Below are positions 1-64,000 of a stretch of 64,000 bases of DNA, piece by piece (the first letter of the stretch is position 1; every line of letters begins with the position of its first letter). Origin of the DNA: Sipunculus nudus (lineage: Eukaryota > Annelida > Sipuncula > Golfingiida > Sipunculidae); NCBI GenBank assembly GCA_026874595.1, contig CM049314.1, forward strand, positions 51,567,812 through 51,631,811. Reading direction: 5' to 3'. The notes under the pieces were generated by a model that had not been told where the DNA came from, ran no database searches, and saw only the letters and a list, made by a program, of their open reading frames with translations. The position numbers were made by a program, and so were the translations under genes.

Positions 1-175
1 AAACAAAAAAACAAACAGACAAATGCACATACGCAACTGACCAACATGCTTGCCGGAAATCTTCCGGCAAGCAAAAAACAAAAAAACAGACAAATGGACA
101 TACGCAACTGACCAACCAACTTGCCGAAATCGAAGATTTCCGGCAAGCAACAAACAAGATGACCAGAGGTCACGC
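1..175 (+). repeat. CAAACA-rich tract with hairpin minisatellite units (array h1)
   Basis: This is the right-hand end of a composite repeat that began before the window. It has A-rich CAAAC/CAGAC low-complexity DNA and two short dyads. The first has perfect 10-bp arms (CTTGCCGGAA) around the loop ATC. The second is CTTGCCG-AAATC / GATTTCC-GGCAAG around GAA. Each dyad is preceded by a roughly 20-bp unit beginning ACATACGCAACTGACC. The same arrangement recurs near 2005-2130, 6440-6690, 27030-27190, 28400-28455, 29665-29730, 31585-31750, 35395-35625 and 36040-36090. Confidence 0.8.
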
Positions 176-400
176 GCTTGCCGGAAATGGAAATGATACA
201 GACAGATAGACAGAGAGTGCATGTAGAAACAGTCATATGAATGAGCAACATTGTGGGGGCAGCAGAAATGGATAATATGTTTATTTATGCATGCTGACCT
301 TTAACAGCTGCATATCTTTCTAGTGTAAAAGGGACCAAGTTCAAAATTTTTTCATGAAATCCCGTTAATCTCGTTTGACAAGAAGCAGTGAGACGTTTTC
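150..400 (+). repeat. Composite-repeat linker module (GACCAGAGGTC ... AACAGCTGCAT)
   Basis: This non-coding linker sits between the hairpin minisatellite and the next S148 array. It contains TGACCAGAGGTCA (everted TGACC/GGTCA half-sites spaced by AGA), a (CAGA)n-like tract and a conserved roughly 150-bp segment with GCATGCTGACC. Near-identical copies follow the hairpin arrays at about 2135-2390, 4580-4830, 16850-17090, 18990-19240 and 29730-29990. This fixes the order hairpin, linker, S148. Confidence 0.75.
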
Positions 401-1640
401 AGGTTTGTCATGTCAAGCTGGTCATATGAGACAAAATGCCAAAAACTAGAACTACTTTGATGTAAAAGGCGTTATAAGCATTTCAGTGACACTTCGTTTG
501 TTCACGTTGCACAAGATATGGTGCGAGATTTGGGCAGACTTATGGCTTTATCTAATCAAGCAGTTCATTCGGACAAAATGCCGAAAACTAGACCTTCGTA
601 CCTATAAAAATCGCCGAGTTAAAAGCATTTTGGTGAAATCTCGTGTTTTCTCGTTTGACGAGATACGGTGCGAGATTGTGCCTGATTTGGAGTTCTGTCA
701 TGTCAAGCGGGTCATGTGGAACTAAATGCTGAAAACTAGACCTGTCTAGCAGCAGTTCCGTGAAATGTCGTGTTTTCTCGTTTGACGGGATACGGTGCGA
801 GATTTTGCCTGACATGCATGTGTGTCGTGTCAAGCTGGTCTAGTGGAACAAAATGCCGAAAACCAGACGTGTCTAGCTGTAAAACTGGCCGAGTTATAAC
901 CAATGCCGTGAAATCTCATTTTTTCTCGTTTGACGAGATACGGTGCGACATTCGGCCTGACTTTCAGTTCTGTCATGTCCAGCAGGTCATGTGAAAGAAA
1001 ATGCCGAAAACTAGACCTGTCTAGCTGTAAAACTCGCCGAGTTATAAGCATTTCCGTGAAATCTCGTGTTTTCTCGTTTGACGAGATAGGGTGCGAGATT
1101 TGGCCTGACTTGCACATCTATCGTGTCAAGCTGATCATGTGGAAGGAAATGCCGGAAACCAGACGTGTCTAGCTGTAAAACTGGCCGAGTTATAAGCATT
1201 TCCGTGAAATTTCGTGTTTTCTCGTTTGACGAGATACGGTGCGAGATTTTGCCAGACTTGCATATCTGCCGTGTCAAGCTAGTCTAGTGGAACTAAATGC
1301 CGAAAACCAGACGTGTCTAGCTGTAAAACTGGCCCAGTTATAAGCATTTCCGTGACATCCCGTGTTTTCTCGTTTGACGAGATACGGTGCGAGATTTGGC
1401 CTGTCTTGTAGCTCTGTCGTGTCAAGCTTGTTTGGTGGAACGAAATGCCGAAAACCAGACCTGTCTAGCTGTAAAAGTCGCCGAGTTATAAGCATTTCCG
1501 CGAAGTCTCGTTTTTTCTCGTTTGACGAGATATGGCGCGAGATTTGGCGTGACTTTCAGTTCTGTCGTGTCAAGCTGGTCATGTGGAACAAAATGCCGAA
1601 AACTAGATCTGCCTAGCTTAAAAACTGACAAAGTTACAAA
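400..1640 (+). repeat. S148 satellite-like tandem array 1
   Basis: About eight head-to-tail monomers of roughly 148 bp. Each carries the dyad CTAGACCTGTCTAG, the segment GCCGAGTTATAAGCATTTCC and a second dyad built from TCTCGTTTGACGAGA. The regular spacing of these landmarks gives the period. Monomers differ by scattered substitutions, so the array is not freshly amplified. Many short open frames lie on both strands because 148 is not a multiple of three; they are translations of the repeat and not genes. Closely related arrays occupy 2390-4230, 4830-6050, 17090-18110, 19240-20260 and 29990-30390. Confidence 0.85.
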
Positions 1641-2005
1641 AAAATGGTCGTGTTATTTCCAATTTCCATGATTTTTGCCCAAAAAATGTAACCATGGTAA
1701 CGGCAAATTTAAGTAAGCTACATATCAAAAGAAAGGCCAGGTGATGACGAAAAAAATGAGCTATTGCAGAAGTGGATAAGCCTATTTATGGCGAAGTTAT
1801 AGTGCAAAACCCGTTAACCACACCTGTCGTGACCTTGACCCTTGACCTTGGAGCAATGTTGACCAAAAACAATAGGGTTCCAGGGTGTTCGGTTGTCAAT
1901 CAACCCTGTAAGGGTCATGTCGATTGCTGCAAAATTGTGGCCAGGAGAGCGCAGACAAACACACAAAAAAACAAAAAAACAAAAAAACAAAAAAACAAAC
2001 AGACA
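1640..2005 (+). repeat. X-box-like plus TGACC half-site module (copy 1)
   Basis: This module follows S148 arrays. It starts with GACAAAGTTACAAAAAATGG, then carries the perfect palindrome GTAACCATGGTAAC at 1688-1701. A conserved stretch (AAGGCCAGGTGATGACG, TTTATGGCGAAGTTATAG) leads to clustered TGACC half-sites around 1828-1850, then AAAAACAATAGGG. It ends in a CACAAAAAAACAAAA tract. Other copies start near 3785 (truncated), 4225, 6055, 18645, 20800, 28040 and 29300. A GTG-initiated frame across the module is conserved between copies only as far as the DNA is; no coding signal is seen. Confidence 0.8.
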
Positions 2006-2150
2006 AATGGACATACGCAACTGACCAACATGCTTGCCGGAAATCTTCCGGCAAGCAACAAATGGACATACGCAACTGACCAACCAACTTGCCGAAATCG
2101 AAGATTTCCGGCAAGCAATAAACAAACAAACAAGATGACCAGAGGTCACT
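2005..2150 (+). repeat. Hairpin minisatellite (array h2)
   Basis: Two hairpin units follow an A-rich tract: CTTGCCGGAA-ATC-TTCCGGCAAG, then the longer GAA-loop version. Each is preceded by ACATACGCAACTGACC. The structure matches the array at the left edge of the window. Confidence 0.8.
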
Positions 2151-2389
2151 CGCTTGCCGGAAATGGAAATGATACAGACAGATAGACAGAGAGTGCATGT
2201 AGAAACAGTCATATGAATGAGCAACATTGTGGGGGCAGCAGAAACGGAAAATATTTTTATTTATGCATGCTGACCTTTAACAGCTGCATATCTTTCTAGT
2301 GTAAAAGGGACCAAGTTCAAAATTTTTTCATGAAATCCCGTTAATCTCGTTTGACAAGAAGCAGTGAGACGTTTTTCAGGTTTGTCATG

Positions 2390-3785
2390 TCAAGCTGGCC
2401 AAATGATATGATATGCCGAAAACTAGACCTATCTAGCTATAAAAGCCGCTGAGTTATAAGCATTTGCATGAAATCTCGTGTTTTCTCGTTTGACGGGAAA
2501 TGGTGCGAGCTTTGGCGAGATTTCCAGTTTTGTCATGTCAGGTTTGTCAAATATTACAAAATGCCAGAAACTAGACCTGTCTAGCTGCAAAAGTCGCCGT
2601 GTTATCAGCATTTACGAGAAATCATGTTTTTTTCTCGCTTGACGAGATATAGTACGAGATTTGGCAAGACGAGCAGTTTTATTATGTCAAGACGGCCAAA
2701 CGTTACGAAATGGCGAAAACTAGATCCGTCTAGCTGTAAAAGTCGCCGAGTTATAAGCATTTCCGTGTACTCTCGTGCTTTCTCGTTTGACGATATATGG
2801 TGCAGGATTTGGCCAGTCTTGTAGATTTGTCATATCAAACTCTCTGAATGTTATGAAATGGCGAAAACTACATCTGTCTAGCTGTAAAAGTCGCCGAGTT
2901 ATTAGCATTTCTGTGAAATCTCCTTTTTTTATCATTTGACGAGATATGGTGCGAGATTTGGCCAGTCTTGCAGGTTTGTCATGTCAAGCGGGTCATGTGG
3001 AACTAAATGCCGAAAACTAGACCTGTCTAGCTGTAAAACTCGCCGAGTTATAACCAATGCCGTGAAATCTCATGTTTTCTCGTTTGACGAGATACGGTGC
3101 GACATTCGGCCTGACTTTCAGTTCTGTCATGTCCAGCAGGTCATGTGAAAGAAAATGCCGAAAACTAGACCTGTCTAGCTGTAAAACTCGCCGAGTTATA
3201 AGCATTTCCGTGAAATCTCGTGTTTTCTCGTTTGACGAGATAGGGTGCGAGATTTGGCCTGACTTGCACATCTATCGTGTCAAGCTGGTCATGTGGCAGG
3301 AAATGCCGGAAACCAGACGTGTCTAGCTGTAAAACTGGCCGAGTTATAAGCATTTCCTTGAAATTTCGTGTTTTCTCGTTTGACGAGATACGGTGCGAGA
3401 TTTTGCCAGACTTGCATATCTGTCGTGTCAAGCTGGTCTAGTGGAACTAAATGCCGAAAACCAGACGTGTCTAACTGTAAAATTGGCCCAGTTATAAGCA
3501 TTTCCGTGAAATCCCGTGTTTTCTCGTTTGACGAGATACGGTGCGAGATTTGGCCTGTCTTGCAGCTCTGTCGTGTCAAGCTTGTTTGGTGGAACGAAAT
3601 GCCGAAAACCAGACCTGTCTAGCTGTAAAAGTCGCCGAGTTATAAGCATTTCCGCGAAGTCTCGTTTTTTCTCGTTTGACGAGATATGGCGCGAGATTTG
3701 GCGTGACTTTCAGTTCTTTCGTGTCAAGCTGGTCATGTGGAACAAAATGCCGAAAACTAGATCTGCCTAGCTTAAAAACTGACAA
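2390..3785 (+). repeat. S148 tandem array 2
   Basis: About nine monomers of roughly 148 bp in direct orientation. The first four (to about 2930) belong to a more diverged subfamily (GCCAAATGATATG, TTTTATTATGTCAAG variants) that also opens the arrays at 17.09 kb and 19.24 kb. The rest match the subfamily of arrays 1 and 3. This segment order is shared between arrays, so whole blocks were copied rather than single monomers. Confidence 0.85.
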
Positions 3786-4310
3786 AGTTACAAAAAATGG
3801 TCGTGTTATTTCCAATTTCCATTATTTTTGCCCAAAAAATGTAACCATGGTAACGGCACTTGCATATCTGTCGTGTCAAGCTGGTCTAGTGGAACTAAAT
3901 GCCGAAAACCAGACGTGTCTAGCTGTAAAACTGGCCCAGTTATAAGAATTTCCGTGAAATCCCGTGTTTTCTCGTTTGACGAGATACGGTGCGAGATTTG
4001 GCCTGTCTTGCAGCTCTGTCGTGTCAAGCTTGTTTGGTGGAACGAAATGCCGAAAACCAGACCTGTCTAGCTGTAAAAGTCGCCGAGTTATAAGCATTTC
4101 CGCGAAGTCTCGTTTTTTCTCGTTTGACGAGATATGGCGCGAGATTTGGCGTGACTTTCAGTTCTGTCGTGTCAAGCTGGTCATGTGGAACAAAATGCCG
4201 AAAACTAGATCTGCCTAGCTTAAAAACTGACAAAGTTACAAAAAATGGTCGTGTTATTTCCAATTCCCATGAATTTTGCCGAAAAAAATGTAACCATGGT
4301 AACGGCAAAT
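3785..4310 (+). repeat. Truncated X-box module followed by a partial S148 re-duplication
   Basis: The X-box module (palindrome at 3841-3854) breaks off at CGGCA and is joined directly to the middle of an S148 monomer. That stretch runs about 2.5 monomers and ends in a second X-box module (palindrome 4290-4303). The sequence from about 3860 repeats that from about 3412 nearly exactly. This looks like an internal tandem duplication of about 450 bp with its breakpoint in the module. Confidence 0.75.
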
Positions 4311-4830
4311 TTAAGTAAGCTACATATCAAAAGAAAGGCCAGGTGATGACGAAAAAAATTAGCTATTGCAGAAATGGATAAGCCTATTTATGGCGAAGTT
4401 ATAGTGCAAAAACCGTTAACCACACCTATCGTGACCTTGACCCTTGACCTTGGTGCAATGTTGACCAAAAACAATAGGGTTCCAGGGTGTTCGGTTGTCA
4501 ATCAACCCTGTAAGGGTCATGTCGATTGCTGCAGAATTATGGCCAGGAGAGCGCAGACAAACACACAAAAAAACAAACAAGATGACCAGAGGTCACGCGC
4601 TTGCCGGAAATGGAAATGATACAGACAGATAGACAGAGAGTGCATGTAGAAACAGTCATATGAATGAGCAACATTGTGGGGGCAGCAGAAACGGATAATA
4701 TGTTTATTTATGCATGCTGACCTTTAACAGCTGCATATCTTTCTAGTGTAAAAGGGACCAAGTTCAAAATTTTTTCATGAAATCCCGTTAATCTCGTTTG
4801 ACAAGAAGCAGTGAGACGTTTTCAGGTTTG
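4310..4830 (+). repeat. TGACC half-site module and linker with the hairpin array deleted
   Basis: This is the same module order as at 1700-2390, but the hairpin minisatellite is missing. A short CACAAAAAAACAAACAAG joins straight to the GACCAGAGGTC linker at about 4580. Comparing copies shows that the hairpin units are gained and lost as a unit between the A-rich tract and the linker. Confidence 0.7.
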
Positions 4831-6050
4831 TCATGTCAAGCTGGTCATATGTGACAAAATGCCGAAAACTAGAACTACTTTGTTGTAAAAGGCGCCGAGT
4901 TATAAGCATTTCAGTGACATCTCGTTTGTTCACGTTGCACAAGATATGGTGCGAGATTTGGGCAGACTTATGGCTTTATCTAATCAAGCAGTTCATATGT
5001 GACACAATGCCGAAAACTAGACCTTCGTACCTGTAAAAATCGCCGAGTTAAAAGCATTTTGGTGAAATCTCGTGTTTTCTCGTTTGACGAGATACGGTGC
5101 AAGATTGTGCCTGACTTGGAGTTCTGTCATGTCAAGCGGGTCATGTGGAACTAAATGCCGAAAACTAGACCTGTCTAGCTGCAGTTCCGTGAAATGTCGT
5201 GTTTTCTCGTTTGACGGGATACGGTGCGAGATTTTGCCTGACATGCATGTCTGTCGTGTCAAGCTGGTCTAGTGGAACAAAATGCCGAAAACCAGACGTG
5301 TCTATCTGTAAAACTCGCCGAGTTATAACCAATGCCGTGAAATCTCATGTTTTCTCGTTTGACGAGATACGGTGCGACATTCGGCCTGACTTTCAGTTCT
5401 GTCATGTCCAGCAGGTCATGTGAAAGAAAATGCCGAAAACTAGACCTGTCTAGCTGTAAAACTCGCCGAGTTATAAGCATTTCCGTGAAATCTCGTGTTT
5501 TCTCGTTTGACGAGATAGGGTGCGAGATTTGGCCTGACTTGCACATTTTTCGTGTCAAGCTGGTCATGTGGAAGGAAATGCCGGAAACCAGACGTGTCTA
5601 GCTGTAAAACTGGCCGAGTTATAAGCATTTCCGTGAAATTTCGTGTTTTCTCGTTTGACGAGATACGGTGCGAGATTTTGCCAGACTTGCATATCTGTCG
5701 TGTCAAGCTGGTCTAGTGGAACTAAATGCCGAAAACCACACGTGTCTAGCTGTAAAACTAGCCTAGTTATAAGCATTTCCGTGAAATCCCGTGTTTTCTC
5801 GTTTGACGAGATACGGTGCGAGATTTGGCCTGTCTTGCAGCTCTGTCGTGTTAAGCTTGTTTGGTGGAACGAAATGCCGAAAACCAGACCTGTCTAGCTG
5901 TAAAAGTCGCCGAGTTATAAGCATTTCCGCGAAGTCTCGTTTTTTCTCGTTTGACGAGATATGGCGCGAGATTTGGCGTAACTTTCAGTTCTGTCGTGTA
6001 AAGCTGGTCATGTGAAACAAAATGCCGAAAACTAGATCTGCCTAGCTAAA
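4830..6050 (+). repeat. S148 tandem array 3
   Basis: About eight roughly 148-bp monomers, matching array 1 monomer for monomer. The two arrays are related by a constant offset of about 4,429 bp from about 240 to 1,770 and on into the next module. This is strong evidence of a multi-kilobase block duplication. Confidence 0.85.
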
Positions 6051-6054
6051 AAAC

Positions 6055-6440
6055 TGACAAAGTTACAAAAAAATGGTCGTGTTATTTCCAATTCCCATGA
6101 ATTTTGCCCAAAAAATGTAACCATGGTAACGGCAAATTTAAGTAAGCTACATATCAAAAGAAAGGCCAGGTGATGACGAAAAAAATGAGCAATTGCAGAA
6201 GTGGATAAGCCTATTTATGGCGAAGTTATAGTGCAAAAACCGTTAACCACACCTGTCGTGACCTTGACCCTTGACCTTGGAGCAATGTTGACCAAAAACA
6301 ATAGGGTTCCAGGGTGTTCGGTTGTCAATCAACCCTGTAAGGGTCATGTCGATTGCCGCAAAATTGTGGCCAGGAGAGCGCAGACAAACACACAAAAAAA
6401 CAAACAAAAAAACAAAAAAACAAAAAAACAAACAGACAAA
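6055..6440 (+). repeat. X-box-like plus TGACC half-site module (copy 3)
   Basis: The palindrome GTAACCATGGTAAC is at 6117-6130. The GTGATGACG segment, the TGACC cluster near 6258-6281 and an extended CAAACAAAAAAAC tract follow. It corresponds to the module at 1640-2005 at the 4,429-bp offset. Confidence 0.8.
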
Positions 6441-6690
6441 TGGACATACGCAACTGACCAACATGCTTGCCGGAAATCTTCCGGCAAGCAAAAAACAAAA
6501 AAACAGACAAATGGACATACGCAACTGACCAACCAACTTGCCGAAATCGAAGATTTCCGGCAAGCAACAAATGGACATACGCAACTGACCAACCAACTTG
6601 CCGAAATCGAAGATTTCCGGCAAGCAACAAACATACGGAACTGACCAACATACTTGCGAAAATCGAAGATTTCCGGCAAGTAACGAGATA
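6440..6690 (+). repeat. Hairpin minisatellite (array h3, four units)
   Basis: Four hairpin units: one short 10-bp-arm form, then three GAA-loop forms. Two consecutive units of about 52 bp are identical, which indicates unit-level tandem duplication. In the last unit both the 5' arm (TTGCGAAAATC) and the adjoining 3' boundary (GGCAAGTAAC) are altered. The array ends at a junction with unrelated DNA. Confidence 0.8.
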
Positions 6691-6855
6691 TACACTTATA
6701 TAACTCAAAACGAGTCAAAAGCTTCTGGAATAATAAAGCAGTAGTGGCGTCAATTTTACTTCAAGGGTGCGGGGGACTCGCATTCGTGTGTATGTGTGTG
6801 TGTGGGGGGGGGGTCAAAGTTCGGACCTATCAAATAGAACGATTCTATAAACATG

Positions 6856-6914
<59 letters not shown>

Positions 6915-7200
6915 GTCAATCCAAACTAGGTTTAGGTAAATAGTATTTTATCTTAAACTCATGAATGGAACCAAATTCTGTAATTCTAATGATTAATATA
7001 TATTATTTCTAATTAATAAATATTATTCTCTTGATATCAGAGGGGGATAATTATATTCACCATCCCCGTCTAAATAAAGGGGGATATATACCCCCATCCC
7101 CCTAGATATTGACGCCCCAGTAAAACAGTACACACCTCTTGCATCAAAATGACCCAGATACAGGCTGTTGTCCGAAATATCAAATATTCTCATTTGGTCG
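6690..7200. repeat. Low-copy AT-rich DNA with a G8-10 run and a (TA)n microsatellite
   Basis: A TG/G-rich stretch (about 6785-6813) is followed by an uninterrupted (TA)n tract at about 6857-6911. AT-rich DNA follows, then a C/G-run segment near 7040-7110 (GGGGGATATATACCCCC, an inverted repeat). I see no gene, and no match to the composite repeats until about 7200. Confidence 0.7.
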
Positions 7201-7299
7201 GAAAAGTTTCGCAATCTCAAGCTTTTAAACTACTACAAAATACCGAAGACCAGACCTGTCTAGGCCGTCGCTGAGTCGCTGAGTTATAAGCGTTTCTAT

Positions 7300-7600
7300 G
7301 AATTCTCGTATTCTTGTCACAAGTTAGGTACGTAGTTGGTGTCAGGGCCAGTGCAGTTAGTTGGTGCTTTTCACCAGGTGGTTGGCGCGGGTCTGTGAAG
7401 CTTTTGAACCAACAGTCAAAAGAAGACAATAACACACAATAGAAGTCTTCTTCAAGGACCACTGAACACGCTGAGCACATGTTCGCAAATGCCACAAATG
7501 CCTGTAATAACATTGCCGACACTTGTGGTCACGATAATTTGATGTAATTTCGTCATTTTTTTCAACGACGCGATGTATGAAGAGAATAACAATATAATCA
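7300..7600 (+). repeat. GC-richer block module h, degenerate copy
   Basis: This shares TGGTTGGCG.GGTCTGTGAAGCTT and GAAGACAATAACA..CAATAGAAG with 25455-25640. It ends in a CCGACACTTGTGGTCACG-like stretch that aligns with CCACTTGTGCTCACGGC in the copies near 9.9, 12.4, 15.4 and 34.1 kb. It leads into diverged S148-like units, as the other copies do. Confidence 0.65.
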
Positions 7601-8172
7601 TATAATGTTGCTGAGAGCGTCAGCCGCTGTCAAATGCTGAAAACTATATGTCTGTAGTTTAAAAAAATGACAGCATTATAGGCATTTGTTTTAATGGTCC
7701 ACTGTTCTCTTTTGACGACAAATGGTACGAGATATAACGAGATATGCACTTATATCACTTAACACTAGTCAAATGGTTCTTGAACATTAGAAAAATAAAA
7801 TCACTAGCATTAAAACGACCGAGATATAGACATTTGTTCGAAATCTCGAATATTCTCATTTGGCGGGAGATGATACGAGATGTTGCGAGAGGTGTGATAT
7901 TATCATGTTAAGCTTCCAAAACGCCTCAAAAATGCTGAAACTGCTCCTATTTAGCTTAAAGGTGATCAGGTTATAAGCATTTCTGTGAAATCTCGTTATT
8001 TCTCGTTTGACGAAAAACCGAGCGAGATTTGACGAGATTTGCAACTGAATGACTTAGAACCAAGGAAAAGCTGCCTTATGCAAAAAACTAGACCCTTTAA
8101 GCATAAATATTAACAGAGATAAAAGCCAAAAACATCATGTTTTCAGATTGTCAAGTTTTACCCTAAAATTTG

Positions 8173-8186
8173 GTAACCATGGTAAC
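8173..8186. promoter_or_regulatory. X-box-like palindrome GTAACCATGGTAAC (representative of about 30)
   Basis: This 14-bp perfect palindrome fits the RFX-family X-box pattern GTNRCC-N-RGYAAC. Exact or one-mismatch copies occur at 1688, 3841, 4290, 6117, 8618 and 12957, and near 10660, 13405, 16105, 18250, 18708, 20866, 26275, 26722, 27652, 28107, 28918, 29369, 30545, 31290, 34755 and 35088. The sequence match is direct. Binding by an RFX protein is inference; the site could simply be a conserved part of a repeat. Confidence 0.45.
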
Positions 8187-8317
8187 GGCGGCAAAAGGCT
8201 ATATGTACAAAGGAATAAGGCAATGATCCTAGTTTAAGATGCGACAAAAAAATTTGTTATATGCTTAATATTTTTTTAGATATTTCGGAAAAATGAAATG
8301 TTGTAGTGTTTCCGGTA

Positions 8318-8334
8318 CCACGCCCCCTGGTGGC
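8318..8334 (-). promoter_or_regulatory. CTCF-like core CCACGCCCCCTGGTGGC (module c, representative)
   Basis: Read on the minus strand this is GCCACCAGGGGGCGTGG. It closely resembles the published vertebrate CTCF core (CCACCAGGGGGCGC). The same site occurs at 10803-10819, 13102-13118, 16247-16263, 18397-18413, 20549-20565 (one mismatch), 26419-26435, 27795-27811, 29062-29078, 30690-30706 and 34898-34914 (variants at one or two positions). All are in the same orientation and sit in the conserved module GATATTGCAGAAAAATGATA...TTTCGAGATAT. Occupancy is untested. Confidence 0.45.
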
Positions 8335-8744
8335 TATTTTCGCAAAATGAAAAAACAAGTTCGAGATAATACAGAACAACAAAAAATATTTCACTTTCAG
8401 AACCGTAGCTGTAAAACTGCGACCTCTAAATCGTATTTAATGAAATCTCGAAAAGTCTCATTTGACGACAAATGGCACGAGATTTTGCGAGACTTCCATT
8501 AATTTCCCATAGAGCATATTAAATGCTACACAATGCAAAAAACTAGACCTCTCTAACTTAAAAAATTGGAAATTTGGAGTGAAATTTTTTAATTTTCTGA
8601 TTTTCCCCAAAAAATACGTTACCATGGTAACCATTGACCGAAAAAATTTGCTAGCACTTGGAAAGCTTACATAAAGAGGAATAAAATGAGCTAGAGATTA
8701 TGCGACTACGATTATTATTGACGAAGATATGAAGAAAGTAAAAA

Positions 8745-8945
8745 TTTTAGGTTTTTTGGTGACGCTGACCTTGACCTTTGACCGATCATGACCAAAAACA
8801 ATAGGCTCCGAGGAGAACCGATCTTACACTATATCTATAAGTTTCAGAGCGATTGGTGAAAAATTGTGGCCTGTAGAGCACAGACAGACAGACAAACAAA
8901 CAGACAAACAGACTAGACGACCAGAGGTCGAAAGCTTGCCGGAAA
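8745..8945 (+). repeat. TGACCT half-site module followed by CAGACA tract
   Basis: GACGAAGATATGAAG is followed by half-sites TGACCT, TGACCT and TGACC at 8766-8783, then GATCATGACCAAAAACAATA. A roughly 70-bp conserved segment and a (CAGA/CAAA)n tract follow, then GACGACCAGAGGTCG. The same module lies at 11220-11410, 13500-13740, 16650-16860, 26820-27000 and 35200-35395. Confidence 0.8.
8766..8783 (-). promoter_or_regulatory. Direct-repeat nuclear-receptor-like half-sites (DR0/DR1)
   Basis: On the minus strand this reads GGTCAAAGGTCAAGGTCA: three AGGTCA-type half-sites, the first pair spaced by one base (DR1). DR1 is the arrangement known for HNF4, COUP-TF and RXR dimers. Matching sites lie at 11251-11268, 13549-13566, 26867-26884 and 35235-35252. 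Longer four-half-site versions lie at 31430-31454 and 35889-35913. The sequence is clear; use as a response element is inference. Confidence 0.4.
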
Positions 8946-9720
8946 TGGCCGGTAATAAGACAGCGAAACAGACGGACAGTTACTAGGCAGACAGACAGGG
9001 AACGTATAACACTGTCTATAGTTTTGGAGATATGGCACAATGATGATTGCTGCAGCGCAATCTGGCGGCTATTTCTAAAAGGACAAAAAATAAGTTTCGA
9101 GATATATTTTTTTTTATTATATATATTTGATGTATAATTAAAATTTAACCCCCGCAGAATACGACAGAGTCCCCACGAGGTTAAATGCATTAAATCTAGT
9201 TCCGGAAATGGCCGGAAATAAGACAGCAAAACAGACGGACAGTTACTAGGCAGACAGACAGGGAACGTTTGGATCTGATCAAATTAACAACCCCTATCAT
9301 GGTTAAAATGGAAGCACATTTTTATGTGATTTCGCTGATTTTCAATAGCCACAAATGAGTAGACAGACAGACGGAAAATAACTCCATGTGTAGGCAATGT
9401 ACTCCTGTCATGGAGAATAGAAAGCATGAATAAAATAAGCCACAGTCTATAGGAATAAATCTCCATATTTTGAATTTCAAGAATTGTAACCTATATTAGG
9501 TCACCATGGTAATGGAAGAATATGACAATCCTCACGCGGATAAACGCATTAAGTCTAGTTTCACATGCTGCAATCGATGTTGTGACACTGTCTATAGTGT
9601 TTGAGATATGGCACTATAATTATTGCTGCAGCGCCATCTGGTGGCTATTTTCTAAAAGGAAAAAAAAATAAGTTTCGAGATATTTTATTTTTATTATATA
9701 TATTTTGATGTAAAATTAAA
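8945..9720 (+). repeat. CTCF-A modules with CAGACA tracts (block III)
   Basis: Two copies of a roughly 200-bp module (ATAGTTTTGGAGATATGGCACAAT..ATTGCTGCAGCGCCATCTGGCGGC), at about 9000-9140 and 9540-9720. They are separated by a GGACAGTTACTAGGCAGACAGACAGG tract and a segment with CTCCATGTGTAGGCAATGTACTCC. The arrangement is repeated at 13780-14470, 31830-32520 and 32640-33320. Confidence 0.75.
9628..9645 (-). promoter_or_regulatory. CTCF-like core GCAGCGCCATCTGGTGGC (module g, representative)
   Basis: Its reverse complement, GCCACCAGATGGCGCTGC, matches the CTCF pattern CCACNAGNTGGCGCT. Copies with GCCGCCAGATGGCGCTGC are at 12064-12081, 13847-13864, 31891-31908, 32484-32501, 32701-32718 and 33294-33311; one-base variants are near 9048, 11850, 14435 and 15059. 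In three copies (about 14655, 14855 and 33512) the 3' half is deleted (CGCCATCTGAAAGG), so this site is lost in some repeats. Confidence 0.45.
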
Positions 9721-10030
9721 ATTTAACTCCTGCCCCCCAACTGCTAAACCAGGATCCGCCCATATTTTGACACCCCCAACTACAAAATCGTGGATCCGTC
9801 CCTGGTTTGAAAGATTTCCCAGTGATTCCTGGCAACACAAGTGGCCGGACAAGGGGACACAATAAAAATCACAGGTGTGTTCCCTCCACATTTAGCGGCT
9901 TCTGTCCTCTATTCAATGCTGCTTTGTGAGATTCATGGACGACCGCGCACGCCAACATGCAATTGTAATAGCCTTGCCGGCACTTACCGGTCAACCCTGA
10001 AGCCACTTGTGCCCACGGCATATCATTTGA
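9720..10030 (+). repeat. GC-richer block module h (copy 2)
   Basis: It starts at CCCCCAACTGCTAAACCAGG and includes CATATTTTGACACCCCCAAC, CCTGGCAACACAAGTGG and CGACCGCGCACGCCAAC. It ends at CCACTTGTG..CACGGCA. Copies at 12170-12490, 15150-15470 and 33800-34130 are very similar. A GTG-initiated frame of about 67-90 codons is open in these copies, but the whole block is equally conserved, so coding is not supported. Confidence 0.75.
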
Positions 10031-11410
10031 AGAAAAAAGAGGCAAGATTTGACGAGAATTGCAATATAATCACATGATGTGACTGAGAGTGTCAGACGCT
10101 GTCAAATGCTGAAAACTATATGTCTGTAGTGTACAAAATGACAGCATTATAGGCATTTGTTTAAATGGTCCACTGTTCTCGTTTGACGAAAAATGGTGCG
10201 AGATATAACGAAATATGCACTTATATCACTTGTATCACTAGTCAAATGATTGTTGAACAATACAAAAATAAAATCTCTAGCATAAAAATGACAGAGATAT
10301 AGACATTTGTTGAATATTTTGTCAAAATATCGAATATTCTCGTTTGGCGGGAGATGATGTGAGATTTGGCGAGATTTGCAGTTTTATCATGTTAAGCTTC
10401 CGAAAGGCTACCAGAGGGTGAAAACCTATACTGTTTAACCTAAAACGTGATCGAGTTATCAGCATTTCTGATAAATCTCGTAATTTCTCGTTTGACGGAA
10501 AACAGAGCGAGATTCTGCGAGACTTGGAATGGACTGCATTAGAGCCAAAGGAATGCTACCTAACGCAGAAAACTAGACCCTTGTAGTATAAATAACAACG
10601 GAGATAGAAGCAAAAAACTTATTATTTTCAGATTGCCAAGTTTTACCCCAAAATTTGATTACCATGGTAACAGCGGCACAAAGCTACATGTACGCAGGAA
10701 TAAGCCAATGATCCTAGTTTCAGATAAGACAATAAACATTGTGTCATGTTAAATATTTTTTGAGATATTGCAGAAAAATGATATGTTACAGTGTTTCAGG
10801 TACCACGCCCCCTGGTGGCTATTTCCAAAAAATGAAAAATTGATTTCGAGATATTTATAAATAACACAAAATATGTCATTTTCAAAGCAATAGTTAAAAA
10901 AATGGCGACCTCAAGGTCATATTTACTGAAATCTCGAAAAATCTCATTTGACGAGAATTCGGACGAGATTCTACGACACTTGGTACTTTATGATAAACCC
11001 CTGATTAAACACTTCCTGATGCAAAAAAACCAGACGTCTCTAGCTCTAAAAATGGAAAAGTTAGAAAAAAATCAAATTTTTTGACTTTTTCTCCAAAAAT
11101 ACATTACCATTGTAACCATTGATCGGGACATTTTGCTAGCATGTGGGAAGGCAACAAAATGGGGAATTAAATGAGCCATAGATTAAGCGCATACGATTAT
11201 TATTGACAAAGATATGAAGGAAAAACCGTTTTAAGGTTTTTCAGTGACCCTGACCTTGACCTTTGACCGATCAACACCAAAAACAATAGGCTCCGAGGAG
11301 AACCAATTATACACTAAATGTATAAGTTTCAGATCTATTGCTTAAAAATTGTGACCTGTAGAGCACAGACAGACAGACAAACAGACAAACAGACTAGACG
11401 ACCAGTGGTC
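10030..11410 (+). repeat. Composite repeat body: S148-like, X-box, CTCF, X-box, TGACCT (block IV)
   Basis: Diverged S148-like units (10030-10540) are followed by an X-box-like site (about 10660, first base changed), a CTCF-like site (10803-10819) and a degenerate second X-box (about 11103, ACATTACCATTGTAAC). The TGACCT cluster (11251-11268) and a (CAGA)n/(CAAA)n tract end it. Order and spacing match block II. Confidence 0.75.
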
Positions 11411-12170
11411 GAACGCTTGCCGGAAGCGGAAATAAGAAAGTCAAACTAGGAGACAACATACAGAAGACAGTCAGGTTATATTTGGAACTGTTCAAATGAA
11501 GTACCCCAATTATGGCGGAAACAGAAGCACAATTTTGTGTGGTTATGCTGATTTTCAAAAGTCGCAGATGAGTAGACAGACAAACAGACAGACAGACGGA
11601 AAAAAACTCCATGTGAAGGCCATGTACTCCTGTCATGGAGAATGGAAAACCGTCTATTAGAATAAAACTCCATATTTTGAATTTTAATAAAAAGAAGAAT
11701 ATAATTGTAACGTATATTAGGTCCCCATGGTAATGGAAGAATATGACAGAGTCCCCACGAGGATAAACGCATTAAATCTTGTTTCAGATGCTACAATCAA
11801 TGTTGTGACACTGTCTATAGTTTTCGAGATATGGCACAATAATGATTGCTGCAGCACCATCTGGCGGCTATTTTCTAAAAGGGAAAAAAATAAGTTCCCA
11901 GATATTTTTTATTATATATATTTGATTGATAATTAAAATTTAACCCCTGTAGAATATGACAGAGTCCCCAGGAGGATAAACGCATTAAATCCAGAATCAG
12001 ATTCTGCAATCAATGTTGTGACAGTGTGTATAGTTTTGGAGATATGGCACAATAATGATTGCTGCAGCGCCATCTGGCGGCTATTTTCTAAAAGAAAAAA
12101 ATAAGTTTCGAAATACTATATTTTTTATGATAAATATTTGATGTATAATTAAAATTTAACCCCCTGCCCC
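11410..12170 (+). repeat. CTCF-A modules, two tandem copies (block V)
   Basis: A linker with CAACATACAGAAGACAG and GTTATGCTGATTTTCAAAAG precedes two tandem CTCF-A units (sites near 11850 and at 12064-12081). Each unit runs from TATGACAGAGTCCCCACGAGG through the CTCF-like site to TTTGATTGATAATTAAAATTTAACC. Confidence 0.75.
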
Positions 12171-13740
12171 CCCCCCCCCCCCCAACTGCTAAACCAGGGA
12201 TCCGCCCATATTTTGACACACCCAACTTCAAAATCGGAGATCCGTCCCTGGTTTGAAAGATTTGCCAGTGGTTCCTGGCAACACAAGTGGCACCACAAGG
12301 GGACACAATGAAAATAACAGGTGTGTTCAATTCAAATTTAGCGGCTTTTGTCCTCTATTCAATGTTGCTTTGTGAAATTCATGGACGACCGCGCACGCCA
12401 ACTTGCAACTGTAATTGCCTTGCCGGCACTTACCGGTCAACCCTGAAGCCACTTGTGCTCACGGCAATTGGGTGTATCTTCATCATTTGATAAAAAATGA
12501 GGCGAGATTTAACGAGAATTACTATATAATCACATAATATGACTGAGAGTGTCAGACCCTGTCACATGCTGAAAACTATATGTCTGTAGTGTAAAATATA
12601 ACAGCATTATAGGCATTTGTTTAAATGGTCCCCTGTTCTCGTTTGACGACAAATGGTGCGAGATTTGACGAGATATTCACTTGTGTCACTTTAATCTACT
12701 AAAAAATCCTAGAACAATAAAAACTAGACCCTTGTAGCATTAAAATAGCCGAGATACAGATATTTGTTTAAAATCTCGTAATTTCTCGTTTGATGAAAAA
12801 CCGAGCGAGATTTGACGAGATTTGCAATTGAATGACTTAGAACAAAGGGAATGCTGCCTAATGCAAAAAACTAGACCCTTGTAGCATAAATATTAACAAA
12901 GATAAAAGCCCAAGACATCATGTTTTTAGATTGTCAAGTTTTATCCCAAAATTTGGTAACCATGGTAACCACAGCATAAGGCTATATGTACGAAGGAATA
13001 AGGCAATGATCCTAGTTTTAGATGCGACAAAAAAAAATTGTTATAATCTAAATTTTTTTTTAGATATTGCGTAAAAATGATAAGATGTAGTGTTTCCAGT
13101 ACCACGCCCCCTGGTGGCTATTTTCGAAAAATGAAAAAACAAGTTGGAGATAATATAGAAAAACAGAAAATATGTCACTTTCAGAACCTTAGCTGTAAAA
13201 TGCCACCTCTAAATCGTATTTAATGAAATCTCGAAAAGTCTCATTTGACGACAAATGGCACGAGATTTTGCAAGACTTGCAATAATTTTGCATAGAGCAT
13301 GTCAAATGCTACACAATGCAAAAAACTAGACCTCTCTAACTTAAAAAATAAGAAATTTGTGGGGAAATTTTCGAATTTTCTGAATTTCCCCCCAAAATAC
13401 GTCACCATGGTAACCATTGACCGAAAAAATTTGCTAGCACTTGGAAAGCTAACATAAAGAGGAAAAAAATGAGCTACAGATTATGCGTCTACGATTATTA
13501 TTGACGAAGATATGAAGAAAATAAAGAGTTTAGGTTTTTCGGTGACCCTGACCTTGACCTTTGACCGATCATGACCAAAAACAATAGGCTCCGTGGAGAA
13601 CCGATCTTACACTTTACCTATAAGTTTCATGACGATTCGTGCAAAATTGTGGCCTGTAGAGCACAGACAGACAGACAAACAAACAGACAAACAGACAAAC
13701 AGACAAACTAGACGACCAGAGGTCGAACACTTGCCGGAAA
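12170..13740 (+). repeat. Composite repeat unit (block VI)
   Basis: A C15-type homopolymer (about 12167-12183) marks the start of the GC-richer module. S148-like units, an X-box-like site (12957-12970), a CTCF-like site (13102-13118), a second X-box-like site (about 13403), the TGACCT cluster (13549-13566) and a (CAAACAGA)n tract follow. The same order as blocks II and IV supports one head-to-tail higher-order unit. Confidence 0.75.
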
Positions 13741-15150
13741 TGGCCGGTAATAAGACAGCGAAACAGACAGACAGTTACTAGGCAGACAGACAGGGAACGT
13801 ATAACACTGTCTATAGTTTTGGAGATATGGCACAATGATGATTGCTGCAGCGCCATCTGGCGGCTATTTCTAAAAGGGCAAAAAATGTTTCGAGACATTT
13901 TATTTTTTTATTATATATATTTGATGTATAATTAAAATTTAACCCCCGCAGAATACGACAGAGTCCCCACAAGGTTAAAGGCATTAAATCTAGTTCCGGA
14001 AATGGCCGGAAATAAGACAGCAAAACAGACGGACAGTTACTAGTCAGGCAGACAGGGAACGTTTGGATTTGATCAAATGAACAACCGCTATCATGGTTAA
14101 AATGGAAGTACATTTTTATGTGATTTCGCTGATTTTCAATAGCCACAAATGAGTAGACAGACAGACGGAAAATAACTCCATGTGTAGGCAATGTACTCCT
14201 GTCATGGAGAATGGAAAGCATGAATAAAATAAGCGTCAGTCAATTAGAATAAATCTTCATATTTTGAATTTCAGGAAAAAGAAGAATTTAATTGTAACCT
14301 ATATTAGGCCCCCATGGTAACGGAAGAATATGACAGAGTCTTCACGAGGATCAACCCATTAAATCTAGTTTCAGATGCTGCAATCAATGTTGTGACACTA
14401 TCTCTAGTTTTATAGATATGGCAAAAAAATGATTGCTGCAGTGCCATCTGGCGGCTTTTATTAAAAGGACAAAAAGTATGTTTCGAGATATTTTATTTTT
14501 TTATAATAAATATTTGATGTATAATTAAATTTAAACTTCTGCTGAATATGACAATGTCCCCACGAGGAAAACGCATTAAATCTAGGTTCAGAAGCTGCAA
14601 TCAATGTTGTGACACCGTCTATAGTTTTGGAGATATGGCACAATAATGATTACTGCAGCGCCATCTGAAAGGAAAAAAAATAATTTCGAGATATTTTATT
14701 TTTAATTATATATATTTTATGTATAATTAAACTTTAACCCCCGCGGAATACGACAGTCCCCACGAGGTTAAACGCTTTAAATCTAGTTTCAGAAGCTGCA
14801 ATCAATGTTGTGACACTGTCTATAGTTTTGGAGATATGGCACAATAATGATTGCTGCAGCGCCATCTGAAAGGGAAAAAAATAGTTTCGCGATATTTTAA
14901 TTTTTATTATATATATTTTATGTATAATTAAAATTTAACCCCCACAGAATACGACAGAGTCCCAACGAGGTTAAACGCATTAAATATAGTTTCAGAAGCT
15001 GCAATCAATGTTGTGACACTGTCTATAGTTTTGGAGATATGGCACAATAATGATTGCTGCAGCGCCATCTGGGGGCTATTTTCTAAAAGGAAAAAAATTA
15101 AAAATTTCCAGATATTTTATTTTAATATATATGTTTGATGTATAATTAAA
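13740..15150 (+). repeat. CTCF-A tandem array, five units (block VII)
   Basis: Units have their GCTGCAGCGCCATCTG landmark near 13847, 14435, 14655, 14860 and 15059. The last four are spaced about 205 bp. Two of them lack GGCGGCTATTTT after CATCTG, which removes the CTCF-like 3' half. The array shows local expansion of a single module inside the composite repeat. Confidence 0.75.
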
Positions 15151-16860
15151 ATTTTACTCCTGCCCCCAACTGCTTAACCAGGGATCAGCCCATATTTTGA
15201 CACCCCCAACTACAAAATCGGGGATCCGTCCCTGGTTTCAAAGATTTGCCAGTGGTTCCTGGCAACACAAGTGGCCGCACAAGGGGACACAATAAAAATC
15301 ACAGGTGTGTTCCCTCCACATTTAGCGGCTTTTGTCCTCCATTCAATGCTGCTTTGTGAGATTCATGGACGACCGCGCACGCCAACATGCAACTGTAATA
15401 GCCTTGCCGGCACTTACCGGTCAACCCTGAAGCCACTTGTGCTCACGGCAATTGGATGTATTTTCATCATTTGATGAAAAACGAGGCAAGATTTGACGAG
15501 AATTGCAATAAAATCACATGATGTGAATGAGAGTGTCAGACGCTGTCAAATGCTAAAAACTATATGTCTGTAGGGTATAAAATGACAGCATAATAGGCAT
15601 TTGTTTAAATGGTCCACTGTTCTCGTTTGACGACAAATGGTGCGAGATATAACGAGATATTCATTTATATCACTTAACACTAATCAAATGATTGTTGAAC
15701 AGTAGAAAAATAAAATCTCTAGCATAAAATTGAAAGAGATAAAGACATTTGTTTAATATTTTGTTCAAAATATCGAATATTCTCGTTTGGCGGTAGATGA
15801 TGCGAGATTTGGCGAGATTTGCAGTTTTATCATGTTAAGCTTCCGAAAGGCTACCAGAGGCTGAAACCGTATACTCTTTAACCTAAAACGTGATCGAGTT
15901 ATCAGCATTTCTGCGAAATCTCGTAATTTATCGTTTGACGGAAAAACAGATCGAGATTCTACGAGACTTGCAATTGACTGGATTGGAGCCAAAGGAATGC
16001 TACCTCATGCAGAAAACTAGACCCTTGAAGTATAAATATCAACAGAGATAGAAGCAAAAAACTAATTATTTTCAGATTGTCAAGTTTTACCCCAAAATTT
16101 GGTTACCATGGTAACGGCAGCACAAAGCTACATGTACCCAGGAATAAGCCAATGATCCTAGTCTTAGATGCGACAAAAGAAATTGTTATATGCTTAATAT
16201 TTTTTAAGATGTTGTGCAAAAATGATAAGTTGTAGTGTTACCAGTACCACGCCCCCTGGTGGCTTTTTTAAAAAAATGAAAAAACAATTTCGAGATATTT
16301 ATAAATAACACAAAATACATTAATTTCAAAGCCATTGTTAATAAAATGCAACCTGCAGGTCATATTTAATGAAATCTCGAAAACTCTCGTTTGACGAGAA
16401 ATAGTGCGAGGTTTTGCGGGATTAACAATTCTATCATAAACAGCTCATGAAATACTACCTGATGCAGAAAACTAGAACTCTCTAGCTTTAAAAATGAAAA
16501 ATTTAGAAAGAAAATATCGAATTCTATCATTTCTTCCCAAAAATACGTTACTATGGTAACGAATGATCAGAGATATTTGCTAGCATGTGGAAAGGTAACA
16601 TGATGAGGAATAAAATGAGCTAAAGATTAAGCCGCTACGATTATTTTTTACAAAGATATGAAGGAAAATCCGTTTTAAGGTTTTTCAGGAACCCTGACCT
16701 TGACCTTGAACCGTTCAAGGCCCAAAACAATAGGCACCCAGGGTTTTCGATTTTACACTTTTTCTATAAGTTTCAGGGCGATTGCTTCAGAATTGTGGCC
16801 TGTAGAGCACCGACAAACAAACAGACAGACAAACAAACTAGACGACCAGAGGTCGAGCGC
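15150..16860 (+). repeat. Composite repeat unit (block VIII)
   Basis: The GC-richer module (to about 15470) is followed by S148-like units, an X-box-like site (about 16105), a CTCF-like site (16247-16263) and a mutated second X-box (about 16548, GTTACTATGGTAAC). TGACC half-sites (about 16695) and a CAGACA tract follow. The end (GACCAGAGGTCGAGCGCTTGCCGGAAATGG) is fused to the linker that introduces S148 arrays, so the two repeat classes share a junction here. Confidence 0.75.
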
Positions 16861-19020
16861 TTGCCGGAAATGGAAATGATACAGACAGATAGACAGAGAG
16901 TGCATGTAGAAACAGTCATATGAATGAGCATCATTGTGGGGGCAGCAGAAACGGATAATATGTTTATTTATGCATGCTGACCTTTAACAGCTGCATATCT
17001 TTCTAGTGTAAAAGGGACCTAGTTCAAATTTTTTTCATGAAATCCCGTTAATCTCGTTTGACAAGAAGCAGTGAGACGTTTTCAGGTTTGTCATGTCAAG
17101 CTGGCCAAATGATATGAAATGCCGAAAACTAGACCTGTCTAGCTATAAAAGCCGCTGAGTGATAAGCATTTGCATGAAATCTCGTGTTTTCTCGTTTGAC
17201 GGGAAATGGTGCGAGCTTTGGCGAGATTTCCAGTTTTGTCATGTCAGGTTTGTCAAATATTACAAAATGCCGGAAACTTGACCTGTCTAGCTGCAAAAGT
17301 CGCCGTGTTATCAGCATTTACGTGAAATCATTTTTTTTTTTCTCGCTTGACGAGATATAGTACGAGATTTGGCAAGACGAGCAGTTTTATTATGTCAAGA
17401 CGGCCAAACGTTACGAAATAGCGAAAACTAGATCCGTCTAGCTGTAAAAGTCGCCGAGTTATAAGCATTTCCGTGTACTCTCGTGTTTTCTCGTTTGACG
17501 AGATATGGTGCAGGATTTGGCCAGTCTTGTAGATTTGTCATATCAAACTCTCTAAATGTTATGAAATGGCGAAAACTACATCTGTCTAGCTGTAAAAGTC
17601 GCCGAGTTATTAGCATTTCTGTGAAATCTCCTTTTTTATCGTTTGACGAGATATGGTGCGAGATTTGGCCAGTCTTGCAGGTTTGTCATGTCAAGCCGTC
17701 CAAATGTTAATGAATGCCAAAAACTAGACCTGTCTAGCCGTGAAAGTCGCCGACTTATATGCATTTCTGTGAAATCTTGTTTTTCCACATTTGACCAGAT
17801 ATAGTGCGAGATTTCGCCAAGTATCGCAGTTTTACTATGTCAAGTTGGCCAAATGTTACCAAATGCCAAATCTAGACCTGAGTAGCTGTAAAAGTCGCCT
17901 AGTTACAAGCATTTCCATGATATCTCGTTTTTTCTCGCTTGACGAGATATGGTGCGAGATTTGGCCTGATTTCTTTTCTGGCGTGTCAAGCTGGTCATAT
18001 GTTATGAAATGCCGAAAACTAGACCTGTGTAGCTGTAAAAGTCGCCGAGTTATAAGCATTTCCGTGAAATCTCGTTTTTTCTCGTTTGACGATAAACCGA
18101 GCGAAATTTGACGAGACTTGCAATTGAATGACTTAGAATCAAGGGGAAGCAGCCTTATGCAAAAAACTAGACCCTAGAAACATAAATATTAACCGAGATA
18201 GAAGCCAAAAACTGCATATTTTCAGATCGTCAAGTTTAACCCACAAATTTGGTAACCATGGTAACGGCAGCACAAAGCTACATGTGCGGAGGAATAAGCC
18301 AATGTTCCTAGTTTAAGATACAACGATAAAAATTGTGCCATGTTTAAAATTATTTTAGATATTGCAGAAAAATGATATGTTACAGTGTTTCAGGTACCAC
18401 GCCCCCTGGTGGCTATTTCCAAAAAATGAAAAACTGATTTCGAGATATTTATAAATAACACAAAATATATCAATTTCAAAGCCATTGTTAAAAAAATGCA
18501 ACCTGTAGGTCATATTTAATGAAATCTCGAAGACTCTCGTTTGACGAGAAATGGTGCGAGATTTGGCGAGACTTTTAGTTTTATCATGTCTAGCTGCCTA
18601 TAAGGTACATAATGACCAAAACCAGACGTCTGTAGCTTAAAAATTGACAAAGTTACAAAAAATGGTCGTGTTATTTCCAATTTCCATGATTTTTGCCCAA
18701 AAAATGTAACCATGGTAACGGCAAATTTAAGTAAACTACATGTCAAAAGAAAGGCCAGGTGATGACGAAAAAAATGAGCTATTGCAGAAGTGGATAAGGC
18801 TATTTATGGCGAAGTTATAGTGCAAAAACCGTTAACCACACCTGTCGTGACCTTGACCCTTGACCTTGGAGCAATGTTGACCAAAAACAATAGGGTTCCA
18901 GGGTGTTCGGTTGTCAATCAACCCTGTAAGGGTCATGTCGATTGCTGCAAAATTGTGGCCAGGAGACTGGTGACAAACAAACAAACAAACAAGATGACCA
19001 GAGGTCACGCGCTTGCCGGA
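16860..19020 (+). repeat. About 2,152-bp composite unit, copy 1
   Basis: Linker, S148 array (about seven monomers, 17090-18110), X-box-like site (about 18250), CTCF-like site (18397-18413), S148-like half unit, second X-box (about 18708), TGACC cluster (about 18850-18870), CAAACAAACAAAC and GACCAGAGGTC. The next 2.15 kb repeats it at a constant offset. Confidence 0.85.
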
Positions 19021-21175
19021 AATGGAAATGATACAGACAGATAGACAGAGAGTGCATGTAGAAACAGTCATATGAATGAGCAACATTGTGGGGGCAGCAG
19101 AAACGGATAATATGTTTATTTATGCATGCTGACCTTTAACAGCTGCATATCTTTCTAGTGTAAAAGGGACCAAGTTCAAATTTTTTTCATGAAATCCCGT
19201 TAATCTCGTTTGACAAGAAGCAGTGAGACTTTTTCAGGTTTGTCATGTCAAGCTGGCCAAATGATATGAAATGCCGAAAACTAGACCTGTCTAGCTATAA
19301 AAGCCACTGAGTTATAAGCATTTGCATGAAATCTCGTGTTTTCTCGTTTGACGTGAAATGGTGCGAGCTTTGGCAAGATTTCCAGTTTTCTCATGTCAGG
19401 TTTGTCAAATATTACAAAATGCCGGAAACTAGACCTGTCTAGCTGCAAAAGTCGCCGTGTTATCAGCATTTACGTGAAATCATGTTTTTTTCTCGCTTGA
19501 CGAGATATAGTACGAGATTTGGCAAGACGAACAGTTTTATTATGTCAAGACGGCCAAACGTTACGAAATGGCGAAAACTAGATCCGTCTAGCTGTAAAAG
19601 TCGCCGAGTTATAAGCATTTCCGTGTACTCTCGTGTTTTCTCGTTTGACGAGATATGGTGCAGGATTTGGCCAGTCTTGTAGATTTGTCATATCAAACTC
19701 TCTAAATGTTATGAATTGGCGAAAACTACATCTGTCTAGCTGTAAAAGTCGCCGAGTTATTAGCATTTCTGTGAAATCTCCTTTTTTATCGTTTGACGAG
19801 ATATGGTGCGAGATTTGGCCAGTCTTGCAGGTTTGTCATGTCAAGCCGTCCAAATGTTAATGAATGCCAAAAACTAGACCTGTCTAGCCGTGAAAGTCGC
19901 CGACTTATATGCATTTTTGGGAAATCTCGTTTTTTCACATTTGACCAGATATAGTGCGAGATTTCGCCAAGTATCGCAGTTTTACTATGTCAAGTTGGCC
20001 AAATGTTACCAAATGCCAAAAACTAGACCTGAGTAGCTGTAAAAGTCGCCTAGTTATAAGCATTTCCATGATATCTCGTTTTTTTCTCGCTTGACGAGAT
20101 ATGGTGCGAGATTTGGCCTGATTTCTTTTCTGGCGTGTCAAGCTGGTCATATGTTATGAAATGCCAAAAACTAGACCTGTGTAGCTGTAAAAGTCGCCGA
20201 GTTATAAGCATTTCTGTGAAATCTCGTTTTTTCTCGTTTGACGGTAAACCGAGCGAAATTTGACGAGACTTTCAATTGAATGACTTAGAACCAAGGGGAA
20301 GCAGCCTTATGCAAAAAACTAGACCCTTGAAACATAAATATTAACCGAGATAGAAGCAAAAAACTGCATATTTTCGGATCGTCAAGTTTAACCCACAAAT
20401 TTGGTAACCATCGTAACGGCAGTACAAAGCTACATGTGCGGAGGAATAAGCCAATGTTCCTAGTTTCAGATACCACAAAAAAAATGGTGTCACGTTTAAT
20501 ATTTTTTTAGATATTGCAGAAAAATGATATGTTACAGTGTTTCATGTACCACGCCCCCTGGTGGGTATTTCCAAAAAATGAAAAAATGATTTCGAGATAT
20601 TTATAAATGACAGAAAATATATCAATTTCAAAGCCACTGTTAAAAAATTGCGACCTGTAGGTCATATTTAATGAAATCTCGGAAACTCTTGTTTGGCGAG
20701 AAATGGTGCGAGATTTGGCGAGACTTTCAGTTTTATCATGTCAAGCTGTCCATAAGGTACATAATGACCAAAACCAGACGTCTGTAGCTTAAAAATTGAC
20801 AAAGTTACAAAAAATGGTTGTGTTATTTCAAATTTCCATGATTTTTGCCGAAAAAATGTAACCATGGTAACGGCAAATTTAAGTAAGCTACATGTCAAAA
20901 GAAAGGCCAGGTGATGACGAAAAAAATGAGCTATTGCAGATGTGGATAAGCCTATTTATGGCGAAGTTATAGTGCAAAAACCGTTAACCATACCTGTCGT
21001 GACCTTGACCCTTGACCTTGGAGCAATGTTGACCAAAAACAATAGGGCACCTAGAAATCGGTTTGTCAATCAAGCCTGTAAGTTTCAAGTGGATTGATGC
21101 AAAAATGTGACCTGGAGAGTCGTGACAAACAAACAAACAAACAAACAAACAAACTAGACGACCAGAGGTCGAACG
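19020..21175 (+). repeat. About 2,152-bp composite unit, copy 2
   Basis: A near-identical direct copy of the preceding unit. Small differences include a mutated X-box (GTAACCATCGTAAC, about 20404) and a CTCF-like site with GGTGGGT (20549-20565). The terminal 130 bp differ (GGGCACCTAGAAATC in place of GGGTTCCAGGGTGTTC), which indicates exchange with another subfamily. Confidence 0.85.
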
Positions 21176-21420
21176 CTTGCCGGAAGCGGAAATAAGAAAG
21201 TCAAACTAGGAAACAACATACAGCAGGCAGGCAGTTTACATTTGGAACTGGTCAAATGAATTACCCCAATTAGGGCGGAAACAGAAGCCCACTTTTGTGT
21301 GGTTATGCTGATTTTCAAAAGTCGCAGATAAGTAGACAGACAAACAGACAGACAGACAGCTAGACAGACAGATAGGCAGACAGATGGAGAGAGACATTAT
21401 TAGTGTTATTATTTGTAGCT
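21175..21420 (+). repeat. Terminal linker and (CAGA)n tract of the first repeat region
   Basis: This segment resembles 11400-11600 (GGAAGCGGAAATAAGAAAG, ACAACATACAG, GTTATGCTGATTTTC). It ends in (AGACAGACAGACAGCTAGACAG)-type DNA, after which the composite repeats stop for about 4 kb. Confidence 0.7.
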
Positions 21421-23400
21421 ATCCTATACAGGACAATCCATTTTTGACAGAAATAAAAAATAATACAAGTCCAACTGAATCCTTGGCAGTTCTTTTATTC
21501 TTGAGTGCTGGAAATAAGAAAAAGCGATGAAAATGAAACTTGAAGAGTTGGAAGTCCAGAATGCCGAAACGCAAGCGGAGCGGCGTTCGTGTAAGACAGA
21601 GACCCGACCTCTAGGTAACAGAGACGTGACCTTTCATTCCTGGACAAAGAGGTCGGCCTGAGGACATCTTCAAGTCTGATGATGGCTTAAATTAGGGCTG
21701 TCCTTAAAGAAAAAAGGCAGCGGGTCAGCCTGCGTCCGGGAATTATAAAATTCCAAGAAGTCCTGCCCATCACGGATTAACTGTAATGTCCCCTTGGTGT
21801 AAGTTATCTGTAATGTGAAATTTAATATATGTTAAAAATTGGAATCTTTGGTTAAAAAAGGAAAGCAGGGATATTTAAGGAGTCTGAAGTGGTAAGTAAC
21901 CCGATAAAAAATTGTGAGGCCCTAGTTCCGTGGTGGGTTAGGACTTTATATATAAAACTATTTACTGGCATGAGAAAGGGGTGCTGTCAAATTTTTTGGC
22001 GCCTGCCGCACGTTTGTGAATAAAAACGGTACACTTGACACGGGCGCGATGGAAGTTTAAGAGGAACCGTGATAATTCCAAGCCGTAGTTGAATTGTTTT
22101 GACCCCAGAGTATGCAGTCCTAGCTTAAATAGGCATGGGACGGGCTCTTTTTTATACCCGGAACGCCAGAAAAGGCTGGAGATTGAATGAAGGATTGGGC
22201 CATTTTTCATCCAAAAAACCTGGGAATTGGCAATTTAAAAAAATGACAGGGACCTTCTTAGCCCGTTCCAGCTCAGGGAACGGTCATTAGAATATTGTCG
22301 GGAATCCATATTATCCTACCTGTGGGCTGGGATGGTCCAGAAAACCGCAATTATACGGGTATCAATAAAATTGTATGTCAATTATTGTCATTAATAAATA
22401 CATATATATCTATAACGCGGACAGCTGGAGAATTCGCGGAGAATTCATCATGATGATATCATTAAATGTGAGCAAAGGTACAATTTGTTTTGTATCATAT
22501 TTCCTTAAGAACCTGTAAATTTGATATCCTGCAGGGTTTTGTTACGGTTTGCACAGTAAACTGTTGAAACAATATATAGTGTTTAGCGTTTTCGTCTTAT
22601 GTTAGGTCGGTAGTCAATGTTAGCTGCTAGCTGGAGATCCAGATTGGTGTTAGTGGCAGTCCCACATTGTTTGCGCTGGTTATTATTCCGGTAATTTAAC
22701 AGTTTATAAATGTCTTAAGAGTAATATAGTGGTAGATTTTAAATGATTTTAACGTGTAATTAAAAGTATCATTGCATATAAAAACTCTCCGGAAAATCTC
22801 CGGGAATTCCCCGCGTTTACATATAAACGCATTATCAGCCGTATGAAAGTTTTGCCCGCTTTCATGATGTTTTGCCGTGCCCTGGACACAAATTTATGAC
22901 GAGATGGACTTAACCCCGCCCCGGTAGGATAGTTTGGACTCTGAAGAAACGAACCCTCGCAGGAAATGCGGTGGGACGGGCTCTTTCTTATTCGATGAAC
23001 GCTCGAACAGGGTGGTGAATGATTGAAAAAATAGGGTCATTTTCACTGTCATCTTGAATACCAGAATAAATATTTTTTTAAAATTCATAGAGACTTGGTC
23101 ATCCAATAACAGCAGGAAAAATGTTCATTCAAATGTGGTCTGGTGTCCATTGTACCCTTGCTCACCGCCGGGATCCAAAGAGAAGCCTTGATTTTACTGC
23201 CAAAACACAACCCCCCCCCCCCAAAAAAAAAAAATTTATTCATTTTATTTTTATTTTTATGTTGGATGTAGTTGAATATCATGGTTTATTTATGAAAAAA
23301 TAAGATGCAATTCATTGGATGAAAACAGATTTTATTAAATATATTGATACATGTTTATAACAGTTTGATTTTTGTTTTTTTTTTTTTTTTAAATTATAGA
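21420..23400. other. Low-copy region; weak internal duplication
   Basis: No gene is recognised. A segment of about 100 bp around GACGGGCTCTTTTTTATACCC (22140-22210) has a diverged direct copy at about 22975-23050, roughly 840 bp away. Both are followed by a CATTTTTCA or CATTTTCACTGTCAT stretch. Minus-strand frames of 82 and 70 codons overlap these copies and share a KKEPVP core, but neither has recognisable domains. A C13A12 tract lies at about 23211-23235. Confidence 0.5.
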
Positions 23401-25250
23401 CAGACAATTTGTTACCTCAAATCTGTACTGATTACAGGTCCAACATACATGATTTTGGTGTCCTTAGGCCCATTTTAGGGTGTATATCCAGGATAACAAG
23501 ATAATATTACCCAGCTCCCACCAGCAAACATTTCAAGCCCCCAGAAACCTGATTTCAGGCCAGTTTATGCTTATACACAGTCAATTAGGTTTTTGCCCCC
23601 TTCATATCCAAAAAAAAACTCAACACACACACCTGGTTTGGGTAACATTGCAATCCATTTACACCCACAGGCTGGGATCTCAAAGCATTTGGCTCAACTC
23701 CCTCAGAAAAATAAATTAGGGCCAGTTTGAAATTTCAAAATATGATCATAGCACTGTACTTGGTATATGCAGTCATCCAAATTTTGGACCTAAAATTTAA
23801 ACTAATGGTCCTACAAACATGGTTCTGGTGTCATTTGGCCCAGTTTAGGGTGTATATACAGGGAAACGAGATAATATTACCCTGCTCCCACAAACAAAAA
23901 TTTCAAGCCCCCAAAAACCTGATTTCAGGGCATTTTTTGCTTATACACAGTCAAATAGGTTCTGGCCCCCCTCATCTCCACAAAACTCAACACACACACC
24001 TGGTTTGGGTATCATTGCAATCCATTTACACCCACTGGCTGGGATCCCAAAGCATTTGGCTCAACTCCCTCAGAAAAAAAATTAGGACCAGTTTGAATTT
24101 CCAAATCTGGACACAGTGAACATAGTGATATACAGACAAAATCCACATTTTTTTACCTCAAATCTGTACTGATGGTCCCACAAACAATGTTTAGGTGTCA
24201 TTAGGTCCAATTCAGGGTGTATATACAGGGAAACAAGATAATATTAACCTGCAGACACAAACAAAAATTTCAAGCCCCCAGAAACCTGATTTCAGGCCAG
24301 TTTATGCTTATACACAGTCAAATAGGTTCTGGCCCCCCTCATCTCCACAAAACTCAACACACACACCTGGTTTGGGTATCATTGCAATCCATTCACACCC
24401 ACTGGCTGGAATCTCAAAGCATTTGGCTCAACTCCCTCAGAAAAAAATTTAGTACCATTTTGAAATTTTAAAATGTGGTCATAGCACTTTACTTGATATA
24501 TGCAGTCATCCATATTTTTTACCTCAAATCTGTAATGATGGTCCCACAAACCTGGTTTTGGTGTCATTAGGCCCAATTCAGGGTGTATATACAGGGAACC
24601 AAGATAATATTACCCTGCTGACACAAACAAAAATTTCAAGCCCCCAGAAACCTGATTTCAGGCCAGTTTATGCTTATACACAGTCAAATAGGTTCTGGAG
24701 CCCCTCATCTCCACAAAACTCAACACACACACCTGGTTTGGGTATCATTGCAATCCATTTACACCCACTGGCTGGAAACTCAAAGCATTTGGCTAAACTC
24801 ACTCATAAAAAAATTAGGACCAGTTTGAATTTCCAAATCTGGACACAGTGAACATAGTGATATACAGGGAAAATCCACATTTTTTTTACCTCAAATCTGT
24901 ACTGATGGTCCCACAAACCTGGTTTTGGTGTCATTAGGCCCAGTTTAGGGTGTATATACAGGGAAACAAGATAATATTACCCTGCTGAAACAAACAAAAA
25001 TTTCAAGCCCCCAGAAACCTGATTTCAGGCCAGTTTATGCTTATACACAGTCAAATAGGTTTTGGACCCCTTCATCTCCAACAGTCTCTTCTCACACACC
25101 TGGTTTGGGTTTCATTGCAGTCCATTCACACCCACTGCCTGGCATCTCCAAGCATATAGCTCAACTTCTTCAGAAAAAATATAGACCACTTTAAAGTTTT
25201 TCAAATCTGGTCATAGTGGTTTATGCAGAAATCAATTGTTCTGATCTCAA
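23400..25250 (+). repeat. 367-bp tandem repeat, about five copies
   Basis: The landmark GGGTGTATAT is found at about 23479, 23849, 24216, 24582 and 24949, giving a period of 366-370 bp. Each unit contains ACCTCAAATCTGTACTGATG, TTCAAGCCCCCAGAAACCTG, CTTATACACAGTCAAATAGG and CACACACCTGGTTTGGGT. The first and last copies are the most diverged, as expected for unequal-crossover arrays. Frames of 65-130 codons in it are repeat translations, not genes. It is unrelated to the flanking composite repeats. Confidence 0.9.
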
Positions 25251-25429
25251 CTCTGAAATAGTGGGCATAGAACATTGGTTGGTTTTTGTATGATTTTATT
25301 CAATTTACAATCAATATGCAGGAAAACATGACATTTTATTTTACTTCAATACACCAACAATAAACAATCTGAGGACAAGTGAACAGGCTACCATACATAT
25401 CTTAGGTAAAGGAAAACAGCAAGGGTTGT

Positions 25430-26990
25430 TTATATTGAGGACACGTGGCAACCAGGTGGTTGGCGCTGGTCTGTGAAGCTTACGAAGCAACAACCAAAGG
25501 AAGACAATAACAACTCAATAGAAGTCTTCTTCGTTGGCCATCGCACACCCATAGAACATGGCTCCAGCTGTCAAATGTAATGCCCCTGCCGACATTTACT
25601 ATCACATACTGCCGCCACTTATGGTCACGGCAATGGGATGTACTTTTTTTATTTGAGTAAAAAACGATGCGAGATTTGACGAGAATTGCAATATAATCAC
25701 ATAATGTCACTGAGAGTGTCAGATGCTGTCAAATGCTGAAAACTATATGTCTGCAGTGTAAAAAATTACAGCATAATACGCATTTCTTTAAATGGGGCAC
25801 TGTTCTCGTTTGACGTCAAACGGTGCGAGATATAACGAGATATGCACTTATATCACTTAACACTAGTCAAATGATTCTTGAACAATAGAAAAATAAAATC
25901 CCTAGCATTAAAATGACCGAGATCTAGACATTTGTTCGAAATCTCGAATATTCTCGTTTGGCGGGAGATGATACTAGATGTGGCTAGATGTGTGTTTTTA
26001 TCATGTTAAGCTTCCAAAACGCAAGACATTGCTGAAAACCGCTCCTCTTTAGCCGAAAAGGTGACCAAGTTATAAGCATTTCTGTGAAATCTCGTAATTT
26101 CTCGTTTGACGATAAACCGAGCGAGATTTGACGGGATTTGCAATTGAATGACTTAGAACTAAGGGAATGTTGCCTTACGCAAAAAAACTAGACCCTTGTA
26201 GCACAAATATTAACAGAGATAATAGAAGAAAACTCCATATTTTCAGATTGCCAAGTTTTACCCCAAAATTTGGTTACCATGGTAACAGCAGCACAAGGCT
26301 TAATGTACGAAGGAATAAGGCAATGATCCCAGTTTTAGATGCGACAAAAAAAATTGTTATATGCTTAATATTTTTTTCAGATATTGCGGAAAAATGATAA
26401 GTTGTAGTGTTTCCAGTACCACGCCCCCTGGTGGCTATTTCCAAAAAATGAAAAAACAAGTTCGAGATAATACAGAACAACAGAAAATATGTCACTTTCA
26501 GAACCTTAGCTGTAAAACTGCCACCTGTAAATCGTATTTAATGAAATCTCGGAAAGTCTCATTTGACGACGAATGGCGCGAGATTTTGCGAGACTTACAT
26601 TTATTTCGCATAGAGCATATTAAATGCTACGCATTGCAAAAAACTAGACCTCTCTAACTTAAAAAATGAGAAATTTGGAGGGAAATTTTCGAATTTTCTG
26701 ATTTCCCCCCAAATATACGTTACCATGGTAACCATTGACCGGAAAAAATTGCCAGCACTTGGAAAGCTAACATTAAGAGGAATAAAATGAGCTACAGATT
26801 ATGCGGCTACGATTAATATTGACGAAGATATGAAGACAATAAAGATTTTAGGTTTTTAGGTGACCCTGACCTTGACCTTTGACCGATCATGACCAAAAAC
26901 AATAGGCTCCGAGGAGAACAGATCTTACAGTTTATGTATAAGTTTCAGAGCGATTGCTTAAAAACTGTGGCCTCTAGCGCGTGTACATAC
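25430..26990 (+). repeat. Composite repeat unit (block XI)
   Basis: The GC-richer module (25455-25640, shared with 7375-7530) is followed by S148-like units, an X-box-like site (about 26275), a CTCF-like site (26419-26435), a second X-box (about 26722) and the TGACCT cluster (26867-26884). Order and orientation match blocks II-VIII, so the repeat region resumes after the 21.4-25.4 kb interruption. Confidence 0.75.
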
Positions 26991-27190
26991 AGACAAACAG
27001 ACAGACAAACAAACAAACAAACGTACGCGGGTGATCAACATGCTTGCGAAAATCGAAGATTTCCGGCAAGCAACAAACATACGCGGGTGATCAACATGCT
27101 TGCGAAAATCGAAGATTTCCGGCAAGCAACAAACAGACATACGCAACTGACCAATATGCTTGCGGAAATCGAAGATTTCCGGCAAGCAAT
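26990..27190 (+). repeat. Hairpin minisatellite (array h4, three units)
   Basis: Three units follow a (CAGACAAA)n tract. The first two are preceded by ACGCGGGTGATCAACATG and carry CTTGCGAAAATC-GAA-GATTTCCGGCAAG. The third is preceded by ACGCAACTGACCAATATG and has CTTGCGGAAATC on the 5' arm. The spacer type and the arm variant change together. Confidence 0.8.
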
Positions 27191-28456
27191 AAAGTATGGA
27201 CTGTGCCTCCAACATGTATGATCATAGATGGGGCCCGGAGAGGCCGTCACGGACCGCTGCACACGCCGGCCGCCCACCGTAAGGACCCTGCCGCCACTTG
27301 CGGCGACGGCGAGTGTCTTCGTGGTATGGGGAAAAACGGCGCGAGATTTGACGAGACTAACAATGTGACCCCTGAATGTGACTGCGAGTGTCAGCCGCTA
27401 TCCAGCGCTGCAAACCATGTGTCTGTAGCGTGAAAAATGACAGAATTATAGGCATTTCTTTGAATGGTCACGTGTTCTCGTTTCACGAGAAACGGTGCGA
27501 GATATGACGAGACTTGCGATTGAACGGCTTAGAACTAGAGGGATGCTGTCTAACGCCAAAAACCAGACCTTTCTATCGCAAATATCAACAGAGATAGAAT
27601 CTGGAAAACTCCGAATTTTCAGATTGTCAAGTTTTACCCCAAAATTTGGTAACCATGGTAACGGCAGCACAAAGCAACATGTGCGAAGAGATAAGCCAAT
27701 GTTCCTAGTTTCAGATACGACCAAAAAAAATGGTGTCACGTTTAATATTTTTTGAGATATTGCAGAAAAATGACATGTTACAGTGTTTCATGTACCACGC
27801 CCCCTGGTGGCTATTTCCAAAAAATGGAAAACTGATTTCGAGATATTTATAAATAACACAAAATATATCAATTTCAAAGCCATTGTTAAAAAAATGCAAC
27901 CTGTAGGTCATATTTAATGAAATCTCGAAGACTCTCGTTTGACGAGAAATGGTGCGAGATTTGGCGAGACTTTCAGTTTTATCCTGTCAAGCTGCCCATA
28001 AGGTACATAATGACCAAAACCAGACGTCTGTAGCTTAAAAATTGACAAAGTTACAAAAAATGGTCGTGTTATTTCCAATTTCCATGATTTTTGCCCAAAA
28101 AATGTAACCATGGTAACGGCAAATTTAAGTAAGCTACATGTCAAAAGAAAGGCCAGGTGATGACGAAAAAAATGAGCTATTGCAGAAGTGGATAAGCCTA
28201 TTTATGGCGAAGTTATAGTGCAAAAACCGTTAACCATACCTGTCGTGACCTTGACCCTTGACCTTGGAGCAATGTTGACCAAAAACAATAGGGCACCTAG
28301 AAATACCGTTTTCGAACATCCCTGTAAGTTTCAAGGTTATTGTGGCAAAATTGTGGCCAGGAGAGTGGTGACAAACAAACAAACAAACAGACAGACAAAC
28401 AGACATACGCAACTGACCAATATGCTTGCGGAAATCGAAGATTTCCGGCAAGCAAT
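27190..28456 (+). repeat. About 1,266-bp tandem duplication, copy 1
   Basis: It starts at AAAGTATGGACTGTGCCTCC just after a hairpin unit. It runs through a CpG-rich block (about 27230-27320), S148-like units, an X-box (about 27652), a CTCF-like site (27795-27811), a second X-box (about 28107), a TGACC cluster and one hairpin unit. The following 1.27 kb repeats it with very few differences. Confidence 0.9.
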
Positions 28457-29720
28457 AAAGTATGGACTGTGCCTCCAACATGTATGATCATAGATGGGGC
28501 CCGGAGAGGCCGTCACGGACCGCTGCACACGCCGGCCGCCCACCGTAAGGACCCTGCCGCCACTTGCGGCGACGGCGAGTGTCTTCGTGGTATGGCGAAA
28601 AACGGCGCGAGATTTGACGAGACTAACAATGTGACCCCTGAATGTGACTGCGAGTGTCAGCCGCTATCCAGCGCTGCAAACCATGTGTCTGTAGCGTGAA
28701 AAATGACAGAATTATAGGCATTTCTTTGAATGGTCACGTGTTCTCGTTTCACGAGAAACGGTGCGAGATATGACGAGACTTGCGATTGAACGGCTTAGAA
28801 CTAGAGGGATGCTGTCTAACGCCAAAAACCAGACCTTTCTATCGCAAAATATCAACAGAGATAGAATCTGGAAAACTCCGAATTTTCAGATTGTCAAGTT
28901 TTACCCCAAAATTTGGTAACCATGGTAACGGCAGCACAAAGCAACATGTGCGAAGAGATAAGCCAATGTTCCTAGTTTCAGATACGACCAAAAAAAATGG
29001 TGTCACGTTTAATATTTTTTGAGATATTGCAGAAAAATGACATGTTACAGTGTTTCATGTACCACGCCCCCTGGTGGCTATTTCCAAAAAATGGAAAACT
29101 GATTTCGAGATATTTATAAATAACACAAAATATATCAATTTCAAAGCCATTGTTAAAAAAATGCAACCTGTAGGTCATATTTAATGAAATCTCGAAGACT
29201 CTCGTTTGACGAGAAATGGTGCGAGATTTGGCGAGACTTTCAGTTTTATCCTGTCAAGCTGCCCATAAGGTACATAATGACCAAAACCAGACGTCTGTAG
29301 CTTAAAAATTGACAAAGTTACAAAAAATGGTCGTGTTATTTCCAATTTCCATGATTTTTGCCCAAAAAATGTAACCATGGTAACGGCAAATTTAAGTAAG
29401 CTACATGTCAAAAGAAAGGCCAGGTGATGACGAAAAAAATGAGCTATTGCAGAAGTGGATAAGCCTATTTATGGCGAAGTTATAGTGCAAAAACCGTTAA
29501 CCATACCTGTCGTGACCTTGACCCTTGACCTTGGAGCAATGTTGACCAAAAACAATAGGGCACCTAGAAATACCGTTTTCGAACATCCCTGTAAGTTTCA
29601 AGGTTATTGTGGCAAAATTGTGGCCAGGAGAGTGGTGACAAACAAACAAACAAACAGACAGACAAACAGACATACGCAACTGACCAATATGCTTGCGGAA
29701 ATCGAAGATTTCCGGCAAGC
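28457..29720 (+). repeat. About 1,267-bp tandem duplication, copy 2
   Basis: By eye, the only differences from copy 1 are TATGGCGAAA for TATGGGGAAA and one extra A in CGCAAAATATC. The breakpoints fall in hairpin units, so recombination between hairpins is the likely mechanism. At its right end the hairpin is followed by the GACCAGAGGTC linker instead of AAAGTATGG. Confidence 0.9.
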
Positions 29721-30420
29721 AACAAACAAGATGACCAGAGGTCACGCGCTTGCCGGAAATGGAAATGATACAGACAGATAGACAGAGAGTGCATGTAGAA
29801 ATAGTCATATGAATGAGCAACATTGTGGGGGCAGCAGAAACGGATAATATGTTTATTTATGCATGCTGAACTTTAACAGCTGCATATCTTTCTAGTGTAA
29901 AAGGGACCAAGTTCAAAATTTTTTCATGAAATCCCGTTTATCTCTAAACAAGAAGCAGTGAGACGTTTTCAGGTTTGTCATGTCAAGCTGGCCAAATGAT
30001 ATGAAATGCCGAAAACTAGACCTGTCTAGCTATAAAAGCCGCCGAGTTATAAGCATTTGCATGAAATCTCGTGTTTTCTCGTTTGATGGGAAATGGTGCG
30101 AGCTTTGGTGAGATTTCCAGTTTTGTCATGTCAGGTTTGTCAAATATTACAAAATGCCGGAAACTAGACCTGTCTAGCTGCAAAAGTCGCCGTGTTATCA
30201 GCATTTACGTGAAATCATGTTTTTTTCTCGCTTGACGAGATATAGTACGAGGTTTGGCCTGATTTCTTTTCTGGCGTGTCAAGCTGGTCATATGTTATGA
30301 AATGCCGGAAACTAGACCTGTGTAGCTGTAAAAGTCGCCGAGTTATAAGCATTTCCGTGAAATCTTGTTTTTTCTCGTTTGACGATAAACCAAGCGAAAT
30401 TTGACGAGACTTGCAATTGA
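29720..30420 (+). repeat. Linker and short S148 array
   Basis: The linker is as at 150-400, with about three S148 monomers (29990-30390). One monomer is a recombinant: a TTACGTGAAATC...ATAGTACGAGG left half joins directly to the CCTGATTTCTTTTCTGGCGTG half that lies several monomers downstream in the arrays at 17.09 and 19.24 kb. This is an internal deletion. Confidence 0.8.
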
Positions 30421-31145
30421 ATGACTTAGAACCAAGGGGAAGCAGCCTTATGCAAAAAACTAGACCCTTGAAACATAAATATTAACCGAGATAGAAGCCA
30501 AAAACTGCATATTTTCAGATCGTCAAGTTTAACCCACAAATTTGGTAACCATGGTAACAGCAGCACAAAGCTACATGTGCGGAGGAATTAGCCAATGTTC
30601 CTAGTTTAAGATACAACGATAAAAATTGTGCCATGTTTAAAATTATTTTAGATATTGCAGAAAAATGATATGTTACAGTGTTTCAGGTACCACGCCCCCT
30701 GGTGGCTATTTCCAAAAAATGAAAAACTGATTTCGAGATATTTATAAATAACACAAAATATATTAATTTCAAAGCCATTGTTAAAAAAATGCAACCTGTA
30801 GGTCATATTTAATGAAATCTCGAAGACTCTCGTTTGACGAGAAACGGTGCGAGATTTTGCAAGATTTATGATTGGATCACCGAGAGCTCACCAAGGGCTA
30901 CAAGATGCAAAAAAATTGACCTCTCCAGCATAAAAACTGACAGAGTTAGAAGCTGAAAACTGCATATTTTCAAAATTCAAAAGTTTTACCCCAAAAATAG
31001 AGAAATCTGGCAATAGCGCACTTTGGCACCTATGCGCAAAAATAAGCCCATGGACCCCAGTTGAAGGGGCTGTGATGGAAATGGCCCAATGTTTAATAGT
31101 TCTGGAGGTATAGCACCAAAACAAATTTTCATGTTTTTTCATCTG

Positions 31146-31162
31146 CAACGCCCCCTGGCGGC
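31146..31162 (-). promoter_or_regulatory. Strong CTCF-like core (variant unit)
   Basis: With three flanking bases the minus strand reads TGGCCGCCAGGGGGCGTTGC. This is the closest match in the window to the vertebrate CTCF consensus (TGGCCACCAGGGGGCGCTA). It lies in a variant repeat unit that is otherwise diverged from the main CTCF-like module. The match is direct; binding is inference. Confidence 0.5.
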
Positions 31163-31429
31163 CATTTCCAAAATCTGAAAAAACAATTTCGAGATATTCT
31201 TGTGTTACATAAAATATCTCAGAATCAGTACGATTGCTGCAAATTTGAAAAATATCAGGAAATTCCATGATTTCTCCCCAAAATTGCGTAACCATGGTAA
31301 TAGCAAATTTAAATAAGCTACATGTCAAAAGAAAGGCCAGGTGATGACGAAAAAAATGAGCTATTGCAGAAGTGGATAAGCCTATTTATGGCGAAGTGAT
31401 AGTGCAAAAACCGTTAACCATACCTGTCG

Positions 31430-31454
31430 TGACCTTGACCTTGACCTTTGACCT
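31430..31454 (-). promoter_or_regulatory. Four direct AGGTCA-type half-sites
   Basis: The plus strand has four TGACCT half-sites: three abutting (DR0, DR0) and the last separated by one T (DR1). The same four-unit version is at 35889-35913. This is the longest half-site run in the window. Confidence 0.45.
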
Positions 31455-31584
31455 ATTTTAACCAAAAACAATAGGGCACCTAGAAATTATGTTTTTCATC
31501 ATTCCTGTAAGTTTCAAGGTGATTGTGGCAAAATTGTGGCCAGGAGAGTGCAGACAAACAAACAGACAAACAGACAAACAGACA

Positions 31585-31760
31585 TACGCAACTGAGCAAT
31601 ATGCTTGCCGAAATCTTTGATTCCGGCAAGCAACAAACAAACATACGGAACTGACCAACATACTTGCGAAAATCGAAGATTTCCGGCAAGTAACAAACAT
31701 ACGCAAGTGATCAACATGCTTGCCGAATCTTTGATTCCGGCAAGCAACAAACTAGACGAC
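31585..31760 (+). repeat. Hairpin minisatellite (array h5, three units)
   Basis: The units alternate between TTT-loop forms (CTTGCCGAAATC-TTT-GATTCCGGCAAG) and a GAA-loop form (CTTGCGAAAATC...GGCAAGTAAC). The loop and arms change between units while pairing is retained. Confidence 0.8.
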
Positions 31761-33780
31761 CAGAGGTCGAAAGCTTGCCGGAAATGGCCTGTAATAAGAC
31801 AGCGAAACAGACGGACAGTTACTAGGCAGACAGACAGGGAACGTATAACACTGTCTATAGTTTTGGAGATATGGCACAATAATGATTGCTGCAGCGCCAT
31901 CTGGCGGCTATTTCTAAAAGGACAAAAAATAAGTTTCGAGATATTTTATTTTTTTATTACATTTATTTGATGTATAATTAAAGTTTAACCCCCGCAGAAT
32001 ACGACAGAGTCCCCACGAGGTAAAATGCATTAAATCTAGTTCCGGAAATGGCCGGAAATAAGACAGCGAAACAGACGGACAGTTACCAGGCAGACAGACA
32101 GGGAACGTTTGGATCTGATCAAATGAACAACCGCTATCATGGTTAAAATGGAAGCACATTTTTATGTGATTTCGCTGATTTTCAATAGCCACGAATGAGT
32201 AGACAGATAGACGGAAAATAACTCCATGTTTAGGCAATGTACACCTGTCATGGAGAATGGAAAGCATGAATAAAATAAGCGTCAGTGAATTAGAATAAAT
32301 CTTCATATTTTGAATTTCAGGAAAAAGAAGAATTTAATTGTAACCTATATTAGGCCCCTATGGTAACGGAAGAATATGACAGAGTCTTCACGAGGATAAA
32401 CCCATTAAATCTAGTTTCAGATGCTGCAATCAATGTTGTGACACTATCTATAGTTTTATAGATATGGCAAAATAATTATTGCTGCAGCGCCATCTGGCGG
32501 CTATTATTAAAAGGACAAAAAATAAGTTTCGAGATATTTTATTTTTTTATAATTAATATTTGATGTATAATTAAATTTAAACTTCTGCAGAATATGACAA
32601 TGTCCCCACGAGCAAAACGCATTAAATCTTGGTTCAAAAGCTGCAATCAATGTTGTGACACCGTCTATAGTTTTGGAGATATGGCACAATAATGATTGCT
32701 GCAGCGCCATCTGGCGGCTATTTCTAAAAGGACAAAAAATAAGTTTCGAGATATTTTATTTTTTTATTATATATATTTGATGTATAATTAAAGTTTAACC
32801 CCCGCAGAATACGACAGAGTCCCCACGAGGTAAAATGCATTAAATCTAGTTCCGGAAATGGCCGGAAATAAGACAGCGAAACAGACGGACAGTTACTAGG
32901 CAGACAGACAGGGAACGTTTGGATCTGATCAAATGACCAACCGCTATCATGGTTAAAATGGAAGCACATTTTTATGTGATTTCGCTGATTTTCAATAGCC
33001 ACAAATGAGAAGACAGATAGACGGAAAATAACTCCATGTGTAAACAATGTACTCCTGTCATGGAGAATGGAAAGCATGAATAAAATAAGCGTCAGTCAAT
33101 TAGAATAAATCTTCATATTTTGAATTTCAGGAAAAAGAAGAATTTAATTGTAACCTAGATTAGGCCCCCATGGTAACGGAAGAATATAACAGAGTCTTCT
33201 CGAGGATAAACCCATTAAATCTAGTTTCAGATGCTGCAATCAATGTTGTGACACTATCTATAGTTTTATAGATATGGCAAAATAATTATTGCTGCAGCGC
33301 CATCTGGCGGCTATTATTAAAAGGACAAAAAATAAGTTTCGAGATATTTTATTTTTTTATAATTAATATTTGATGTATAATTAAATTTAAACTTCTGCAG
33401 AATATGACAATGTCCCCACGAGCAAAACGCATTAAATCTTGGTTCAAAAGCTGCAATCAATGGTGTGACACCGTCTATAGTTTTGGAGATATGGCACAAT
33501 AATGATTACTGCAGCGCCATCTGAAAGGAAAAAAAAAATTGTTTCGAGATATTTTATTTTTAATTATATATATATTATGTATAATTAAAATTTAACCCCC
33601 GCGGAATACGACAGAGTCCCCACGAGGTTAAACGCTTTAAATCTAGTTTCAGAAGCTGCAATCAATGTTGTGACACTGTCTATAGTTTTGGAGATATGGC
33701 ACAATAATGATTGCTGTAGCGCCATCTGGGGGCTCTTTTCTAAAAGGAAAAAATAAGTTTCCAGATATTTTATTTTAATA
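31760..33780 (+). repeat. CTCF-A arrays with 810-bp tandem duplication
   Basis: The segment from about 31850 to 32660 is repeated at an 810-bp offset (about 32660-33470) with few differences. Each copy holds two CTCF-A units (31891/32484 and 32701/33294), a CCGGAAATGGCCGGAAATAAGACAG tract and a CTCCATGT..AATGTAC segment. Two further units follow, one of them with the site truncated (about 33512). Confidence 0.8.
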
Positions 33781-35356
33781 TATATATTTGATGTATAATT
33801 AAAATTTTACCCCTGCCCCCAACTGCTAAACCAGGGATCAGCCCATATTTTGACACACCCAACTACAAAATCGGGGATATCCCTGGTTTCAAAGATTTGC
33901 CAGTGGTTCCTGGCAACACAAGTGTTCGCACAAGGGGACACAATAAAAATCACAGGTGTGTTCCCTCCACATTTAGCGGCTTTTGTCCACTATTCAATGC
34001 TGCTTTGTGAGATTCATCGACGACCGCACACGCCAACATGCAACAGTAATAGCCTTGCCGGCACTTACCGGTCAACCCTGAAGCCACTTGTGCTCACGGC
34101 AATTGGATGTATTTTCATCATTTGATGAAAAAAGAGGCAGGATTTGACGAGAATTGCAATAAAATCACATGATGTGATTGAGAGTGTCAGACGCTGTCAA
34201 ATGCTGAAAACTATATGTCTGTAGGGTATAAAATGACAGCATAATAGGCATTTGTTTAAATGGTCCACTGTTCTCGTTTGACGACAAATGGTGCGAGATA
34301 TATCGAGATATTCACTTATATCACTTAACACTAATCAAATGATTGTTGAACAGTAGAAAAATAAAATCTCTAGCATAAAATTGAAAGAGATATAGACATT
34401 TGTTGAATATTTTGTTCAAAATATCGAATATTCTCGTTTGGCGGGAGATGATGCGAGATTTGGCGAGATTTGCAGTTTTATCATGTTAAGCTTCTGAAAG
34501 GCTACCAGAGGCTGAAACCCTATACTCTTTAACCTAAAACATGATCGAGTTATCAGCATTTCTGCGAAATCTCGTAATTTCTCGTTTGACGGAAAAACAG
34601 ATCGAGATTCTACGAGACTTCCAATTGACTGGATTAGAGCCAAGGGAATGCTACCTCATGCAGAAAACTAGACCCTTGTAGTATAAATATCAACAGAGAT
34701 AGAAGCAAAAAACTAATTATTTTCAGATTGTCAAGTTTTACCCCAAAATTTGGTTACCATGGTAACAGCAGCACAAAGCTACATGTACGCAGGAATAAGC
34801 CAATGATCCTAGTTTCAGATAAGATAATAAACATTGTGTTACGTTTAATATTTTTTGAGATATTGCAGAAAAATGATATGTTACAGTGTTTCAGGTTCCA
34901 CGCCCCCTAGTGGCTATTTCCAAAAAATAAAAAATTGATTTCGAGATATTTATTTTACTTGAATGATAAAAAGCTTATTTAGTACTATCTGATGCAAAAA
35001 ACTAGAACTCTCTAGCTTTAAAAATGACAAAGTTAAAAAAAATAGTCCATTGATTTTCGATTTTCATCACTTTTACCCGAAAATAAGTAACCATGGTGAC
35101 AACAAATTTGATTCAGCTACACACCAGATGAAAGGACTTGGAATGACAATTAAAATGAGCTACAGTTGAAGTAGATACGCTTTATAGAAAAAAAGATATG
35201 AAGAAAAAACCATTTTGAGAACTTTTGATGTCCTTGACCTTGACCTTTGACCGATCATGACCAAAAACAATAGGCTCCGAGGAGAACCGATTATACACTT
35301 TATCTGTAAGTTTTAGAGCGATTGGTGAAAAACTGTGGCCTGTAGAGCGTGGATAT

Positions 35357-35395
<39 letters not shown>
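33780..35395 (+). repeat. Composite repeat unit (block XIV)
   Basis: The GC-richer module (33800-34130) is followed by S148-like units, an X-box (about 34755), a CTCF-like site (34898-34914, GCCCCCTAGTGGC), a degenerate X-box (about 35088, GTAACCATGGTGAC) and a TGACCT cluster (35235-35252). It ends in (CAGA)n. Confidence 0.75.
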
Positions 35396-35625
35396 AACAT
35401 ACGCGGGTGATCAACATGCTTGCGAAAATCGAAGATTTCCGGCAAGCAACAAACATACGCGAGTGATCAACATGCTAGCTGAATCTTTGATTCCGGCAAG
35501 CAACAATCAGACATCCGCGACTGACCAACCAGCTTGCGAAAATCGAAGATTTCCGGCACGCAACAAACAGACATACGCAACTGAGCAATATGCTTGCCGA
35601 AATCTTTGATTCCGGCAAGCAAAAA
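35395..35625 (+). repeat. Hairpin minisatellite (array h6, four units)
   Basis: Four units of about 55-60 bp alternate GAA-loop and TTT-loop hairpins. Spacer variants are ACGCGGGTGATCAACATG, ACGCGAGTGATCAACATG, CCGCGACTGACCAACCAG and ACGCAACTGAGCAATATG. It is the longest hairpin array and ends in an A11-type tract. Confidence 0.8.
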
Positions 35626-36258
35626 AAAAAAGAAATTTATATGCATAATACGGTAGAAATGACTTCTAAATTACAGAAGCATACATCTCACAAAAATGAA
35701 CTTGTACTGAAATATCAACAGACCCTAACAGCTGACTCTTTCTCATGCAAGACGGATATGGGGTATATCTCCTAATATAAACCCCTGTGCAAAGGCCAGG
35801 TGATGACGAAAAAAATGAGCTATTGCAGAAGTGGATAAGCCTATTTATGGCGAAGTTATAGTGCAAAAACCGTTAACCATACCTGTCGTGACCTTGACCT
35901 TGACCTTTGACCTATTTTAACCAAAAACAATAGGGCACCTAGAAATTATGTTTTTCATCATCCCTGTAAGTTTCAAGGTGATTGTGGCAAAATTGTGGCC
36001 AGGAGAGTGCAGACAAACAAACAAACAGACAAACAGACATACGCAACTGAGCAATATGCTTGCCGAAATATTTGATTCCGGCAAGCAAAAAAAAAGAAAT
36101 TTATATGCATAATACGGTAGAAATGACTTCTAAATTACAGAAGCATACATCTCACAAAAATGAACTTGTACTGAAATATCAACAGACCCTAACAGCTGAC
36201 TTTTTCTCATGCAAGACGGATATGGGGTATATCTCCTAAAATAAACCCCTGTGCAAAG
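35565..36258 (+). repeat. 466-bp tandem duplication (1.5 copies)
   Basis: The segment from ACGCAACTGAGCAATATG at about 35575 recurs at about 36041. Each copy has a TTT-loop hairpin, an A-rich tract and a roughly 180-bp non-repeat-like segment (GAAATTTATATGCATAATACGG ... ATATAAACCCCTGTGCAAAG). Copy 1 continues into a truncated TGACCT module (35889-35913); copy 2 ends at GTGCAAAG, where low-copy DNA begins. Confidence 0.85.
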
Positions 36259-36652
36259 AAATAATTTAAATCTTAGAAACACTATCTCAAGTGAAGCTCA
36301 ATGGATTCTCCTATCATACACAAACTGATGAACCTTAAGAACATACTAATTCTCCACAAATACCTGAATTGCGTTAGGAAAATAAACAGGCGCTTTACAG
36401 CAGTAAAAGATGCCGTATGCAACCAGTGACGCCATCTATCGGGCACATGTACAAAAGTCAAGATCCGGTAATTGCCCTGATACACGGTGTTAAATTTGGG
36501 CCTAGATCAAAAGAGGTTACTAAACATCTAATCTCACAGGATAATACAGGTTTTCTATCATACGCGTCATAATTCTGGGTAACTGACGAGTAAGATGTTA
36601 TAAAGTACATCATATCTGCATGGTCTCCGATCAACGCGGGCTCATCTGAGCT

Positions 36653-36698
36653 TTGTCTCGTCCCAAGACGCTTTATTCCGATTCGCTCTGCTCCTCTT
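36653..36698. repeat. Left arm of a 46-bp inverted pair
   Basis: TTGTCTCGTCCCAAGACG continues into a segment with ATTCGCTCTGCTCCTC. It is the reverse complement of 39395-39439 apart from a few differences. The arms enclose about 2.7 kb without an open frame. No matching target duplication is visible outside them. Confidence 0.55.
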
Positions 36699-39394
36699 AT
36701 CACAGTTGTGGATTCTGCAACAAATTTGAGCTCTGACTAGGTAGACTAAACTCATGCCCATGATTTATATGGAGATACAACTAATCAGAAGACTACAGAA
36801 AAAATACCTAGACGAAACTCTGCATTGCGCTACACATATCATCAACTATAACGTCGATAAATCAACTTAGCAGTGTGCGGTCCCAGCTCCATACAAGTAG
36901 ACCATAAAACATGGTGGATGTCGTGGCTCTTGTTGCGGATCACAGTTGTGGGAATGGCCTGTACAGTTAGGCCTTGTAAAGGTGAAATGGTAGACACTGG
37001 TAGAAGGCACCAAAAAACTCTTTAAACTACTAAATATACACACCAAAATGCATCCGTTAGTGTCATTGGTAGTAAATGGGTCTTTCTGGCAACTTTACCA
37101 CGTTCTTACCTTAATATATTAATGAAACATTATCCCTAACAATCCTTGTAAGCCCGCTGTGATTTAAACATAACAATATTCAGGAATTTGTAATGAGCGG
37201 ACGTTGATCGACTGGTACCCTCCACCAACATCTATTATCGCCCGCTTTTTCCAGTTCAAACAGCGATAAGATTAGAGCGTGTTCCCAGTTCAAATCCCGT
37301 TGCAAAGGACTGTGGGTCGCTTAATGTAATCATGGCGGCTTGTTCTCTATATAAACACATTAGTCAGGGGGTCAAGCTCTGTACTGTGCAAAAATAAGGT
37401 TGTACCTTACAGCCTCAGATATAAAATTTTACAACCTTTACATGTTTAGAAGATCCATCCTAGGGGTTGAAAAGTAATGTTGGCAATCTCATTACTCTTG
37501 CAAAAGTACTTTTAGTATTGCTTTTGTTTCAGAAGGTTAAGTAATTTTATGACTTTTTTGTCACCTGCTTCTGATCCATTTTTAAATCACAGCTGCTACT
37601 TGCTTGTATATATTTTTACATATATGGTACCATTGATTAGCTAAAAACTAGGGCTTCGACATATAGTAGGATTTTTTTTTTTTGGACAGTGCTTGTATGT
37701 CAGCGATTGTGAGACCTATAACCTACCACAACCCCTTTCCAAAATTCAAGAATTTTTTCCTTTAACGTACATTTGTTTCAGCTAGGATTTAATTTTAGAT
37801 TATTATACAATTGCCAGGGTTTTTTTATCAAATGCATGTCTATTCTTACTGAAATCTTCATGTTTTCTCCAATTTTGCTTCAAATAAGAAAAATTGTTTA
37901 TTCGATTGTAATTTTCAGCACGTCAGCGCCTTTGCTGGTTATATTCAAGATAACCTCTACAGAAACACACATACAGAAAGCACAGATACAGAAAAAGTGG
38001 TTTTGATTCTCTCGACAGTCTCAGGCAATACATGTATGCATTGACAAAGCCAGACCTCCGCTAGCTAGAGCACTACCTCTCACAGATGATGCGTTCAGAT
38101 TTCATGTTCTCATGTACTATATATCTATAGCACTTTACAAAGGGGCACAAGTCACCCAGATCTGCCACCGCAAATAGAGTTTGGCCGGACCATAGATAAA
38201 GGAAAACTTTTACTAGTAATGATGTCCAAACAAGTAAAGCCAGACATTATAAAAACTGTGTCCTGTAAATGTAGGACACAAAAAGCTTAAAAGGATGTTC
38301 TTGCGTTCGTGAAACGGAAACTGTACACTAAACAAAGATTTTATATATATATATATTACTGCATGTAAAAAAAAGAAAATGCAAGAACAAATTGAAGTAT
38401 ATAAACAATTTTAACATGAACCACGTTCTAGTTTTTCTCATCCATTGGTTGGTTTTAGCACATCTCCGCTCAGATATAGTTGCATTTAAATCAATTTAAA
38501 AGGAAAAACTGATTTTGGTAGAGTGATTCTGATTTGTTCATTAGTTATATTTATGCTTACAAAATTAGGAAGTTTCGTATGAATATATTTCTAAGTAAAG
38601 ATTCTCGTTGTCTGCCGTTTCCTGTTTTAGCGATCATTTTCATGAATAAGGGGGTAGGGGTACAAAAGGCATTGCTACATATTTGACTTTCACCTCAGCA
38701 ACTAATGCATGTAACTAAAAGAAAGAGGAATAATCTCTTATTAATAAAATCTTAATGCTTTAAAAAGGTCTTTGTGTAAAAGCATACAGAAACTGTGTTC
38801 ACTTAAGTGAGATTGCTCGAAAAAAATTTGGTTATATTTTGATTCTTGTAAGCCATAATTGTTCACATATATGAATGAAGGTTTGTTTTTTAAATCAACT
38901 GTGTGTATCTTATAATGTTTGTGCATATAAAAACCAACACTTTAAGAAATAACTTTTTAATTCATTAGAGGACAGAGAGAGCCAAATTGGGCTTATCACA
39001 CAAAAATGTATACAGCTCGTACAAAAAATGCTCCTTGCAATGCTCCTGCAAGAGTATCTTGATTGCCAACATTGGTTTTCTGATACCCAAGATGTCTACT
39101 TCTATGAAAAATAAAGTGAAAATTTTATATCAGCCCGGGCATTTTTTTCAAAATTATTTCTTTGGCCCCCTGACTACATCAGCTCTTGGCAAAATTATGG
39201 ATGAGTAGGGCAATTGAGCATTATTTTGGTGCCACTACTTTGCAGATGTTTCATAAAACATCCAAAGACAACAAAAAGGTAATTATTTTATGTTGACACC
39301 GCTTGAAATGTCAATTATACGATTCCAAGGGGTCTCTTATTTGGAACCTTACGAGGCGTTTTCCTAAGAGTCGATCCCAAGACGTTGTTGACGG

Positions 39395-39439
39395 AGAGGA
39401 GCAGAGCGGATCGGAATCACACGTCTTGGGACGAGACAA
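39395..39439. repeat. Right arm of the 46-bp inverted pair
   Basis: This is the reverse complement of 36653-36698 (ends CGTCTTGGGACGAGACAA). An additional ATCCCAAGACG just upstream (39374-39384) can pair with the arm's CGTCTTGGGA, making a local hairpin. Confidence 0.55.
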
Positions 39440-39914
39440 TCGTAGCTCGTGCGTTGCATGCAACTGTCGTCAGGACTAGTAAAAAAACGTACTTAACCCA
39501 AATAATGTTAAAACACTTTAAATTAGGTACCGACATCGTCCTGTTACACTAGCTTCAGCTATTCCTGAGAAATTATGGGTTAATGTATTTATGACCGATG
39601 ACCCTGGTACAGGACCTTCTTCACCTTATATAATTTCGGAGCTCAAATCAGTCGGGGACACGGGGGCCTTTATGGAAATCGATGCCTGTTCGAAGAACTT
39701 GGTTTTAAGTAACGATTTTTGGCCAAAAGGTGTTTCAATTCACTCATGGTGGCCAAAGCGTGCACTAGGGATATAAGGAACACGTGTTTGTTTTCAAATC
39801 AAGACGAGTGAGCATTGGGACTGGACCCTGTGTGACATAAGCGTAGGCCTACACTAGATACTAAGAGTAGAATTTTTCATTCCGTAGCCTTTGACTATTT
39901 TTTGTTTCATCAAT

Positions 39915-42850
39915 TATGTTTGAACATTGCTTGCTTTAATGTTAGAGGCATTATGCCATGTGCAGCTTATCTGAGTAACTTCCTCGATATAAATAATGTT
40001 GATATCTTGGGTATCTGGGTTCAAACCGGTCTCTATTCGATCATATATTAGTATTAAGAGAAAAATTACATTTAGTACGTTCTTGTAGTATAATTGATGA
40101 TCACGAATTGAACACATCAGACCATCTTCCGGTTGTAGCATCAGTAAACATATTTTCGCTTAATCCAAAGACATCGAATAACAAGCAATTATATCTGCAT
40201 TGGAAAAAAAGTTGATGAATCGGTGATATTTCAAAATTATACTTTGCCCCTGTCTTATAATCTACGAAGTGTCTGTGTACCGGATTAATATTGTCGTTCC
40301 GAAAGTTCTGCTGACAATCACAAATTCTATGATAGACTTGTAAAACTGTCGATAGAAACGTATGATAAAGCGATACCACTAAGAAAATACTGTAAATACT
40401 TAAAACAAAATTGGAATGTACTACTGAAACCTCTTCACAGAGAAATGAGATTAAAACGCAAGGTCTGGATTGCAGCAGGCCGTCAAAGGGACTCTGAACA
40501 TGTGATTTATATATACAGCCTGTAAAGAGTCCAAACGAAATTTCAGGAAGAGTATGAGAGCATACCATGCTAACAACGGAAGATCTCTTTATGAACAAAT
40601 AGACCAGTTTTGGGAGTTAGATGTCAGTACATTTGGGCTGCGAGCTTAAGCAAGGCGGAAAAATGGTAACGACGTGCAGAGTGAAATGAAATTTTCTGAT
40701 CTCGGTATTGTAAGTGATCCGTCGGATATTGCCAATGGATGGAGGACATACTTCAAAAAGTAAGACACCCCTCTAGAAAATTCAAATTTTAACGTAGAAC
40801 ATAATACTGACATAGAAAAATATTCAATGTGTATCTAAGTCTTATGAAAACTACTGTCCAAGATCTGACAGAATGCTATCATTTTATGAGTTGAACAAAG
40901 AATTAGTAAACTGAAGAAAGGTGAAGCTGATAAGTAATGAACACCCCCGATATGGGGGCACTGAACTTGTTAGGCATTTTACTAATCTCTTATCTATAGA
41001 ACTGAGAAAATCCTCCTAGCAAAGAAGAAGGGGATAATCGTTACAACTCCCAAATGAGGACTCCGATCAGGCTCTGATCCAAATGAGTACAGGCGCATCA
41101 TCCTTCTTCCATCTTTGTATATGTCATTCGAAAAGCTAATTCTTTCGGGAATAACGATATACTTACCTTGCTGGGTCAAACCTTTCCCAATCCTCTTCAA
41201 CATGCTTTTCAAAAGAATAAATCATCCTTGCATGCTTTTCAAAAGAACAAATCATCCTTGCATGCGTCATTATTAGTTCTAGAAACTGTATAACATTATA
41301 TAGAGAATATTTCCAAACTTTATGCATGTTTTCTGGATAGCCAAAAGGCTTTTGATGTCGTGTGACACAAGGGATTATTTTTAAATTGTTTGCGTTAAGC
41401 ATCTCAGGGACTGTTTGGAAAGTCATCTATGAAGCCTATCACAATGCTCAGAGCGATGTGTTATATGAAGGTCACCTTAGTGACTGGTTTCCCGTCGGGC
41501 AATCAGTGAGGCAGGGCGGAGTCTTATCACCCATGTTTTTCCTAATATTCATAAATCCCCTTCTTCGTGAATTGTGAAAACGGGGCTCCTTTGCGGATTC
41601 CACTTTTACTTGGTGCCCTATACGCAAGCGGATAATATCGGTTTATTGTCACTTCACCTCGGTGATTGCAAAAAAATGATTGATATTTGCTGGAATTACT
41701 GTTGTAATTGTAGGTTTTATTTTAATCTTGCAAAAACAATAGTTGAAGTTTTTGGGTAAGGGGTAGGAAATTTGCAGAGATTTCCAAACTAAGACAATGC
41801 AGATAAGGAGATAATCGGATCGAGGAAAAGTCACGGATAACACATTTAGGTATATGTCTCCAAGGAAACCTTAAGCTAACCGACCGTACTGAGGATGCCT
41901 GCAGAAGAGGCAAGGGTTCCTTATTCTGTTGGGAGTTGGGGTGCGGCCTAAGGGATTGAATCCTTTGACGTGTGCAAGTCTTTATAAGTCGGTAGTCCTT
42001 CCGCAAGCTCTATATGGAGCTAAATTGTGGTCTTACCTAAACAGGTCTCAAGTGTTAAGCCTTGAACGAATGCACAGGTTTTCATCCGCGTACCAGGTCT
42101 GACCTGGTTTTATCCTTACTTGGGATATCTCGCATCCTGTCGTTTGTTGTAATGCTAAGTTACTAAGAAATATATTGATGTTTCCGGGCGCAAATGTATG
42201 CAAGTTAATCATCATCTACCGGCTAATGTTCAACAGGCTTCAGCCCAGAACATGCCAGCTTAGTTTTGTTCCGGATGTGTGTTTTACTAGAGAACTAAAA
42301 TTAATCGAGCATATAGATATTTTGATTGGTTTAGGGGCACAGCGAAAAACCTTGGGAAGACCTGATCGGAAGAAGTTAATAATGATCGGGTATAACGGCT
42401 TATGAATATGCCTCTTACTCCGACAGAACAGCCATTGATTCAAAATTTTGTTAATAGTGCGAATCCTTACTGTGTCAGTCCTTCAGTGTTATGGGACGCG
42501 GCTAAATCTATATCTTTGCACTATTTCAGCTGGATGGTTAAAATATTGGTATTGATTGGTCACCAAGACCAAGTTCCGCTCCTATATCATTTTATTGGTA
42601 CATTATTCACCTGTCCGTATAGATTTGTTGTTGGACTTTATTATAAATGTGTGCTGTGTAGAACATTCCGTATTTTTGTTTAATTTAAATAATGAATATT
42701 TTCTTAAATTCATGTTTGGCATGCACTTAATAGGTCTTGGGCAGTTGATTATTGGTGTATTATGCTCCACAGGTTTGGTAGCTTTATTTATGAATGTCGA
42801 AAAACAGTTTTTGGAACTAATATCGAGTTAGATTCACCTGACTTGGATTT
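39915..42850 (+). pseudogene. Decayed non-LTR retrotransposon (LINE) ORF2: endonuclease, RT, C-terminal region
   Basis: Fragments in shifting frames appear in LINE ORF2 order. An APE-type endonuclease start (NIACFNVRG, VDILGI) is at about 39920-40010. An endonuclease end with the SDHLPV motif is at about 40030-40150; the middle of the domain is deleted. A basic linker follows (about 40320-40500), then RT pieces: NEYRRIILLPSLYMSFEKLI (about 41085-41145), VRQGGVLSPMFF (41505-41540) and a catalytic-box remnant reading QADNIGLLS (41618-41645), where the expected second Asp is Asn. A post-RT segment carries GLNPLT and ALYGAKLWS (about 41950-42040). Many frameshifts and stops make it non-functional. 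It lies outside the composite repeats, and the clade is not assigned. Confidence 0.75.
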
Positions 42851-43653
42851 TCAAAAGACTATGATTTTACAGCTTTACAATGTATAAATAAAGACCCGCT
42901 GACCCTATGTGTACGTAACAATATAATTTTGACATAGCCATTGTACACTTTTGTATGCACACCTATTAATATCTATGTTATGCACATGATTTCTTTGTGA
43001 ATCTTCAGCAATTGAGGAAATAATGTCCAGGACATCTATCTATCATGTGACCAATGTTTGCATAAAATTTGGTGAAGATCGCTCCAGTCTTTTCTGATAT
43101 CGTAATTTTAGTATCCATTTTGGGCGAATGACTATGTTCAGCTTCCTGTAACTCGGCCAAAATTCACCGAACTGGTATTCGAAGAAACTTGAGAGAGATT
43201 GCTTTAGAGATTATTCCTGTGAAATATTGAACAATTTGGCTGGGTAGTTTCGCAGAAGAAGATGTATGGATTTTTTTTTAGCTTTTTCCCTATAAAATCT
43301 AAGTAAATGCAGATAGCAGAAAAATATTAAGCAAAACTCGATAGAGTTTTATAGATGACTAATTTTTTTCATAAAATTTTGTAATGAAAGCTCCTGTCGA
43401 TAGACCGATTAAGTTCGTATTGGTTACCGTAAGGAAGACGGACGACGCCACACCATTGCATAAGCTCACAGGTTCGGTAATGATAATGCAATATTATATC
43501 TATAGTTTTGGTTCCTATATTCCTGCCGTGAACGCTCTTGGCTTTAGCGTGGACGTGCACGTTACGTGGTGAAGTCCCCCAGCCCCATCGAGAGGAGAAG
43601 GTTGTATGAGGGCTAATCGGTAGGAGGCATGTTTAACATAACGAGTTTGCCTG

Positions 43654-43727
43654 CATTCGGAATTCCTCGGCCGAAACCGTTGGCTTCTAGCTAGAACCCA
43701 ACGGATTCGGCCGAAGAGTTCCGAATG
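43654..43727. repeat. Long imperfect palindrome (31-bp arms)
   Basis: The left arm begins CATTCGGAATTCCTCGGCCG and the right arm ends CGGCCGAAGAGTTCCGAATG. They pair over about 31 bp with only a few mismatches around a centre containing TTCTAGCTAGAA, itself a perfect palindrome. GTTTGCCTGCA occurs both just left of the structure and just right of it (43729). Confidence 0.8.
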
Positions 43728-44328
43728 GTTTGCCTGCAATCGGAACATCTCCTCTCATCTCGCGAGACACTCGATGCTGAGCAGTTCCGAGTGGTTTAGG
43801 CCCCACTCGAGAGTGTGAAACTGGTTTCGGTTCAGCGAAACCATTCACTTACTGTAAAGGTACAGAGGACGTGTTTTTTTTTTAAATGAACTGAAATGTT
43901 CGCTAAAATTTTAGAGGCGACTGGAGATTTTTTGGAGAATCTAGACCTAAGGTGACAGAAGCCTCTTACTTCAACCCACATAATTATAAGACTATATATA
44001 AGATTTTATATTTAGCTAAAACTTTATTCTATTGATTTACTTTTTAGTTAGCTATATAAATATTAAAATGTCTATGTACATAAATCATAATATTACTGCT
44101 CTGGTATGGAATCTTGCCATCCATAACTATATACTTCATTATAATTAATACCCAGTCAATTAAAACCCCATCCCTATTAACCTGGTAAGTTACAGGCCTG
44201 AGTCACTGCAGGTGTCATAAGGTAATGCCTTGGAACGTAGGCTACTGTTTGGACAGGGTTATGAGCCACAATATAATACGAATTTTAAATAACAAATAGT
44301 TAAATACAGAAAATAAAGATATTATATA

Positions 44329-44333
<5 letters not shown>

Positions 44334-44376
<43 letters not shown>
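44334..44376. repeat. (TA)n microsatellite
   Basis: Uninterrupted AT alternation of about 43 bp, followed by further TA-rich DNA to 44470. Confidence 0.95.
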
Positions 44377-44379
<3 letters not shown>

Positions 44380-44544
44380 CACATACATGCACCATTTATA
44401 TATATATATATTTATATTTTATATAAATATTCACATAAATATAAAATATTTATTTATAATTTTATTTATACATGTATATCCTATATAAAATTATACATAT
44501 ACATTATCATATACTAATTTATATACATATTATAGAAATGGTTT

Positions 44545-44960
44545 TGAAAAGCAATTAACGTACGGATATCTTTACACAAAAATAAAAGTTAGGAAATTTC
44601 TTATGAAAATAAAAAAAAATACATATATACCTATAATGAGTCATTATGTTTCACTACTTCACGTAAGGCAGGTTGAATGAAGGGTTTTAAATCAACATTG
44701 TGTCGTGTTATAATCGTGTTTAAAATATAGAACGCACAATTTAAACGCAAAAATAAAAAACTTTAGAAGGATGTAAAAAAATTATACATATTGTGACGAT
44801 TATATGATGCATAAAGTATGAAGAATCCAAGGGCTATTCAATGTTTAATAAATATAGGATATTTAGTTATCTATTGATATTATGGCCTAGAGACAGGTAC
44901 TTTTTAATTGTAACATCTTTCCCTGCAATGATTTCAACTTTAACCTTTAAGTGATCAAGG
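44545..44960 (+). repeat. Diverged relict of the element B interior
   Basis: Segments match 58690-59110 in order. These include ACGGATATCTTTACACAA against ACGGAAATTTTTACACAA, ACATATATACCTATAATGA against ACATACCGATAATGA, AAACGCAAAA, GGGCTATTCAATG against GGGCTATATACG, and ATTATGGCCTAGAGACAGG against ATTATGGCAAGGGACAGG. It shows that B's interior exists elsewhere without its long TIRs. Confidence 0.6.
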
Positions 44961-45173
44961 GGCGGGGCATCCATCACCTGTCAGTTCACGAATGGGGTCT
45001 CTTGTCACTTCAGTCAGTCACAAGGCAGTGGGTATTTTACCCTGAACAAATACGATTAAATATATCAGAAAAGTAAATCACGCTAACATGCAGTTAAACA
45101 TTTGCACTTATAGGATGTTATGAAATATAGGAACATGAATGTTTTATGATTTGTGTCGTTTTCTGTAGACTGA

Positions 45174-45177
<4 letters not shown>

Positions 45178-45211
<34 letters not shown>
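45178..45211. repeat. (TA)n microsatellite
   Basis: A (TA)n tract of about 34 bp. A second tract is at about 45339-45368. Confidence 0.95.
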
Positions 45212-45216
<5 letters not shown>

Positions 45217-45334
45217 TTACAATAGGCCTTAAAGTTAATATATTCGGTAGCCTGTGATTAGTATTTAATACAGTTATAAAATTTCTTTTAGATATAATGG
45301 TGACTTGTATTTTAGTTTAAAAAATCAATTTATT

Positions 45335-45370
<36 letters not shown>

Positions 45371-45600
45371 ATATTTTATCGATATCTGATTAATATAACA
45401 TTCATCTTGATACCAGTTTTGGGATTGAGCACGAGCATAGCTCATCAGTCGCTCTTTCCCTGTACATTTCATATAGGTAAACATGATCAGATAATTGAGA
45501 ATGAAAATAATGTATCATGAACCTTGTAACATTGAGTATAGATGCCAATTCTGGAAAAAAGAGTCGATTATGTGAAGGGTTAGCCGTGACAACCCGTCTA

Positions 45601-45680
45601 AGTAGGCAATCGGATAATTTGGCTTGCGAGCCTACCCGGCTCAGTAGGCAATCGGATAATTCGGCTGGCAAGCCTACTCA
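45601..45680 (+). repeat. 42-bp tandem duplication with inverted ends
   Basis: AGTAGGCAATCGGATAATT occurs at 45601 and 45643. Each is followed by a GGCT..GCAAGCCTAC-type arm complementary to GTAGGC, so each unit can form a small hairpin. Confidence 0.7.
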
Positions 45681-46664
45681 AGCCTTGATATTAGTAATAT
45701 GGAGGAATGTATCGCAGTGGTCTTGCATCAGGTTGCATTCATATTGTGGTAAACGGCCCATAGTCTCAATATTAAGCAAAGAATGATGAATATACACAAT
45801 AGTATACATGTGAGCTCACAACCCAAATTGAAACACCGTCTCCATGGACACGGGTCATTTCCTGTATCGCCTGCAATCTGCGTGTGTCCTGTAACCCGTG
45901 CGAGCCATGCTTGTGTTCATGCGGTCATAATTCAACAAACATGCCGAGGGGTTTACCAATGTGCTGGGTTAAAAAGGAATTTTTCTCGCTCATATTTGGT
46001 ATTATTAGAAAGTACATAAAAAGGCTAACGATTGGTCTGGTTCATTTTGATTGACAATGTACCTATAGGCCATGAAGCGTTGTCAGAAATGACGAAAACA
46101 TTTGCATCTTCATAAGGCCTTAAATTGCGTTCCTCAGACTTAGATGTAATGACACCCTGGCCCCGTAATCTGGTCGTAATGACAGAGGGTCGATATGACG
46201 CCAGTGAAGGGTATACACATTATACGCTCTGAACACATGCAGCGCGTGACCTCCCGGCCCAGTGACCTTCAACTCACACGCTGTGAGATATAGCAGAATG
46301 TTTCAGGTTTGACAAAACCCAGTCAGTTTGCTTTGGATAAAGTAAAATCTGATTGGCTCTGCGTTTAAACAAATCTGCAGAACTGGCAGAAGATGTTACA
46401 GTTTTATTGTGAGCTGTTGACATGTCTCTTTCGTTGTGTGCTGTTCGAATTCTGATTCGTGTATGGCTCAAGCCCTGGCGTTGCTATGCTACGGCGTTCC
46501 TTGTTCTGGCTGGCCGGGTGCGGCCCGCGTGTAAATATAGGGTCGCCTGACCGAGCCGGGCCGGCTCACGTGTGAACCCTGGTATATAGAGACACAGCGA
46601 TGTTGTTCTAGATGTTTCCTGTAACGTGTTTGTACTGTGTATCATGTTAGGTTCTTCTCGATTG

Positions 46665-46693
46665 TTCGTGAAAGGGAATTTTCTAGAATTTTC
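46665..46693. promoter_or_regulatory. Heat-shock element (four perfect alternating pentamers plus an extra pair)
   Basis: GAAttTTCtaGAAttTTC at 46676-46693 is a run of four inverted nGAAn units in perfect phase, the arrangement bound by trimeric HSF. Another TTCgtGAA lies at 46665-46672. Eleven bases separate the run from a TATA box, as in heat-inducible promoters. The match to the HSE definition is direct; inducibility is inference. Confidence 0.65.
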
Positions 46694-46704
46694 GGATGAA
46701 AGGT

Positions 46705-46713
46705 TATAAATAG
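46705..46713 (+). promoter_or_regulatory. TATA box (TATAAATAG)
   Basis: A near-consensus TATA box directly downstream of the heat-shock element, with GGGGC following. A start site would be expected around 46735. Transcription would run into about 400 bp without a long frame, up to AATAAA at 47132. Confidence 0.6.
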
Positions 46714-46734
46714 GGGCTATGTTTTAGAGCCGAG

Positions 46735-47160
46735 AGAGAGGTGAGAGAATATTCCAGCGGACACAGAAGCGTGTAAATCAGTTTGTGAGACCTATTCCGA
46801 TAAGTGCGGCAATTATAGATTTTGTTCTGGATTTGTGACGGATCTTATATAGTCTTCATTTTACTTTCGGGATTATGACAGGAACTTCACTTTGGGATTA
46901 CGGCGGATTGATTTTGTGAATGAACTGGACTGTTATTCTCTGAGAAGATTTGTGTGAACTGTTCATCTGAATTATGTGCTTTAACGGACTTGTCGCTGTG
47001 GCAGTGGTGGTATCCAGGAACTGTGCACTTTGTTTATTTTACTGTGTGATTGTATTGATTTGCTGTTATACTGCTGTTATACTGTGTGGTTTTATTGATT
47101 TAGAGTGTTGTAATGTTGGGGTTGTTTTAAGAATAAATATTTTGGTTATTTGTTAACAAA
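46735..47160 (+). ncRNA. Possible short TATA-driven transcript (LTR R-U5 or non-coding RNA)
   Basis: The stretch between the TATA box and AATAAA (47132-47137) starts with a GAGAGAGAGGTGAGAG purine run. It has only a 60-codon frame (46974-47156) ending beyond AATAAA, with a hydrophobic, Cys/Val-rich translation and no known domain. The arrangement fits an LTR (U3 with HSE and TATA, R with polyadenylation signal) or a stand-alone short RNA. A GGTTTGGGCTCGTC at about 47244 faintly recalls a tRNA-Pro-type primer-binding site, but no downstream gag or pol and no second LTR is seen. Confidence 0.3.
47132..47137 (+). terminator. Polyadenylation signal AATAAA
   Basis: A canonical hexamer about 400 bp after the predicted start, followed within 40 bp by a T/G-rich stretch (TATTTTGGTTATTTGTT), which is the usual downstream element. 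Confidence 0.4.
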
Positions 47161-47299
47161 AAACACTGACTTCTTTATTCGTTCCCCTTGACATTTCACG
47201 CTTCCTAGTGTTGCGGAATCTGATTTTTTTTATCTCCACGGCAAGGTTTGGGCTCGTCTCGACTGCGTGATCTGTTGATATTAGGTTCCGTAACAAAGA

Positions 47300-47800
47300 A
47301 ATCTGATTGGCTTAGCGCGCGTGTAAACAAACATAGCTATGCGGGGAAAGCTCGTGCGGCACGCAATACAGGAAATATACAGACAGTGGGGGATAACTGA
47401 CCTCAGGCAAGTCAGTATACGGACTGTGTTGAAAGCTGACGATTGCATCGTGTGTATTATGATGGGGGTGAAAAAAAGTCTGTGATACCAAGCGCTTTCC
47501 ACAGCAGTGTAAAGTGACCGGTACCTCGAGGACATCCGTTTGTGCTGGTGATACCTGCAATGTGTTTGGTTAAATATAACACAGGGGGAATTCCATAGAG
47601 ACAGCCCCGTTTGGTGGCCAAACCTGACCAGCGGTTTAATGCAGCGGGTAGTGTAGCGAATAGTTGAGCGTAGCGTAGCCGCTGCTTATGGAGCGTAGGT
47701 ACACATGGAATGTAAAGAAGAAGTGGAAAGGCCGGGTAATATGGATGGTTGGAGGTTATGATAAAACATGCAGGTGTTGATTTATTTTTTTCACAGTCAT
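47300..47800. other. Low-copy DNA, nothing recognised
   Basis: Two overlapping minus-strand frames (82-84 codons) lack domains. CTGATTGGCT and TAAACAAA at 47300-47332 resemble 46350-46376, giving two CCAAT-box-like (ATTGG) segments about 950 bp apart that flank the HSE/TATA unit. Confidence 0.4.
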
Positions 47801-47807
47801 GCTCAGA

Positions 47808-48575
47808 TCAATTGGAACGTATTGTACCTTCAATATAATTTTGAAGGTACACGAATAATTTCTTATTGAATGAGTAATCTCTACTTGGGTCGCCATACAG
47901 AATTAACTGGGTATTGAGAGTTATGTCCAAATCTTGTTCTAGGTTGTGAAGATCTTTCATTTTTACATGATATAAATCACACTCGAGGATATAATTACAG
48001 GCGTCTTCTGTCATGGATCCACATCTACATGCAGGAAGGATTGTCAAAGATGTGACGCTGTGTTAGGTGGTGATTTAATTAGATTGCTACATTTAACTCT
48101 TAAACTTTTATGGTACTAGTATTTGACATTTTCTTTACCCAATAAAATAGTACATAGGTGGTTTCAGGTTTGTTAATAAATTAACGTCTTTAAAGTGCAT
48201 GTACACTGTTACTATTTTGAATTACAATATTAAGGTTATTTCACTTAGTGATAGCATCAGGTAAGAATGATTTTTGATATAGTGATGTGTTGGCGTGATT
48301 TGTGTATATCTCTTCTCATATAGTCATCTACTGCATTGGTACGTGTTGATAAGATTGCTTAAGTAGATTGGAGCTTCATTTTAAAACATTTTGTACAATA
48401 AAATTATTTGCTGGGGTTACCCCTTATTTGTAGAGTATCATAACATATTTCTTGATATAATAAGCTGTGACTGGTACCTTTTACACCTCCAGTGATGATT
48501 CTTGCTGCCTCTAATTGGACTTTCTTGAGTTTGTCCAACAGCTCCTCACTACAGTTATTCCATATAATATATCAG
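47808..48575 (-). pseudogene. LINE ORF2 C-terminal remnant
   Basis: On the minus strand, pieces of a LINE C-terminus appear in order with frameshifts. First comes a segment with EELLDKLKKVQLEAARIITG (about 48480-48550), then LLYQEICYDTLQIR, then an APIYLSNLINTY piece, and YYFIG near 48145. The last piece is an intact 79-codon stretch with CRCGSMTEDACNYILECDLY and a terminal QNYIEGT (47808-48047). The Cys-x-Cys ... His/Tyr-x-x-Cys tail is typical of LINE proteins in molluscs and other invertebrates. The 5' part is missing, as is usual for 5'-truncated insertions. Confidence 0.75.
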
Positions 48576-48959
48576 TGTCAAATCAAACTCTTTTGATTTA
48601 AGCATTACCTATTAGTAATTTAGTATATATGGAATCAGAGTTTTATAGTTGTTGGAATTTAAACTGGCCACTTCTGTCACCGTAGGATAAGATTCTCCAG
48701 GAATTCTATAATTATTTCCAAAATTTTAGTAAACATGCCGGTCTTCTTGGTCGTTTCAAAACAAATCGTCCTCTTTACCTTAACAGACCAATGATTTGGC
48801 CAGGAAAAGACAGAAACGGAAAGATTAATACATATTCGATTAATTTGTTAAGTATTTAAACCACCTAAATCGGTTGCCAGTTGTAGGAAATGCATAAACT
48901 TTTATGATGAGATTTCTCGGAAATTCCGCGGATATTCCTGATTTTACCGAGTGCCGGAC

Positions 48960-48968
48960 ACAAATGGC
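48960..48968. repeat. Target-site duplication of element C, left copy
   Basis: ACAAATGGC, repeated exactly at 62350-62358 immediately outside the opposite TIR. Nine bases, as produced by Mutator-like (MULE) and some other DDE transposases. Confidence 0.85.
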
Positions 48969-49264
48969 GGCTGTGTGTAAAACTCGGAAGTCAGTAGCCG
49001 GAAGTCGGAAGCCAAGGCTTTTTCATAAATATAAAGTGCTAAAACATGCACAAGTTACCTCTAGATCAACACCATTTTAATATCTATTGATAGAATAAAG
49101 TCTGTTCTATCATTCCATGAAGAATCATTTGTTATCCATTTTGTAATCTGAAAGTTATAGACGATTTTGTGCTCGGAAGCCACTCGGAAGCGCCGGGATG
49201 CGGTCCAATTAAATGTGTAAAACTCGAAAGTCACGGAGACGCACTGGTCAACATATGGTCAGTT

Positions 49265-50911
49265 TAGAGCCACATGGCAAATGCAGTTTCATTGCATGCA
49301 TATATTTAAAGTGCTTATGATTGTGCTTGTAATGAGTATATAATACAATACATTGTACATACTAAAATATGATAAAAGAAATCCGAATACGACTTTAAAA
49401 ATACATTTATAAATTACGATATCATTAATATTAAAACAGTTTTCTTATATTTTCCTTATGAGAGCAAATACCCAATATATTTAATATTATCATAATATAT
49501 TGGAAATTCAATATATCCTGATAGGACAACGCTGGAACAGCAACAAACATATGTGTACCGAATAAGACGTAATTACATTAAATGTGTTTTATAACGTGAG
49601 AATTCTACGATATTTTTTTTAAATTAAGATATATCATAGTAAGGGATACAATAGAACAAGTCATATATTACATACTTATACATGTGTGATTATAAAATCT
49701 AATATGTTTTTATGGTTAAGCATAAAGTTGGTTTTAAACAATAAATAAAATATTTTCAACCTTTTCTTTCATACTTATTCAACCATGATATTTATTTTCT
49801 ATTTATATATTTTTATTTTTCTTGATATTTTTACAACATTATTAAAATAATTTAACTTCAAATAAATTGATATTTCAGAAAATTTGAAAATATTTTTATA
49901 ATTCATGTCACTCTCAGACGTTATGTGCGTAATAAGGGCATCTAAAAACAGAATGTGTTCCTAGCTTCAATTAAGGAACTGCACAGAGTGACGATTACAA
50001 CGATCTCGATAAAGAAATTCCTATTTTGTGTTAGGAGGAGATCGTTGAATGTCAAATCTTAGATAAATAATCTCATAAATAGGATCTTATTGACACATAA
50101 GACATGGGAGGCTTCAAGTAAAAGTCTGTATGTTTGGAGGTTAATTGGTACACGTGCCTTAAAGAAGCTACGGATATAGGCATTTTTATCCAACCGGTTG
50201 CTTAGCTAAGATTCATACCTTGAAATTCCATGCATAAAAACTGTTCACGTCATACAATAATGAAATGAATCCTTTCCGATGATTTTTCGACAAATACCGA
50301 TCAAATCAATTACTGTGGAAAATCTGGTTTAATATTTACCGCCAAGATAAAAATGTCAATGATAAATATCAATTATTCCCATTCTTCTTTGATAAAATAG
50401 CAAGTAAACGTCTTTATAAAAAAATCCTTTTCATGCACATGAATATTATCTATACACTCGATCACAATCTTTATTTGATACTTATATATTTACCCTTTTC
50501 GTAATTAAATTGACAAAAAAAAAACAAGTTAACAGGAAGCTTATTCTTAGGCCTGCATGGTAATCACTGAACAATAGTCGGAATTCTATGAAGTAGTGCC
50601 GTTCGTTTTCGGACCGGACTCCCTTCGGACCTCATAGTTGCTTGTATCAGGTTCTGTTATAAAACTGATTATTTAATATCTATAAGAGACTGCTCAACAA
50701 AGCCGTTTTACTCTGTTACGGTTTATTTTCAAACATTTACTGAATCATTTTTGCCAAGCTAAATGTTTTGTTGATGTTTTATTGATTTGTTGTTGAATTT
50801 TATTTCTGTTGGCGCGATTTACATTATGTATATAAAAAGTATTAATGTTTGTGCCGTCTGGTTTTTTTATAAATTTCGGAACATTAATTTTCCGAACATT
50901 GTACATTACAG
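49265..50911. other. Element C interior, left of the retrotransposon
   Basis: AT-rich DNA without open frames or recognised motifs. The last five bases (TACAG, 50907-50911) are the left copy of the LTR element's target duplication. Confidence 0.6.
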
Positions 50912-51082
50912 TGTGATGTACTCTGCTTGAAGAACGAGCTTAACACTTGTATGCCCAAGACTGTGTTTTTATTGTGCCGCACATAAGCGACAAGCGGGAT
51001 ACCTTTTTTGACCATGACCGATCACTTACACGGGCCGCTTAGCTCAGTAACAATATATGTAAACACGGTACAATACATTACA
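50912..51082 (-). repeat. 3' LTR of the Ty3/gypsy element (171 bp)
   Basis: On the minus strand it starts TGTAATGTATTG and ends GAGTACATCACA (TG...CA). It differs from the interrupted 5' LTR at only a few positions (for example CACATAAG against CGCATAAG), so insertion was recent. It is flanked on the left by TACAG, matching 60404-60408. Confidence 0.9.
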
Positions 51083-51093
51083 TCTCCCCTCTT
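51083..51093 (-). promoter_or_regulatory. Polypurine tract
   Basis: The minus strand reads AAGAGGGGAGA immediately before the 3' LTR. This is the expected primer site for plus-strand DNA synthesis by the retrotransposon RT. Confidence 0.8.
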
Positions 51094-51391
51094 CAGATAA
51101 AGTGAGATATGAACACAATACATGAAGTATACTTAAAGGTAAATTGCAGTAAGTCCTGAAACACTTAATGATTGTCCGGTTATATCATTGGGTGGGTATA
51201 GATTTAGTAGCAAGTACAAGTTATCAAACTTAGGCATGTATTAATTGAATAAGCCTGTTTACTGAAATTTAGGGCAATTAGTTAAACTTAACACTACACA
51301 AGGAAGGAGAGGTTACCAGCACATCACTTCCGCAGGTGACTTTACCTCACCTGTCCCTAACTAACGATATGCGAGTTACTGATCTTAAATT

Positions 51392-54300
51392 CTATAAGTT
51401 CAGTCTGTCTGGTGGCTTTACGACCCTTCCATATCTGGTGGTTCTTTGAGAGTTTCGAGGTGATGGCGGTGCGGCTGTGACACTTGGTGTTACTTGCGCT
51501 GAGGAAGGTTCTGGTGATGTGGCTGTTTCCTCATTGTCATACCAATTATGATCAGGAAGCTGATGACGCGACTGGTTAGCAACTGCAGTGCTGGAACGAA
51601 GATCCTGTCTGGTGCGACGGAACAGCTGCTCACCGTTGTTAACAACATAAGAACGTGGAGAACTGTGTGGTTCCACAACAACTCCGGGGGTCCATGTATG
51701 ATGACCAGGATAAGGTGCCATTCTAATTTCCTCTCCAGGTTTAAGTGATGTGCGGGGCTCACTTGCTCTTTTGCGATCATAATAATATTTCTGGTTAGCT
51801 TTATCACTGTCTAAAAGCTGTTCGACTTTCTCTGTGCTATGCCCTGTTGGCATCAGAAGCGTACTAGCTGCTGGTAACAAGTTACGTGGTCTTCTGCCCA
51901 TAAGTAACTGTGCTGGTGACAAACCTACTGACTCTAGGGGGGTTGTCCTATAATCTAATAAGGCAAGGTGTTTGTCTGTAGCCTTTTTCCACAGTTTCTT
52001 GACTGTCTGCACAGCCCTTTCTGCTTCACCATTGGAGTGAGGTGTGTGGGGTGATGACGTCTTATGTATAATGTTGTAGGTCTTGCAGAAAATACTAAAC
52101 TCTTCTGAAGCATACTGGGGACCATTGTCAGTCCGAAGAATGGTAGGTATGCCATGCCTGCTGAACTGTGACTTAAGTGATTCAATAGTTGCGCGACTAC
52201 ACAAGTTCTTGAGTTCATCAACTTCTACAAATTTTGAATAGTAGTCCACTAATAACAAATAATGCTTACCTTCAAGTTCAAAAAGGTCAGAGGCTACTTC
52301 TTGAAATGGAAGCGTTGGAGTCTTTGTTGGTTTCATCGGTTCTCTTGGTAGTCTGTTTTGAAAGTCTGCACATTTGGAACAGTTTTTAACTAGCTCTTCT
52401 ATAGCTGAATTCATCCCAGGCCAGTAGAGTACTTCTCTGGCACGTTGTTTACTCTTGACTATGCCTAGGTGCGACTGGTGCACTAACTTCAGCATATCTG
52501 CATGCATACTGGGAGGAATCACGATACGCATTCCTTTGTATACGATACCATCAAGTATGCTAAGTTGACTTCTAGAGTCCCAATATGGACGTATTGATAT
52601 GGGTACTTCTTTCCTGAAGTCTGGCCATCCTGATTTGATTATTTGTAGCAAGTCACTAAGCTCTGCTGTTGTAAGCTCTTTGATATCAGTGTATTTCTGG
52701 TCACTGACTGATATAAAACTTAGCATGGAGATGGATTCCAGGCTTTCCATCTCTGGTTCACTTTCAGTTAGTTGAGCTCTTGACAAGGTATCAGGCAATT
52801 CCATGTCCTTGCCCCGTCTATACTTAACAGTAAGATCATGCCACTGTAGACGTAGACGCATCCGTTGTAAGCGCATTGGGGTTTCTAGCAATGGTTTCTT
52901 GTATATATCCTCCAGTGGCTTATGGTCATTGTAAACAGTGACGTGTTTACCAAATATATACTGGTGAAACTTTGTACAAGCATGCACAATAGATAACATT
53001 TCCTTTTCAATCTGTGCATACCGTGTTTCAACATCAGTTAATGATCTTGACGAGTATGCGACAGGCTTGTTATCTTGGAGAATAACAGCTCCTAGTCCTG
53101 AGCTACTAGCATCACAAAATATTTCCACTGGCCTTGAAGCATCAAAAAACTGTAGCACTGGCGGGTTGCTGCAAAGTTCCTTAAGCTTGTCATATGCTAC
53201 CTGCTGAGCTGGTTGCCAAGTGAACTCAACATCTGCTTTGAGAAGCTGACAAAGTGGTGCATCTACTTCACTGAGGTTTGGAATGAATTTTGAGAGGTAG
53301 GTGACAAATCCTAAAAAGCGACGGACACCATCTTTGTCTCTGGGCGGCGGCATGCTCTTGACTGCCTGGACTTTAGCTGGGTCTGGTTTGAGACCTTCAC
53401 CTGTGAGTAGATGTCCTACGTAAGGTACACATGATTGTCTGATGTGACACTTAGTGAAGTTCAGCTTCAGATTGTATGATGTAGCTCTTTCTACTACTTT
53501 CCTTAGTACAGCATCATGTTCTTCCATGGATGGAGTGGCAATGAGAATATCGTCCATTATAGCTGTTGCCCCATTTATGCCTTCGAGCATTTCATCCATT
53601 ATGCGCTGAAATAATTCTGGCGCACATTTCAGTCCGAATGGAAGTCTGAGCCAACGAAATCTGCCGATAGGCGTATTGAAGGTTGTCAATATTGATGAGG
53701 CTTCATCAAGTTCAATTTGTAGAAATCCCGATTTTGCATCCAGTACGGACAAAACCTTTGCATTTGGCATCGATGATACAACCTCTTCAATAGTGCGGAG
53801 GGGATAGTGCGCCCGTTTGATTACTTTATTCAAATCACCAGGATCAATACAGATCCGTATCTTGTTGTTTCGTAGAACTGCAACCATGGAACTTACCCAT
53901 TCGGTGGGCTGGTCTACTTTGGCGATGTAGCCATTGTCCACCATTTCTTTTAACTTTTCGATAATTCTAGGCTTCAATGCTGCCGGCTGTCGTCTCACTG
54001 GATGTACCACACCCTTTGCGTCTGGATCTATTTTGATTGTGTATTTGCCTGGCAAAGTACCTGTTGTACGTGCAAGATCTGGAAAGCAGTCGAGGCCTGG
54101 TGGAGTTTCGGGTTTGTTAGTTGCATGGCTGCTAGTGGCGCCATCTATGGCTTGCAGGCGAGCAATCAGACCTAGTTGTTCTGCAGCGGCTCCACTGATT
54201 ATGTTTTCCTGTGAAATGTCCACAATTTCAAACTCAGCCATTGTCTCACAGTGTTTATGCTTGAGGGAGAGATCAACTGCAGCTACTGGTTTAATCCTGT

Positions 54301-55171
54301 GGTTTGAGTATGTACGTAGCACTTTGTTAGATTTCTTAAGCTGACCTTCATGCAGGAGTTGCTGATAACTATCAACAGTTATTGTGTTGCAATGTGCTCC
54401 TGTATCTATGCGGAACTGAACTTTCTGTGACAGAATTTCTATGGACTCTGTCCACTTGTCAGACTCTGTCAGTTCACCGGTTTGTGTCAATTTAATGTCA
54501 AGGACTTCTAGGTCATCAAAAAATTCATCCGGAGCTGGGTCTGGCTCAACATCAATCAATCGGATCAATCGTTTACGACACACAGCTGCCCAGTGATTAG
54601 GCTTTTTGCAGAATGAACAAGATGATCCTTTGGCTGGACATATGCCTGAGTTCCATCTGTGGCGAGAATCTTTGCCACAGTGTGTACATTTACTTTGATC
54701 ATGCTGAGAGCTTAATGTGCGCTTACCAGCTGACTGCTGCTCAGACGGAGCTTTAGACTGTATCTGACCACAATGTGTTTGTGAATGCCGATAGATAGTT
54801 TGCTGACTGTTGAGATCATGAACATTCTTTCTAGGTCCTGTATAATGCTGTTTTGGTCTACCTTTAGGTTTAACAGACAATGAAACTGCTGACAAATGAG
54901 AACCCTCATCTCTAACAATTTTCATTTGTTTCTGTGACATTTCAAACTGCTGGGGTATTTCTATGGCTTTAGCCAAGGTCAATTCCTCACCTTTATCAAG
55001 CAGTCTTTCTTGTACACGTTTTTCACGGACTCCAGCAATGATTGCATCAATAAGCATGTCATCTGGATCACTGTATTCGCAGTCCATTAAAATCAGACGC
55101 AAATCTTTGACAAATCGATCAAAACTTTCTGTTTGTCCTTGTTTACGCTGTTTAAATCTGTGGCGGGGCAA
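51392..55171 (-). CDS. pol: Ty3/gypsy gag (3' part)-pol polyprotein
   Basis: About 1,259 residues. The frame opens at a TTG with no nearby ATG, because it is the downstream part of a gag-pol frame broken near 55160. In order: gag remainder (1-100); two zinc knuckles (162-198, CTHCGKD and CSFCKKPNHWAAVC); aspartic protease with DTGA (256-259); reverse transcriptase (about 375-600) with Asp478 in LDAKSG and the catalytic box MDD (539-541); RNase H (about 680-800) with Asp687, Glu724 and Asp749; integrase HHCC zinc domain (H898, H901, C931, C934) and catalytic core with D962, D1015 and E1049; then a basic Ser/Pro-rich tail. All catalytic residues are present. Such proteins copy the element's RNA into DNA in cytoplasmic particles and integrate it in the nucleus. 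Confidence 0.95.
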   Translation of the reverse strand: MPRHRFKQRKQGQTESFDRFVKDLRLILMDCEYSDPDDMLIDAIIAGVREKRVQERLLDKGEELTLAKAIEIPQQFEMSQKQMKIVRDEGSHLSAVSLSVKPKGRPKQHYTGPRKNVHDLNSQQTIYRHSQTHCGQIQSKAPSEQQSAGKRTLSSQHDQSKCTHCGKDSRHRWNSGICPAKGSSCSFCKKPNHWAAVCRKRLIRLIDVEPDPAPDEFFDDLEVLDIKLTQTGELTESDKWTESIEILSQKVQFRIDTGAHCNTITVDSYQQLLHEGQLKKSNKVLRTYSNHRIKPVAAVDLSLKHKHCETMAEFEIVDISQENIISGAAAEQLGLIARLQAIDGATSSHATNKPETPPGLDCFPDLARTTGTLPGKYTIKIDPDAKGVVHPVRRQPAALKPRIIEKLKEMVDNGYIAKVDQPTEWVSSMVAVLRNNKIRICIDPGDLNKVIKRAHYPLRTIEEVVSSMPNAKVLSVLDAKSGFLQIELDEASSILTTFNTPIGRFRWLRLPFGLKCAPELFQRIMDEMLEGINGATAIMDDILIATPSMEEHDAVLRKVVERATSYNLKLNFTKCHIRQSCVPYVGHLLTGEGLKPDPAKVQAVKSMPPPRDKDGVRRFLGFVTYLSKFIPNLSEVDAPLCQLLKADVEFTWQPAQQVAYDKLKELCSNPPVLQFFDASRPVEIFCDASSSGLGAVILQDNKPVAYSSRSLTDVETRYAQIEKEMLSIVHACTKFHQYIFGKHVTVYNDHKPLEDIYKKPLLETPMRLQRMRLRLQWHDLTVKYRRGKDMELPDTLSRAQLTESEPEMESLESISMLSFISVSDQKYTDIKELTTAELSDLLQIIKSGWPDFRKEVPISIRPYWDSRSQLSILDGIVYKGMRIVIPPSMHADMLKLVHQSHLGIVKSKQRAREVLYWPGMNSAIEELVKNCSKCADFQNRLPREPMKPTKTPTLPFQEVASDLFELEGKHYLLLVDYYSKFVEVDELKNLCSRATIESLKSQFSRHGIPTILRTDNGPQYASEEFSIFCKTYNIIHKTSSPHTPHSNGEAERAVQTVKKLWKKATDKHLALLDYRTTPLESVGLSPAQLLMGRRPRNLLPAASTLLMPTGHSTEKVEQLLDSDKANQKYYYDRKRASEPRTSLKPGEEIRMAPYPGHHTWTPGVVVEPHSSPRSYVVNNGEQLFRRTRQDLRSSTAVANQSRHQLPDHNWYDNEETATSPEPSSAQVTPSVTAAPPSPRNSQRTTRYGRVVKPPDRLNL

Positions 55172-55448
55172 TGCGTTTGTTTTTTCTAGGACGGATATAA
55201 TTCATGAATTTGTCCAGTACTTTAGAGGGATCCTCCTTTTCACCATCCTGCCAGTCTAGAGTTTTATAAATTTCCCTACCTTGTTCGCCTAGCCATGTGC
55301 CGAGCCACCCTGCCTGCTGCTTGGCCGTCTGACCGGAAAGGGGGCCATTAAGTACAAAGTCAACATGGTTTCGAAATCTGTCGAACTCCTGGTACAAATC
55401 TGGCGAGTCCCAGTCGATGTTTGGGTGTTCGAACTGCGCAGTTGCCAT
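55152..55448 (-). pseudogene. gag: Ty3/gypsy gag, N-terminal part, cut by a frameshift
   Basis: A 98-codon frame from an ATG 75 bp after the 5' LTR. It resembles the first part of retrotransposon gag (DWDSPDLYQEFDRFRNHV, then a GREIYKTLDW segment and FMNYIRPRKN). The rest of the same gag domain, including the ESFDRFVKDLR segment, is in the +1 frame of the following pol frame. The break is inside gag rather than between gag and pol, next to an A6 run. A single-base indel is therefore more likely than programmed frameshifting. Confidence 0.8.
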
Positions 55449-55504
55449 ATTCCTGTGCCTGACAGTTTAAACTGGCTTTTTAGTTCAGGGTTTGTAGAAA
55501 ATTA

Positions 55505-55522
55505 TCCCATTATCTGACACCA
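55505..55522 (-). promoter_or_regulatory. Primer-binding site, tRNA-Leu type
   Basis: Directly after the 5' LTR the minus strand reads TGGTGTCAGATAATGGGA. The first ten bases (TGGTGTCAGA) are complementary to the 3' end (TCTGACACCA) typical of eukaryotic tRNA-Leu; the remainder matches loosely. Confidence 0.7.
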
Positions 55523-55632
55523 TGTGATGTACTCTGCTTGAAGAACGAGCTTAACACTTGTATGCCCAAGACTGTGTTTTTATTGTGCCGCGCATAAGCG
55601 ACAAGCGGGACCCCTTTTTTGACCATGACCGA
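55523..55632 (-). repeat. 5' LTR of the Ty3/gypsy element, gene-proximal half
   Basis: This half runs from ACATCACA (minus-strand LTR end) to the insertion point of element B. The last nine plus-strand bases (CATGACCGA, 55624-55632) are element B's target duplication. The other half resumes at 60343. Confidence 0.9.
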
Positions 55633-55648
55633 GGGAGGGTATAAATTC

Positions 55649-56606
55649 GGCAGTGTGTAAAACCCGGACCCCACGGATCCCGGACCCCCAAAACCTATTT
55701 CCACACTGTCGATTTTATATACAGATAAAAGCACCCCTGTTGCTGATATAAGAACAAAGTAAAGTCACCTAATGTTAAAACTTTGTAAATAACCATTTCA
55801 ATGAAAGATTTAAGTATACAAAATATTTTGCTGGAGACGGACCCCAACTGCTTGACTAAGGTGAATGTTACATTTTGACGGACCCTAGTAAACGCCGCTC
55901 ATATTTTCATTTATGACTCCATGAGAAAGAATAAACACTCGTGTCAAACATTAAATATGATTATTTGTTATTTTACGTGAAAATATTATATAGTGCAGGC
56001 ACACTCGGAGAGATTTATTTTAAGTGCGCCAGCGGTCATTGCATGCGGACCTGAGACTGATAGGTTTCGTGTTCCATTCATGAACAACCATCCGATTTAA
56101 AGTTGGTAATAACATAATTACCCAAAGGAATGGTTGATTACTTGCATTGTAAGAAACTCCAGGTACAAACATAATGATTTTATAAATGTTCTTATTATTT
56201 TGTTATTACGATAAACATGAAACAAATAGCAAATATAAGAATATGAAGAAAAAGTAAGACAACATGAAAATATATAAAGAAATAAAAACAGAATAACTTA
56301 ATCACATGGGTGTTATGCCTAAACGTGATGTTAAAATATGTACTAAAGAAATGGTAAAACAACGAGTAAAAGCAAGGGGTCCTTGGGATCCGTGAGGTCA
56401 GTGCGCCAGGGTCCGTAAGTGTTAATTATAAATTTTATGCAAAACTTGCCATTTTTATGGATTTTTAACACACATAATATAAAATACGTCTTTAGATACC
56501 ATTCTGCTAATTATCTCGACAAATTACCTTGAAAGTTTTAAGAATTATAAATTTTTCTTGGGGTCCGGGATCCGGGGTCCGTGGGGTCCGGGTTTTACAC
56601 ACTGCC
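55649..56606 (+). mobile_element. Element A, copy 1 (MITE-like, 958 bp)
   Basis: The ends are GGCAGTGTGTAAAACCCGG and its reverse complement, followed inward by C-rich repeats of CGGACCCC and CGGATCCC. It sits in element B's left TIR. The flanks GTATAAATTC (55639-55648) and GTATAATTC (56607-56615) are a 9-bp target duplication in which the left copy has gained an A, as shown by B's intact right end. No coding frame. Its interior matches copy 2 in reverse (CCCCTGTTGCTGATATAAG, CAAAATATTTTGCTG). Confidence 0.85.
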
Positions 56607-57298
56607 GTATAATTCGCTGATCAGCGCGCTGATCAGCGGTCTGCAGTATAAAACGCTGATCAGCGCGCTGATCAGCGACCTTTCAATTAAAGCATTAATT
56701 TCAGGCAAATTAGCCCCCATAAAGCAACCTTCGACTAGTTTGTGATTAAATATGATTAAACGCACCTTTTCTATCAATGTTTCGTATTATCAAACATATG
56801 CATATATTTTATTGTGTTAATTATTATACATGAAACGCAACCTACCTGCCAGTGACTATTTCGCTGATCAGCAGCGCTGATCATCGACCTTTCAATCCAA
56901 GCATTAATTTCAGGCAAATTAGCCCCAATATAACAATCTCTATGACTATTATGTGATTAAGTGTGATCTGAAGACACATGTTCTATAAGTATTTCGTATT
57001 TACAAACACACGAATACATTTTTAATGTATTACTTATTATGCATGAAACCTTTCTACCACCTATTATTACGCTGATCAGCAAACTGCGCAATCGCTTGAC
57101 GATGATCAAGTGCTCATCGGCAACGATTTACGTATTTCTTGACTATGATAACTGTCATAGTAATTCTCTATAATGGTAACATAGAGGACTCCCAGTTGTT
57201 TTACCTATTTCCTGTGAAAACGGAATGATTGCCAATACATCGTACCACATACAATTTACAAATATCCGTTCCCCACCGACCACTCGGAGATATTAGCT

Positions 57299-57318
57299 GA
57301 CAGTAGGGGGCGCTGCAG
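57299..57318 (+). promoter_or_regulatory. CTCF-like core in the left TIR of element B
   Basis: GACAGTAGGGGGCGCTGCAG matches the CTCF pattern CAGTAGGGGGCGCT. The mirrored site is at 59621-59640 in the right TIR, so the element carries two convergent-type copies about 2.3 kb apart. Sequence is direct; binding is inference. Confidence 0.4.
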
Positions 57319-57424
57319 TAATTTGTTGGTAGGTGTTAACCGGCCAGATGATAGAAAAAGCTGAGATATATACTAAATTAGTTTGAATGTATTTAAAAAT
57401 TTGAATTTATTTACAATATCATGC

Positions 57425-59505
57425 ACTATTTTTTTAGTGAAAATGCCACTAATGAACCCACAGCAATATATTGTCGACTGTGGATTTTTTTTTTTTGGCA
57501 ATCGCTAATATTGTTTAATATTGTTTCAATAAATTTGAAAGTAGGCCTATAAGAACAGGTAAAACAACATGTATTTTTATCAGACAAAAGTGAGAGCGCA
57601 TTAACTTAATTGTTAAGAAGAAGACATATTTAATCAATTTCCAATAAGAAACCGTAATAGGATTTACAATTAAATGAAAGGGTCTTTCTAAGAAAAACTA
57701 TAGGTTTCAACAAGTACAGCATCTGAAAAATAACATCTTAATATTTATTTTATAGAGTCTAACTAGCAATAAAAATGTAAACCATATAAAATTATTTTCA
57801 GCAGAGCAGGCTGTTTCATGAAAAGTTATAGTTTTGGATAATTTAATGCATTAGTGTATTATCAATTTCAACACCGTTTCAGACTTAAAGCAATGGTTGG
57901 AAATTATATTTATGAAAGATTGAGCTGGAGACTAGTATTTTCATGCGAATTTCACGGTCCCACATAATTAATTGAGAAAAAATAAGAAGGGTACACTTGT
58001 GCAATGTACTTTATAATAAAAAAAATATATTTTAACCTTGGAAATTGCGTATTTTTAATTGTATGTGTTACGTTTAGATCCAGAAACAAAATACAACTGC
58101 AAACCACAGAAGGTATAATGCAATAAATAGAAGGAAAATATAGCAATCTTTCTCGGTCAATAAAACTGTTGGTGATAAAAATATTTTCTAATATGTCTCT
58201 AAGTCATTTTTTTGTTCTTAAATAAATGAATATTTTCAATATATAACGGTGCTGAAGAAGGAGAACGGTGTTGAATTAATATAAATGAAATCATTGGCAA
58301 AATTATTACTTAAAGCATGCAGACTTCTTTTATAATAAATATTTTAAAAGTTCAATATTTAAAAGTACATATCACATTGATCCCTATAAAATCGATGAAA
58401 TTCTGAATAACAATGCTAGTTTGTAGAATTTAGATGTTACATCTATCCTTTTTTTGTTTCAACATCGTTCATCGACATTCACTTCCGTTAAAAGTTAAAA
58501 ATAACGGTGATGATTTACAATGGTTTTGAAAAAAAGTTATGATATTCATTAAAAAAGATTAATTACTCCTAAAACCTTTCTATAGAGTACTCAGTAAATT
58601 CATATGTTGATAGTGTGAGCTGTATCCCAAAACAATGAAAAGCATTCCTACTTCAATCATTTTGGAGTAATATATAAGTAACGGTGTAAGAGCAATAAAT
58701 ATACGGAAATTTTTACACAATTATGGAAACTTCCGGTTGTAAATGAAAAAAATACATACCGATAATGATGGTTTTATGGAGTCATTTTGTGACGTTATTT
58801 CAACTTCTACTTCAACTTCAACTTTATCGTCTCTATAACGGTGTTGAAAAAAACGTTCTGGCGACCCACATTTTAAACGCAAAAGAGTGGGAAAATAAGA
58901 GGGATGTAAAGAAACTTGTGGAAGTTTTTAAGGAACGATTATATTAAACATGAAGAGTGAAAAAATCCTCGGGCTATATACGTACCATTCTTAATAAAAA
59001 TAAGAGGATGTCATTTATATATCTTTTTATATGTCTTTTATTATGGCAAGGGACAGGTAATTTTTAATGACCTTTGAACCATTAAGTATAAATTTTAAGC
59101 ATGTAAGGTATTATTTCGCTAAATAAATAAGCTCAAATTAAGCAGAAAATATGGTACTGCAATTCAATCCCGAAAGCAAAATGACAGATTATATATATAT
59201 ATAATTTAAAATTATATGTATAATATATGGAGTTGGCATTGGTATGTCATGCGTGTGCTTTTTTTATACTGCAATATATTTTCTGTGATACTTTAAATAA
59301 ATCTTCACTCATTCTATTTGAGACACTGATGAGTGGCTTGTGAAATGGTCTGTCAGTTTTCATTTGTGTGAAAAAAATTTACTATTCTCATGGGGAAAAC
59401 TGAATAAATGCACTGGCTCTTTGGGAAAGAAGTATAGTGTATAGGTCAATTGCATACTTAATAAATTTCATTAAAATCAAAGGTACTCATTTTAGAGCTT
59501 TGCGA
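57425..59505. other. Element B interior, no coding sequence
   Basis: AT-rich DNA. The best frame is 60 codons (58765-58947) with no known domain, and its start lies in a segment also found, decayed, at 44545-44960. No transposase motif is seen. Confidence 0.6.
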
Positions 59506-60333
59506 TATACATTTAACATATTTTATTTTAATAAATTGAAATTTTATATACATTCAAACCAAGTGTATATCTCAGCTATTTTTATCACCTGGCCGGTGAA
59601 CACCTACCAACAAATTACTGCAGCGCCCCCTACTGTCAGCTAATATCTCCGAGTGGTCGGTGGGGAACGGATATTAGTAAATTGTATGAGGTACGATGTA
59701 TTGGCAATCATTCCGTTTTCACAGGAAATAAGTAAAACAACTGGGAGTCCTCTATGTTACCATTATAGAGAATTACTATGACAGTTATCTTAGTCAAGAA
59801 ATACGTAAATCGTTGCCGATGAGCACTTGATCATCGTCAAGCGATTGCGCAGTTTGCTGATCAGCGTAATAATAGGTGGTAGAAAGGTTTCATGCATAAT
59901 AAGTAATACATTAAAAATGTATTCGTGTGTTTGTAAATACGAAATACTTATAGAACATGTGTCTTCAGATCACTCTTAATCACATAATAGTCGGAGATTG
60001 TTATATTGGGGCTAATTTGCCTGAAATTAATGCTTATGTTGAAAGGTCGATGATCAGCGCTGCTGATCAGCGAAATAGTCACTGGCAGGTAGGTTTCGTT
60101 TCATGTATAATAATTAACACAATAAAATATATGCATATGTTTGATAATACGAAACATTGATAGAAAAGGTGCGTTTAATCATATTTAATCACAAACTAGT
60201 CGAATGTTGCTTTATGGGGGCTAATTTGCCTGAAATTAATGCTTTAATTGAAAGGTCGCTGATCAGCGCGCTGATCAGCGTTTTATACTACTGACCGCTG
60301 ATCAGCGCGCTGATCAGCGAATTATACCCTCCC

Positions 60334-60403
60334 CATGACCGATCACTTACACGGGCCGCTTAGCTCAGTAACAATATATGTAAACACGGTACAATACATT
60401 ACA
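60334..60403 (-). repeat. 5' LTR of the Ty3/gypsy element, distal half
   Basis: It resumes with the duplicated CATGACCGA and continues TCACTTACACGGGCC to TACATTACA, matching 51013-51082. It is followed by TACAG, the right copy of the LTR element's 5-bp target duplication. Confidence 0.9.
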
Positions 60404-61110
60404 TACAGCATTAAAATACCGAGGAAATATCAAATCGTTCTGCAAAAACAGAAACAATTTTATTTTATATGAACGTTAATGTTACAATCGGCATCATATC
60501 TATTAACAAATGTATTGTGTATTTATTTCTGTCAAGGTTTTGTTTATGTTTGTTTTTCTTTTTTTAAAGTTGTCCAATACATCTGATGAATCATTATCAA
60601 ACAATTCAATGTGAAATATTATGCATATTATGCTGTCTATTTTGGCAACATTTTAAAACTTGAATTGAAAAGGGTCTCATTTTACAGCATGAACATATCG
60701 GGGAAAAAATCACACTTTGAATTTGTAAAATGTGCATTCTGATCATGAAATATAAAATATATTTTGGAATCAATTAAATATTACATAATAGATTTTTGAG
60801 TCAAGAGATACATAATCCTGATGACAATTTTTATCAATGGAACATGAAAAGGTTTGTCAATTTATACATGAAACATAAAACATTTTATCGAAACAACCTT
60901 TAGAAACATTTCCAGGACGTCGTGTTTCTGTCAAATTTTAATTCTATTTATCATTTTAATTAATCAATTATTACTATGTTGTTTTACAAAATGAAAAAAA
61001 ATATATTACCACAAAATATTATTTTAAGAAAACAGCATCATGAATGTTACACAACAGATTGAATTATAAAAAATGAGTCATTTGGAAGATATTGAAAATG
61101 CTTGACACGC
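60404..61110. other. Element C interior, right of the retrotransposon
   Basis: AT-rich non-coding DNA; nothing recognised. It continues the sequence interrupted at 50911. Confidence 0.6.
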
Positions 61111-61189
61111 ATGCTGACCATTTGATGACCAGTGCATGGCCGTGGCTTCCGAGTTTTACACATTTGGACTACTACCCGGCTCTTCCGAG

Positions 61190-62113
61190 GGCAGTGTGTA
61201 AAACCCGGACCCCGGACCCCGGATCCCGGACCCCAAGAAAAAACCTATAATTATTAAAACTCTCATATGGTAATTTGTCGAGATATTTTGCAGAATAGTA
61301 TCTTAAGACGTTTTTTACATTATGTGGGTTAAAAAACATAAAAAGTGGTCTGTTTTGCAACAAAAGTTGATAAATTACCCTACGGACCGTGGCGCACTGA
61401 TCTCACGGATCCCATGGACCCCTTTTACCATTTCTTTTGTACATATTTAAACATCCCATTTAGGCATAACAACCATATGATTTAGTTATTGTGTTTTTGT
61501 ATCTATATTATTTTCATTTTGTCTTATTTTTTCTTCATGTTCTTATATTTGCTATTTGTTTCATGTTTAGCGAAATAAAAAGTATATATAATAAGAACAT
61601 TTACAAAATCATTATGTTTTTACCTGTCGTTTCTTGAAATGCAAGTCATCAACAATTTCTTTGGGTAATTATATTGTTACCAACAGTAAATTGCATTGAT
61701 GTTCATGAATGGAACACAAAACCCTGCATGCATTGACCGCTGGCGCACTTCAGTGTGCGTGCACTATAATATTTTCACTTGAAATATCAAATAATCATAT
61801 TTAATGTTTGACATGAGTGCTTATTCTTTCTCATGGAGTCATAAATGAAAATATGAGCGGGGTTTCCAGGGTCCTTTAAAAATGGAATAGTCATCAAAGT
61901 CGAGCAGTTTGGGTCCATCTTCAGCAAAATATTTTGTATACTTAAAATGTTCATTGAAATGGTTATTTACAAAGCTTCAACACTGAGGGACTTTACTTTG
62001 TTCTTATATCAGCATCAGGGGTGTTTTTATCTGTATATATAATCGACAGTGTGGAAATTGGTTTCTGGGGTCCGGGGTCCGGGATTCGTGGGGTCCGGGT
62101 TTTACACACTGCC
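61190..62113 (-). mobile_element. Element A, copy 2 (924 bp, inverted relative to copy 1)
   Basis: It has the same 19-bp ends as copy 1 and an interior that matches in reverse complement (CAGCAAAATATTTTG near the right, CTTATATCAGCATCAGGGGTG at about 62008). It lies in the right TIR of element C. CTTCCGAG occurs just left of it (61182-61189) and again 8 bp beyond its right end (62122-62129), so an exact target duplication is not clear. Confidence 0.8.
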
Positions 62114-62349
62114 CGCGGGCACTTCCGAGTGACTTCCGAGATGGCTTCCGAGCACAGAATCTACTATAACTTTCAGATTATTGAATTAATAACTATGATT
62201 ATTCACAGAATGATAGAACAACCCCTAGTGTATCGATAAAAATCGAAATAGTATTGATGTAATGGCATTTTGTATATGCCGCTTTATTGTTTTGTTTCTA
62301 CAAAAATCCTTGGCTTCCGACTTCCGGCTTCCGAGTTTTACACACAGCC

Positions 62350-62358
62350 ACAAATGGC
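62350..62358. repeat. Target-site duplication of element C, right copy
   Basis: ACAAATGGC, identical to 48960-48968. Confidence 0.85.
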
Positions 62359-62359
62359 T

Positions 62360-62420
62360 TGGTAAAACCCGGACTCGGACTCCGGACTCGGTGCAAATAA
62401 TCGCCGGACCCCGAAACAAC
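62360..62420. repeat. Third end with the GGTAAAACCCGGA pattern
   Basis: GGTAAAACCCGGACTCGG and repeated CGGACTC motifs immediately follow the right target duplication of element C. They resemble the termini of A (GTAAAACCCGGACCCC) and C (GTAAAACTCGGAAG). It may be the end of a related element (D) into which C inserted; the opposite end was not identified. Confidence 0.4.
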
Positions 62421-63000
62421 CGCCTATAAATAATGTTTGGGATGTTGTTTCATTAAATATTTACTTGTGTTTGAAGCTTTGCTATTTATTCTTTCAGTTT
62501 TGAAAATTGCTGTGTCTTAAATCATCTGTAACATCCACTCTGAACGTTTTATTTTACTGGACTCCATCTCGGACTCAAACAAAGGCATATGCTGTAAGCC
62601 AGGCAACTGGTGCATACTTAACGGGAACATCTGTCGCCGTTTCCAAGGAATAAAACTCAGAGGTGGACTGTCAGATATTGGAAAATCAAACTCAGTTGTG
62701 CACCTACTACATAAATAACAGTTACCATTGTATGAAACATCCCATGAATACAGAAAGTGTGTTTGTCATTAGTATTTATAGTAGCCTATCTAAAAACTCA
62801 ATATGTGAAATTACCTAATTACCCTAATTACACCATAAATCATACCACATATACATTTATATTATTGGTTATTATATATAAATATATATAAAAAAGCATT
62901 ATTAAATTTTATAAATAAAAATATATTAATAACCATACGCAAGTTTAATTATTTATACAACATTCATACATGTTACTGTTATGGGGTGACATAAAAGCCG
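62420..63000. other. AT-rich low-copy DNA, nothing recognised
   Basis: No open frame, repeat or motif of note. Confidence 0.6.
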
Positions 63001-63021
63001 ACCGAATCACTCATTAGTCAA

Positions 63022-63100
63022 GCTTGCTTAGCTGGCTCAGTGGTTGCTGCGTCGAACTTTAACGCCGGCTACCTGGGTTCGAATCCCGAATCAGCCCAGG
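63022..63100 (+). ncRNA. tRNA-like sequence (SINE head or tRNA pseudogene)
   Basis: An A-box-like TGGCTCAGTGG (63033-63043) and a perfect B box GGTTCGAATCC (63076-63086) are spaced 32 bp apart, as in tRNA-type RNA polymerase III promoters. The T arm pairs over only three to four bases, the anticodon arm is short (GCGT/ACGC with a long loop), and I find no matching acceptor ends. A functional tRNA is therefore unlikely and a SINE head is a better guess. Confidence 0.4.
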
Positions 63101-63350
63101 ATTTTCCGCTGAATAATTTCTCTTCTTAACATTATAATTCCATCATATTTGTATTATATATTTTGTCAGTAGTGTTTGATTAAAATATTTCATATCTTAT
63201 TATACATTATGATATGTTATTAAACAATAAATAAAAAATATTATTAAATATATTTAAATACATAAAAAATACGATTGACCAATTTATTATATTATACAAA
63301 ATTTATATTTTATATTTTAACCCGCGAAACACGGAATTCCTAAATTATGT

Positions 63351-64000
63351 ACCTGTAAGAAGCATCCCTTGTCGCTTTACTATCATCATATACAGCTGGG
63401 CTTCAGATGCCTGGCTTAAATGCCTGCTAGAAGCAAGGCATCCCATGTCGCTTTACTATCATTCTATACAGACAGTCCTCAGATGCCTAGCTTAAATACC
63501 TGCTAGAAGCCAGGCATCCCATGACGCTTTACTATCGTTTTATACAGACGGGCCTCAGATGCCTGGCTTAATTAAATACCTGCTAGAAGCCAGGCATCCC
63601 ATGTCGCTTTACTGTCGTTTTATATACAGACGGGCTTCAGATGCCTGGCTTAAATACCTGCTACAAGCCAGGCATCCCATGTCGCTTTACTATCGTTATA
63701 TATAGACGGGCTTCAGATGCCTGGCTTAAATACCTGCTACAAGCCAGGCATCCTATGTCGATTTACTATCGGTATATACAGACGGGCTTCAGATGCCTAG
63801 CTTAAATACCTGCTACAAGCCAGGCATCCCATGTCGCTTTACTATCGTTATATATAGACGGGCTTCAGATGCCTGGCTTAAATATCTGCTAGAAGCCAGG
63901 TATCCCATGTCCCTTTACTATCGTTATATACAGACGGGCTTCAGATGCCTGGCTTAAATACCTGCTAGAAGCCAGGCATCCCATGTCGCTTTACTATCGT
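63351..64000 (+). repeat. 76-bp minisatellite with an 11-bp hairpin, runs off the window
   Basis: TTCAGATGCC recurs about every 76 bp from 63402 (one interval of 82 bp, from an insertion in GGCTTAATTAAATACC and an extra TA), about 8.5 units to the window end. Each unit contains ATGCCTGGCTT and its reverse complement AAGCCAGGCAT separated by about 13 bp, then CCCATGTCGCTTTACTATCG. Changes such as GCCTAGCTT or CAGGTAT affect single arms. Confidence 0.9.

Follow-up and report, generated by a model that had tools for sequence, protein, structure and literature searches.

The window is a 64,000-nucleotide stretch of contig C9 (79.8 Mb); the assembly, of a eukaryotic and probably animal genome, totals 1.43 Gb and has 17 large contigs. 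The window holds four nested elements, and a fifth, E, carries the stack on its tip (Table 1). We are highly confident that this structure is a true nested transposon stack with the Mutator-type E outermost. A sequence-only reading had described four levels, and the ends it called for C, the LTR element, B, A1 and A2 are confirmed both by inspection and by copies elsewhere in the genome. Its target-site duplications (TSDs) for C (9/9), the LTR element (5/5) and B (9/9) are exact. The stack is one level deeper than it had proposed, as E lies outside C.

Table 1. Features of the nested locus (window positions unless prefixed C9)
Feature	Position	Strand	Description
C left TSD	48960-48968	+	9 bp, ACAAATGGC
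C	48969-62349	.	Non-coding; at left tip of E; TIR GGCTGTGTGTAAAACTCGGA at both ends
LTR element TSDs	50907-50911 and 60404-60408		TACAG, 5/5
Ty3/gypsy-type LTR retrotransposon	50912-60403	-	Inside C; 171-bp TG..CA LTRs; RVT_1, RT_RNaseH, Integrase_H2C2, rve
3' LTR	50912-51082	-	171 bp, intact; site CATGACCGA unsplit
Long open frame of LTR element	51392-55201	-	RT, RNase H and integrase domains
5' LTR, first part	55523-55632	-	110 bp, ends in TSD CATGACCGA; 107/110 identical to 3' LTR
B	55633-60333	.	Non-coding, long inverted arms; TSD CATGACCGA, 9/9
A1	55649-56606	+	958 bp, non-coding; 16 bases inside left tip of B; TSD GTATAAATTC left, GTATAATTC right
5' LTR, second part	60334-60403	-	70 bp, starts with second CATGACCGA; identical to 3' LTR
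A2	61190-62113	-	924 bp, in right arm of C; TSD TCTTCCGAG / ACTTCCGAG, 8/9
C right arm, outer part	62114-62349	.	170/209 aligned sites match left arm of C
C right TSD	62350-62358	+	9 bp, ACAAATGGC, 9/9 against left; last 1-3 bases are tip of E
E left arm	62356-62583	+	Putative Rehavkus-like MULE; tip GG(TA lost)CTTGGTAAAACCCGGACTCGG
Inverted E arm	C9:51647880-51648080		Outside window; most likely other end of same E

Ends, duplications and genomic copies

A genome search for further copies of A, B, C and the LTR element, proposed with the initial reading as a check, shows that the same ends recur and are accompanied by TSDs. At a single pair of ends, a 9/9 duplication has a chance probability of 3.8e-6. 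The start sequence of C is found again in the genome regions fetched for its other copies. Among 20 of these, ten have a 9/9 TSD and two more an 8/9 TSD, while eight have none of 8/9 or better. Without its inserts, C measures about 2.94 kb by coordinates, against a range of 2.46-3.23 kb for the ten copies whose TSD is 9/9. An inverted-repeat test on the two outer flanks of C gave a score of 26, below the shuffled maximum of 30.

The LTR retrotransposon inside C has its 5' LTR on the right, and it is this LTR that is split by B. Pfam searches on pieces of the element place RT and RNase H upstream of integrase (RVT_1, RT_RNaseH, Integrase_H2C2, rve), which together with the TG..CA LTR pair and the 5-bp TSD is the Ty3/gypsy arrangement. 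A primer binding site, TGGTGTCAGATAATGGGA, adjoins the 5' LTR and a purine tract, GAAGAGGGGAGA, adjoins the 3' LTR; the binding site motif TGGTGTCAGA resembles tRNA-Leu. The LTR has 16 matches genome-wide, with 12 other LTRs covering bases 1-171, and exact 5-bp TSDs flank four of the eight other LTR loci fetched. Stripped of its inserts, the element is 4,782 bp long by coordinates, compared with 4,783 bp for a pair on C15.

The two arms of B are identical at 766 of 786 positions. Of 40 arm matches scored, 37 have the tip at query base 1; one match is the window's own, and several are the two arms of one element. Nine of ten other copies have a 9/9 TSD. Once A1 is subtracted, the coordinates leave about 3.73 kb for B, against 3.38-3.87 kb for ten paired copies. 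We place B near Mutator solely because of its 9-bp TSD, which lies within the 8-11 bp of that superfamily, and its long arms (~786 bp); its tip differs from the motif found in A, C, E and a further family, D.

Among the 40 of 804 candidates that were scored, 37 at other places match A1 over its whole length, to within 4 bases. Other A copies have a 9/9 TSD in 11 of 19 cases and an 8/9 TSD in three more, the remaining five having none of 8/9 or better. At A1 itself the duplication reported earlier is present, with one extra A on one side. A2 lies in the opposite orientation to A1. Its placement in the right arm of C had been proposed without a TSD; comparison with the left arm of C reveals an 8/9 duplication, whose right copy is set off from the end of A2 by seven extra bases, CGCGGGC. 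A 4.2-kb pair of A tips (L072) had no TSD by eye, and its four scanned frames gave only zf-RVT and one match at E 0.08.

The A, B and C elements of the window contain no transposase frame, the longest stop-to-stop frame being 83 aa. Pfam gave no match at E 0.1 for four long open frames in other parts of the window, and Rfam, at gathering cut-offs, gave zero matches over the window.

Order of insertion and arrival at the locus

The nesting tells which element entered which. E took in C at its left tip, and C in turn received the Ty3/gypsy-type retrotransposon and, separately, A2. B entered the 5' LTR of the retrotransposon, and A1 the tip of B. The window supplies its own empty-site controls in the form of the 3' LTR for B, the right arm of B for A1 and the left arm of C for A2. 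The stack records one insertion after another cleanly and with controls of its own, and from it several repeat families can be defined whose ends have been tested.

The earlier statement that the order of events is fixed holds for this hierarchy. It is slightly too strong for arrival at this locus, because an outer element could bring a passenger along when moving here. If an inner element already sat in its host before the host moved, the levels would not give the local order of arrival. Nesting taken alone is compatible with such transport, and at least one end remains whole both in B, whose tip holds A1, and in C, with the elements it carries. Yet the A1-in-B junction occurs only once in the genome, and A1 leaves just 16 bases of the left tip of B. 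The A2-in-C junction is likewise single, the other match, with two mismatches, being an A copy next to a TSD of its own. Furthermore, none of the other matches among the 16 LTR matches is broken at the site of B. These uniqueness searches covered A1-in-B, A2-in-C and the LTR split by B. At these three places nothing points to a composite that has moved and left copies behind, while cut-and-paste movement of a composite would leave no trace. Overall, we consider it quite unlikely that some inner element arrived as a passenger, and the insertions were probably made at this locus. That the stack was created by the assembly is scarcely credible. Several repeat families do meet here and a single assembly was read, but the junctions of C, the LTR element and B carry exact duplications typical of their classes, which misassembly does not make, and the contig is chromosome-sized.

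The near-identical LTRs had been taken to set a recent upper age for B and A1. This logic is valid, but the number is weak, since it depends on three differences over the 171 bp of the LTR pair, of which two are neighbours (Poisson 95% range 0.36-5.1%). A1 and A2 differ at 92 of 903 sites (K2P 0.11), plus 76 gap columns. Their comparison with the LTRs, also suggested at the outset, yields a divergence far above the LTR value; A1 and A2 therefore represent separate A lineages, and the comparison dates neither insertion.

The outermost element E

The insertion point of C lies 1 to 3 bases within the left tip of E. The arm of E has 42 matches in its own genome (with 40 of 102 candidates scored), and in 28 the match begins at window base 62358. 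The family tip, GGTACTTGGTAAAACCCGGACTCGG, was read from L108 and L113-L116, and the E tip in the window is two bases short of it. The arm is interrupted at 62583/62584 by another repeat. Beyond the window, a D tip sits in an E right arm, near C9:51648080. Three pairs of E ends were examined for TSDs, giving 9/9 at C7:47671435, 8/9 on C16 and none at the third.

Coding content was found in a sister copy of E, L104, which has matches to MULE (E=1.7e-4), Ulp1 (1.7e-5), PHD (1e-3) and an IS256 model (3.2e-5). The scores for MULE (22.4 bits against a curated cut-off of 27.6), PHD (19.5 against 24) and IS256 (23.1 against 150) are all below threshold, and the MULE and PHD matches fall on separate open frames. 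L104 also contains a minisatellite of 27.6 copies of a 36-bp unit, and has a clean family tip at neither end. By these predicted domains, E reads as a Mutator-superfamily element of Rehavkus-like build. Rehavkus belongs to the Mutator superfamily in Repbase and is listed from Arthropoda and Annelida (PMC6446971). E resembles it in a putative, weakly scoring MULE-type DDE domain and PHD finger, and in its long TIRs, internal minisatellite and 9-bp TSD (PMC6446971). There are also differences. The Rehavkus minisatellite precedes the 3' TIR, whereas the array in L104 lies 5' of the transposase frames, and L104 has a Ulp1 protease domain, a word absent from the main text on Rehavkus (PMC6446971).

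A shared tip motif and the transposase behind it

A, C and D carry the GTAAAACYCGGA motif of E, and all make 9-bp duplications, within the Mutator range; in D, three of four copies have a 9/9 TSD. E shares GTAAAACCCGGAC with the three families, but its first 8 bases differ. The tip GGCWGTGTGTAAAACYCGGA occurs 439 times in the genome, against 0 for the reversed control. Through this motif the non-coding families are linked to an element with coding capacity, the Rehavkus-like E, which suggests that A, C and D are most likely non-autonomous elements mobilised by an E-type transposase. Of 131 PF10551 matches, a single one is found at 20 kb or less from any listed A, B or C place (0.44 expected in all), in a test blind to E, whose MULE score of 22.4 bits is below the lowest listed match (29.7).

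Merlin elements, whose TIRs end in GG and whose TSDs are 8 or 9 bp (PMC8101967), would offer a different identity for A, B and C. The genome has at least 150 IS1595-type transposase matches (209 candidates). Such a match is found no more than 20 kb from four of the listed B or C places, against an expectation of 0.37 over A, B and C combined, and one match is only 1.8 kb from a C copy (L045). However, in none of these four cases is the transposase located between the tips. In 39 A and C loci there are 23 frames of at least 130 aa, and among the six scanned the sole IS1595 match falls outside the C copy. One Merlin-type family with long open frames (L096, L097) begins with another sequence, GGTACGACT, at its left similarity boundary. 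Since the E family has the same tip motif as A, C and D and encodes a MULE-type domain, we regard a Merlin origin as unlikely and favour mobilisation of A, C and D by an E-type transposase; for B, either placement is tentative.

Do related elements insert at each other's tips?

In the window, A1 lies 16 bases inside the tip of B and C lies at the left tip of E. Whether elements of this kind aim for the tips of related elements is a question open to testing. In a sample of A, B and C copies that was not chosen for nesting, five of 49 copies (6 of 94 ends) have another tip of the clan within 60 bp, where 0.004-0.02 would be expected for an assumed 1,000-5,000 tips in the genome. In one case the insertion points of a C and a D are separated by 8 bp, and both elements have perfect TSDs of their own. 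In contrast, when the genome was searched for A, C or D at 11-41 bases from an exact B tip, only the window's own case came up, and among the GGCWGTGTGTAAAACYCGGA tips listed for C1 to part of C3 (part of the 439) no two lie end to end within 100 bp, by eye. Both results argue against a strong general hot spot. The evidence is therefore mixed, and the clustering at element tips is suggestive. That the Rehavkus-like clan inserts preferentially at or beside the tips of relatives, so that stacks grow by tip targeting, is a tentative idea that we hold to be somewhat doubtful.

Relation to known elements

Transposon nesting as such is ordinary. Maize and rice MULEs also have nested insertions and share with this stack the nesting within Mutator-superfamily elements, but in maize it is mostly retrotransposons that lie inside coding MULEs, and few coding MULEs lie inside other elements (PMC3903597). 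The retrotransposon described here is similar in size (4,782 bp, 171-bp LTRs) to the Steamer-like short-LTR retrotransposons of bivalves; MchSLE1 is 4,758 bp long, with 185-bp LTRs and a primer binding site given as tRNA-Asn (PMC11046912), where the element here has TGGTGTCAGA. Tm1 is a Mutator/Foldback element of root-knot nematodes with a Phantom-type transposase (PMC3169594). Tm1 and the families of the window have in common 9-bp TSDs, TIRs of short tandem repeats, non-coding alongside coding copies and one nested case, whereas their tip sequences differ (PMC3169594). A scan of viral contigs with the A/C tip gave three exact matches.

Nested insertions and their empty sites

The stack can be taken apart with sequences from the window itself, as its nesting had implied in a sequence-only reading: the 3' LTR serves as the empty site for B, an unsplit GTATAATTC on the right arm of B as that for A1, and the left arm of C as that for A2, with CTCGGAAG (49183-49190) where this arm aligns with both A2 flanks. 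Compared with the intact LTR, the two parts of the split 5' LTR show identity at 107/110 and 61/61 sites that do not overlap. Of the four target site duplications (TSDs) that had been read as exact, three are so and the fourth is not. Alignment of the two C arms gives A2 a duplication of 8/9, one copy of which is set off by seven additional bases; this duplication is less certain than those of C, the LTR element, B and A1, because CTTCCGAG-like units recur within the C arms.

Elements of the stack and neighbouring tips in genome regions (L numbers)
Feature	Position	Context	Ends and duplications
C	48969-62349		inverted ends GGCTGTGTGTAAAACTCGGA; perfect 9-bp TSD ACAAATGGC
LTR retrotransposon	50912-60403	inside C, minus strand	LTRs 171 bp; TSD TACAG
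B	55633-60333	inside right (5') LTR	perfect TSD CATGACCGA
A1	55649-56606	splits left tip of B	
A2	61190-62113	splits right arm of C	
L019		B beside A	
L035		C-like tip beside C	
L040		D beside C	TSDs CTAAAATAT and TAGATTGGC
L049		C within B tip	
L052/L053	C10:6852020-6855940	B among B tips	

In the LTR element, TGGTGTCAGATAATGGGA resembles a PBS and GAAGAGGGGAGA is a purine tract. Segments of the long frame give matches to the Pfam domains RVT_1, RT_RNaseH, Integrase_H2C2 and rve, a succession typical of the Ty3/gypsy order. One break, a frame change near 55160-55200, separates the first ATG frame on the 5' LTR side from the long frame.

In the assembly (153 contigs, 1,426,538,692 bases), the window occupies C9:51567812-51631811. 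The assembly comprises 17 large contigs (C1-C17, 61-111 Mb), with C18-C20 each below 0.1 Mb, and is therefore chromosome-scale. Further copies with TSDs were found in it for all four families. The A1 query gave 37 other end-to-end matches among 40 scored of 804 candidates; in 19 A copies with flanks, the TSD was 9/9 in 11, 8/9 in three and a 9/10 fit in one, while one shared seven bases and three had none. For B (322 candidates, 40 scored), nine of the ten copies with both flanks have a 9/9 TSD, and other copies measure 3.38-3.87 kb. The tenth (C10:6852048-6855912) is bounded by perfect palindromic B tips; the palindrome around it, seen in L052 and L053, consists of a second B tip plus 12 flank bases. 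Among 20 regions with C copies, the TSD was 9/9 in 10, 8/9 in two and nowhere as good in eight. The 171-bp LTR matched at 16 places; in 12 cases, another LTR covered bases 1-171. Exact 5-bp TSDs flank a pair on contig C15, a pair on C3 and two solo LTRs among the eight loci with fetched flanks; in the remainder, a PBS-like stretch follows two, a purine tract precedes one and a 4/5 TSD is present at one.

Two A copies on different chromosomes (L030, L031) share their 9-bp duplication, which reads GTTAGTGTC at one and, inverted, GACACTAAC at the other; the surrounding DNA was therefore perhaps copied. At C14:39818703-39822347, three C-like left arms are spaced by exactly 1,694 bp, perhaps a C-derived tandem array.

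A fifth, outermost element

A further family, E, starts directly right of C. Window base 62358 is the start of 28 of the 42 matches obtained from 40 scored candidates, and the family tip is GGTACTTGGTAAAACCCGGACTCGG (L108, L113-L116), with the window copy two bases short. The C duplication therefore extends over one to three bases at the start of E. The left arm of E is interrupted from 62584 by another repeat, which begins at about that position and is all that nine of these matches cover. An inverted E arm about 17.9 kb away (C9:51647880-51648080), with a D tip within its end, is most likely the other end of this E.

L104, an 8.3-kb sister copy of E, holds a 36-bp minisatellite and, in separate frames, an Ulp1 protease domain (1.7e-5) as well as MULE-type (1.7e-4) and PHD finger (1e-3) domains, the latter two scoring below curated cut-offs. 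Rehavkus is described as having a 9-bp TSD, TIRs of 26-400 bp, a PHD finger and a minisatellite (PMC6446971). Since the minisatellite of E lies in a different position and the MULE and PHD scores fall below the cut-offs, E is Rehavkus-like, not Rehavkus proper. About 65 bp past the right end of a second E copy (L112; right flank of L104) there is a subterminal repeat of C-like type, AAAACGCGGAAGTCGGAAGTC.

Order and age of the insertions

E came first and was followed by C, which then received the LTR element and, in a separate event, A2; B came next and A1 last. This order, which had been taken as fixed, is the one read from the nesting; less probably, a composite moved in with its passenger already inside. 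Genome-wide searches for the A1/B and A2/C junctions, and inspection of the 16 LTR matches at the B site for a split LTR, found no copy of such a composite.

The LTR pair differs at 3/171 sites (Poisson 95% 0.36-5.1%), compared with 92/903 between A1 and A2. The B arms differ at 20/786, a level that cannot be told apart from that of the LTR pair (Fisher p 0.78).

Probable transposase relationship and possible tip clustering

The tip GGCWGTGTGTAAAACYCGGA is common to A, C and D and occurs exactly 439 times in the genome, versus 0 for the reversed control; the E tip carries GTAAAACCCGGACTCGG. D (L098-L101) has a tip near-identical to that of A/C and a 9/9 TSD in three of four copies. By eye, CGGA-rich subterminal repeats are present in A, C, D and E. 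We infer that one transposase type, that of E, would move all four families. The B tip is unlike their motif, and the longest frame in A, B and C of the window is 83 aa. Among the PF10551 matches listed, 39 have the same score of 47.6 bits, and most of these fall within open frames of 607 aa, which may reflect a MULE burst of recent date. Small unplaced contigs (C101-C138), which may be of bacterial contaminant or symbiont origin, carry many IS1595 transposase matches.

In copies fetched for other purposes, another tip of the A-E type lay within 60 bp of 6/94 ends (5/49 copies). The more distant flanks, 69,743 bp in all, held 10 motif matches, eight with two mismatches and two being neighbours already counted; at face value, this rate predicts 0.8 in the near windows. 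Such a neighbour was absent from all eight ends in a set of four D copies, whose flanks were short, and a genome-wide test at B tips returned the window case alone. Tip clustering is a lead, because the motif set was picked after the first cases had been seen.

The right edge of the window (63286-64000) is a 76-bp tandem array, and its left half (1-30400) contains several long 148-bp tandem arrays.
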